A stretch of DNA of 38,789 bases from a virus. Location: the IMG/VR virus record IMGVR_UViG_3300045885_000480, positions 1-38,789 of that record; one strand, 5' to 3'. Made by a program: the position numbers and the translations under genes. The notes beneath the pieces are model-generated. The model was not told where the DNA came from. It made no database searches and saw only the letters and a program-made list of their open reading frames with translations. Below, one piece after another: positions 1-38,789 of the stretch (positions within the stretch are counted from its first letter, which is position 1; every line of letters starts with the position of its first letter).

Positions 1-4
1 GCCG

Positions 5-3000
5 GTGAAGACCACCTCGCGCCCGGATCTGCTCGGATCGCCCGGCTTCTTGGGCCTCGCCGGGGGCAAACCCGGGAGCGTGTCGAAGTGGGACGACGTG
101 GATGACCGCATGAACCAGTGGGCCGACGTCTGGCATGACGAGGCGGCGCGGTCCGGGCTGAGCGAGCCTGGCGACGCCTCATTCCGCACACTCCAGGCCA
201 ACTCCACCGAGCGGCAGTTCTGGAATGATCGCTATTTCGGCTGCCACGCCGCCTCCGGCGGCATCGGCCCCAACGACTACGAGTATGGCAGTTATCCGAT
301 CTATGCCTGGCTCCGCCGGAACGACCGGGGCGATTTCGCCATCGCGTGGGAAGCGACCACCCACTTCGCGACGGTGGACATCCTGCACAAGCTCCCGAAC
401 CTCGCCGGATGGGCCTGTGGGCAAGTCAGCGATATCGCCGCGCCGCCCGGCACCTTCCACTGGGGCGGGGGCAACGCCGGGCTGGAGTACCAGCAGGAGT
501 GGGAATGCCTCTCCTTGATGTATCTCCTGACGGGGGAGTACCTGTATCTCGAAGCGGGCATCCACTGCCTCAACTTCTACAACCACTGGCTCTACGGCTT
601 CACACGCGGCTCGGGCCCGACGTTTGTCGGGCACTACCAGACCGATACCGGCACGGTCAACGGCAACGCGGTCACCTTTTCCAATCCCTCGCGCTGGACC
701 GGCACGCCGCAAGGCATTCCGACGGGCCGGCCCCCGCAGACGCGCATCGCGATCCGCCCATCGGATACCACCACGTTCATTTCAAGCAGCCCGGCTACCG
801 TGTCCTCGTTCGGCCAGTTCCTGGTCATCACCGGCACCACCTGGGGCGCCCTCTCGGTCTCGGTGGGCACCGGGCCGGTCGACGAGGGGTGGGGCGCGTC
901 CGCAGTTCCGTTCTTCTTGGAGACCTCCGGGCGCTGGGTTGGCGCGGAGATCACGGTGGGGGTCTCCGTGTACCGCGTGACGAATCTTTGGACGGCCACG
1001 AACGATCAGGTTCGGGTGACGGCCAATGGTAGTCAATCGGCGTGGTCGATTTCGACCAACGCCAGCGTCGGAGCCGTCACCTACGCCAACAAGACCGATG
1101 TCCGGGTGCAAGTGGCCGGCGCGACGAAGACGGTCGATACGCACTACACCGTCTCCGGTTTGGGAACGACCACCGCCACGGTGACGTTCACGGCGGGGAA
1201 CATTCCCACAGCAGGCCAACTCGTCGTGATCCAGTCGTTTCAGGGTCGGCGCGTCCTGATCTCACCGAGCCCGGCCCCCGCGATCAGCGGGCAGATCGCC
1301 ACGATCACCTCCTTCCCTCGGCGCACGACGTTTGCGGGATACGTGGAATCCATCAGCGGATCCGTCGCGCAGGTGTCGTGGCAGTTCGGCACGCCTGCGT
1401 CCGGCACGTATAGCTTTGAGCCCATGCTGGTCCACTACAACTCCCCCCGCGCGTACACCTGGCCCCTCGCCGGCATCATCGGGCTGGCGCGCTGCCTGGG
1501 CGGCACCGTCGCGACGACGTATGCCACGGGGGGGAGCTACGATCTCTACCGACGCATTCACGACAGCAGCCGGTTCATGCTCTGGTGGGAACAGTCCTGT
1601 ACGCATCCGTCGATGAGCCCGTCGATGGGCGGCATTGGCACCTGGGGCACGACGAATGGGACGGCGACCTTCACGAATCACTGGTATGGCGGGCATGGCG
1701 CCATCCATGCGACGGCCCACGAATATCCCACGATCCCCCTGCGCAACGCCCATCAGTTTGCGGAATCGCGGCGCGCCCTCGGCCTCGGCCCGAGCTTCTT
1801 CACGGCCGGCTTCGGCACCGACATCATCAATCTCCTCTATCGGTGGGGTTGCCATACCTGGATGGGCGTGGATGGCCTGAGCCCCATCACGTCCGGCACG
1901 CCCGCCTCCGGCGGCGGCAGTGACCCGAGCGGGGTCAACGCGCTCAAACGCCTGCCCATCGGGCGCGGCGGGCATCTGGCCTCAGCCAGTTCCTATCAGC
2001 CCTTCGGGTCACCCTACGGGTGGACGTTCACCGACAAACCAACGGCGATCGGGAAAACGCGCCTGGATTTCCTCTATGCGGCGCGGAATCCCAATCAGAT
2101 CGGTGACATCGGCTTCATCTTCTTCGAGGGGCCCACGACCACGGGCTACGGCACGGCCCTGATGGGGGCCGACATCCTCGCCTACGTGGCCGCCCACAAG
2201 CTCCACCCGGCGGGCGAGTTCGCCAAGCGTGACCTCTGGCTCCGCATCGCCATGGAAATGTGGGCGGCGTGCCTCACGATGGGCAGCGACCTGACGTTCG
2301 GCTTCGGCAGCTATTTCAACCCGACGAACTTCGGACGCGTGCGCACGCATCTCGCCGGCAATGGCGCGGCCAACGGCACCGTGCGCTTCCCGCATTGGGT
2401 GCGCAAGCACGGCGCGGAGGTCACGCGCTACGCGCAGGAGGGCTTCGCGGGGGGGCAGCCGCCCGACACGCAGGCCCCGACCGAGACGCAGGCGCTCGCG
2501 CTGGTGTCGAAGACCGACGTGCAGATCGTCGTGGACGGCCCCGCCGCCACCGATAACGTGGCGGTGGTGGGCTACCGCTTTTTCAAGGATGGCGCGCAGG
2601 ACGGGCCCGACCAGGCGGGCACGAGCCACACCTACTCGGTCCTGACCGCCAGCACGACCTACAGCCTGAAACGCCGCGCGCTCGATGCGGTGGGCAACGT
2701 CTCCGGCGACTCCAACACGCTGTCCATCCAGACCAACGCGGCGGCCGATACCACGCCGCCGACCGTGCCGGAGATCGACACCCCGCGCACGGTCGGGCAG
2801 GACTTCATCACCTACACGTGGTCGGAGTCCATCGACACGCAGTCAAGCCTGCTGCGCTACCTCGTGCGGTTCGACGGCGCGGCCGATGAGGAGGTGCTGC
2901 CGCCGACGCGCACGATCACCAAAAGCGGCCTCACCCCCGACACCACGCACACCTGCCAGGTGCGGGCGCAGGATACGCAACTGAACCTCTCGGCCTACGG

Positions 3001-4336
3001 CACGCTGGTCAGCGACACCACGTTGGCGCAATCGACGGACATTGACCCGCCCTCGACGCCGGGCACGCCGACGTTGACCGCGAGCACCAGCACCAGCCTC
3101 ACTGTGACCTTCGCGGAATCGACCGATGACGTGGGTGTGGTGAACTACCTCGTGGCGGCGACGGAGGGCGTGCAGGTCGATGACGGGACGGCCGTGGCAG
3201 ACCGCGAGACGACGGTGACTGCCCCGCCGGCCCTCCTGACCGGGCTGACGCGCTTCTCTGACTACACCGTGTCGGTCGTCGCTCGGGACGCCGTGCCGAA
3301 TGCCTCGCCAGCCAGCAGCGCGGTGCTCCGGACGCGCCCCTTGGCTCGCGTGTTCAATGGCTCGACCCAGCTCGTGCGGGCCACCGCACTCAGCACTGAC
3401 GGCAGCTATCCAATCACCGTCGGCATCAAATTCTACCCGACGGCGGCGGCCGCGGGCTTCCTCTGGTCCCTGGCCAACCACACGGGCAACAACGACTGGC
3501 TCGCGATCAAGGTGCTCGCGAACCTCACCGTCCAGGCCCTACGCAGTAACGCCACTGGCTTCTCGCCGGGTGCGACGAGCCTCGGGACGGCCACGCTGAA
3601 CACATGGAATCGCGTCATCGCGGTATTCGCCTCTGACACGCTCTGCACGATCCGCCTGAATACCGATGCCACTGCGGGGCAGGACACGACGCTCAAGGTC
3701 GCCCCGGCCGGCATCACGCGCGAGGCCATCGGCGGGCTGGACCGTCTCACGCCAGTGCAGTACTACACGGGTCGCGCGGCCCAGCGGGCGCTCTGGGCCG
3801 CCGCCCTGGACGCCGTCGAGCAGGGCGCCTTCCTCGGCGGCGCGAGCGCGTGGCTGATTCGCCCCAGCGCGTTCGCCTCCTTCGTGCCGCTGGCGCTGGG
3901 TGCCGATCCCGAGGCCGATGTCGCCGGGCCGAGCGCCATGGCGCTGGTCAATGCCCCCACGACGGCCGACGGCCCCGACGATGTGCTGGACCTCACCGAT
4001 CCGGTGCCGCCGGGGCCCCCGCAGCCGCCGACCAACGTGGTCGTCTCCGCGCTCGGCGCCACCACCGTGAGCATCACCTTCACGCCGGGCACCGATACCA
4101 CCGGCACGCGCGTGCGTCGCCTGGACACCTCGGTCGTCTTTGAGCTGCCCGTCGCCGACACGACGTTTGTAGACAACGGCCTGGCGCCGTTCAGCACGTA
4201 CCGCTACACGTTCGCCGGCATCCAGAGCGCCCTCGAATCGGCGCAGACGGCCCCCATCGAGATCACCACGCGGGCGATCCACCAGACCCCCGCCTCCGGG
4301 CGCACCCTGCGCTCCGGCGTCACGCCCAAGGGCTAG
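5..4336 (+). CDS. Large fibre/enzyme-like virion protein with FnIII repeats (probably 5'-partial)
   Basis: A 1443-codon frame open to the left edge. GTG at position 5 is only the first possible start and has no visible ribosome site, so the gene probably begins outside the window. Residues about 1-220 and 478-815 are helix-rich with Trp/His/Tyr motifs such as WECLSLMYLLTGEYLYLEAG, resembling alpha/alpha-toroid carbohydrate-active enzymes. A beta-rich stretch (about 225-477) interrupts them. Three fibronectin type III-like modules follow (starting near 820, 916 and 1013, each with a PP-T/S-P linker and Y/W core), then a LamG/concanavalin-like domain (about 1115-1320) and a fourth FnIII (about 1338-1430). 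This architecture suits a surface-exposed, glycan-binding or glycan-cleaving tail protein. The catalytic role is inference. Codon use is much more GC-rich than in the rest of the window, suggesting recent acquisition. Confidence 0.75.
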   Translation: MKTTSRPDLLGSPGFLGLAGGKPGSVSKWDDVDDRMNQWADVWHDEAARSGLSEPGDASFRTLQANSTERQFWNDRYFGCHAASGGIGPNDYEYGSYPIYAWLRRNDRGDFAIAWEATTHFATVDILHKLPNLAGWACGQVSDIAAPPGTFHWGGGNAGLEYQQEWECLSLMYLLTGEYLYLEAGIHCLNFYNHWLYGFTRGSGPTFVGHYQTDTGTVNGNAVTFSNPSRWTGTPQGIPTGRPPQTRIAIRPSDTTTFISSSPATVSSFGQFLVITGTTWGALSVSVGTGPVDEGWGASAVPFFLETSGRWVGAEITVGVSVYRVTNLWTATNDQVRVTANGSQSAWSISTNASVGAVTYANKTDVRVQVAGATKTVDTHYTVSGLGTTTATVTFTAGNIPTAGQLVVIQSFQGRRVLISPSPAPAISGQIATITSFPRRTTFAGYVESISGSVAQVSWQFGTPASGTYSFEPMLVHYNSPRAYTWPLAGIIGLARCLGGTVATTYATGGSYDLYRRIHDSSRFMLWWEQSCTHPSMSPSMGGIGTWGTTNGTATFTNHWYGGHGAIHATAHEYPTIPLRNAHQFAESRRALGLGPSFFTAGFGTDIINLLYRWGCHTWMGVDGLSPITSGTPASGGGSDPSGVNALKRLPIGRGGHLASASSYQPFGSPYGWTFTDKPTAIGKTRLDFLYAARNPNQIGDIGFIFFEGPTTTGYGTALMGADILAYVAAHKLHPAGEFAKRDLWLRIAMEMWAACLTMGSDLTFGFGSYFNPTNFGRVRTHLAGNGAANGTVRFPHWVRKHGAEVTRYAQEGFAGGQPPDTQAPTETQALALVSKTDVQIVVDGPAATDNVAVVGYRFFKDGAQDGPDQAGTSHTYSVLTASTTYSLKRRALDAVGNVSGDSNTLSIQTNAAADTTPPTVPEIDTPRTVGQDFITYTWSESIDTQSSLLRYLVRFDGAADEEVLPPTRTITKSGLTPDTTHTCQVRAQDTQLNLSAYGTLVSDTTLAQSTDIDPPSTPGTPTLTASTSTSLTVTFAESTDDVGVVNYLVAATEGVQVDDGTAVADRETTVTAPPALLTGLTRFSDYTVSVVARDAVPNASPASSAVLRTRPLARVFNGSTQLVRATALSTDGSYPITVGIKFYPTAAAAGFLWSLANHTGNNDWLAIKVLANLTVQALRSNATGFSPGATSLGTATLNTWNRVIAVFASDTLCTIRLNTDATAGQDTTLKVAPAGITREAIGGLDRLTPVQYYTGRAAQRALWAAALDAVEQGAFLGGASAWLIRPSAFASFVPLALGADPEADVAGPSAMALVNAPTTADGPDDVLDLTDPVPPGPPQPPTNVVVSALGATTVSITFTPGTDTTGTRVRRLDTSVVFELPVADTTFVDNGLAPFSTYRYTFAGIQSALESAQTAPIEITTRAIHQTPASGRTLRSGVTPKG

Positions 4337-4339
4337 GAT

Positions 4340-4672
4340 GTGGCGACCGCGCGATCAGCGATCACCGCACGCGGGGCCACGACGGGGCGCAGCGTGCTGA
4401 CCGCGCGCCTCGGCCGGGAGCCCACCCTTACAGGCAGCGTGACCATCAGCGAGCTGGACGTGAGTGTAGAGATCACGCTGCCAGTCCGCTACCCGAACAC
4501 CAACTACACTGTTATCTTTGGCGGTGTTTCCACAGTCATTGGTCTGCCATCGGCGACCGCACTTCTCGAGCCAAGCGCCAACAACAAGACCATGGGAGGC
4601 TTCACTCTCACCCTTCAAGCTGCTCCAGGCGTGGGGGCGTCTGTGTCCGCGCCATGGCAGGTGAACCCATGA
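4340..4672 (+). CDS. Small beta-rich fibre-associated protein
   Basis: 110 aa, GTG start 3 bases after the preceding stop. The N-terminal 35 residues are Arg/Thr/Ala-rich and resemble the C-terminal tail of the preceding protein (repeated S-G-R-T-like steps). The rest (NTNYTVIFGG ... KTMGGFTLTLQAAPG) looks like the short beta-sandwich domain often found at phage fibre tips. Base composition changes inside this gene, from very GC-rich before about 4,450 to the window average after it, so it may be a chimera of an acquired N-terminus and a resident C-terminus. The virion role is inferred from position and fold-like pattern only. Confidence 0.6.
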   Translation: MATARSAITARGATTGRSVLTARLGREPTLTGSVTISELDVSVEITLPVRYPNTNYTVIFGGVSTVIGLPSATALLEPSANNKTMGGFTLTLQAAPGVGASVSAPWQVNP

Positions 4673-4905
4673 GCCAGCGTGTTGTGAGAGTCGTTCCCGT
4701 GGGGCCTGGCACTGAGATCCGAGGCGCACAGGTGGGTTCCGTGCCCTGCCCCACGCACTGGCCCGATGGGGCGCACGCCTTCCACCACTGCATGCACGTG
4801 GTGACGCGGTATGCGCCTGTTGCACCCCTCAAAGACGGCTATGTGGAAGACGTCCACGACGGTCCTCACGTGTGCTCCTGTGGGGCCAAGAAGGAGGCAA
4901 GCTGA
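4669..4905 (+). CDS. Small Cys/His-rich protein
   Basis: 78 aa from ATG 4669, which overlaps the previous stop as ATGA and has AGGTG just upstream. An in-frame ATG at 4654 would add five residues and is less likely. It contains a CPTHW ... HHCMH pair and a C-terminal HVCSCGAKKE, a possible zinc-binding arrangement. Function unknown. Confidence 0.6.
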   Translation: MSQRVVRVVPVGPGTEIRGAQVGSVPCPTHWPDGAHAFHHCMHVVTRYAPVAPLKDGYVEDVHDGPHVCSCGAKKEAS

Positions 4906-5066
4906 TGCCGAAGAAGAAGCTCTCAGGAGCTCAGAAGCAGCGCATCTCAGGCATGGCGGAGGAGATGGCGCAGAGCTCCTTTAAGCGCAACTCGAAGTTC
5001 AAAGGCAACAGGAAGTCCCAGATCTTCGCCATCACGACTGCCAAGGAGAAGAAGCGCAGTGCTTGA
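4905..5066 (+). CDS. Small lysine-rich protein upstream of portal
   Basis: 53 aa. ATG 4905 forms TGATG with the preceding stop and has a strong AAGGAGG seven bases upstream, which decides the start. The protein is basic throughout (starts MPKKKLSGAQKQRISG, ends KEKKRSA) and has no recognisable domain. Its 3' end overlaps the portal start by 8 bases, so the two are probably translated together. It could bind nucleic acid or assist portal assembly, but neither is shown. Confidence 0.55.
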   Translation: MPKKKLSGAQKQRISGMAEEMAQSSFKRNSKFKGNRKSQIFAITTAKEKKRSA

Positions 5067-6642
5067 CGACGCAGCACGATGGGCTGACCGTCTCGAGGCT
5101 TGGGAAGGTCTCTACAAGCACGAGAAGGAGGAGAAGTTCAACAAGGTCAGGGACTGGTATGGGAACAAGTTTCCCCAAGGTCTCCTGACAGTCAATCTCC
5201 TGTTCAGCTTTGGGCGCGCAGTGGTTCCACAACTCTACTTCAAGAACCCAACAGCCGCTGTCACCATCTACCAGCCAGGGTACGGTCCTGACCAGCTCAC
5301 GTTGCAGAAGGTTGACGATCGCCTCCTGAAGCTCATGAAGGTGAAGCAGACGGTCAAGAAGATGATCGTCAGCGCCTTCTGCTTCAGCAGGGGAGTGTGC
5401 AAGGTAGGCTACCTCGGTGGAGGTGATACCTCGTTCGGACTTAGCCTAACCGGCACGATTCCCCACTACCAGAGACAGGACAGGTACGCACCAGAGCGGC
5501 CGTACGTCGCGCACATCCATACGAAGGACTTCGCCTTCGACTATCAGGTGTCGGACGTGGATGACAGCGGCTGGTTCGCCATGCGCTTTGACCGCTCGCA
5601 CGCGCAGCTGAAGGAAGACACCAGTCCTCTGGGTGACTATTTCCGTGACAAGGGCAAGGCATCTGACAACCCTGATCAGATGGAGACCTTCTGGGAAGTG
5701 TGGGACAAAGGCACAGGCAAGATGCATGTCATGTGCGAGAAGGACCAGGTCGGCGATCAGGAGGACTTCAGTATTTGGCCCTTCTACGTGTTGGACTTCA
5801 ACTGGGTGCCAGAGATGCCCCTCGGCCTGTCCGACGCTGAGCTGATCCTCGATCTCCAGAAAGAATTCAACGAGATCAAGACTCAGATCCACGACCACAG
5901 GCGCACAAGCCTGTTGAAGATCCTTGCCAAGAAGGGCAGCCTGACGCGTGAGGCGATTGCACAGCTCAAGAGTGAGGAGACGGGTCCTGTGGTGGAAGTG
6001 GAAGGAGAGGTCAACACAAGCATTGCTCCTTTCAGCCCCACCATTCCTGTCGAGCTCTTCACCACAGCCAACACGAATGAGAGTGACGTGAGGGCCGTCA
6101 TTGGCTTCAGTCGCAACCAGCTTGGGGAGACCAGTCCCCAGAAGAAGACGGCCTCTGAGGCCAACATCATTCAACAGCAGACCATGATCAGGCTCGACGA
6201 GAGGCGTGACATGGTTGCGGACACCCTGAACGAGATCCTGATCGCTGTCAACTCTCACGTGCTGGACAAGTGGTCTCCTGAGACTGCGGCCCAGTATGGT
6301 GCGGATCCTGCCTCCTGGGTGCGCCTCCAGCAAGTGAACGCCACCATGACTGTGGATGTTGTACCTGACAGCACCCTTCCTCTCAGCCGCCAGGTCAAGC
6401 AGGAAGAGGCCCGCACCATGTACCTGACGCTGAGGGACGACCCCCTCATCGACCAGGTTAAGCTGCGCATGAAGCTCCTGGAGGCCTTTGAGACGGCAGA
6501 CATGAGCCTCCTGAACCTTCAGGCCATTGAGCAGATGCAGGCTCTGGCAGCACAGATGCCCATGCAGCAGCAAGCTATTAGTGAGGGACGCCAGCAGCGT
6601 GGTCCTGACCAAGGTCAGCGGAGGCCAAGGTCCATTGCCTAG
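5059..6642 (+). CDS. Portal protein
   Basis: 527 aa, GTG start with AAGGAG upstream. The portal forms the dodecameric ring at one capsid vertex through which DNA is packaged and ejected. The sequence has the feel of podovirus portals: an N-terminal helical region with FPQGLLTVNLLFSFGRAVVP, a central beta-rich wing, WVPEMPLGLSDAELILDLQKEFNEIKTQIHDHRR in the stem/clip region, and a C-terminal region with TASEANIIQQQTMIRLDERR followed by long helices. Size, and position ahead of scaffold and capsid genes, agree. The C-terminus is Gln/Arg-rich. The terminase gene normally found upstream is not in the window. Confidence 0.85.
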   Translation: MLDDAARWADRLEAWEGLYKHEKEEKFNKVRDWYGNKFPQGLLTVNLLFSFGRAVVPQLYFKNPTAAVTIYQPGYGPDQLTLQKVDDRLLKLMKVKQTVKKMIVSAFCFSRGVCKVGYLGGGDTSFGLSLTGTIPHYQRQDRYAPERPYVAHIHTKDFAFDYQVSDVDDSGWFAMRFDRSHAQLKEDTSPLGDYFRDKGKASDNPDQMETFWEVWDKGTGKMHVMCEKDQVGDQEDFSIWPFYVLDFNWVPEMPLGLSDAELILDLQKEFNEIKTQIHDHRRTSLLKILAKKGSLTREAIAQLKSEETGPVVEVEGEVNTSIAPFSPTIPVELFTTANTNESDVRAVIGFSRNQLGETSPQKKTASEANIIQQQTMIRLDERRDMVADTLNEILIAVNSHVLDKWSPETAAQYGADPASWVRLQQVNATMTVDVVPDSTLPLSRQVKQEEARTMYLTLRDDPLIDQVKLRMKLLEAFETADMSLLNLQAIEQMQALAAQMPMQQQAISEGRQQRGPDQGQRRPRSIA

Positions 6643-6832
6643 CTTGCCTCCTGAATCGGCAGACCTGGTTCTCCGCATATTGGACACCTTGAGGGCACGC
6701 TTCTCAACGCCTACGAAGCCACCACAGCATGAGGTGATGCAGTTTGCGCTGCGGCGGCTGTTCGAGCCGCAGATGCGACGGCGCGCCTTCGAGACTGCTC
6801 GGCGGCCTACTGGTCAGGAACAGGAGTACTAG
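6599..6832 (+). CDS. Small hypothetical protein after portal
   Basis: About 77 aa if it starts at GTG 6599 (AGGGA upstream), overlapping the portal end by 44 bases. The open frame extends further up into the portal gene, but that part looks like an out-of-frame shadow. The body, VLRILDTLRARF ... VMQFALRRLFEPQMRRRAFE, is predicted helical and basic. No family recognised. The start is uncertain. Confidence 0.5.
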   Translation: MVLTKVSGGQGPLPSLPPESADLVLRILDTLRARFSTPTKPPQHEVMQFALRRLFEPQMRRRAFETARRPTGQEQEY

Positions 6833-6834
6833 TC

Positions 6835-7419
6835 TTGCCCAGGATAGAGCCGCGTGCTGAGGAGCTTGTGCGGCAGATCATGGGCTCTGAACCCAACATG
6901 ACTGCGGAGGCGATGGGCCTTGTCGCGCCACCTGCCGCTCTCGTTGGCTCAGGTGCCCAGATGCTGAGGCGGACGTACCCGAACCTCGCGAAGCGCTTCG
7001 AGGTCTTGCCAGACCTGTTTGAGATGATCCTTGGTAGGATTCCTCCTGAGGTCCTCGCACGGTTCGGACTACCATTCACCACGCAGGGCCTTGCGTTCCC
7101 CAAGATGGGAGAGCGGTTCCGCACGTACGTGTCGCCTAGCTTTCCAAACATCAAGGGCACCATGGCGCACGAAGGCTTGCACAGCGCGTACTTTCAAAAG
7201 GGCATGGGCGGTGTTCCCAAGGAGGAGCACGCCAGAAAGATTGTCGAGCATTTCAAGAAGAAGCACCCTGCCAAGCCAGGTGAGGCCAGTCTCGACGACT
7301 GGCTCCGCACATACCAGGAGATGGGAGACACTCCTGCCATGGCGTACGGCGAAACTGCTGTGGAGGCGATGGCTCAGAACATGGCGAGGGCAGCCCGAAG
7401 GCAGGGGAGGATTCCATGA
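6835..7419 (+). CDS. Putative zinc metallopeptidase-like virion-operon protein
   Basis: 194 aa from TTG 6835, two bases after the previous stop and with AGGAG eight bases upstream. Residues 111-117 read AHEGLHS, a perfect HExxH zinc-protease motif (H112, E113, H116). A downstream helix, AYGETAVEAMAQN (about 170-182), offers Glu173 or Glu177 as third ligand, the arrangement seen in gluzincin-type metallopeptidases. Its place between portal and scaffold is where tailed phages usually encode the capsid-maturation protease, normally a serine enzyme. A role in scaffold or capsid cleavage is inference. It could equally be a degenerate or non-proteolytic zinc protein. Confidence 0.6.
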   Translation: MPRIEPRAEELVRQIMGSEPNMTAEAMGLVAPPAALVGSGAQMLRRTYPNLAKRFEVLPDLFEMILGRIPPEVLARFGLPFTTQGLAFPKMGERFRTYVSPSFPNIKGTMAHEGLHSAYFQKGMGGVPKEEHARKIVEHFKKKHPAKPGEASLDDWLRTYQEMGDTPAMAYGETAVEAMAQNMARAARRQGRIP

Positions 7420-7754
7420 TTGTGCGGTACGACTTCGTGTGCAAGCACGGACATGTCTTCGACGAAGTTCGCCAGTCTGGAGACACGAAGGCCACACAGT
7501 GCAAGTGTGGATGCATGGCGTACTGGAAGCCGTCTTTCCAGGCGCAGCCGCAGTTCAAACCCTTTGACCATCCCGACCTGGATCCCTCTGGTCCTGTCAG
7601 GATTGAGAGCCGAGAACAATATGCCAGAGAGTGCGAGCGTAGAGACCTCAACGGCCCCTACAACAGAACAAGCGAAGCCCCTAGACGCACTGCGCGTCAG
7701 GGAGAAAGTCGAGCGCTACGTAAGGCTCGATTGGAAGCCCGACGGAAGGCATGA
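7416..7754 (+). CDS. FmdB-like zinc-ribbon protein
   Basis: 112 aa, ATG overlapping the previous stop (ATGA). The first 40 residues (YDFVCKHGHVFDEV ... TQCKCGCMAYWKPSF) form a CxxGH/CxCG zinc-ribbon of the type seen in FmdB-like regulators and in many small phage proteins. The rest is a charged helix (REQYARECERRDLNG, then Arg-rich). The 3' third overlaps the next gene in another frame by 134 bases. The role in the head operon is unknown. Confidence 0.65.
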   Translation: MIVRYDFVCKHGHVFDEVRQSGDTKATQCKCGCMAYWKPSFQAQPQFKPFDHPDLDPSGPVRIESREQYARECERRDLNGPYNRTSEAPRRTARQGESRALRKARLEARRKA

Positions 7755-7905
7755 CATTCTTGTGGTGGGCATGACCAAGCCGAGCGAGCTTCGTGTCTTG
7801 TTGGAGTTCGGCCTTCGCCATATAAGGGCCTGTCTGTTCAGAGGGCGTCCGATCACCAGTCCACCTCAGGTGGCCTCGCAAAAGCGAGAGGGAGATGACA
7901 CATGA
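7621..7905 (+). CDS. Small hypothetical protein overlapping the zinc-ribbon gene
   Basis: 94 aa if started at ATG 7621; ATG 7771 would give a 44-aa version. The frame has a credible protein-like C-terminal half (KVERYVRLDWKPDGRHDIL ... SELRVLLEFGLRHIRACLF) and its stop couples as ATGA to the scaffold gene, which supports it being translated. The N-terminal part shares DNA with the preceding gene in a different frame. No domain recognised. Confidence 0.5.
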   Translation: MPESASVETSTAPTTEQAKPLDALRVREKVERYVRLDWKPDGRHDILVVGMTKPSELRVLLEFGLRHIRACLFRGRPITSPPQVASQKREGDDT

Positions 7906-8573
7906 GCATACCAGAAGAGCATCTCAAAGCACTTGGTGGGAACCTGCTGGGAGAGCCACCGAAGCCTCCTGCTCCAGAGCCAGAGCCCGAGCCAGAGCCC
8001 CAGCCGGACCCCAGGGACGCCATGATAGAGGAGCTCCGGCAGCAGAACCGCGAGCTCAGCAGGAAGATGGACCAGCAAGCAGGACTGGTCGCCAAGATGG
8101 TGGACCAGACGTCAGAGCGCCCCGTTCAGAGGACCGAGGCCGCCGAGCCTGACTTCGAGAGCATGACTCCCGCTCAGCTCGCCCGCCACGTCATGGACTC
8201 TGTGAAAGAGGGGCACGATGCCATTCGACGTGACCTCGGCTTCGAAATCGTGAGGATGCGCCTGGAGGGCCAGCTCACGTCGCTCCATGAGAGCGACCCC
8301 GAGGGGTTCGAGAAGCACAGCGAGGACATCGTCCGCATCGTCAAGGAGAAGGGAGGAAAGGTCACGCCTGCAGAGGCTCTCGCCATTGCGAAGTCTCAGG
8401 CTGCACCTGTGGCGCCGAAGGAAGAGACGCCTCCTCCAGCACCGCGACGTGTCGCCAGCACGGGGACCGTACCGGGTCGCTCAACCGCAAGACAGGCACC
8501 TGCTCCAGTGAAGACGAGCAGAGAGGCGGCGACTCGCGCGTACGAAAACATCTTCGGACGCAAAGCAAGATAG
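7902..8573 (+). CDS. Scaffolding protein
   Basis: 223 aa. The start overlaps the previous stop (ATGA). Scaffold proteins direct capsid shell assembly and are then removed. The features fit: low-complexity Pro/Glu repeats at residues 18-35, a predicted coiled coil (IEELRQQNRELSRKMDQQAG, about 44-65), a long acidic helical middle, and a basic, Pro/Ala-rich C-terminus (SREAATRAYENIFGRKAR) of the type that binds the capsid protein. It lies directly before the major capsid gene. The assignment rests on position and composition, since scaffolds are poorly conserved. Confidence 0.75.
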   Translation: MSIPEEHLKALGGNLLGEPPKPPAPEPEPEPEPQPDPRDAMIEELRQQNRELSRKMDQQAGLVAKMVDQTSERPVQRTEAAEPDFESMTPAQLARHVMDSVKEGHDAIRRDLGFEIVRMRLEGQLTSLHESDPEGFEKHSEDIVRIVKEKGGKVTPAEALAIAKSQAAPVAPKEETPPPAPRRVASTGTVPGRSTARQAPAPVKTSREAATRAYENIFGRKAR

Positions 8574-8584
8574 GAGACTGACAC

Positions 8585-9550
8585 GTGGCAGCTCCAGCAA
8601 CCATCACAGAACAGCTAGACTCGCTGTACTCCTCCACCTGGCAGGAGATGCAGGGGAGAGCCTGGGACCAGATCTACAGCGCCAGGCCCTTCTACTGGTG
8701 GCTGTACAGCAACGAGCGGATGGAGACGCAGAACGGCGGCCGCTTCATCGGCGTGCAGCTCAACTACGCCAAGCCGGGTACTGCGAAGTCCATCGGCCGT
8801 GCTGGCACGATCAACATCCAGCCTGTGGATCCCCTGACCACGGCTGTGTACAACTGGAAGTACGTCGCCAACAGCGTGCAGCGTCTGTTCGTCGACGATC
8901 AGCAGAACAGCTCGGAGTACGAGATCATCGACAGGGTGCAGAACGCGGTGGACAACTGCATCTTGGACCTGCAGGACACTCTGGCCCAGATGTGCTTCGG
9001 TGACGGGTCAGGGAACGGAGGCCTGGACATCGAGGGCCTCGACAAGCATATCACCACCACGCCGACAGTGGACAACGGCCTGGGCGGCATCAACAACGCC
9101 ACTCACACCTGGTGGAGGAACATTCAGAACACCTCCCTGGGTGCCATGGACGTCTACCTGCTGGCGGACCTGCGGAAGCTGTTGCGCAGCGTGTCTGACG
9201 GCGTCGACTACCCCCGCCTGCTCCTCACCACGGCGGACATCTTCGAGGCCTACGAGGCGGAGGTGCTGGAGTTCTACCGCACCGACAACCGGAAGGCCAC
9301 GGACATGGGCTTCGAGAACTTCACGTTCAAGGGCGTCACGATGTTCTGGGACGCGCTGTGTGGCGCCGGACGTGTGTACGCCATCAATGACAAGTACATG
9401 AAGCTGAAGTACGACCCTCGCGTCATGTTCGCCATGACCGAGTGGAAGCAGATCCCGAACCAGCTGGACCGCGTAGCACAGGTTGTTCTGGCAGCGAATC
9501 TCGTGACCACCCAGCGCCGTCGGCAGGGTGTCACGACGGGCATCGCATAA
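8585..9550 (+). CDS. Major capsid protein (HK97 fold)
   Basis: 321 aa, GTG start with AGGAG eight bases upstream. Typical of podo- and siphovirus capsid proteins of this length: an N-arm (ITEQLDSLYSSTWQEMQGRAWDQIY), an E-loop-like segment with GGRFIGVQLNYAKPGTAKSI, a spine-helix region (DNCILDLQDTLAQMCFGDG), and a C-terminal stretch with FKGVTMFWDALCGAGRVYAIN and a typical final beta segment before QRRRQGVTTGIA. It follows the scaffold gene, and codon use is strongly biased toward C/G-ending codons, as in highly expressed genes. The fold assignment is by pattern recognition. Confidence 0.9.
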   Translation: MAAPATITEQLDSLYSSTWQEMQGRAWDQIYSARPFYWWLYSNERMETQNGGRFIGVQLNYAKPGTAKSIGRAGTINIQPVDPLTTAVYNWKYVANSVQRLFVDDQQNSSEYEIIDRVQNAVDNCILDLQDTLAQMCFGDGSGNGGLDIEGLDKHITTTPTVDNGLGGINNATHTWWRNIQNTSLGAMDVYLLADLRKLLRSVSDGVDYPRLLLTTADIFEAYEAEVLEFYRTDNRKATDMGFENFTFKGVTMFWDALCGAGRVYAINDKYMKLKYDPRVMFAMTEWKQIPNQLDRVAQVVLAANLVTTQRRRQGVTTGIA

Positions 9551-9564
9551 GAGCGAATAGCTCT
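9550..9564 (+). other. Small hairpin after the capsid gene
   Basis: AGAGC-GAATA-GCTCT, a 5-bp stem starting in the stop codon region of the capsid gene. There is no T-tract, so it is more likely an RNA-stability or partial-attenuation element than a true terminator. Confidence 0.35.
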
Positions 9565-9586
9565 CAACCCTGAGGGAGACCCAGGC

Positions 9587-10315
9587 ATGGGACGAGTCAA
9601 GTCTGTATGGGGCACAGCACTCACTGACGTCAACACGAAGGACCTCGAGGGGCTGGGTCAGATCCGTCTGGAGACCGACCCGATCCTAGGGGAGCGGTGG
9701 TACCGGTGGATGAAGAACGCCTCTGGCGGCTCTTTGGCAGCCGACAGTGTAGCGGGCTTCGAGTCCATCAGCGAGTCTGCCATCACGGCAGCCGCCAACA
9801 CGGCCCTCAACCAGATCATCCGCGGCTCAGGCACGTGGACGCAGGGAGCCGTCGTCGGCTACTACGTTCGAGTGCTCGACGATGCGGGTGGTGCGGGTGC
9901 AGCGCCAGAAGGCGAGTTCGCACGCATCATTGGCAACACCACGACGGTGCTGACGCTCGACCGCAACCTGACAGCGGCCGTGACAACGTCAGACACGTTC
10001 GAGATCCACAGACCCTTCCACCTGGTGGCCTCCGCGGACGCCATGGTGAGTCAGGAGGTGGCTGGTGTGCTGATGGCCACCATCGCCAACGGTGAGTATG
10101 GATGGGTGCAGTTCCGCGGGCTGCACACGAACGTCAACTGCGTGGCTGCCGGCACTGCCCTGGCAGCTGGCGCAGCAGTGAAGGCAGGTGCTGGGCTGGT
10201 AGTGGTGGCAGCGGACAACGCGGACAACGGTGAGATCATCGGTGCCAACGTGCTGGCCATTTCGTCAGACACAGTGCGCCGGAAGGCCTTCATCAACCTC
10301 AACCTGAGCATCTAG
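9587..10315 (+). CDS. Capsid decoration/stabilisation-like protein
   Basis: 242 aa, AGGGAG upstream of the ATG. The protein is Ala/Gly/Val-rich and predicted beta-rich. Its C-terminal third (AAGTALAAGAAVKAGAGLVV, then GEIIGANVLAISSDTVRRKAFINL) reads like the small beta-barrel decoration proteins (DUF2190-like) that follow many capsid genes. Position immediately after the major capsid gene supports a head-surface role. A head-fibre or minor capsid role is also possible. Confidence 0.55.
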   Translation: MGRVKSVWGTALTDVNTKDLEGLGQIRLETDPILGERWYRWMKNASGGSLAADSVAGFESISESAITAAANTALNQIIRGSGTWTQGAVVGYYVRVLDDAGGAGAAPEGEFARIIGNTTTVLTLDRNLTAAVTTSDTFEIHRPFHLVASADAMVSQEVAGVLMATIANGEYGWVQFRGLHTNVNCVAAGTALAAGAAVKAGAGLVVVAADNADNGEIIGANVLAISSDTVRRKAFINLNLSI

Positions 10316-10325
10316 GGAGGCGCGT

Positions 10326-10427
10326 GTGAGCAAGAAGAACGAACACCTTTCCAAGACCGCTCCGAAGTCAGCCAAGACCATCGAGGGGAGTCCTCTGCCG
10401 ATGAGCAAGACTCCTCCGAAGAAGTAG
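10326..10427 (+). CDS. 33-aa Lys/Pro-rich peptide
   Basis: GTG 10326 with GGGAGG five bases upstream starts a 33-aa peptide beginning MSKKNEHLSKTAPKSAK and ending SKTPPKK. It lies entirely between two structural genes, and the next gene has its own AGGAGG right after the stop. Very basic, no domain. A DNA-condensing or capsid-interior role is only a guess. Confidence 0.45.
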   Translation: MSKKNEHLSKTAPKSAKTIEGSPLPMSKTPPKK

Positions 10428-10439
10428 GAGGCAAGTGGC

Positions 10440-10754
10440 ATGGGTGCCACCACGATCGTCTACACCACGCCCATCCGTCGGATCAGTCGGCATCTGGTCA
10501 GCAGGAGTGGGACGCTCACGTTCACCGGCACACACACCGCTGCGGGCGACGACTTCGCGCCTGTGGTGGGGAAGGAGATCCTCAGCATCAACATCGAGCC
10601 GAAGGCCGGCTTCATACACGAGTACAGTGCAGGGAAGGCGTTGTCCTACCACTCGGACTACGACGCCGTGGCTGATGGGGCTCTGATCGCTGTACCAGAC
10701 TCAGGAACAGTGGCGACCGGCGCGGTCCGCTGGAGTGCCCTGGGAAAGAAGTGA
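10440..10754 (+). CDS. Small virion-operon protein, beta-rich
   Basis: 104 aa, ATG with AGGAGG nine bases upstream. Predicted almost entirely beta (GTLTFTGTHTAAGDDFAPVVG, then a SINIEPKAGFIHEYSAG segment). No family recognised. Its place between capsid genes and adaptor suggests a head-completion or decoration role. Confidence 0.6.
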   Translation: MGATTIVYTTPIRRISRHLVSRSGTLTFTGTHTAAGDDFAPVVGKEILSINIEPKAGFIHEYSAGKALSYHSDYDAVADGALIAVPDSGTVATGAVRWSALGKK

Positions 10755-10756
10755 CT

Positions 10757-10819
10757 ATGGGGAAGCCGAAGAAGCCACCGCTGCCGTTCAAGCCCAAGCC
10801 CAAGAAGCCAGGGTACTAG
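10757..10819 (+). CDS. 20-aa Lys/Pro peptide
   Basis: ATG 10757, two bases after the previous stop, encodes MGKPKKPPLPFKPKPKKPGY and ends one base before the next start. It fills the gap exactly and has the same Lys/Pro character as the 33-aa peptide at 10,326. It could be chance, but tight fit and composition argue for a real microgene. Confidence 0.35.
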   Translation: MGKPKKPPLPFKPKPKKPGY

Positions 10820-10820
10820 C

Positions 10821-11531
10821 GTGAACCTCGGCGACATCATACTGCTCGCTCGTAAGTTCTCCAATGACCGTCTTGCCAGTGGGCAGTTGATGTCGCAGGA
10901 GGACTTCCTCAGGATCATTCTGAACGAGAGCGTGGTGCCAGACTTTGTCGGACGCAAGGATTGGTTCTTCAAGGAGCAGCTTGTCACCACGCAGATCCTG
11001 ACGGACACGTACGTGTTGCAGATGCCCAAGACCCTTCAGGATGTCGCCGTGCTTATCCTTCACACAGGAGAGCTTGGTACGACGAAGAAACTGACGTTCA
11101 AAGACTACGGGGAGTTCCTCAGGCTCTTCCCCGACCCTCTGCTCATCACGAGGGGCTTCCCAGACTTCTACACCTACGTCAACAAGCAGGTGTGGTTCGA
11201 CAGGCCTGTGGACGAGGACTACAACATACGTATGCTCGGCCTTCTCAGGCCAGGTAAGTTGCTCGTCAACAGTGATGTGCCTGATTGGCTTGACGAGGAC
11301 AAGCACATGCTCCTGGTGTACGGCCTTGTTGGGTTTCTGTACCTGAGTGTCGAGGACACCAAGAACAGTCAGGTGTGGTTCAACATCTACGAGCAGGGAG
11401 TGGAGACCTTTTGGAAGGAGAGTGAGAGCAGGAAGGATGGCGACAAGCGCCTTGGGAAGTTCGCTGAGAGTGCAGACATCCTTCTGAACGACCCCATCAA
11501 CAACCCGTTCGTCAAGAGGTACAACTCGTGA
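10821..11531 (+). CDS. Head-to-tail adaptor-like protein
   Basis: 236 aa, GTG start. The pattern (short helices, then a beta segment FPDFYTYVNKQVWFDRPVDE, then helices with DEDKHMLLVYGLVGFLYL and WFNIYEQGVETFWKE) resembles podovirus adaptor/tail-tubular-A type proteins that sit under the portal and connect it to the tail. The location between head and fibre genes fits. Recognition is by pattern only. Confidence 0.6.
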   Translation: MNLGDIILLARKFSNDRLASGQLMSQEDFLRIILNESVVPDFVGRKDWFFKEQLVTTQILTDTYVLQMPKTLQDVAVLILHTGELGTTKKLTFKDYGEFLRLFPDPLLITRGFPDFYTYVNKQVWFDRPVDEDYNIRMLGLLRPGKLLVNSDVPDWLDEDKHMLLVYGLVGFLYLSVEDTKNSQVWFNIYEQGVETFWKESESRKDGDKRLGKFAESADILLNDPINNPFVKRYNS

Positions 11532-11662
11532 GTGAGATCTGCGATGTCGAAATCGAGGAGAGTGTCCTTTCTCTGGCAGTCCATCCAGTCCCTGCGTTCG
11601 TCCAGAATTGTCAGGTGGCTGTGGGCACTGATGCAGAAGATCCGCTCCTGATTGCAGCCTGA
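11528..11662 (+). CDS. 44-aa hypothetical protein between adaptor and fibre
   Basis: GTG 11528 overlaps the adaptor stop (GTGA), has AAGAGG eight bases upstream, and ends in a TGATG junction with the fibre gene. The peptide is acidic at its N-terminus (MSEICDVEIEESVLSLAV) and hydrophobic later. The perfect junctions at both ends argue that it is translated. Confidence 0.5.
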   Translation: MSEICDVEIEESVLSLAVHPVPAFVQNCQVAVGTDAEDPLLIAA

Positions 11663-12846
11663 TGCAGAAACGTCATGTAGTTGCGTTTGACCCTGTGACA
11701 GGCCAGGCGAGAGCCTCTGCGTCTGTCAAGGTGTTGCTGGCTGGCACCCTCACGCTCGCCGGGCTCTTTGCGGATGACGAGGTCACGCCTCTCAGCAATC
11801 CCCTGACTGCGGACCTGGCGGGGCGTACGGCTTTCAAGACTGTGGATGGTGACTACGACATCGAGGTGTCTGGAGCAGGCTTCACCACCTACACCCTGAC
11901 GGACGTGCAAGTGGCCGACAAGGACAGCTTCCAGCCTGTCACTGCTGTGGTGGGCGTGCATACGCATGAGAGCAACCCAGAGGGTGGGCAGCTCAATGCG
12001 TCGAACGTGTTCAGCAGTGGTACAGTACCTCCCGCACGGCTCGGCTCAGGCGCCTCCGCCACTACCTTCCTGGCTGGAGACAGCACGTTCAAGGAGGTCT
12101 CCTCCCCTCGCGGATATATTGCGGGCTACAAACTTGCGAACAATGTGGGGGATCCGAACAACGATGTGGACGTGGCGAGTGGTGCCTGCCGCTCAGATGA
12201 CAACATGGAGGACATTCTGCTGGCGGGTACGCTTACCAAGCAATTGGATGCCGTGTGGTCTCAGGGCACAAACCTGGGAGGCCTGGACACAGGCGCGAAG
12301 GCCGCGGACACCTTCTACCACGTGTACGCCATCAAGAACCCCTCCACAGACGTGGTGGATGTCCTGCTGAGCACGTCCATGACGCCCACCATGCCCTCAG
12401 GCTTCACGCTCAAGAGACGCCTGGGGTCCGTCAGGACAGATGGCAGCAGTAATCTGTTGGCTTTCTCCCAGGAGAGCGATGAGTTCCTTTGGGCCGCGCC
12501 CACCCTCGACGCCACGAATTTGACAGTCAACGCAACGGCTGCCCTGCAGGCTGTTAAGGTTCCCTCGGGTGTCAAGGTGTTTGCGATCCTGACGAGTGTC
12601 TGGCAGGGGAACGCGGCGGCCGGCCTTGGCATCATCTCGTCCCCTGACGTGAATGACGTGGCACCCTCCTTGACTGCCGCACCTCTTCTGACCCACAGGA
12701 CTGTGGACGCCACGCCTGCTGGATGGTCCACACTACGGGTGCGGACGAACACCTCAGCACAAGTGCGCCTGAGAGGCGGCATAGCTACGCAACACCTCTG
12801 GCTCTGCACTCTTGGTTGGCTGGACTCTCGAGGGAGGGATGCCTGA
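11662..12846 (+). CDS. Tail or head fibre protein
   Basis: 394 aa. The N-terminal 75 residues (AFDPVTGQARASASVKVLLA, then TPLSNPLTADLAGRTAF and DGDYDIEVSG) match the beta-domain that attaches many phage fibres to the virion. A fibre-shaft motif of the LNASNVxSGTVPxARLG type follows (about 112-130), then a beta-rich distal region (about 145-394) likely to trimerise and bind the host. The gene is coupled to its upstream neighbour (TGATG) and to the next gene (TGATG). The receptor is unknown. Confidence 0.75.
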   Translation: MQKRHVVAFDPVTGQARASASVKVLLAGTLTLAGLFADDEVTPLSNPLTADLAGRTAFKTVDGDYDIEVSGAGFTTYTLTDVQVADKDSFQPVTAVVGVHTHESNPEGGQLNASNVFSSGTVPPARLGSGASATTFLAGDSTFKEVSSPRGYIAGYKLANNVGDPNNDVDVASGACRSDDNMEDILLAGTLTKQLDAVWSQGTNLGGLDTGAKAADTFYHVYAIKNPSTDVVDVLLSTSMTPTMPSGFTLKRRLGSVRTDGSSNLLAFSQESDEFLWAAPTLDATNLTVNATAALQAVKVPSGVKVFAILTSVWQGNAAAGLGIISSPDVNDVAPSLTAAPLLTHRTVDATPAGWSTLRVRTNTSAQVRLRGGIATQHLWLCTLGWLDSRGRDA

Positions 12847-13313
12847 TGCCACTTGACGCAAACTACTCAGGCTCCACTCAAGTTGCGAACCTCGGCACCA
12901 AGCTGGCTGGGAGCTTTGGAAGTGTGGCCGCTGGGTATGTCGTGTACCCTGTCACCTTCCTCGCGAGTGGCACGCTGACTGTGGGTGCCAACAAGGCTCA
13001 CGAGTTCCCTGTGGTCTTCGACGCCGGCGCCCTTCCCACAATCGTGAGCGTGACCACGCGCGTGAAGACTGCACCCACAGGACAGGCCTTGCTCGTGGAT
13101 GTCAACAAGAACGGCACGACAATCTTCACCACGCAAGGGAACCGGCCGTCCATCGCTGCCGGCGCGAAGACCAGTGCCATCATGGTCCCCGACGTCACTG
13201 TGCTGGCAAGCCTGGACATCCTGAGTGTGGATGTGGATCAGGTAGGCTCTGGTGTGGCTGGGGCGGACCTGTGTGTCGTCGTGCTTGTCAGGCAAAGGGC
13301 GGTGTTCCCCTAA
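12846..13313 (+). CDS. Fibre-tip-like beta-sandwich protein
   Basis: 155 aa from ATG 12846 (TGATG overlap with the fibre gene). The open frame extends further up but that part is a shadow. The segment PTGQALLVDVNKNGTTIFTT, followed by RPSIAAGAKTSA and LSVDVDQVGSGVAGADLCV, is a widespread phage fibre/receptor-binding beta-sandwich pattern. It probably works with the preceding fibre as a separate tip or collar subunit. Confidence 0.65.
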   Translation: MPLDANYSGSTQVANLGTKLAGSFGSVAAGYVVYPVTFLASGTLTVGANKAHEFPVVFDAGALPTIVSVTTRVKTAPTGQALLVDVNKNGTTIFTTQGNRPSIAAGAKTSAIMVPDVTVLASLDILSVDVDQVGSGVAGADLCVVVLVRQRAVFP

Positions 13314-14912
13314 ATGCCACTCATACAGGGCAGGCAGGAGTGGTATGAGGATATCTGCCCCCTCACGGACGGCATTGTCACTCACTTCCCAGCGGAGATC
13401 AGCCCGAAGGGCTCCACGCAAGACCTGGACTGGTTTTTTGAGACCAGGCGTGAACTGCGCAAGACTCCTGGGCGCCTGAGGCGTGCAAGCCTCCCTGGCG
13501 GCGGAGCTGTGCGCGGCATGCACTACCACTTCGCCAAGGCGAATGAGGATGACTTCCTCCTCATGCACACGACGGACAGAGTGTTCCGCACGACGGACCT
13601 AAACAACTTCACCCAGACGCTGACGGGCCTCTCAGGGCTGAAGCGCGATTTGATCTCGTATGCCTCTGTGACCATTCCCACGCACAACCGCGTCCTGTGG
13701 ACGGACGGCGTGGACGCTCCGAAGGACATGAACGCAGACACCTTCACTGTGGCAGACCTCATCCTCCCCATAAACGTGACGCACGCCAAGATCGTGCGGT
13801 TTTTCAAGGTGCGCACCATCCTGATCGACGTCACGGAGAGTGGTGTGAGGGAAGGGCAGAGGGTGTGGTATGCTGCGCCAGCCAACAGTGGCACATACGA
13901 CGACTGGAACAGTGCGAATGGAGCTGGCAACCTCGAGTACAGTGACGGGGGCGGACACGTAGTGCAGGCTGTAGAGTTCAACGACGCTCTCGTGCTGTTC
14001 AAGGAGTTCCGCATAGGCGCCATGCAGCATACTGGCGACGAGCTCTTCCCCTTCCGCATGCAGGACTTCCCTGAGGTGCCTGGGACGCTGTTCCCGAACA
14101 GCCCCGTCGTCACACCACGCGGCGTGCTGTACTTGGCGTACGATGGTGTGCGCCTGTTCGACGGACAGCGTTCCATTCTCATCTCAGGACAGACTGGCTT
14201 TGACATCGCGGCAGTGGCAGCGGATGTGAGAGAGGCCGTTGTGGGTAGCTGGGACCTTCGTCTTCAGCGCTACCTGCTTGCCATTCCTGGATCAGGCGCC
14301 TCTGACAACGATACGGTGTGGGCCTTTCACTTCGGCACCAATGAGGCGCAGCTCATCAGCCAAGGACAGCTGTACAAGCGCAGTCAGCCTGTCAGTGTGT
14401 GGGGGCAGTTCCTACGGAGGACACCTATGACCCTGGCAGACCTGCCTGTTGAGCTTCAGAGGGTGCCAGGCGAGCTTGGCGATCCAGCTTTGTCCGGTGC
14501 CTTCCCCGTCATTGTGTCGGGAGACTATTCCGGCGGCGTCCATGAGCAAGAGCTCTTGACGGACGATGATGGCGAGGCCGTTCACGCGCATGTGGAGTTC
14601 GGACCTTTCCCCAAGGACCCCATCATGGTGGCGCACATTGGAAAGGTGTTGACGGAAGTACGGTTCAGAGGCAAGCTTGCGTCGGGCAGCTCAATGAATG
14701 TCAAGGTCCGTCCCACACACAAGAGCACGTGGACAGCCTTGCCGACGCCTGTGGCCTTTCAAGGTGACCACTTCACCGTGAAGGTGGATGGCTCAGGTGT
14801 GGAGGGAGAGCAGTTCTTCATCCGCCTGGAAGACATGGGGCAGTACTCGTGGACACGCCTGCACAGCATGTGTCTCATGGGCACGCATACGGGAAGGCCT
14901 TGGAAGCCATGA
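13314..14912 (+). CDS. Tail nozzle / packaged-DNA stabilisation-like protein
   Basis: 532 aa, ATG directly after the preceding TAA. Predicted beta-rich with repeated aromatic/Gly turns (VLWTDGVDAPKDMN, ALVLFKEFRIGAMQHTG, GVLYLAYDGVRLFDGQ, LRLQRYLLAIPGSG), a pattern typical of beta-propeller phage tail proteins such as P22 gp10-like nozzle/stabilisation proteins. The C-terminal 120 residues may be an extra carbohydrate-binding-like domain. Position after adaptor and fibres fits a tail role. The exact family is uncertain. Confidence 0.55.
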   Translation: MPLIQGRQEWYEDICPLTDGIVTHFPAEISPKGSTQDLDWFFETRRELRKTPGRLRRASLPGGGAVRGMHYHFAKANEDDFLLMHTTDRVFRTTDLNNFTQTLTGLSGLKRDLISYASVTIPTHNRVLWTDGVDAPKDMNADTFTVADLILPINVTHAKIVRFFKVRTILIDVTESGVREGQRVWYAAPANSGTYDDWNSANGAGNLEYSDGGGHVVQAVEFNDALVLFKEFRIGAMQHTGDELFPFRMQDFPEVPGTLFPNSPVVTPRGVLYLAYDGVRLFDGQRSILISGQTGFDIAAVAADVREAVVGSWDLRLQRYLLAIPGSGASDNDTVWAFHFGTNEAQLISQGQLYKRSQPVSVWGQFLRRTPMTLADLPVELQRVPGELGDPALSGAFPVIVSGDYSGGVHEQELLTDDDGEAVHAHVEFGPFPKDPIMVAHIGKVLTEVRFRGKLASGSSMNVKVRPTHKSTWTALPTPVAFQGDHFTVKVDGSGVEGEQFFIRLEDMGQYSWTRLHSMCLMGTHTGRPWKP

Positions 14913-15217
14913 GTCACGCTCGCCTGGTGACCACTGTGCCTCATACTCTCAGTGACGCCTGGAGGAAGCTGATATCTGCCTTTGAGGCCTTGCACGCAGA
15001 GGGTGTGGTTGGCAAGCGTGTGACCTACACCTCGAACGCCACGCCGAACACACAGGACGATGTGCCGCACGGGCTGGGGAAGGCACCGTCCGGTTTCGTG
15101 GTCCTCTCACTGGACAAGGCAGCCACGGTCTACAAGAGTGCTGCCTTTGATGAGGTGAACTTGCACCTGAAGTGTGACGTGGCGACAGTCGCGGTCACAC
15201 TCCTCGCGGTGGAGTGA
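14909..15217 (+). CDS. Small virion protein with beta-sandwich motif
   Basis: 102 aa from ATG 14909 (ATGA overlap). It contains DVPHGLGKAPSGFVVLSLDK, then TVYKSAAFDEVNLHLKCD, a motif found in short phage tail/fibre-tip proteins (a turn HGLGxxPxGF followed by three strands). The upstream 20 codons of the open frame are shadow. The role is inferred from context. Confidence 0.6.
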   Translation: MSHARLVTTVPHTLSDAWRKLISAFEALHAEGVVGKRVTYTSNATPNTQDDVPHGLGKAPSGFVVLSLDKAATVYKSAAFDEVNLHLKCDVATVAVTLLAVE

Positions 15218-15218
15218 G

Positions 15219-16418
15219 ATGCCATTCAAGAACCTCGATCCAGCCGTCATCGACGACATGGCCCTGGCAAGCATCTCGACAAAGGACCCGACGAAGAAGA
15301 ACGCCTTCTCCACCTCCTTGCCTCGCATACTGAGTGGTGAGGGTGCCCTGGGCTTCGGCACCGAGGGCGGGGCGACGGGTCTTACGTTTGGGGGCCTGTC
15401 GGGCGCGGACCTCCTGGGAGCTGCAAGCATGATGGCTGGCGAGACACAGTCTTCGGCTCCCTTTGGTGAGGCGCCTGGGAGTGCAGAGGCCACCGCCGTC
15501 ACTGGCGGCCCAGGGCCTGTCACAGCACAGAGCCTGACACAAGCTGTGGCGAACGCGGCCCTTCGCGGCCAGGATCCCACACAGGCCTTCAGTCAGGCTG
15601 TGGCACCTAATCAGGCGGACATCGCTTTTGCTGATGCGTTCAACACCATGATGGGGAGGGGCAGGACGCTGACCAACCTCACCACCTTGGCAGGCCGTAT
15701 GGCTGGCCTCGCCATCCCTGCCATTCCTGGTCCAGTAGGCTTTCCATTGACAGTCATGCAACAGGCTCTTCGTCAGCTGTCCACCCGAGCCAAGGCAGAG
15801 ACCACACAGGGCGCACGCATGGCTCAAGAGACAGCACGCTTCATTGAGACCAACGTACCGCCTCCAACAGTGAGTGGCGAGGCAGCGCCTGGAGAGGGGG
15901 TGCCTGGCGCACCGTCGGGAGGGCAAACAGGTGTTGGCACAGTGGGAGGCTTGACTGGTAGCCTAGGCTTTGGAGAGGCTCCTCCCTCAGGCACGGTGGC
16001 TGGCTTCACAGGAGAGGTAGGGCCTGCGGCGGCCGCCACTGCTGAGGCTGCTGCACAGGGAACAGAGTCAGGCATACCTGCGGGACCAATCGGAGAAGGC
16101 GAGGCCTCCGACGGTGGAGCGGGAGCGGGCGCAGCTGGAGACGGAGGCACGTACATCTGCACAGCCTACAACACACTTGGCTACCTGGAAGGCAAGGAGT
16201 GGATGCGCTGCTCAGTGGTAGGGCGCAACATGCCTGCGGACGTCATGCGTGGCTACCAGAGGTGGGCACTAGGGTTCTCACTCTGGCTTCTTCGACATCC
16301 ATTCGCTGCCTGGCTTATGTGGCCACTGGCCAGGCGTTGGAAGAATGAACTCCTTGGCAGGCGCCGCTGGCTCCTGATGAGAGTTGCCGTTCCCATCTGT
16401 CGCTGGCTTGGGAGGTGA
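15219..16418 (+). CDS. Gly/Ala-rich internal virion (ejection) protein candidate
   Basis: 399 aa from ATG 15219, GGAG just upstream. Residues about 30-310 are Gly/Ala/Thr-rich and low in complexity, with one amphipathic helix region (RTLTNLTTLAGRMAGLAIPA). The C-terminal 90 residues are different: YICTAYNTLGYLEG, a basic helix, then WALGFSLWLLRHPFAAWLMW, strongly hydrophobic, and an Arg-rich end. Podoviruses carry a set of ejected internal proteins downstream of tail genes, and this is the first of four such candidates. Function is not proven by sequence. Confidence 0.55.
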   Translation: MPFKNLDPAVIDDMALASISTKDPTKKNAFSTSLPRILSGEGALGFGTEGGATGLTFGGLSGADLLGAASMMAGETQSSAPFGEAPGSAEATAVTGGPGPVTAQSLTQAVANAALRGQDPTQAFSQAVAPNQADIAFADAFNTMMGRGRTLTNLTTLAGRMAGLAIPAIPGPVGFPLTVMQQALRQLSTRAKAETTQGARMAQETARFIETNVPPPTVSGEAAPGEGVPGAPSGGQTGVGTVGGLTGSLGFGEAPPSGTVAGFTGEVGPAAAATAEAAAQGTESGIPAGPIGEGEASDGGAGAGAAGDGGTYICTAYNTLGYLEGKEWMRCSVVGRNMPADVMRGYQRWALGFSLWLLRHPFAAWLMWPLARRWKNELLGRRRWLLMRVAVPICRWLGR

Positions 16419-16424
16419 TGCGCT

Positions 16425-17144
16425 GTGGGCCTGTTTGACTTTTTCGACTACGCCGACGCGTGGGGTGGCGCGGGCGAGGCTGCTGAGGCGGCTGCACCCG
16501 TTGCGCAGTCCTTCCCTTCTGAGCTTATCTCGGAGCCAGGCACTGACTACCTGAGCTCCTTCCTCAGCAGTGCTGGGAACGTAGGGCGGATGGCAGGAGA
16601 CATCCTGTCCAATCCCAAGTTCCTGTCTTTCGCTCTCCCAGCGGCAGCCATTGGCGGCGGTGCCATCCTAGGCAACAGGGCTGCACAAGGAGTGCGGAGG
16701 CAGTTTGAGCCCACGATGGAAGAGCGGGCCATGACCTCCCGGCTGGGGAGTCAGCCCATCGACATCCCCACCCTTGCCGCCCAGATGACACAGCTGCTGG
16801 GACCTGACATCCAGGAGACTCTGAACCAGGAGCGCATCAGAGCCAACGCCCTCAACGAGCAGAGCATTGGACGGGGTGTGCCGTTCACCAGTGCTCTGCC
16901 TGAGGCACGTGGACGCCTTGTGGCGGGCACGAACAGAGGCATCGCGTCAGCCATCGGACAGGCTGTCACGGGGCAGCGGGGGCAGAACATCAATGCCATG
17001 GTGGAGGCGCTCATGCGTGGGAACCAGATGCGCACGCAAGGCATCGGACCAGCCATGCAGGCAAGCGCTCAGGCAGCCAGGACTCCTGTGGACATGCTGG
17101 CCCTGATGCAGATGCTGGGGGGTAGAGGAGGCCTCCTCGCGTAA
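16425..17144 (+). CDS. Internal virion protein candidate with hydrophobic segment
   Basis: 239 aa, GTG start with GGGAGG about 10 bases upstream. It opens MGLFDFFDYADAWGGAG and has a hydrophobic Ala/Gly segment (FLSFALPAAAIGGGAILG, about 66-83) that could insert into membrane. The remainder is helical and Gln/Ala/Arg-rich, ending MLALMQMLGGRGGLLA. Coupled to the next gene (TAATG). This composition is common in podovirus ejection proteins that form the transenvelope channel. Confidence 0.55.
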   Translation: MGLFDFFDYADAWGGAGEAAEAAAPVAQSFPSELISEPGTDYLSSFLSSAGNVGRMAGDILSNPKFLSFALPAAAIGGGAILGNRAAQGVRRQFEPTMEERAMTSRLGSQPIDIPTLAAQMTQLLGPDIQETLNQERIRANALNEQSIGRGVPFTSALPEARGRLVAGTNRGIASAIGQAVTGQRGQNINAMVEALMRGNQMRTQGIGPAMQASAQAARTPVDMLALMQMLGGRGGLLA

Positions 17145-18259
17145 TGGCTTTCAGTCCGTTCGGCCTCACAGGTGCAGGAGCTGCATCGCAGGCAGGCGTA
17201 GACGTCGCTGCCCTCGCCAAGCGTCTGGCACTCGCTCAGCAAGAGATGGACCTTCGCGCTCAGCACAACCGCCTCCAGCAAGGTGTCGCACTCCTCGGTG
17301 CAGGGGATCCTGTGGGAGCTGCTCCTCTGATGGGTGCCAGTGGCCCTCTTCAGGACCCCCTCGACAGGAAGATGGCCTACGAGATCTCACGATACTGGAA
17401 CCTGCCTCCCGAGAGCCTGCAGGGAGGTCTGATGCGTGAGATGTACACGCCTCAGAGCTTCGAGACACCTTTGAGAGGCGCAATGGAAGGGGGTCAGCCA
17501 CCCACCTCTGTGGGAGAGGCGAGGCGCACGCCTCCTATGGGGGCTGGTGGTCCGATGAGGCAGCCCAGCCGGCTGGAGATGATCGCTCAACTCCTTTCCG
17601 AGAAGCGGGGTGTATCTCCTCGCGAACGAGAGATGGAACGCATGCTCTCCATTCCTGAGGCAGAAAGGACACCAGATCATAATGAGATCCTCTTCCAATA
17701 CATGATGGGAGACCCGAAGGAGCCAGGCTCCGCACTCGACCGCCTTGCCCTCTTGTACGCACAAGGAAAGGGTGGAGAGCCTGCTAGACGAGCTTTCGAG
17801 GCCAAGATCAAGCAAGCCGAAGGCAGTCCTGAGAAGGTTCAGCTTCTTGGTGAACAGCTCGCGCTCGCGCAGGCACGCATCAACCACCTAGTTGAGATGA
17901 CGACTCTCGGCAGGAGGAAACTTGAAGAGGTTGAGAAGCCAAAGGTTGGCGTCGAGGTCTCTGAAGAAGCGCGCAAGAAGGCAGAGGCAGGCAGGAAGGT
18001 GCGAGAGACCCTTCAAGCCGATCTCAACAAGACCAACCAGAACTTTGGCATTGAGATGGGCAAGCAGTTCAATGAGGAAGGCAGGAATGAGGTCCGTCGC
18101 AGGTACCTGACTCACGTTCAGGGCCTCTTCAGGACCGCCATCGACCACACCCCAGACGAGGAGGGCAAGGCAGCCCTCCGCGAGCAGGAGAAGCAGGTAC
18201 TCAGGCAGTATAGGCCACCGCTTGTGGCACCTGGCGGCAAGCCGTCCTTGGGGTTCTAG
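17144..18259 (+). CDS. Internal virion protein candidate, coiled-coil-rich
   Basis: 371 aa, start overlapping the previous stop (TAATG). It has an N-terminal Ala-rich helix (ALAKRLALAQQEMDLRAQHN), a Pro/Gly-rich middle (about 60-150), and a long charged helical C-terminal half (EEARKKAEAGRKVRETLQAD). No catalytic motif seen. Grouped with the adjacent ejection-protein candidates by position and composition. Confidence 0.55.
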   Translation: MAFSPFGLTGAGAASQAGVDVAALAKRLALAQQEMDLRAQHNRLQQGVALLGAGDPVGAAPLMGASGPLQDPLDRKMAYEISRYWNLPPESLQGGLMREMYTPQSFETPLRGAMEGGQPPTSVGEARRTPPMGAGGPMRQPSRLEMIAQLLSEKRGVSPREREMERMLSIPEAERTPDHNEILFQYMMGDPKEPGSALDRLALLYAQGKGGEPARRAFEAKIKQAEGSPEKVQLLGEQLALAQARINHLVEMTTLGRRKLEEVEKPKVGVEVSEEARKKAEAGRKVRETLQADLNKTNQNFGIEMGKQFNEEGRNEVRRRYLTHVQGLFRTAIDHTPDEEGKAALREQEKQVLRQYRPPLVAPGGKPSLGF

Positions 18260-18262
18260 CTC

Positions 18263-21200
18263 GTGGCCCTCGAGCAGGAATACCCCGTCTTCCGGGACGA
18301 GATCGTCAAGGCGCGGGGCAAAGGTATCGGCGAAGACGCCATCCGCGCCCGCATTGACCAGTACGTCGGAGGCCTCAAGGAGCAGGGGTACGAGGACGAC
18401 GAGATCGAGACCTTCCTGAAGACTGTCCCCGCTCCCACACCCTCCACCCCTTGGAGTCGTACGAAGGAGCGCTTTCATGCTGGCGCGGGCGAGGTGGTGA
18501 AGGCTTTCACGCCAGGTCCAGCAGGCTATTGGGCGCGCACGAAGGGCGCAGCGATGGGTGCAGCAGAGATGGCTGTGCCCTCCGTCATGGCAGGAGAGAT
18601 TGCCAGTCAGTACATCGGTGAGCCTCTTGCCAGGCGTCAGGACCTCTCTGAGGAGGGCATACGGGAAGCCGTGCGCGCCACTGAGCGTGGGGACCTCTCT
18701 CCCATGGCCAACGTCATTGCCATGCGCAGTCAGGCACTCCTCGCAATGCCTGAGGAACAGAGGCGTGAGGAGTGGGTGAGGGAGGGTGGTAGGGCCCTTG
18801 GCGCTGGCGTGGAGTTCGCGGCTGGCTTCACACCTGCCACAGCTGCGGCCACATCGCTCTTCAAGAAGGTTGCGCGGGCGCAGAAGGTGTCCGAGATTGC
18901 CTCGGCTGAGCGCTCGGTTCAGGCGGGGCAGCAACAGATGGCAGCCACTGCTGTACGGCAGGAGGCAACCGAGGCCAAGCCTGTCGAGGAGCTCGTGAAG
19001 CAGGAGAAGGTCGTCGAGCACAAGGGCGCCTATGCGCCTAACCTGTGGTCTAATGAGACCCTCCTCGACGCCTATGTCAAGAGTGTCGCCAGAGGTGAGA
19101 TCCACAGGCCTGAGGTTGTCGCTGAGGTTGCCAGGCGTTCGAACCAGGACGCTGAGTTCCGCACCACCCTCACTCAAGAGATCCTCAATGCGAAGAGGGC
19201 TATAGAGGAGAGCAAGGCGGTCGCTGAGAGGGCGGAGGGCACGGTTGGACAGAAGGTTGTGAAAGAGCTGTCTGGTGAGATGCGCAAGCTTGGCACTGTC
19301 CGCATGAAGGATATGACGCCTGACGAGCTGTCTGCGGCGGCTGTGGACATCACCAGGAAGATGAACCTGATGGAGTCCAAGGGTCTCACAGGCTCCGCTG
19401 AGTACGCCCGCCTTGGTGAGATCCAGAATAGGATCACCAAGGAGCGCCTCGCCCGGCAGGAGAGCAGTGTGGGCGCCATGGCGTACCGTGGAGACGTCAA
19501 CCTCCCCCCGCACGTCCAGCGCGCGATTCATTCGTTTGAGAAGATCGCCATTGAGGGCGGGCCCCTGCACAAGGTGGCAGCGCAAGCTGTGGCAGAGCTC
19601 CGCGCCAACCACAGGTTGTCCGACAAGACAGCGCGCAGTCTGGGTCTTGAGCGTGCCACGCCAAGTCCGAGTCCGATGGTGCAGACTGAGGTGCCTGCTC
19701 CTCCTCCCGCGCTAGAGAAGCCTCCGAAGGGAGTCGTGCAGACTGTCGTGAAGGCTGGGGCGGAGCCTGCTGTCATCGTCCGTCAGCCTGCCACAGTGGA
19801 GGTCACGAGAGGTGGGCAGCCTACCGGTCACCATGAGTTTGAGGACATCCTTCAGGCCCAGGAGTACGCCAACAGACTTCGTGAGCAAATGAAGGGTCAG
19901 GAGGGCTTGGAGATACGTGTCAACCTGAGGGGCGAGACAGTCAGCACGCAGGCGCCCCCAGCCAAGACACTTGTGAACGTCTATAAGAGTGGACGCCTGG
20001 CCAACCAATACGAGACCGCCAGCTTTGCTGAAGCAGAAGAGATGACCAACATGATCAAGGAGGCAGTCGGCCAGCATCCCACACCCGAGATCTATAGGGT
20101 GGAGATTGCGCCTGCCACTCCTGCTGCACCGAAGCCCACGCGCACACGTGCAAGGAAGGCAGAGGTAGAAGAGACTACCGCCAGACCTCCTCAGATCAGT
20201 GAGGCGCAGGCCATTCAGGAAGGCCTTGCAGTGCGTGGTGCGCCTGAGGCTCCGCCTCCCCCTCCTGCTCCCGCCTACAGCCTGTCGAGTGTGAAGCTCC
20301 TAGCGGATGCCAAGGGCGTGCGGACAGAGGTGAACACTAAGGGTGACCTACTGATCAGGCTCACAATGCCTGATGGCCAGGTGCACCAGACGGCCAGTCT
20401 GAAGGAAGCTACACAGTTCCTCATGAAGAACCCTGACAAGGCGAAGGCGTCCGCCATCGACAAGGCGCTCGACGGCAAGCCCCTCACTGACGCGGACCGC
20501 AAGGAGATCAACCGCTTTGCAGGTGACGAGCTGACGCCAGAGCCGAAGGAGACCGACGTCCCTCACCCATCAAGTGAGCTGATTCCCGAGGCAGGCCCTC
20601 CTGAGAACCCTGGCATGCCCGAGATCAGTGGTGGGGCGGGAGCCTCGCTCACCACGGACAACATGCTCCTTGCTGTCGCTGCAAACAGAGGCTACGGTCC
20701 AGCGAAGACGACTGAGTACCTGACCACCATGACCCGTCTCTTCGGCGAGCATCCCCACCTCGAGCCTTGGTTCAGGAATGAGATGTCCGCTATCCGAGGT
20801 CGAACAGCCTTCAAGAACCCTGCTGACTACCTCTCCATGCCACAGTTCAGCAGCAATGCAGGCATCCGCACCATCACCATGGACGCCCTCATGAACCACG
20901 CCCTGCCTAAGGGCTTTGAGCTCCGCAAGTGGATCGACTACTACAACAAGTGGTGGGGGAACTTGTCGCCCGGCGACAGGCGCGACATCTGGCTTGCCAT
21001 GCGAGGCAGGAAGGCTGTTGACAAGCTCTCTGAGGATGGCAGGGCAGGCTATGAGGCAGCCAAGGCGTTCACGGAAGACGTGGGCACACGCCTCGGTGTG
21101 GGCAGTGACTGGGCCAGGTACCTGACCGGACTCATCGACCACGAGGCAAACTACAAGGGCTGGCGTGCCGTCCTCACCAGCTTTGACAATTGGGCAGCTG

Positions 21201-23047
21201 TGCCGCCGGACTTCAAGGAAAAGCTTGGACACAACCCCAATACCTTCGAGATGGTCAAGCGTGCTATGGACAAGCACGAGCAGTATAAGGACCTTCCGAA
21301 GAGTGTGAAGCGCATCCTGGACAAGGAACTCATCCCCTGGTACGACAAGGCTAAGTACGAGCAGCTTCCACAGTTCATTCGTGATATGGTGCCAGAGGAC
21401 GCCTGGTCCAAGTTTTCAATGACGGGCGGCATGCCTCTCATTGAAGACTGGAATGCCACGTTCAGGGGCGTATTGCCAGTCATCTTGGACAAACTGTACA
21501 CCAAACCGTGGGAGGCGAAGTGGAGGCCTCTGTGGGAAAGCCTGCCTGGCGGCTCGTATGGCCCAGTCACGAAGTTCACCACACGCGCCTACCTGCAGAA
21601 CTGGTGGACGCATGCCCGTGGAGGTGCCGAGCGCAGTGGCATCAGCGAAGCCGTGGACGGCCTCATTGAGCAGGTGGAAGAGAAGCTTGCAGTGTCTCTC
21701 ACCAACCCTGACTGGCTCGGGAATCTGGCCAAGGCAGCTGGCCGGAATGTGTACGCCAGCACCCTTGGCGCTGCGCTGGATAGCGGCACTCTCAACCTCT
21801 TCCAGAACCTCAACACCTGGGCAGAGACAGGAAGGGTGACGAGGGGCATGATGGCGCGCATGATGTCCAGCGACAGGCAAGCCCTTGTCAGTCAGGTGCC
21901 AGGCGGTGTCGGTATTCTTGAGGAGATGGCCTGGCACACCATGCACAAGACTGGAGATGAGCTGGCTAAGATGTGGGGCCTGCCGAGGGACAGGTTTCTC
22001 GCTTTCCAGAGCAAGGTGCAAGAGCTCGCCATGAGCCCCATGCACATCGCGGAGTTCATCAACAGAGGTGTGGCATTCAATGCTGGCCTAGATGAAGCCC
22101 TCGCTATGGGTCTGGACGCACAGACAGCCATGTACATGGGCTTTGCAAGACAGAGCCGCGTCATTCCCAGCCTCCACCTCTCCCCCGCCATGCAGCACGC
22201 CTTGGGTGTTGTCGCACGCACACAGTTTGGCTATCAGCCTGTCATGCAAAGCCCGTACATGCAGGGCCCTCTGATGAAGGCCTCAACACTCTTCTGGTCC
22301 TACCCCACGAAGCAGTTTCAGTTCCTGTCGAATGGCATTGCGAGGAGCCTATACGCCACATTTACGGGAGACAGCAAGCTCGAGAACTTCACTCGCTCCA
22401 TCCGGTACAGCCTCCTCACTGGTATGTACCTGGCAGGGCCTACGGCGGCCGTCGCCATTGGCGTGAATCTTGAGAATGCCTTCAGTCCCAACAGCATCCT
22501 CCCCAAGGCGGCCACGCCAACCCTTCAGCCCCTCATGACCATGTACAACATGATCCTTGGTAGGGATCCCATCTCACAGAGAGACTGGGACCAGATGTGG
22601 AAGAACTTCATTCACATGATTGGTATACCAGGCTACAGGTTCGGCAAGAAGAGCATGGAGGTCTACCAGAACCTCGAGCGCGGCCACAGTGTGAACGCCT
22701 ATGGGAAGAAGATGTACGAGGTCACGCCGTGGGGAGAGTACACACGCCTCTTCGGCTTCGAGGCTGGGCGCACCTTCCAGGAGCGCATGATCGTGCGGAA
22801 GGATATTGAGAATGGCATCCTCATGAGGCAGGAGCGCGAGAATGCCATCAGCGCCGCCGTCACGAAGGGCGATGTGTCCGGCGTCGAGAGGTTCAATAAG
22901 CGCTGGGGAGGCTACGGACCAAGCACGGCGATCACAGGAGAGGACCTGGCGAACTGGGCTCGGGGCGCAAGCATGACTGCAATCCAGAGGCGGCGTACGT
23001 CGGACACCATTCAGGGGACCATGCAAGAGTATGGCTACACACCATGA
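18263..23047 (+). CDS. Giant internal virion (ejection) protein
   Basis: 1594 aa, GTG start three bases after the previous stop, no strong ribosome site. The N-terminal 600 residues are helical and charged. Residues about 620-760 are Pro/Ala linkers. About 800-1594 is a better-ordered region rich in Trp/Tyr (KWIDYYNKWWGNLSPGDRRD, LFWSYPTKQFQFLSNGIARS) with membrane-like stretches (YSLLTGMYLAGPTAAVAIGV, about 1390-1410). Its size and place at the end of the virion operon match the largest ejection proteins (T7 gp16-type role). No lytic transglycosylase motif was recognised, so it may act in DNA translocation or protection. It uses over a tenth of the window. Confidence 0.6.
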   Translation: MALEQEYPVFRDEIVKARGKGIGEDAIRARIDQYVGGLKEQGYEDDEIETFLKTVPAPTPSTPWSRTKERFHAGAGEVVKAFTPGPAGYWARTKGAAMGAAEMAVPSVMAGEIASQYIGEPLARRQDLSEEGIREAVRATERGDLSPMANVIAMRSQALLAMPEEQRREEWVREGGRALGAGVEFAAGFTPATAAATSLFKKVARAQKVSEIASAERSVQAGQQQMAATAVRQEATEAKPVEELVKQEKVVEHKGAYAPNLWSNETLLDAYVKSVARGEIHRPEVVAEVARRSNQDAEFRTTLTQEILNAKRAIEESKAVAERAEGTVGQKVVKELSGEMRKLGTVRMKDMTPDELSAAAVDITRKMNLMESKGLTGSAEYARLGEIQNRITKERLARQESSVGAMAYRGDVNLPPHVQRAIHSFEKIAIEGGPLHKVAAQAVAELRANHRLSDKTARSLGLERATPSPSPMVQTEVPAPPPALEKPPKGVVQTVVKAGAEPAVIVRQPATVEVTRGGQPTGHHEFEDILQAQEYANRLREQMKGQEGLEIRVNLRGETVSTQAPPAKTLVNVYKSGRLANQYETASFAEAEEMTNMIKEAVGQHPTPEIYRVEIAPATPAAPKPTRTRARKAEVEETTARPPQISEAQAIQEGLAVRGAPEAPPPPPAPAYSLSSVKLLADAKGVRTEVNTKGDLLIRLTMPDGQVHQTASLKEATQFLMKNPDKAKASAIDKALDGKPLTDADRKEINRFAGDELTPEPKETDVPHPSSELIPEAGPPENPGMPEISGGAGASLTTDNMLLAVAANRGYGPAKTTEYLTTMTRLFGEHPHLEPWFRNEMSAIRGRTAFKNPADYLSMPQFSSNAGIRTITMDALMNHALPKGFELRKWIDYYNKWWGNLSPGDRRDIWLAMRGRKAVDKLSEDGRAGYEAAKAFTEDVGTRLGVGSDWARYLTGLIDHEANYKGWRAVLTSFDNWAAVPPDFKEKLGHNPNTFEMVKRAMDKHEQYKDLPKSVKRILDKELIPWYDKAKYEQLPQFIRDMVPEDAWSKFSMTGGMPLIEDWNATFRGVLPVILDKLYTKPWEAKWRPLWESLPGGSYGPVTKFTTRAYLQNWWTHARGGAERSGISEAVDGLIEQVEEKLAVSLTNPDWLGNLAKAAGRNVYASTLGAALDSGTLNLFQNLNTWAETGRVTRGMMARMMSSDRQALVSQVPGGVGILEEMAWHTMHKTGDELAKMWGLPRDRFLAFQSKVQELAMSPMHIAEFINRGVAFNAGLDEALAMGLDAQTAMYMGFARQSRVIPSLHLSPAMQHALGVVARTQFGYQPVMQSPYMQGPLMKASTLFWSYPTKQFQFLSNGIARSLYATFTGDSKLENFTRSIRYSLLTGMYLAGPTAAVAIGVNLENAFSPNSILPKAATPTLQPLMTMYNMILGRDPISQRDWDQMWKNFIHMIGIPGYRFGKKSMEVYQNLERGHSVNAYGKKMYEVTPWGEYTRLFGFEAGRTFQERMIVRKDIENGILMRQERENAISAAVTKGDVSGVERFNKRWGGYGPSTAITGEDLANWARGASMTAIQRRRTSDTIQGTMQEYGYTP

Positions 23048-23366
23048 GGAGGAGAGGCGTCGTGACGAGGGCTACGAGGCTCGGTCCTACAAGGGGCCCA
23101 GCATCGAGGAGCTTGGCATCCGGTATCGCAACACTGAGCTCCTGGCCAAGGGAGGGGTCTCGATCTCCCTGATCCTGACCATCGCACTTGGCGCCTTATT
23201 CTTCTACGGCTACCGTGAGCAGTCTCGACAGCACGACCGCATTGAGCGCCGGATGGTCACCGCGATCTGCATTTCCATGTACGACTTCAGTGAGCGCCGG
23301 GTGCTGCGCGAAGCGTGGCTGAACAACAAGGCGGCGGTCAAACACTGGTGTCCGGATCTGGACTGA
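23031..23366 (+). CDS. Single-span membrane protein near the operon end
   Basis: 111 aa, ATG 23031 overlapping the giant gene by 17 bases. The N-terminal 38 residues are charged and soluble, followed by one membrane segment (GVSISLILTIALGALFFYGY, about 42-61), a basic stretch (REQSRQHDRIERRM), and a soluble C-terminus. It lies beside a two-span holin-like gene and may be an antiholin, spanin-like or lysis accessory protein. No lipobox is seen. Confidence 0.55.
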   Translation: MATHHEEERRRDEGYEARSYKGPSIEELGIRYRNTELLAKGGVSISLILTIALGALFFYGYREQSRQHDRIERRMVTAICISMYDFSERRVLREAWLNNKAAVKHWCPDLD

Positions 23367-23380
23367 AAGGAGACCGCCCT

Positions 23381-23578
23381 ATGGCATTCACAAACCTTCA
23401 TCCTCTCCTACAGGTCGTCCTGGCCATCCTAGTCGTGGGGGTCATTGTATGGGTGATCAAGTCGCTCCCGCAGATCGACGAGGCGTTCAGGCATGTGGCA
23501 GTTGTTCTTCTTGTCGCGCTCTTGGTGATCTTTGCGCTCTTCATCGTGTTTGGCTGGCTTGGGGCGGTGATCAAATAG
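23381..23578 (+). CDS. Small two-span membrane protein (holin candidate)
   Basis: 65 aa from ATG 23381, with AGGAG eight bases upstream; the upstream part of the open frame is not used. Two hydrophobic segments (LLQVVLAILVVGVIVWVI, about 9-26, and VAVVLLVALLVIFALFIVFG, about 41-60) are separated by a short charged loop, and the protein ends in Lys. Size, topology and position last in the late operon fit a class II holin, which permeabilises the inner membrane at lysis. No endolysin was found next to it, so the assignment is tentative. Confidence 0.55.
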   Translation: MAFTNLHPLLQVVLAILVVGVIVWVIKSLPQIDEAFRHVAVVLLVALLVIFALFIVFGWLGAVIK

Positions 23579-23590
23579 TCCTACCGCCCC
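23561..23590. terminator. Inverted repeat between the converging operons
   Basis: GGGGCGGT (23561-23568) and ACCGCCCC (23583-23590) form a perfect 8-bp, GC-rich stem with a 14-base loop, spanning the stop codon of the rightward operon and lying 13 bases before the leftward operon ends. There is no T-tract on either side, so it is terminator-like rather than a textbook intrinsic terminator. It could serve both strands. Confidence 0.45.
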
Positions 23591-23602
23591 GCAGCCGTGT
23601 AC

Positions 23603-24847
23603 TCATGGACGAAGAGCACCACGACCACGTTCCTCCTGAGGAGGTTCAGTGAGGTAGTAGGTGTGCTGTCCGTCCTTAAGGTCGGGGCGCTCACCTATGA
23701 GGCGGGCGTGTAGGAGGGTTTCGATCGCCTGCCTGTACTGCATGCCGTTCATGTAGAACACAAGCCTGCGCAGTAGGTCTCCGCTCCTCATCTGTCCACC
23801 GTGTGCGCGAAGGATCTGGAGGATCCTGCTCTGGTCCACACCAATTGGCCGACTCCCAAGCCACTTGAAGTTCTTCAGCATACTCTCCTCAAGGAAGCCC
23901 AGGAGCTTGTTCGCCGTGACCATGTCTTCCGTAGTGATGCGTATGCGTTCCTCACTGACGGCAATGACCATGGCGAGGCGCAGAAGGTGGTCGGGCTTGC
24001 GCTCGTGGTAGCCGGCCATCTTCTCATCCTCAGGCACGTTCTTCTTGCTCGCCGTATACCACATCTGATACCACAGCTTGTCCTGAGGAGTCTTGAAGTG
24101 CATCTCCCCGATCTCTTGCTTGCGGAGGGCGCGCAGCCAGTCAGTGAGGTTCTGAGGCTTGTCGCGAACGTCCGGTATGGGGAAGCAGCGAGGAGTGTCC
24201 TCCTGCACGACGAAGAGCAGACGGCTCATGAATCCTCCGCCGAAGGCGTCCTGGGGGATGGCTGTGATGAGCCAGTCTGGAGTGGAGGCACCAAGGAAAG
24301 TGAGACAGACGTTGTGGAGCTCCGTCTTCCCCGCGCCCTTCGTACTGATCTCCCACTTGTCTGGGTTGTCGAAGAGCGCCGTGAGGAGGGTGATGAGGCC
24401 CTCATTGTATTTCTGTTTGCCAAGGAAGACTGCAAGCTCTGGAGCATAGATAACACCTTCCGCTGGCTTGGCTGCCAGAAGCTGTTTGTCACCAACTGTA
24501 AGACTAGATAGTTCAGACGCGAGGGCTTCGGGTGTGATCTTATCTGCCAGGACATTGCACTCATCAAGTTCACGTAGGAGACCAAGTCCCAGGTTGAGCG
24601 CCGACGTCTTGCGACACTTCCCAGTGGGAGCAACCAGAATGACCTGATGGTTGGGGAAGACCTTGTAGTACCCTTTCTGGAACCACGCTCGACGAGACAG
24701 TGTAGCTCCCAGTACTGCCGCCCCTGTGAAGAAGTGAAAGGCGGCGGGCGCTTCGCTCCAGTTCGTGTATTGGAGGTACGCATGCAGGAATCCTTTCCTT
24801 GGTGCGATGTCCATGAAGGGTTCGTGAGGGAGGTCTGTGTCAGTCAT
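23603..24847 (-). CDS. P-loop ATPase, probable phage helicase/primase-helicase-type (DUF3987-like)
   Basis: 414 aa from ATG 24847, which overlaps the upstream gene's stop by 8 bases; 65 further upstream codons in the open frame are shadow. After FHFFTGAAVLGATLSRRAWF (38-57) comes NHQVILVAPTGKCRKTSALN, a P-loop-like motif (74-82) in which the second Gly of Walker A is replaced by Arg, as in some phage DUF3987-type ATPases. GVIYAPELAVFLGKQKYNEG and VCLTFLGASTPDWL follow, typical of that family. The C-terminal 100 residues look like a winged-helix domain. Helicase or origin-associated activity is inferred from family resemblance and replication neighbours. Confidence 0.65.
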   Translation of the reverse strand: MTDTDLPHEPFMDIAPRKGFLHAYLQYTNWSEAPAAFHFFTGAAVLGATLSRRAWFQKGYYKVFPNHQVILVAPTGKCRKTSALNLGLGLLRELDECNVLADKITPEALASELSSLTVGDKQLLAAKPAEGVIYAPELAVFLGKQKYNEGLITLLTALFDNPDKWEISTKGAGKTELHNVCLTFLGASTPDWLITAIPQDAFGGGFMSRLLFVVQEDTPRCFPIPDVRDKPQNLTDWLRALRKQEIGEMHFKTPQDKLWYQMWYTASKKNVPEDEKMAGYHERKPDHLLRLAMVIAVSEERIRITTEDMVTANKLLGFLEESMLKNFKWLGSRPIGVDQSRILQILRAHGGQMRSGDLLRRLVFYMNGMQYRQAIETLLHARLIGERPDLKDGQHTYYLTEPPQEERGRGALRP

Positions 24848-25538
24848 TCTGCGCGATCTCTCGGAAGCGATCCATGTTGAACCGCATCCGCTCCACAGTC
24901 TCTGTGTCGTAGACTGCTTCCATATCAATGCGTCCGTGCCCGCGGAGGTGGGCGTGAAGGTCCGCATGGTATATGGCAGCCTTGATCGGCTTGCTGGTGT
25001 CCACACTACTGTTCTGCAGGCGGAAGGACTTGAGGATCTCAAGTTCCTCCATGCTGTTCAGTCCGAGGAAGTGGTACCAGGTGTTGTCCCCGTCAAACCA
25101 GCCCCGAGCGGCGATGGCCTTGAGAATCTCCACGCGGGGAGTGCGGAAGGGGAAGCAGATGATCTCGCAGGCTTGGTCGCGGTACCATCTGTAGAGGTCA
25201 ACCATTTCCTGGACGTTCTTGCCTTGGAGGACGCCGGCGACTTCGCAGTCGAATCTTGCGGAAGCAAGGCGCCAAGCGTCGCGCGTACGGTCAGCATCTC
25301 CCATGAAGTCAGGTGCGATAACAACAGTAGGGCGGGCGAGACGAACAGCGCGTGTGAGCTGGCCAATCTCGAGAGGCTCTCCAAGCTCGAACATGCCGTT
25401 GTCCATGACACTTCCAGGCCCGTAGGCCGTTCGGTAAGCCTCACTTGACAACCACATGTGAGCAAGAGTGAAGTCATATTCCATATGCTCGCGCAACTCT
25501 TTTACGTGCGCAGTCGGTATCTCGAATGAACATTTCAT
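24840..25538 (-). CDS. dpdA: TGT-like 7-deazaguanine transglycosylase (DpdA-like)
   Basis: 232 aa from ATG 25538 (AGGTG upstream, ATGA overlap with the previous gene). Queuine tRNA-ribosyltransferase (TGT) and its DNA-acting relative DpdA swap guanine for a 7-deazaguanine. The sequence shows the TGT landmarks in order: MDNGMFELG (Asp46, like TGT DSGGFQ), IAPDFMGD (Asp77), GVLQG (Gln105), HFLGLNS (155-161), and SSVDTSKPI (Asp180, placed like the TGT nucleophile). It is much shorter than cellular TGT and lacks the Cys zinc site, as expected for phage DpdA forms. With FolE, QueD, QueE and QueC in the same operon, it probably inserts preQ0 into phage DNA. The identification is by motif. Confidence 0.7.
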   Translation of the reverse strand: MKCSFEIPTAHVKELREHMEYDFTLAHMWLSSEAYRTAYGPGSVMDNGMFELGEPLEIGQLTRAVRLARPTVVIAPDFMGDADRTRDAWRLASARFDCEVAGVLQGKNVQEMVDLYRWYRDQACEIICFPFRTPRVEILKAIAARGWFDGDNTWYHFLGLNSMEELEILKSFRLQNSSVDTSKPIKAAIYHADLHAHLRGHGRIDMEAVYDTETVERMRFNMDRFREIAQND

Positions 25539-25984
25539 GCCCACCTTTCTGGCCTCCCTCTGTTGCCTCGGTTTATTGCTTGAAGAATGCCTCCAAGCGT
25601 GATCAGTTTCGCCTGGTGTTCTTGGTCGAGCGATCCCTTGACTCCTCTGGGTTTGATCATGGAGCACATCTCTATGACCAGGTCTAGTTGGTACTTCTTG
25701 ATGACTAGGTACTGGTGTACTGCTCTACCAACGATGGGGATGTCTTGCGCTGAGTAGAGTCGCCACTGCATTATTGGTTTCGACCTGGGAGATTGATTCT
25801 TGTATGGGCCCGCCTTGCTTCCTGGATATCGCTCAACTATCCAGTTGATGAGGCGTTCATCCGTATTGGACACAACGATGTAGGGCATTGGCAGGTTTTG
25901 TGAGCCTCTGATGGTGGCAGACACCGTACCCTCCCCATCAATGAGGGCCGCAAGCCTCGCATGGTCAGTCTCTTCACTTGTCAT
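25535..25984 (-). CDS. LAGLIDADG-type homing endonuclease
   Basis: 149 aa. Residues 10-20 (RLAALIDGEGT) are a clear LAGLIDADG motif with the acidic residues that bind metal. SNTDERLINWIVERY and the VHQYLVIKKYQLDLVIEM helix are the usual companions of a single-motif, dimeric enzyme. The start overlaps the polymerase stop by one base (TAATG) and the stop overlaps the DpdA-like start (ATGA), so it is spliced neatly into the operon without an intron or intein frame. It would cut a DNA site in phage lacking it, probably near the polymerase gene. Composition is somewhat less GC-rich than its neighbours, consistent with mobility. Confidence 0.8.
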   Translation of the reverse strand: MTSEETDHARLAALIDGEGTVSATIRGSQNLPMPYIVVSNTDERLINWIVERYPGSKAGPYKNQSPRSKPIMQWRLYSAQDIPIVGRAVHQYLVIKKYQLDLVIEMCSMIKPRGVKGSLDQEHQAKLITLGGILQAINRGNRGRPERWA

Positions 25985-27201
25985 TATCTCTTTGCCTCCC
26001 CCCAGTTCTGGAGGACCTTGACGTCTGTTGGCGTCCGCAGGCCTGGAAGGCGTTCCTTCTCGAAGTGCTGACGGATGATGGCCACGTGCTCTTCCAGGCC
26101 CTCCTCGGGCACTTCCATTCCCATGGCGTCATGGTGGTCGAAGACGGGGAACACCTTGCCGCGCAGACGTGGGTCGTCGTGGATGTCGACGTGGATTTGC
26201 ATGAGGAGGTCGTGTGCCGTGCTCTGGGGGATCATGTTCTGTGTCTGACGCTCCCGCTCAGAGTCACTTTGTTCAATGAAATACCTACGGCGCCCGAAGG
26301 GGTTAGCAATGTACTTGTTCTTGGCAGAAAATATATTGTTGATCGCCATCCACTCCCAGAGACGTGAGAATCGATGATGGTGTCTGTCAAAGATATCCTG
26401 GGCGTCTCGAAGAGTGATGCTAGTGTGTTGCTCAGCCATGCTTTCAGGTCCTCTTCCGTACGGAAGCCCAAAGTTGATGAACTTTGCTTGGAACCTTTCT
26501 TCCCCAGATATTTCCTCAGGGCTCTTTCGGAAAATTTCTGCTGCGGTTTCACGGTGACTGTCGCCTCCTTTCTCCATGATCGCGAGGCCCACTGGGTCCT
26601 GTGACTGATGCCACATGATGCGCAGCTCTATCTGCGATAAGTCAGCCACAACAAGACGCATCCCAGAAGGAGCCACAAAAATGGACCGAGCCTTCCCAGG
26701 AGGGTACGTATGTACGTGGCACGAGTATCGTCCGGTTTCCGTGCCGTGCATCTTCCACTCTGGGTGGTATCTGTCGACTTCGTCGAGTGTGAGGCTGAAG
26801 TAGGTTGACGCAAGTTTCCCAGCCCTCCTTGCATCGAGGATCATGCAGCCAATCTTGTAGATGGCAGGATCGAAGCTCCTCAACATGCGGCGGGTCTTGT
26901 CTGGATCTTCATGAATGCCACACACCTTCATGATGGCGTCGTCGTCAGTTGTAGGCGTGGCCTTGCCACGCTTACGCTGCACGTCCATGCCCAGCTCATC
27001 GTACAGGAAGGCGGCGACCTGCTGGGAAGAGCGAGGGTTCAGGCCTGGCTTGACCTTCTGTAGGTCTGCCTCAATGGCAGCACCCTTCGCCAGCTCTTCG
27101 ACGTACATGTCTGTCATGCGCTTCCTGTCGACAAGCATACCTCGCTCTTTCATATGCAGCACGGCCTCGGACGCCCGCATGACAATCTCAGCGAGCCTCA
27201 T
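25984..27201 (-). CDS. polA: Family A DNA polymerase, polymerase domain only
   Basis: 405 aa; the start overlaps the 44-aa zinc gene (ATGA). It holds the thumb/palm/fingers part only. Visible are TGRYS (156-160), motif A DLSQIELR (187-194), motif B from Lys240 through NFG to Tyr248 (KFINFGLPYG), and motif C HHDAMGMEV (356-364), where the usual VHDE is HHDA. The PNLQNIP stretch is replaced by HTYPPGKARSIF. There is no exonuclease domain; it appears to be supplied by the separate upstream UDG-exonuclease gene. It should be the replicative DNA polymerase of the phage. The motif C substitution (Glu to Ala) is noteworthy but occurs in other phage polymerases. Confidence 0.85.
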   Translation of the reverse strand: MRLAEIVMRASEAVLHMKERGMLVDRKRMTDMYVEELAKGAAIEADLQKVKPGLNPRSSQQVAAFLYDELGMDVQRKRGKATPTTDDDAIMKVCGIHEDPDKTRRMLRSFDPAIYKIGCMILDARRAGKLASTYFSLTLDEVDRYHPEWKMHGTETGRYSCHVHTYPPGKARSIFVAPSGMRLVVADLSQIELRIMWHQSQDPVGLAIMEKGGDSHRETAAEIFRKSPEEISGEERFQAKFINFGLPYGRGPESMAEQHTSITLRDAQDIFDRHHHRFSRLWEWMAINNIFSAKNKYIANPFGRRRYFIEQSDSERERQTQNMIPQSTAHDLLMQIHVDIHDDPRLRGKVFPVFDHHDAMGMEVPEEGLEEHVAIIRQHFEKERLPGLRTPTDVKVLQNWGEAKR

Positions 27202-27332
27202 CCTGCCCGCACCTCATGCTCGTCACGACACCACTGACACTCCTTGACCTTGTGCACTCGGCACACTGCTGTGTGGTCAGGATGGCACAGCCTGCTGCAC
27301 GCCGGACACAGCCACGTGAGGTCCTCGATCAT
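27198..27332 (-). CDS. 44-aa zinc-finger microprotein between the two polymerase parts
   Basis: ATG 27332 overlaps the UDG-exonuclease stop (ATGA) and the stop overlaps the polymerase start (ATGA). The peptide has six Cys in CPAC, C-x7-C and CQWC arrangements plus several His (LCPACSRLCHPDHTAVCRVH), a small zinc ribbon. Perfect coupling on both sides makes chance unlikely. It may be a clamp- or bridge-like accessory joining the exonuclease and polymerase subunits, but that is inference. Confidence 0.6.
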   Translation of the reverse strand: MIEDLTWLCPACSRLCHPDHTAVCRVHKVKECQWCRDEHEVRAG

Positions 27333-28372
27333 ATGAGGTTCAGCTCCCTCAGCTCAATGAGCTGTTTGTGGAGGGCCATGAGGGTGACGTCCACATCCCG
27401 GCAGTTGTACCAGGCTTTGCGGACAGTGATCTGGTCCTTGTAGTAGGAGTACGGGGAGTAGATTGAGGCGAGGAAGGCTAGGTCATGAGGCAGATGCGGG
27501 TACAGCAGGTGGCTGTACAAGAGGCTGTTGTGAATTGGTGAGGGACAAGGGAAGCCGAAGCGTCTTAGGTGGTAGGCGTCGAAGATCGAGTCATGCGTGC
27601 CGATGCCCTTGGTGTTCTTGAAGAACCAGAACAGCCAGTGCACGTACTCAGGCTCATCCACTGGCACTGAGATGGCGAGGCGCTCCTGGTAGCACAGGCC
27701 TACCAGATCAATGGCAGCAAAACCAAAGTCAGTCTCAATATCCACGACAGTAAGAGGGTGCTGGATGCACTCATGGACGAAGTCTTTCACCTCCGGGATG
27801 GTGGGATTTGTAATATACAGCACGTCGGGTTCCTTGTAGCCTGGCGACTTGCTCAGCTCCTTCACTCGACAGAAGTCGTGGATAGTGACGTCCCACATCC
27901 TGCGTTGCCGCATTATGAACGCAGGATGATACGCAGCAAAAGCCTGATACACAGTGTCGCCAACCTGAATCGGGAAATGGGATCCCCGCCAGTCGCTGAT
28001 TGTACCTGCAACGAACTGTTGGAGGGGAGTATTTCCGAGGAGTAGGACCAGGTTAGGATCCACGTTTCGAATTCGGGCGTGAAGGTCGGAGGTCGCCGCC
28101 TTGAGATTCGCAAGAGCGATGTTATTCCCTGGCGGCCTGTGTGAAACAACGTTGTCGATGAAACATGAGCCTCTTGTGATGCCTGCCCGTCCGAGCCATG
28201 CGTCCAGAATTCTTCCAGCTCCTCCCGAGAAGGGGACTCCACTTTGATCCTCCTCTGCACCAGGGGCTTCGCCGAGGATCATGATACGCGGACGGCTTGC
28301 AGCCCCTATGCCATGCACGTGCCTCGTGCCAGGCCAGTTATTTGCTACGCAGGTGCAGGATGTATCTGTCAA
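27329..28372 (-). CDS. Uracil-DNA glycosylase (family 4-like) fused to a DnaQ-like 3'-5' exonuclease
   Basis: 347 aa from TTG 28372, chosen because AAGGTGG lies just upstream; ATG 28441 would add 23 poorly protein-like residues. Residues 34-42 (GEAPGAEED), 77-83 (SHRPPGN) and 148-152 (YHPAF) are the family 4 UDG motifs. The Cys residues that hold the usual 4Fe-4S cluster are mostly missing. Residues about 205-347 are a DEDDy exonuclease: VVDIETD (motif I), HDSIFDAYHL (II), YNCRD (III, Tyr-x3-Asp). This is the proofreading module normally at the N-terminus of a family A polymerase. The protein probably repairs or reads uracil and proofreads for the separate polymerase gene downstream. Confidence 0.75.
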   Translation of the reverse strand: MTDTSCTCVANNWPGTRHVHGIGAASRPRIMILGEAPGAEEDQSGVPFSGGAGRILDAWLGRAGITRGSCFIDNVVSHRPPGNNIALANLKAATSDLHARIRNVDPNLVLLLGNTPLQQFVAGTISDWRGSHFPIQVGDTVYQAFAAYHPAFIMRQRRMWDVTIHDFCRVKELSKSPGYKEPDVLYITNPTIPEVKDFVHECIQHPLTVVDIETDFGFAAIDLVGLCYQERLAISVPVDEPEYVHWLFWFFKNTKGIGTHDSIFDAYHLRRFGFPCPSPIHNSLLYSHLLYPHLPHDLAFLASIYSPYSYYKDQITVRKAWYNCRDVDVTLMALHKQLIELRELNLI

Positions 28373-28811
28373 GATACCACCTTGCTTTCTCAAGATCAGC
28401 CACTCTGTCCTCCTTGTCTCGGCACACGTACTTGATGACACACCCGAGGTGGAAGGGAAGGTCCCATGCCTCGATCAGGTCGATGGGTTCGACGGAAGGT
28501 CCTTTGTAGTGCTCGGAGTGAGGAGCCGCTCCCTTCGAGCCCGGATTGCTGCCAGGTGCGCCGGAATACTCTCTCCAGGGACCTGTGGCAGGATCTGGTC
28601 CAGAAGTGTCTCGCACTGCTCGACCTTCTGGAGTAATGAGGTTAAAGACGTTTCCTGCGAACCCCTCTGACGCAGGCTGTTCAGGTAGATCTGGGCGTAC
28701 GTCTCTGCCCTGTAGTCCAGTGCCTCCAGCATCAAGGTGATCTGCGAGGAGGTAAAGCTCAGATGCCACAGCTCTGATTTCTCTGGTGACTGACTCCCAC
28801 TCACTCATCAT
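28338..28811 (-). CDS. DUF3310 (SaV-like) protein
   Basis: 157 aa; the start overlaps the FolE stop (ATGATGA). The C-terminal 55 residues (HYKGPSVEPIDLIEAWDLPF, then HLGCVIKYVCRDK and DLEKARWYLDRYI) are the typical DUF3310 motif of phage proteins, often called nucleotide kinase-like without proof. The N-terminal 95 residues are helical then Pro/Gly-rich and not recognised. The gene overlaps the UDG-exonuclease start by 35 bases. Confidence 0.75.
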   Translation of the reverse strand: MMSEWESVTREIRAVASELYLLADHLDAGGTGLQGRDVRPDLPEQPASEGFAGNVFNLITPEGRAVRDTSGPDPATGPWREYSGAPGSNPGSKGAAPHSEHYKGPSVEPIDLIEAWDLPFHLGCVIKYVCRDKEDRVADLEKARWYLDRYILHLRSK

Positions 28812-29374
28812 TCCTCCCCATTCCCGTTGCCGTTCCTTGCAAGCGAGAAGAACTCTGCTCTTGCCTCAGGCTTCTCTAGAAACACTCCTCTCAATGCGCT
28901 GGTGGAGACGTATCCGGCCGTCTTGACTCCGCGCATGGTCATACAGAGGTGCCGACCCTTGATGTGGCAGCCAGCTCCAAGGAGCTTGTACCGCTTCATC
29001 AAGCTGTCCACAATGTCCACCGTGATACGCTCTTGCAGAGCAAGCCGACGACAGGTGTGTTCCACGAGTCGTGGGATCTTGCTGAGGCCGGGCACATACC
29101 CCTTCCTCTTGGGTATGTACCCGACCGCCACGTACATCTCGACTGGCAGCAAGTGGTGTGGGCAGAAGCCCCACACGTGGTGAGAGTTGTGGACGATCAT
29201 CTCATCGTACCCGTTGTGAGGGAAGCGCGTCCACTTCACACGGGGAGGATGGAGGACCTCTGAGAACATGCGCGCCACCCGACGAGGAGTGTCCTTGAAG
29301 TCTGGGTGACGAATGTCAACGCCCAGACCCTCCAGCACGCTCAGCACGCCGATGGCGATCAGTTTCTGGTTCAC
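28808..29374 (-). CDS. folE: GTP cyclohydrolase I
   Basis: 188 aa, close to the family core length. It opens GTP to 7,8-dihydroneopterin triphosphate, the first step toward preQ0. Zinc ligands are visible as Cys71, His74 (GFCPHHLLPVEMYVAVGYIP) and Cys144 (HLCMTMRG). GLSKIPRLVE and LQERITVDI are the usual active-site and oligomer motifs. The C-terminus adds a short GNGNGEE tail. Encoded in the operon with QueD, QueE and QueC, it feeds 7-deazaguanine rather than folate synthesis. The start overlaps the small zinc-ribbon gene (ATGA). Confidence 0.9.
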   Translation of the reverse strand: MNQKLIAIGVLSVLEGLGVDIRHPDFKDTPRRVARMFSEVLHPPRVKWTRFPHNGYDEMIVHNSHHVWGFCPHHLLPVEMYVAVGYIPKRKGYVPGLSKIPRLVEHTCRRLALQERITVDIVDSLMKRYKLLGAGCHIKGRHLCMTMRGVKTAGYVSTSALRGVFLEKPEARAEFFSLARNGNGNGEE

Positions 29375-29523
29375 TCCGCTTCGTCGCCTCCCTCTTCCTC
29401 TTCCTCACAGTCCATGCAGGATATCTTCGCCATGGCGATGATGGCTTCGTCCTTCTCCTCCACAGAAATGGTACCCATTTCGTGGCCGCAGTGTTCGCAC
29501 TCTAGAGGGAGGTCTTTGAGCAT
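29371..29523 (-). CDS. 50-aa zinc-ribbon protein between QueE and FolE
   Basis: From ATG 29523 (AAAGGA upstream), with two CxxC knuckles: CEHCGHEMG and CMDCEEEEE. Highly acidic tail. The stop overlaps the FolE start (ATGA). A role alongside preQ0 synthesis is possible from position alone. Confidence 0.6.
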   Translation of the reverse strand: MLKDLPLECEHCGHEMGTISVEEKDEAIIAMAKISCMDCEEEEEGGDEAE

Positions 29524-29537
29524 GTTTGTCCTTTCGC

Positions 29538-30194
29538 TCACTTGATGCTGAGGACCTTGTGAAGTTGGACTGTCAAGCGCAGCCATGGATTTGCCTCGAC
29601 AAGCCTGCGTACCTTGTGCACGTTGGGCCAGTCGACATTCGTGTGGAAGTTGGCTGCTGACAGGAAGATGGGGCCTGAGAAGTTGAACCGGTACCTCTCA
29701 ACCTCTTCCATGCTGAACTCGTCGTCGACGATGAACTTCAGTTCCTTCGCCAGCCTCAGGACCGCAGCTGCCACTCTCCTTTCTCGTTTGGGACTCACGA
29801 CTAGGTGGTCCACGTATGGCAACCAGTCTGGGAGCAGGGAGCCGTTCGACTCCATGTGCACGCGGAAGTTGTTGGCGTGGAGCTGGCCGATGAGCTCTCC
29901 AAGCTTGTGGGCGGTTGGCTCCCCACCAGTGAGGCACGCCGTACGCACCTTGCTGCGCAGGCAGATGTTGATGATCTCCTCTACGTCCACCTTCCTGTAC
30001 GCCAGCTTCCACACCCTTCCCTCACGGTCCTTGAAGTCCTCGTGGATGGTGTCTGGCTGATCACACCACACGCACGCCAGGTTGCATCCTGCCACACGTA
30101 TGAATGTCATAGGAGTGCCGAGGAAGACACCTTCACCCTGAAGGCTGGTGAAGATTTCGTTCACAGCGATTTGTCGTCTAGACTCGTCCGTCAT
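29538..30194 (-). CDS. queE: 7-carboxy-7-deazaguanine synthase
   Basis: 218 aa from ATG 30194; the long upstream extension of the frame is shadow of the QueD gene. A radical-SAM enzyme that converts 6-carboxytetrahydropterin to 7-carboxy-7-deazaguanine. The [4Fe-4S] site is CNLACVWC (Cys37, 41, 44), preceded by SLQGEGVFLGTPMTFIRVAG, with LTGGEPT (88-94), ESNG (115-118) and SPK (134-136), all QueE hallmarks. It overlaps the QueD gene by 17 bases, so the two are probably co-translated. Length is normal for QueE. Confidence 0.9.
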   Translation of the reverse strand: MTDESRRQIAVNEIFTSLQGEGVFLGTPMTFIRVAGCNLACVWCDQPDTIHEDFKDREGRVWKLAYRKVDVEEIINICLRSKVRTACLTGGEPTAHKLGELIGQLHANNFRVHMESNGSLLPDWLPYVDHLVVSPKRERRVAAAVLRLAKELKFIVDDEFSMEEVERYRFNFSGPIFLSAANFHTNVDWPNVHKVRRLVEANPWLRLTVQLHKVLSIK

Positions 30195-30555
30195 GGTCGA
30201 CCCAACAGGTTGCCGTCTCGAAGAGTCTGAGGTGAACGAGCTCGACTGGATCAGCGAACTGACACTTCTCCAGCTGCGCCCACATCCACTGCACGATGTA
30301 CTCACTGGTGGCGTCCTGGACATCGAGGACGTCGTTGATGAACTGGTGGTCGAGGCGGTCGTGGATCGCGTGCTTGAGAGCGTCTCCCACGGCTTGGAAG
30401 TCCACGATTGAGTTGGACTTCTCAGAGACGGGACCCTCGTAGGTGGCCTCCACTCGCCATGTGTGGCCGTGAAGCCTGTGACAGGGGCTGTTCTTCCACG
30501 CACTGCTCTGCAGCTGGTGTGCTGCGTCGAACGTGATGGCTTTCGTGACTTTCAT
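30178..30555 (-). CDS. queD: 6-carboxy-5,6,7,8-tetrahydropterin synthase
   Basis: 125 aa from ATG 30555; an ATG eight codons upstream is less likely because the purine-rich run (GGGGGGAGG) lies between them. It converts dihydroneopterin triphosphate to 6-carboxytetrahydropterin. Zinc ligands are His13 (FDAAHQL), His29 and His31 (CHRLHGHTW), with Cys25 as the catalytic residue. LDHQFIND and the ATSEYIVQW helix complete the family pattern. The start overlaps the preceding Cys-rich gene (ATGA). Confidence 0.9.
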   Translation of the reverse strand: MKVTKAITFDAAHQLQSSAWKNSPCHRLHGHTWRVEATYEGPVSEKSNSIVDFQAVGDALKHAIHDRLDHQFINDVLDVQDATSEYIVQWMWAQLEKCQFADPVELVHLRLFETATCWVDHDGRV

Positions 30556-30782
30556 TCCTCCCCCCTGAAGTGAAGGCATGTGGCAGAGATCCTCTGAGTC
30601 GTCCTATTCCTCTCGAGGCCAAGCAAGAGGAAGAAACGAGGACGGCCGTCGGCTCTCTGCCACATGCCTTGTGAGCACCAGACTAGCGTGCCACTCTTGA
30701 CTCGGCAGAAGTCGCAGTCAGTGCAGTTCCTCTCACCGCGGAGCGTACCCCGTGACCTTGTTTCTGTAGACTGGCTTGCCAT
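30552..30782 (-). CDS. Small Cys-rich protein upstream of QueD
   Basis: 76 aa from ATG 30782, overlapping the upstream gene by 50 bases; no nearer start exists in frame. Its stop couples to QueD (ATGA). The centre, NCTDCDFCRVKSGTLVWCSQ, has four closely spaced Cys in CxxCxxC-x8-C, consistent with a zinc or iron-sulphur knot, followed by a basic, aromatic tail. Unknown function. Association with the preQ0 genes is by position. Confidence 0.5.
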   Translation of the reverse strand: MASQSTETRSRGTLRGERNCTDCDFCRVKSGTLVWCSQGMWQRADGRPRFFLLLGLERNRTTQRISATCLHFRGEE

Positions 30783-31164
30783 CCTTGTCCACCATGGGCA
30801 GGAGTTGCACGGCTCCTGTGGCCGCGTCGACCTTCTGGGTCATACGTGGCTCACGCACCAGGGTCACGCGGAGGAAGGCGCCGATGAGCTCTTCGGTCTT
30901 GAAGCCCGTCGGGCCCGGAAAGACACCGCACGCGTTGACGAAGTCTCTCACTCGCCACAGGGCGGCTTCCGTGAGGGTGAGGTTGTCGAAGAGGATCCTG
31001 CGGCCGGCGTACTCGACGGGCTCGGCGACGATGTAGGACACGTCGAGGTAGGGATTGTTCTTCTTGCTGACCTTCCTCTCGATCTTCTCTACCTGACACA
31101 GGTACTGCGACTCCGGTAGCGCCTCTGCCTCCGGGATGTTCGTGAGGTCGACGTTGATTTCCAT
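30733..31164 (-). CDS. DUF669-like protein (possible single-strand-DNA-binding)
   Basis: 143 aa. The start (MEINVDLTNIPEAEALPESQ, then YLCQVEKIERK) and the core (NPYLDVSYIVAEPVEYAGRR, then DNLTLTEAALWRVRDFVNAC) match the DUF669/OB-like proteins that accompany phage recombinases. It sits just downstream of a Sak4-type ATPase and a RecB-like nuclease, the usual context for a phage ssDNA-binding protein. Direct DNA binding is inferred, not shown. Confidence 0.65.
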   Translation of the reverse strand: MEINVDLTNIPEAEALPESQYLCQVEKIERKVSKKNNPYLDVSYIVAEPVEYAGRRILFDNLTLTEAALWRVRDFVNACGVFPGPTGFKTEELIGAFLRVTLVREPRMTQKVDAATGAVQLLPMVDKDGKPVYRNKVTGYAPR

Positions 31165-31166
31165 GC

Positions 31167-31889
31167 CTAGCCTTTCAGTAGGTGATTCCAGGCCGCTGCG
31201 ATGTTTGCCTTCTGCACCGTGACCTGGGCTGGTGCAGATGGAACCCGACTCTTAGCGTAGTAGATTGAGTCAGGCTGTGTGGTGAGCAGTCGCTCTGTTC
31301 CTCCCTGCACGCTGCGTGCGAACATACGGTACACCTCGTCCGCCAAGTAGCACACTTCGGGGGACATCTGCTTGCCGGGCAGTTCTGGCCCTCCTTTCAT
31401 CATGCCGGACTGGTCCTTGTCGATGCTCTCCGCCGCAGTGAAGATGACTGTCTTGCCCTTCTGGATCAGCAACCTCATGCGGCGGAAGAGGTTGCGGAGC
31501 CTCTCGAGCGTCAGGTAGAAGTCGAGCTGGGCGCTGAGCTCCGGATGCACACGAGGCGCATTGGGTACCTGACTCTGCACCTGTACCACACGCCCGCACT
31601 CTGTGAGCGTGTCACAGATAACCACGTCATGCTCATCGTCGTTCCACAACCAGTCGATGCCGCGCACCATGTCTGGGTAGGACACGACACGGAAGACGCT
31701 GGCCGGCACGTTCTTGACGACGCTGAGACCTGCTTCGAAGTCGAAAGCGAATCGCTTCTTGGCCGGATAGGCGAACGCGAGACTTGTCTTTCCTATGCCT
31801 GGTGGGCCGTAGATGACGATCGACCTACCGTTCGCGTAGGAGATGTCCTTCATGTCCACCAGGCCTGCGAGAGGTGCTTGTTGTGTCAT
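31167..31889 (-). CDS. RecA-like phage recombinase ATPase (Sak4/AAA_24 type)
   Basis: 240 aa from ATG 31889 (ATGA overlap with the nuclease gene); 31 upstream codons of the frame are shadow. Walker A is GPPGIGKTS (28-36), followed by FAYPAKKRFAFDFEAGLSVV, the strand typical of the AAA_24 family. Walker B is VVICDT (89-94). This family includes Sak4 single-strand annealing/RecA-like proteins. Together with the RecB/Cas4-like nuclease and the DUF669-like protein it forms a recombination or replication-repair module. Confidence 0.75.
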   Translation of the reverse strand: MTQQAPLAGLVDMKDISYANGRSIVIYGPPGIGKTSLAFAYPAKKRFAFDFEAGLSVVKNVPASVFRVVSYPDMVRGIDWLWNDDEHDVVICDTLTECGRVVQVQSQVPNAPRVHPELSAQLDFYLTLERLRNLFRRMRLLIQKGKTVIFTAAESIDKDQSGMMKGGPELPGKQMSPEVCYLADEVYRMFARSVQGGTERLLTTQPDSIYYAKSRVPSAPAQVTVQKANIAAAWNHLLKG

Positions 31890-32716
31890 ACCATCCTTTC
31901 CAGGAGCTCTTCCTCGTGGCTGAGCTCCTTCCGCCGGTAACCCATGCCCTCCGCCAGTGTGACGCGGTCGGGGTTGAGGCACAGCATGCGATAGGGGCAG
32001 GTGCCCCAGTTAAAGCACGAGTGGGGTGAGAGCGGCCAGCGGTTCTGGTCGTAGGCGTCAACGATCTCCTGGACGACCTGTGTGAGCTCGTCTTGGAAGC
32101 GGTTCAGTTCATGCTCATCAAGCACAACAAAGTCCCTGACGAGCGCCGGGTACTTCGTCGTCCGTATGATATCGACAAGAGCTCCCACAGGACGCCTGCC
32201 GAGTCGACGCATAGCCCACGTGTATCCACGCACCTGATCGTCCAACTGGAAGCGTCCCACCAGATCGCTAGGTACCTGGCTCGTGAACTTGCGCTCAACT
32301 GTCCACTCCTTCTCATCGTACGTGGCATAGCCGTCGAGCTCTCCGACGTACCACACATGCCGCTTGGTGCGGCCGCTGGTGCTGACGACGACGCCCATGT
32401 CCACCTTCACGGGTGTGCCTGTCATGATGTACTTGAGAGGTTCCTCAGCGTTCTTGATGAAGTACTCTGTGAGGGCATTCGTCAGGAGCGGATGCTGTGC
32501 GAGCTCTGGGTCCTGCACGAGCAGGTCTGCCTTGGACTTGTCTTTCACCCACTCGTCCACTAGTCTGTGGCCAAGGCGTCCGCGAGCGAAGGGCTCGGGC
32601 GTCACGCTGGGCTCCAGGCCCTCCACAGCTGTCCAGTAGTACTTGCGGTGGCACTGCTGGAAGAACAGCCTACTGCTGTGACTGATCAGCAAGTGCGGGA
32701 TCTGAGATTCCTGCAT
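31886..32716 (-). CDS. RecB/Cas4-like PD-(D/E)xK nuclease with Fe-S cysteines
   Basis: 276 aa, ATG 32716 with a purine-rich GAGGGAGAAAGG upstream, overlapping the QueC end by 47 bases. Motifs in order: ISHSSRLFFQQC with Cys22; GELDGY (Asp128); VERKFTS (Glu141-x-Lys143); QLDDQVRGYTWAMRR (Gln161, Tyr165). A C-terminal Cys triad (Cys234, Cys240, Cys246 in CFNWGTCPYRMLC) should hold a 4Fe-4S cluster with Cys22, as in AddB and Cas4. It probably makes 3' single-stranded ends for the adjacent Sak4-like ATPase. There are no cas1 or cas2 genes, so a CRISPR role is not indicated. Confidence 0.8.
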   Translation of the reverse strand: MQESQIPHLLISHSSRLFFQQCHRKYYWTAVEGLEPSVTPEPFARGRLGHRLVDEWVKDKSKADLLVQDPELAQHPLLTNALTEYFIKNAEEPLKYIMTGTPVKVDMGVVVSTSGRTKRHVWYVGELDGYATYDEKEWTVERKFTSQVPSDLVGRFQLDDQVRGYTWAMRRLGRRPVGALVDIIRTTKYPALVRDFVVLDEHELNRFQDELTQVVQEIVDAYDQNRWPLSPHSCFNWGTCPYRMLCLNPDRVTLAEGMGYRRKELSHEEELLERMV

Positions 32717-33368
32717 CGGCGAAACCTTTCTCCCTCACTTTGCATGAGGGGCATTCCATGCACGGCTTCTCGCCTCCGGCGTAGCAGGACCATGTCAGCT
32801 CGAGTGGCGCTCCGAGCTTCTGGCCGAACTTGATCACGTCTCCCTTCGACATATACACGATCGGGGCGAGGATGGAGATTGGATGCCGCAGCCCTAGGCG
32901 AAGCGCTCCCTCCATGGCGTTGAGGAACGGCGGCCGGCAGTCTGGGTAGCCGCTGAAGTCCACGGCATTCCATCCGCCAGCGAGGTAGTGGATACGTCGT
33001 GCGTCAGCGATGCCGCCCAGCATGGCGAGCATGACGATGTTCCTGCCAGGTACGTACGTGTTGCTGACAGCGTAGCCGGCCTGGTCCTGCACCGTGCCTG
33101 CAGCGTCCTGCTGGTTGAATGCGCCGAGAGGCAGGAGGGCGCTGGAGCCCCGAAGGTACTCGAAGTTGACCTTGATGACTTCGGGCTTCGGGAACCCACC
33201 CACCTCGCAGAGGGTCTGGGCGTGTGCCAGCTCTTTGGCGTGCGACTGGCCGTACTGGAAGTGCACTGTGCTGACGACCTCGAAGTCGTAGTGCCTGCAG
33301 TACCAGAGGGTGGTCGCTGAATCCAGCCCACCACTCACGAGGACGATTGTCTTCTTGTCGTCGCTCAA
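32670..33368 (-). CDS. queC: 7-cyano-7-deazaguanine (preQ0) synthase
   Basis: 232 aa from TTG 33368, chosen because AAGGAG lies seven bases upstream; GTG 33407 would add 13 unlikely residues. It converts 7-carboxy-7-deazaguanine, ammonia and ATP to preQ0. The PP-loop SGGLDS (12-17) and the C-terminal zinc site Cys195, 203, 206, 209 (CYAGGEKPCMECPSCKVREK) are intact. GGWNAVDFSGYPDCRPPFLN and the GLRHPISILAPI segment are family-typical. It is separated from QueD/QueE/FolE by three recombination genes. Confidence 0.9.
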   Translation of the reverse strand: MSDDKKTIVLVSGGLDSATTLWYCRHYDFEVVSTVHFQYGQSHAKELAHAQTLCEVGGFPKPEVIKVNFEYLRGSSALLPLGAFNQQDAAGTVQDQAGYAVSNTYVPGRNIVMLAMLGGIADARRIHYLAGGWNAVDFSGYPDCRPPFLNAMEGALRLGLRHPISILAPIVYMSKGDVIKFGQKLGAPLELTWSCYAGGEKPCMECPSCKVREKGFADAGISDPALADQSQQ

Positions 33369-33419
33369 CGTTGGCTCCTTTTTGAACTCTTGAGAACCTT
33401 GTGTCACTTGGTGGCATCA

Positions 33420-33447
33420 AGAGAGGGCCCGTACAGGCGCCCTCTCT
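33420..33447 (-). terminator. Terminator-like hairpin between the basic-protein gene and QueC
   Basis: AGAGAGGGC (33420-33428) pairs perfectly with GCCCTCTCT (33439-33447), a 9-bp stem with a 10-base loop. On the leftward strand it is followed by only a short T pair (TTGATG), so it may be an attenuator or RNA-processing site rather than a full terminator. It lies ten bases after the preceding stop. Confidence 0.5.
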
Positions 33448-33456
33448 TCGGCCTAC

Positions 33457-33777
33457 CTACGCCACCTCGTCCTTGAGGAGCCCGAGCTCCTTCGCCTTCG
33501 CCAGGAGAGCCTTGTTCTTCGCGTGGTACTTCTTGTGGCTCTCGTAGATCTTGGCCTTGTTCGCCTCGTAGTAGGCCTTACGACGCGCCTTGGCCGTCTC
33601 GCCCTGGTTGTACTTCTGCCGGGACGTCTTCATCTTCTCGGCCATTGCCGGGTCGGCCTTCATCAGCTCGTTGCGCTTGGTCTGGTAGGCCGCCCGCTTC
33701 TCGCGCTGCGCCTTCAGCCTTGCCACCGCTGCCTGAACTTCTTCCAACGTAGGCTCGTACGTGGTCTCGGAAGACAT
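33457..33777 (-). CDS. Basic coiled-coil-like protein (paralogue A)
   Basis: 106 aa from ATG 33777 (GGGAGAG nine bases upstream). The C-terminal half is a strongly basic helix with recurring Arg/Lys-Tyr steps: RQKYNQGETAKARRKAYYEA, then IYESHKKYHAKNKALLAKAK and ending ELGLLKDEVA. Two other proteins in the window (34,988 and 38,296) share the R-x2-Y ... R-x2-Y ... LL-x-KA-x-ELG arrangement. Possibly DNA- or RNA-binding. The 5' part overlaps the preceding gene in another frame by 200 bases. Confidence 0.65.
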   Translation of the reverse strand: MSSETTYEPTLEEVQAAVARLKAQREKRAAYQTKRNELMKADPAMAEKMKTSRQKYNQGETAKARRKAYYEANKAKIYESHKKYHAKNKALLAKAKELGLLKDEVA

Positions 33778-34255
33778 TTCCAATTCTCTCCCACTCGTCC
33801 TCTCGGACAAGCTCTGTTAGGGGTGAGCTGCGGAGGATCTTGTGTCGACGGGTCCACTTGGACAGTGAACGCTCGACGATGTCAAGTCCTGTGATGGGTG
33901 AGTACCTGATGTGGAGACCATCTTTCAGGATGATCCCACCGCCAGATACGAAGGTCTCTTTCAGATCACCTCCTATGCAGTCATGCAGTTGTTGGAGCAC
34001 GCTCTTGGTGGTCGTCGCACCGAGGAGACCGACGTCACGAAGGAAGGTGTCGACGTCTTCACTCGTGAGGATGGTTTCCCTCAGCCGCCACTGACGCCCC
34101 GCACGCGTGACCTTCTGTAGACCATTCGCAGTGTGGTAGCGCATGTAGCCGTGCTCCTCGTTGTAGAGGACTCCACGATAGCCATGGTCCTCAACGACCT
34201 TGGCATCAAGGGCCTTCCCTAGGAGCTGTGTGCGGCTGTGTCTTGTCATCAACAT
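33578..34255 (-). CDS. Hypothetical early protein, possibly leaderless
   Basis: 225 aa. ATG 34255 lies exactly seven bases after a perfect TATAAT, so transcription would start at or next to the start codon (ATG 34249 is the alternative). The first 160 residues (GYRGVLYNEEHGYMRYHTAN, TKSVLQQLHDCIGGDLKETF, HIRYSPITGLDIVERSLSKW) look like a folded protein. The last 60 (GSGGKAEGAAREAGG ...) are low-complexity and look like a shadow of the overlapping basic-protein gene. No family recognised. A frameshift or sequencing error before the end is possible. Confidence 0.5.
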   Translation of the reverse strand: MLMTRHSRTQLLGKALDAKVVEDHGYRGVLYNEEHGYMRYHTANGLQKVTRAGRQWRLRETILTSEDVDTFLRDVGLLGATTTKSVLQQLHDCIGGDLKETFVSGGGIILKDGLHIRYSPITGLDIVERSLSKWTRRHKILRSSPLTELVREDEWERIGNVFRDHVRAYVGRSSGSGGKAEGAAREAGGLPDQAQRADEGRPGNGREDEDVPAEVQPGRDGQGAS

Positions 34256-34261
34256 GTGTCC

Positions 34262-34290
34262 ATTATACAGCTTGGTGAAGTGGTTGTCAA
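34262..34290 (-). promoter_or_regulatory. Consensus sigma70-type promoter (P1)
   Basis: Leftward TTGACA (34290-34285), 17-base spacer, TATAAT (34267-34262): a perfect consensus. The -35 overlaps the stop of the preceding gene. Predicted transcription start is at about 34255, the ATG of the next gene. It would drive the long replication/modification operon down to 23.6 kb. Confidence 0.85.
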
Positions 34291-34478
34291 GTGGTCAAGT
34301 TGATCTGCCGCTCCAGCTCTCTGCACCTCTCCTCCGCGGTGAGTAGCTGGGCCCTGAGGGTGAGCTTCTCGACAAGCACTTGGGAGATCTTCTCCGTGAG
34401 GCGAAGGTGTTCCCTCTTGAGGTAGGCATTCTCCTCTTTCAGGTTCCTCGCCATCCCCACAAGTCTATTTCGAGCCAT
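34287..34478 (-). CDS. 63-aa coiled-coil protein
   Basis: ATG 34478, overlapping the previous gene by 14 bases, with GGAGGTGGAG upstream. Almost entirely heptad-like helix (NLKEENAYLKREHLRLTEKI, then LRAQLLTAEERCRELERQIN), so a dimeric coiled coil is likely. Unknown function. Confidence 0.65.
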   Translation of the reverse strand: MARNRLVGMARNLKEENAYLKREHLRLTEKISQVLVEKLTLRAQLLTAEERCRELERQINLTT

Positions 34479-34635
34479 CAGTCTCCACCTCCCTCTTGAT
34501 GTCGATTGAGCCTATGATGTCCAGACGGTGCTGCGTCTCCTCTGCGTGCGCCAGGCCGTCGTGGATGCTGGTGCCCCACCAACCGCAACCGCAGCGTACA
34601 CGCACTTCGATGACCTTGTGAATGCCGCCGCTCAT
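34465..34635 (-). CDS. 56-aa zinc-finger-like protein
   Basis: ATG 34635 couples to the previous stop (ATGA). It contains VRVRCGCGWWGTSIHDGLAH and HAEETQHRLD, a C-x-C ... H ... H pattern seen in small phage zinc proteins. Unknown function. Confidence 0.55.
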   Translation of the reverse strand: MSGGIHKVIEVRVRCGCGWWGTSIHDGLAHAEETQHRLDIIGSIDIKREVETDGSK

Positions 34636-34991
34636 GTCAGAGGTACCTCGATGAGAGTCTGGCAGTGCGGACACCGCATGGCGCGGACCCACACGGCCTT
34701 CTTGGGCGCGACGGTGACCTCCTCGATGCTGGTGATGTTTCCGCGGCCGTTGAACGCGCTGAGGATCTCGTTCCTGGTGAGAGCCTTGTTTGGCTGGAAC
34801 TTGGTTCTGGACCGCCGACGGATGAGCTTCGCCTCCAGGAGGTCCTTCGTGCGGTGGTGCATCCACGTGCTGCTGGCGTCGAGCTGCCTGAGGAGATCGA
34901 TCGGCTTGAAACTGCCTGTGCGCCCTTCGAGAAGCTTGGCGAGTTGGATCTTCTGAGCGACGGCTTGAGAGCCTTTCATGCGTTCTCTCAT
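34632..34991 (-). CDS. Winged-helix-like DNA-binding protein with CxxC tail
   Basis: 119 aa, ATG 34991 overlapping the previous stop (ATGA). Residues about 25-65 (GSFKPIDLLRQLDASSTWMH, then HRTKDLLEAKLIRRRSRTKF) read as a helix-turn-helix with a basic wing. The C-terminus has AMRCPHCQTLIEV, a half zinc knuckle. It may be an early transcription regulator, possibly of the promoters nearby. That role is inferred. Confidence 0.6.
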   Translation of the reverse strand: MRERMKGSQAVAQKIQLAKLLEGRTGSFKPIDLLRQLDASSTWMHHRTKDLLEAKLIRRRSRTKFQPNKALTRNEILSAFNGRGNITSIEEVTVAPKKAVWVRAMRCPHCQTLIEVPLT

Positions 34992-35326
34992 GCGCCCTCC
35001 TCCGGCTTGTCTACCATGCCCAGCTCCCTCGCCTTCTTCAGGAGCGCCTTGATGCGCTCGTTGCGGCCCTTCATGTACTGCTTCCGTCGCTCGGCGATGT
35101 CTGGACGGGCGTTGTACTCGCGCATGTAGGCCTGACGCTTCTTGAAGCTGTCAACGGCTTTGAGGAGCTCTGGGTCGGCTTCGTTGGTGTCGCCAGCCTC
35201 GACAGCCTCGTCAGCCTCCTGTAGGGCTTGCTGGCAGTTGAAGCACATACCGTCGTACCTGTCGAGCTCCTTGCTGTCTGTCACTTCCTCACAGACGTTG
35301 CACTTCATCTCATCCATTGTCGGCAT
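34988..35326 (-). CDS. Zinc-ribbon plus basic-helix protein (paralogue B)
   Basis: 112 aa from ATG 35326 (GGAGG six to seven bases upstream). The N-terminus is a CxxC ... CxxC ribbon (MKCNVCEE ... GMCFNCQQAL). The C-terminus is the same kind of basic helix as at 33,457 and 38,296 (FKKRQAYMREYNARPDIAER, then RKQYMKGRNERIKALLKKAR, ELGMVDKP). First gene after promoter P2. The mixture of zinc ribbon and basic helix suggests nucleic-acid binding. Confidence 0.7.
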   Translation of the reverse strand: MPTMDEMKCNVCEEVTDSKELDRYDGMCFNCQQALQEADEAVEAGDTNEADPELLKAVDSFKKRQAYMREYNARPDIAERRKQYMKGRNERIKALLKKARELGMVDKPEEGA

Positions 35327-35420
35327 TCTCTTCCTCCACGGTGGCCGTGCCGATGGGGTGCGGTGCGCGCAGGCTGTGTGCGGCTCCTTTCTGGCGCCTG
35401 CTATTGCTGATCATGTTCAC

Positions 35421-35449
35421 ATTGTAACATAATGCGTGCGGTAAATCAA
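35421..35449 (-). promoter_or_regulatory. Sigma70-type promoter (P2)
   Basis: Leftward TTGATT (35449-35444), 17-base spacer, TACAAT (35426-35421), with an AAAATTTT tract immediately upstream that could act as an UP element. It precedes the gene block 35,326-34,287. About 95 bases of leader separate it from the first good start. Confidence 0.8.
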
Positions 35450-35473
35450 GTGAAAATTTTTGTCCCGATGAGC
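35436..35473. repeat. Promoter-linked direct repeat, copy 1
   Basis: 38 bases covering the -35 region and upstream A/T tract of P2, ending CCCGATGAGC. It matches the copy at 38,551-38,588 at 36 of 38 positions, while the flanks differ. Such conservation points to a shared regulatory site. Confidence 0.85.
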
Positions 35474-35487
35474 GATCGGTCTTGCGA

Positions 35488-35547
35488 TCACTTGTCTACA
35501 AGCATGTTGAGGATCTCGAGAAGGATGTTGATGAGGTCGCGGAGCAT
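35488..35547 (-). CDS. 19-aa hydrophobic peptide
   Basis: ATG 35547 with GGGAGG nine bases upstream encodes MLRDLINILLEILNMLVDK, an amphipathic to hydrophobic helix, at the very end of the P3 transcript. It is the last in a run of tiny membrane-type genes. Short enough to be chance, but the ribosome site is good. Confidence 0.35.
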   Translation of the reverse strand: MLRDLINILLEILNMLVDK

Positions 35548-35553
35548 TGTGCA

Positions 35554-35691
35554 TCACCTCCCTTGCATGTGTAGGACGAGCCAGAACAATCCCAACACCA
35601 GTAGGCTTCCTGCTGCTCCCAGCACGAACGCCAGGGTGAGGCTCTTGAGCCGTTGGGAGCGAGGAACGAAGCGTCGACGGTGTGCGTTCAC
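35554..35691 (-). CDS. 45-aa single-span membrane microprotein
   Basis: GTG 35691 overlaps the previous stop (GTGA). A basic N-terminus (MNAHRRRFVPRSQRLKS) precedes one membrane segment (LAFVLGAAGSLLVLGLFWLV). Topology by the positive-inside rule would put the N-terminus in the cytoplasm. Unknown function. Confidence 0.55.
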   Translation of the reverse strand: MNAHRRRFVPRSQRLKSLTLAFVLGAAGSLLVLGLFWLVLHMQGR

Positions 35692-35780
35692 GGCACGAGC
35701 CCGATCACGAGGACGGCGAGGCCGAGGCTCAGCATAAGCCCGATGGCGATCCCGATCACGAGGGCGCGGGCGAGGGTCAT
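35688..35780 (-). CDS. 30-aa single-span membrane microprotein
   Basis: ATG 35780 overlaps the previous stop (ATGA), and the stop overlaps the next GTG. Nearly all of it is one membrane helix (ALVIGIAIGLMLSLGLAVLV). It lies inside a GC-rich island. Confidence 0.5.
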   Translation of the reverse strand: MTLARALVIGIAIGLMLSLGLAVLVIGLVP

Positions 35781-35872
35781 GGCACGGGCCACCACCACAG
35801 GAGCCCCGCGAATAGCGCCCACACCACGAACGCGGTCGTGACCACGATTCCGCTCGCACGGCGCAGACTCAC
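35777..35872 (-). CDS. 31-aa single-span membrane microprotein
   Basis: GTG 35872 overlaps the previous stop (GTGA) and its stop overlaps the next start (ATGA). It reads MSLRRASGIVVTTAFVVWAL then FAGLLWWWPVP: a basic start, one membrane helix and a Trp-rich end. Unknown function. Confidence 0.5.
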   Translation of the reverse strand: MSLRRASGIVVTTAFVVWALFAGLLWWWPVP

Positions 35873-36240
35873 GGCGTCTCCTTCGGCGGGGCGAGGGCGG
35901 CGCGGGCGATCTCAGCGGCATTGGCCACGGGCATGGGGTAGCCGGGTTGTGGGACGCCGAGTTCGTTCACGATCTCCCGCAGCGCCGCCCCCAGCCGGGC
36001 GCGGGCTTGGCGCTCCTCACCGTGTTCGCGGGCGCAGTTCTGGTAAGCGCCCTGGAGCCCGAGGTTGTCGTCCTTCAGCCGCTCATTCTCCTTCACCAGC
36101 GCGTCGCGCTCGGCGCGGAGGGCAGTGATGATGGCCCGCGTATCGCACCGGCATCCCGCGTTCAAACCGACAGGGCCGGGGTCAGCAACGCGGCAATGGT
36201 GATTTCCGCACCCGTCTTCCGGCTTCCGCTCCGCGCTCAT
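35869..36240 (-). CDS. Cys-rich and coiled-coil protein in a GC-rich island
   Basis: 123 aa from ATG 36240 (ATGA overlap); a start eight codons upstream is less likely. The N-terminus has Cys/His pairs (GCGNHHCR ... GCRCD). The middle is a coiled coil (LRAERDALVKENERLKDDN), and the end is PVANAAEIARAALAP. Short proteins of this make-up are common in phages, often without known function. Codon use is clearly more GC-rich than in flanking genes and resembles the 1-4.4 kb region. Confidence 0.6.
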   Translation of the reverse strand: MSAERKPEDGCGNHHCRVADPGPVGLNAGCRCDTRAIITALRAERDALVKENERLKDDNLGLQGAYQNCAREHGEERQARARLGAALREIVNELGVPQPGYPMPVANAAEIARAALAPPKETP

Positions 36241-36425
36241 CGCCGCCTCCATTCTCTCAGACATTTCTCACACACCTCCCATGTAGGCACATCGTCGTAG
36301 GACTGCTTTTGACCCATCACGTTCGCCCTGAGGCAGATGCTGATGTAGCTGTCGCTCCTGACAAGGTGCTGACGGCTCTTGCCTCGCTTGCTGTGCACCC
36401 AAGCGTGCCCGGAGGGCGGCTTCAT
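36237..36425 (-). CDS. 62-aa basic protein with CxxC tail
   Basis: ATG 36425 overlaps the previous stop (ATGA). Basic N-terminal half (GHAWVHSKRGKSRQHLVRSD) and a C-terminal VCEKCLREWRRR. The open frame further upstream is shadow. Unknown function. Confidence 0.55.
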   Translation of the reverse strand: MKPPSGHAWVHSKRGKSRQHLVRSDSYISICLRANVMGQKQSYDDVPTWEVCEKCLREWRRR

Positions 36426-36790
36426 ACCCTCACCGAGTGCGTGCCTGTGAGCCAGCCGTGCACTGTGTTGCCTGTCAAGCGGAGGCACAGCGCCTGGCAG
36501 GACAGGTTGACTGCGAGGAGATCCCCAGGCATCCACACCCATAGGAGTGTGGTGCTGAAGCCGAGGAAGTAGAGGGCACAGTACAGTGTACCCTCCTTGT
36601 TCATACGTGTTCCCACTACAAGGCATCCGAGGCATCGACGCCTACTGAGGAACGTGCCTACACCGAACAAGATGAGAGTCGTAGCACGCCACGCCTCGAA
36701 GCCTCCCAACACAGCCGCTGGCGAGGCGAGCAGCATGGCAGCGCCACCATTCACTGCGGAGGCACCAGCCTTCTGCCAGACACTTGTCAC
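36422..36790 (-). CDS. Small multi-span membrane protein
   Basis: 122 aa from GTG 36790 (GTGA overlap with the preceding zinc-ribbon gene). At least two membrane segments are visible: ATTLILFGVGTFLS (with GGAAMLLASPAAVLGG just before it) and TLYCALYFLGFSTTLLWVW. Several Cys lie between them (RRRCLGCLV). It could affect membrane state or superinfection, or be a lysis-timing protein, but no family was recognised. Confidence 0.55.
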   Translation of the reverse strand: MTSVWQKAGASAVNGGAAMLLASPAAVLGGFEAWRATTLILFGVGTFLSRRRCLGCLVVGTRMNKEGTLYCALYFLGFSTTLLWVWMPGDLLAVNLSCQALCLRLTGNTVHGWLTGTHSVRV

Positions 36791-36939
36791 GCGTTCATCT
36801 CTTTGTGGAGGATGTCCACGCAGAAGTGGCACACGCGAACGTGTGTCTCGCTCTCCCAGTACTTCGTGGCCTCTGGGATGGTGCACTCACACACGTCACA
36901 GGCTTCGTTGCCGTCTCCTGTCTTCATTGTGCCGTTCAC
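36787..36939 (-). CDS. 50-aa zinc-ribbon protein
   Basis: GTG 36939 overlaps the previous stop (GTGA); ATG 36927 is an alternative. Two CxxC knuckles (ACDVCECT and VCHFCVDILH) separated by about 20 residues are a classic small zinc ribbon. Unknown function. Confidence 0.65.
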   Translation of the reverse strand: MNGTMKTGDGNEACDVCECTIPEATKYWESETHVRVCHFCVDILHKEMNA

Positions 36940-37037
36940 AGCATGGTCCTCCTCAGGTAGGATGCCGCCCACAGAGCGAGGAACACGACGAGCCCAGTCG
37001 CGGTCCACGCCAGCAGTTCCTGGTACTCAGCGTACAT
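36936..37037 (-). CDS. 33-aa single-span membrane microprotein
   Basis: ATG 37037 overlaps the previous gene by 11 bases and the stop overlaps the next GTG. It has an acidic start (MYAEYQE), one membrane helix (LLAWTATGLVVFLALWAASY) and a basic end (LRRTML), so the C-terminus is probably cytoplasmic. Unknown function. Confidence 0.5.
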   Translation of the reverse strand: MYAEYQELLAWTATGLVVFLALWAASYLRRTML

Positions 37038-37194
37038 GAATGATGTCCTCCCTCGGCCGCAGGGCCTCGCCCAGCCTCTGCATACTGCGACCGATGCCTC
37101 GGCACACCTCACAGTTGCGGTCCGCGCAAGGCGAGAATGGTGCCAGGGGCCAGATGTGACGTGCGCGGTAGAGTTCCTCTGCAGTGTCAGTCAT
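37027..37194 (-). CDS. 55-aa Cys-containing protein
   Basis: ATG 37194 overlaps the upstream stop by 8 bases. It contains SPCADRNCEVCRGIGRSM, three Cys in C-x4-C-x2-C, then a charged helix. Possible partial zinc site. Unknown function. Confidence 0.55.
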   Translation of the reverse strand: MTDTAEELYRARHIWPLAPFSPCADRNCEVCRGIGRSMQRLGEALRPREDIIHVR

Positions 37195-37378
37195 TCTTTC
37201 CGTCCTCCCACTCGATGGTGAGCTTGATCTCCTTCGGCCAGCCGCCTCCATTCACGAGCGGCTTGAGGCACGTGAACTTCGGCACGTACACGTTCTGCAG
37301 GGTCTCCTTGTCGTTGCCCTTGTACAGCACGCTGTGGACGACCTCACGCTCGAACTTCATGGTGGTGGTCTTCTTCAT
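37187..37378 (-). CDS. 63-aa hypothetical protein
   Basis: ATG 37378 overlaps the previous stop (ATGA). Mixed alpha/beta pattern (MKFEREVVHSVLYKGND, NVYVPKFTCLKPLVNGGG, IKLTIEWEDGKND). No family recognised. The coupled start argues that it is real. Confidence 0.6.
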   Translation of the reverse strand: MKKTTTMKFEREVVHSVLYKGNDKETLQNVYVPKFTCLKPLVNGGGWPKEIKLTIEWEDGKND

Positions 37379-38079
37379 GTGTTGTCCTCCATGTCCCCGT
37401 AGGGGCCGTTGATGGTGAGCTGCTCGAACCTGTCCTTCCACTCCTGGAGTCTGATGGGAGCGTCCTTCACCATGCGCTCCCAGTACTTCACTTCGTGCGC
37501 TGCACGCTTCCTCTGGTGATACCAGCGCCGGTACGCTCGAGCACGCCTCACGCTGAGCAACGCACGCTGGATCTCGGCTTGCGTGTACACCGTGCTGGCG
37601 AGGACTGCCTTCTCTGCCTGCTGCTCCTGTTGGAACGCCTCGTCGTTCACGACGACAGGCACCTGGTACAGCTCTCGGATGCGGTCCTGCGCTTCCTGCG
37701 GCATGCGGCTCCTCACGAGGAGCATCTTCGGATACGCAAACTCCGTGCGGAAGCCCGTGGAGCCTTCGAACACCCATCCCCACATGCTGACCTGTGCGAG
37801 GACGCCAAACACGCGGATCCTGCTGCTGTCCACGTAGGTGTTAAAGTCCTCCCCCCGCATGTACTTCAGAAGCTCCTTGTCGATCAGCCGGCGTGCGTAT
37901 ACACCACACGTGCAGGACGCGACTGTCGTCTCACGCAGGTCGTGTGCGATCCCACAGTACGCCTGGATTGGTTGGCGGGGACGCCAGTCAGTGCGCTGCT
38001 GTGGGCTCTGGAGCAGCGTGCCGTCCCACACCATCGCCTTCCATGCTGTGAAGCCTTCGGCTTCTTGCTTTTCGCTCAC
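37375..38079 (-). CDS. Hypothetical phage protein with C-x-C-G and basic helical end
   Basis: 234 aa, GTG 38079 overlapping the previous stop (GTGA). The N-terminal half has AYCGIAHDLRETTVASCTCG, then VYA, and FGVLAQVSMWGWVFEGSTGF, then RTEFAYPK, a recurring pattern in phage and actinobacterial proteins of unknown role. The C-terminal half is a long Arg-rich helix (RALLSVRRARAYRRWYHQRK). The largest protein encoded on the P3 transcript. Function unknown. Confidence 0.65.
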   Translation of the reverse strand: MSEKQEAEGFTAWKAMVWDGTLLQSPQQRTDWRPRQPIQAYCGIAHDLRETTVASCTCGVYARRLIDKELLKYMRGEDFNTYVDSSRIRVFGVLAQVSMWGWVFEGSTGFRTEFAYPKMLLVRSRMPQEAQDRIRELYQVPVVVNDEAFQQEQQAEKAVLASTVYTQAEIQRALLSVRRARAYRRWYHQRKRAAHEVKYWERMVKDAPIRLQEWKDRFEQLTINGPYGDMEDNT

Positions 38080-38201
38080 GCTGGCACCTCTTCAGGCTGT
38101 TCGACTGGTGTGGGCTGCTGTTCGGGCACAGGCTCGTCCAGCGGCAACTCCTTCGGCTTGGGAACGTCCGTGTGCAGCTTGCGAGGCTCACCGATCTCCA
38201 T
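38076..38201 (-). CDS. 41-aa Pro/Glu-rich peptide
   Basis: ATG 38201 with AAAGGAG eight bases upstream. The stop overlaps the next GTG (GTGA). Low complexity (LPLDEPVPEQQPTPVEQPEE), probably disordered. Unknown function. Confidence 0.5.
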   Translation of the reverse strand: MEIGEPRKLHTDVPKPKELPLDEPVPEQQPTPVEQPEEVPA

Positions 38202-38218
38202 GATGTGCTCTCCTTTCA

Positions 38219-38299
38219 TCATCCTGTGATGAGTGCTGCCGCCATCCCAAGCATCAGGATGGCGGCGAGCATGCTGAGCGCTGCGAGCGCGTGCCTCAC
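38219..38299 (-). CDS. 26-aa single-span membrane microprotein
   Basis: GTG 38299 overlaps the stop of the preceding gene (GTGA). It reads MRHALAALSMLAAILMLGMA then AALITG, essentially one membrane helix. Second gene after promoter P3. Unknown function. Confidence 0.45.
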   Translation of the reverse strand: MRHALAALSMLAAILMLGMAAALITG

Positions 38300-38466
38300 G
38301 CTGTCTTCACCTCCGCGAGAAGCTTGCGGATGCGCTCGTTCCGCCGCTTCGCGTATGCGGCACGCTTGGCGCGGACCTCGGGGCGCTTCGCGTACTCGCG
38401 ACGGTACGCGCGCTGGTGCTCGTACTGCTCCAGCGCCTTCTGCATCTCCGCGTTGCTGTACGTCAT
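38296..38466 (-). CDS. 56-aa basic helical protein (paralogue C)
   Basis: ATG 38466 with AAGGAG nine bases upstream, first gene after P3. Almost all of it is basic helix: LEQYEHQRAYRREYAKRPEV, then RAKRAAYAKRRNERIRKLLA. It aligns by eye with the C-terminal halves of the proteins at 34,988 and 33,457. Being first on a strong early promoter suggests high expression soon after infection. Confidence 0.65.
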   Translation of the reverse strand: MTYSNAEMQKALEQYEHQRAYRREYAKRPEVRAKRAAYAKRRNERIRKLLAEVKTA

Positions 38467-38480
38467 GTCGCTGTCTCCTT

Positions 38481-38495
38481 GCGAGCGAAGCTCGC
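38481..38495 (-). other. Leader hairpin before the first P3 gene
   Basis: GCGAGC-TTC-GCTCGC (leftward strand), a perfect 6-bp stem immediately upstream of the AAGGAG ribosome site. It could stabilise the messenger or influence ribosome access. Confidence 0.4.
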
Positions 38496-38534
38496 TGTGG
38501 GTGATATGTGAGCTGCGCTTGCTTGCTTGAGATC

Positions 38535-38564
38535 ATTATAACATGTGGTGGTGCGGTAAGTCAA
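38535..38564 (-). promoter_or_regulatory. Sigma70-type promoter (P3)
   Basis: Leftward TTGACT (38564-38559), 18-base spacer, TATAAT (38540-38535), with an A/T tract (GAAAATTTTTTT on the plus strand) just upstream that resembles an UP element. It would drive the microgene block from 38,466 to about 35,488. Confidence 0.8.
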
Positions 38565-38588
38565 GTGAAAATTTTTTTCCCGATGAGC
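38551..38588. repeat. Promoter-linked direct repeat, copy 2
   Basis: Matches 35,436-35,473 at 36 of 38 positions and covers the -35 region and upstream A/T tract of P3. See copy 1. Confidence 0.85.
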
Positions 38589-38674
38589 TGTCGATCTCTC
38601 CTCCTGTCTGCTGAAAGTGAAATGATGACACCAACTCCCCTTGCATCTGCCCATATATAAAAGTATATAGTTAT

Positions 38675-38748
<74 letters not shown>

Positions 38749-38789
38749 CCCCCCCCGATAAACACTGATGTCTGGCTCGGGGGCGACGG

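Follow-up and report, generated by a model that had tools for sequence, protein, structure and literature searches.

A phage family A replicase gene of the SPO1 type divided at the exonuclease/polymerase hinge

In the 38,789-nucleotide stretch of viral DNA analysed here (IMG/VR record IMGVR_UViG_3300045885_000480; hereafter the window), a UDG-like domain, a proofreading exonuclease, and a family A polymerase that form one chain in relatives are encoded by separate, overlapping genes. Judged from its sequence, this locus is a fused UDG–exonuclease–PolA replicase gene that has been cut at the hinge between the exonuclease and the polymerase thumb, with neither side lost. We think it probable that the two large proteins of this broken one-chain ancestor reassemble as a Klenow-like proofreading replicase. 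What is new is the hinge split and the wider pattern of breaks to which it belongs, not the UDG; a first-pass annotation of the window had missed that the one-chain UDG–exonuclease–PolA architecture was already known. No report of a hinge split in such a gene was found among open-licence PMC papers. The three genes are as follows.

27329..28372, minus strand: fusion of a UDG-like domain and a DEDDy 3'-5' exonuclease, 347 aa from a TTG start
27198..27332, minus strand: gene for a 44-aa Cys/His-rich (zinc-ribbon-like) microprotein, with an ATGA overlap with both neighbours
25984..27201, minus strand: stand-alone family A DNA polymerase domain with motifs A, B, and C present (PF00476, E 1.1e-50)

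The frames and overlaps of these genes are as the first-pass annotation described them. ATGA is shared at the joint between the UDG–exonuclease gene and the microgene and again at the joint between the microgene and the PolA gene, and the gap between the two large genes is 127 bases. The UDG–exonuclease gene has AAGGTGG just 5' of its TTG start; an in-frame GTG at 28441, to which the frame is open, is an alternative start. The two large proteins are probably co-produced by translational coupling. A –1 change of frame separates the genes at either joint, as might be expected had assembly frame errors divided a single long gene into three. However, two other contigs (L002 and L003) each show 0 mismatches to the window across the 2458 bases between 25984 and 28441, and a third, partial contig (L004) has 0 mismatches over the 1953 bases present. 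Moreover, the diverged locus L006 keeps the split at 68% (UDG–exonuclease) and 74% (PolA) protein identity, and a Cys/His-rich ORF is conserved between it and the window. On the strength of the identical contigs and the split shared with L006, we rejected assembly error, which has next to no chance of being the explanation.

Both large proteins are what they had been taken to be, a UDG fused to a DEDDy exonuclease and a family A polymerase without an exonuclease domain of its own. The UDG matches Pfam PF03167 (E 2.3e-26), and its best NCBIfam match is TIGR00758 (family 4 UDG) at 106.6 bits, below the cut-off of 125.3. In an AlphaFold model of the UDG–exonuclease protein (pLDDT 94, pTM 0.91), the UDG half resembles the family 4 UDG 1ui1 (Z 24.4, 172 residues) and the exonuclease half resembles the Klenow exonuclease 1kfs (Z 20.8, 163 residues). 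The exonuclease has no Pfam match at E <= 1; its DEDDy set (D-x-E, D, and Y-x3-D) consists in the window of D234, E236, D288, Y345, and D349. Among the 57 representatives of the first survey described below, the D, E, Y, and D of this set are kept in 57/57 and the other D in 56/57. Polymerase motifs were compared over the same representatives, and the corresponding residues of the window PolA are D187, K240, Y248, H357, and D358. Relative to L006, pN/pS was 0.198/0.723 for the UDG–exonuclease protein and 0.189/0.792 for PolA, with synonymous sites near saturation, values that point to purifying selection on both halves.

Three results identify these proteins as pieces of one chain. First, the family PHROG_17 (annotated as DNA polymerase) is collinear with the window proteins: its positions 474-827 align with the UDG–exonuclease protein, across both domains, and its positions 838-1233 with PolA. 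Second, on a 770-position model of the fused family, built from 51 fused ORFs with near-copies included, the two window proteins match 8-360 and 367-767, the L006 pair 7-360 and 367-767, and the pair from phage ctLwi270 (L013) 10-361 and 362-769; because the window pieces cover nearly the whole model, the break removed nothing. Third, all fused representatives (39/39) have 41-44 aa, with no insert, between exonuclease motif III and the thumb, and it is here that the first window half stops and the second starts. SPO1-type (PHROG_17) replicases have homologous, collinear UDG, exonuclease, and PolA domains, as the window does, and carry all three in one polypeptide, whereas the window has them in separate ORFs; the window thus holds a split variant of the SPO1-type replicase and not a plain member. 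Among the relatives that keep a single chain are Microcystis phage Mel-JY34, vir526, and two Manatee Spring phages. In the reading that we favour, one ancestral SPO1-type gene specified all three domains (UDG, 3'-5' exonuclease, and family A polymerase) as a single chain and, in the window lineage, was broken at the exonuclease/thumb hinge without loss of either side, a small Cys/His-rich gene coming to lie at the break.

Breaks in this gene family recur at a few sites. Each scan contributed its 80 most similar loci rather than a random sample, and representatives were taken at 90% identity. In the first survey, 75 complete loci gave 57 representatives, 39 of them fused; the others were split within the exonuclease, ahead of its motif III (site 1, 7 representatives), at the hinge (site 2, 3), or within PolA, ahead of motif A (site 3, 8), and nine partial loci were left out (L024, L027, L030, L055, L067, L072, L073, L076, and L107). 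With two more scans (best 80 each), 208 loci gave 120 representatives, of which 95 were fused, 24 were split (9 at site 1, 4 at site 2, and 11 at site 3), and 1 had an in-frame stop. This larger survey left out 16 loci cut off by the end of their contig and 7 that carry the UDG only, and its representatives exclude loci whose match stopped before model position 700; L263, which has an odd break and clusters with the fused L250, and L347, which has one in-frame stop, were not counted as split types. Caulobacter phage Kuura, split at site 1, and Vibrio phage VS-ABTNL-3, split at site 3 (pieces 6-526 and 530-755), have hosts given in their records. Among the matches listed, the genome contig scan returned, by match length, mostly stand-alone bacterial UDGs; the A2 scan returned the window's group and two distant loci, and a scan with the single L013 protein found nothing.

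Quick trees place these breaks in several lineages. The tree of the 57 representatives needed 11 changes, and that of 119 representatives (the in-frame-stop row omitted) needed 14, or 4, 2, and 8 when sites 1, 2, and 3 were each counted alone. The window genes descend from the fused form: in the first tree, the fused L025 and L026 form the sister group of the window plus L006 (SH-aLRT 100), and in the larger tree a set of five comprises the window, L006, and three fused rows, with L229 nearest by path. The hinge-split ctLwi270 lay on a long branch until L193 was added and groups with it in the larger tree (support 100), and a single clade of window, L006, and ctLwi270 was rejected in the first tree, before L193 was included (AU p 0.0025). 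Together, this rejection and the ctLwi270/L193 grouping indicate two separate hinge breaks; on these trees, the window's hinge split is independent of that of ctLwi270. A one-chain replicative polymerase repeatedly broken at a few sites provides natural two-part family A polymerases, which let proofreading be tested in trans.

The 44-aa gene at the window's break had been read as a zinc ribbon; its ORF and overlaps stand, and the ribbon itself is suggested by Cys/His spacing, the best Pfam match being at E 0.22 and no Pfam or PHROG match being meaningful. Searches for homologues outside the L002/L006 group gave nothing convincing among phages (best E 10) or in the PDB (best E 0.26), and the 5 loci found in viral contigs are all of the window's own group. 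The microprotein is 52% conserved in L006, where 9/10 Cys and His residues are kept vs 14/34 other residues (Fisher p 0.007), and it evolves faster than both large proteins (pN/pS 0.365/0.617).

In one rival reading, the microprotein serves as a genuine third subunit, acting as a little clamp or adaptor that replaces the lost covalent hinge between exonuclease and polymerase. The ATGA overlaps on both sides and the Cys/His residues kept in L006 are consistent with such a role, as is the gap of the independent hinge split in ctLwi270, which encodes a zinc ribbon resembling NrdR (its ribbon part matches TIGR00244 with E 1.3e-11 and 44.8 bits, under the full-length cut-off of 124.65; the start codon is uncertain). 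ORFs with two CxxC motifs are just 24/584 of the short ORFs in the loci and include the gap ORFs of the window, L013, and L031, not that of L006. However, L193, the hinge-split locus nearest to ctLwi270, has in this place an ORF of 160 aa that lacks CxxC motifs and matches nothing in Pfam, and the L006 gap holds an extra DUF1508 ORF beside its Cys/His-rich protein. Homology between the microprotein and the NrdR-like ribbon, convincing by eye, was removed by shuffles in which Cys and His were fixed (368 and 184 of 2000 were as good), and the two ribbons are alike in Cys/His only. Zinc ribbons at two independent hinge breaks are therefore a suggestive coincidence, but the frequency comparison is post hoc, rests on two lineages, and is broken by L193. 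We regard a clamp or adaptor role as possible but rather doubtful, and, because the gap ORFs change in L193 and L006, the zinc protein is not established as a required subunit. The complex of three proteins proposed in the first-pass annotation survives in part: that the UDG-bearing proofreading unit and the polymerase belong together is supported by their one-chain homologues and by the lack of a second PolA or UDG match (see below), and the microprotein as a fixed third member finds no support in that form.

The break may also be the scar of inserted or mobile genes, with the zinc ORF a passenger in a tolerated gap that has no part in replication. Breaks at the three sites are filled with different genes, among them HNH endonucleases in L041 and L046, ThyX and DUF3310 in L051, MazG in L062, and DUF7768/DUF1937/DUF4406 proteins in L071, L088, L094, and L048, and further gaps have no match. 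The intron annotated in SPO1 gene 31, which carries a putative gene for a homing endonuclease, falls at model position 517/519, inside the site 3 range, a hint that mobile introns or endonucleases opened site 3, and immediately downstream of the window PolA comes a LAGLIDADG-like ORF for which no counterpart was found in L006. At the hinge site itself, by contrast, no intron or endonuclease was seen, and a passenger would not need both ATGA overlaps or the retention of most metal-ligand residues. At gathering score, Rfam gave no match in the window and, over 18 sources, a single match, a tRNA in L051; a group I intron was accordingly rejected for the window, with its 127-base gap, and for the further split loci searched. 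We consider a passenger origin quite plausible, at slightly less than even. In the reassembled two-protein replicase that we favour, the microprotein would be an accessory or a passenger.

The fused relative L026 offers a predicted picture of that assembly. Its model (pLDDT 91.4, pTM 0.89) shows a UDG followed by residues 175-732, which match Klenow as a single exonuclease–polymerase unit (Z 34.9 over 536 residues). By inference from this unit, the UDG–exonuclease protein and PolA of the window would most likely come together in the same Klenow-like way, and proofreading would act in trans with the exonuclease as a subunit. Proofreading in trans is familiar from the α–ε pair of E. coli Pol III. 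Alternatively, the two might form no complex, PolA being a proofreading-free replicase and the UDG–exonuclease protein a separate repair enzyme. That the proteins are separate chains and that the UDG pocket is kept would suit this arrangement, but adjacent and overlapping genes, descent from a one-chain form, and conserved hinge ends all argue against it, and we judge it quite unlikely.

A replicase reassembled from these two proteins is also compatible with what else the records encode. The window record, the 49,996-base L002 contig, and the L005 and L006 contigs have one DNA_pol_A and one UDG match each and no second, and DNA_pol_B and PolIII-alpha have no match in the three records tried; a second polymerase in these records was rejected on this basis. 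A full-length polymerase with its own exonuclease, a find that the first-pass annotation would have taken as a refutation, was seen nowhere else in the records searched. PF01612 (DNA_pol_A_exo1) matched in 0/4 records, a model that misses even the exonuclease present and would pass over another in the same way, and PF00929 (RNase_T) had no match in the records searched, where an exonuclease as divergent as the window's would escape it. The records may be fragments, and another polymerase could lie outside them.

Family 4 UDGs have four Fe-S cysteines. For the residues that we take to make up the pocket and the Fe-S cluster, the family 4 pocket motifs GEAPG, N, and HP are present in the window UDG by alignment. 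The pocket Glu is kept in 55/57 representatives, a count inflated by the presence of the surrounding motif in the search pattern (the patterns held EAPGAEE, and the apparent conservation of that motif is inflated as well), and the pocket Asn and His, neither of which was in the search pattern, are kept in 56/57 and 54/57. By contrast, the third Fe-S position is Cys in 10/57 representatives only and is His in the window, and the fourth is not Cys in the window (alignments read by eye). As far as these alignments go, the Fe-S cluster is mostly lost and the pocket residues are kept, which fits a UDG domain that remains under selection for binding a base or DNA even though its cluster is gone. The domain probably scans or binds DNA, either for uracil or for processivity, and uracil reading is possible, the pocket residues being kept. 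The split loci offer small natural proteins with which to probe the role of the uracil-glycosylase domain in SPO1-type phage replicases. The vaccinia polymerase belongs to a different polymerase family from the window's. As described in the accessible part of the literature, a uracil-DNA glycosylase is a part of the vaccinia E9-A20-D4 holoenzyme and serves processivity, so that by analogy there is precedent for replicases that include a UDG; the vaccinia adaptor is unrelated, and the likeness is one of function, not of kinship.

Known polymerases resemble the window's in different respects. SPO1 gp31 has UDG, exonuclease, and PolA in the same order, its two exons covering 6-517 and 519-766 of the fused model, but it is one protein, with the annotated intron inside PolA and no two-protein split at the hinge. 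Pseudomonas phage PaBG gp205, of the Lupandier group, has an N-terminal UDG, a 3'-5' exonuclease, and a C-terminal polymerase and, unlike the window's proteins, is described in the available text as one DNA polymerase I protein (PMC7412058). The polymerase of Thermus phage phiLo (PDB 9qhs, released 2026-03-25 and titled 'with modified template') has a UDG–exonuclease part that matches profile A5 at chain residues 9-350 (E 7.8e-26) but, as known here from entry title and sequence, is one chain of 1142 aa; a literature search found no accompanying paper. In OM43 phages MEP401 and MEP402, a family A polymerase is encoded by two ORFs with a small uncharacterised ORF between them, but the cut is inside the polymerase domain, with the exonuclease in the N-terminal part, and the accessible text mentions no UDG (PMC10580990), so that this break resembles those at site 3 rather than the hinge. 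Some jumbo phages have polymerases without a fused 3'-5' exonuclease, as well as a split Pol III alpha, and their separately encoded exonuclease has been suggested to join the replication complex; unlike in the window, it is encoded elsewhere in the genome, and the portion of the source available mentions no UDG–exonuclease fusion (PMC7824862). These OM43 and jumbo-phage cases were the split polymerases found in the accessible text of open-licence PMC papers, none of them at a UDG–exonuclease–PolA hinge. The accessible part of the YerA41 polymerase paper does not mention the domains in question. Finally, HMO-2011-type phages, like the window, tie a zinc module, a DnaJ-like insert, to a family A polymerase, which the available text places between exonuclease and polymerase (PMC9038755); our reading of the sequence puts this in-chain module inside the thumb and not at the hinge, and we rejected it as a hinge parallel.

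Genes for QueC, QueD, QueE, and FolE lie near the split replicase (Pfam/NCBIfam), together with a short protein that we take to be the transglycosylase DpdA, which has no Pfam, NCBIfam, or PDB match and matches PHROG_19058, a family with no function assigned there (E 2e-6). These genes suggest 7-deazaguanine in the phage DNA, bases that the phage itself appears to make. In principle, the genes could encode a three-subunit replicase in which the metal-binding microprotein bridges the UDG-proofreading and polymerase subunits and the UDG pocket reads uracil or 7-deazaguanine; if true, this would make template inspection a detachable part of the replicase, although we think it unlikely. The neighbour search used eleven queries, with DUF3987 and Sak4 results left uncounted, and parts of the Que/FolE/DpdA-like set also occur in L006, L024, L025, L026, L047, and other loci.

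In split relatives of the window's replicase, the gaps that interrupt the polymerase locus were filled by other genes, as follows.

L051 7569-9771: ThyX, DUF3310 and further ORFs, between two halves of the family A polymerase domain
L071 6277-6711; L088 7010-7522; L094 7462-7842; L048 7635-7991: gap ORFs from the small families DUF1937, DUF7768 and DUF4406
L006 8100-8363 and 8278-8415: DUF1508 ORF and Cys/His-rich ORF, between UDG-exo and PolA
L031 7647-9478: protein with a weak Mom match, RNase_T exonuclease and Cys-rich 72-aa protein, between two polymerase halves

DUF1937, DUF7768, and DUF4406, which cross-match weakly, were repeatedly present in polymerase gaps, and the DUF1937 gap protein also showed weak likeness to nucleoside deoxyribosyltransferase. 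The Mom match at L031 fell below the cut-off. The two L006 ORFs share bases in different frames.

Bacillus phage SPO1 carries a one-chain polymerase gene interrupted by an annotated intron.

L190 (SPO1) 3438-7133: gene 31, two exons

The exon junction corresponds to positions 517/519 of the model built from fused UDG-exo-PolA relatives and falls inside the range that break site 3 covers in split relatives.

Other loci departed from the fused arrangement differently.

L347 6023-6027: polymerase that would be fused but for one in-frame stop codon, located in the exo-pol linker

This stop reflects either recoding or an error. At seven viral loci (L230, L242, L249, L253, L254, L266, and L271), the fused model matched only through its UDG part, with no exonuclease or polymerase match on the UDG strand of the fetched DNA.

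The window itself encodes further genes near the replicase.

28808-33407 and 24840-25538, minus strand: 7-deazaguanine gene set (FolE, QueE, QueD, QueC and a short DpdA-like protein)
25535-25984, minus strand: LAGLIDADG-like ORF, with a sub-cut-off PF14528 match at E 0.0056 and a PHROG_5046 match at E 3e-14

The short protein, which had no match in Pfam or NCBIfam, presumably resembles phage DpdA. A neighbour-gene search found no counterpart of the LAGLIDADG-like ORF at L006. In the window, this ORF starts at the PolA stop codon.
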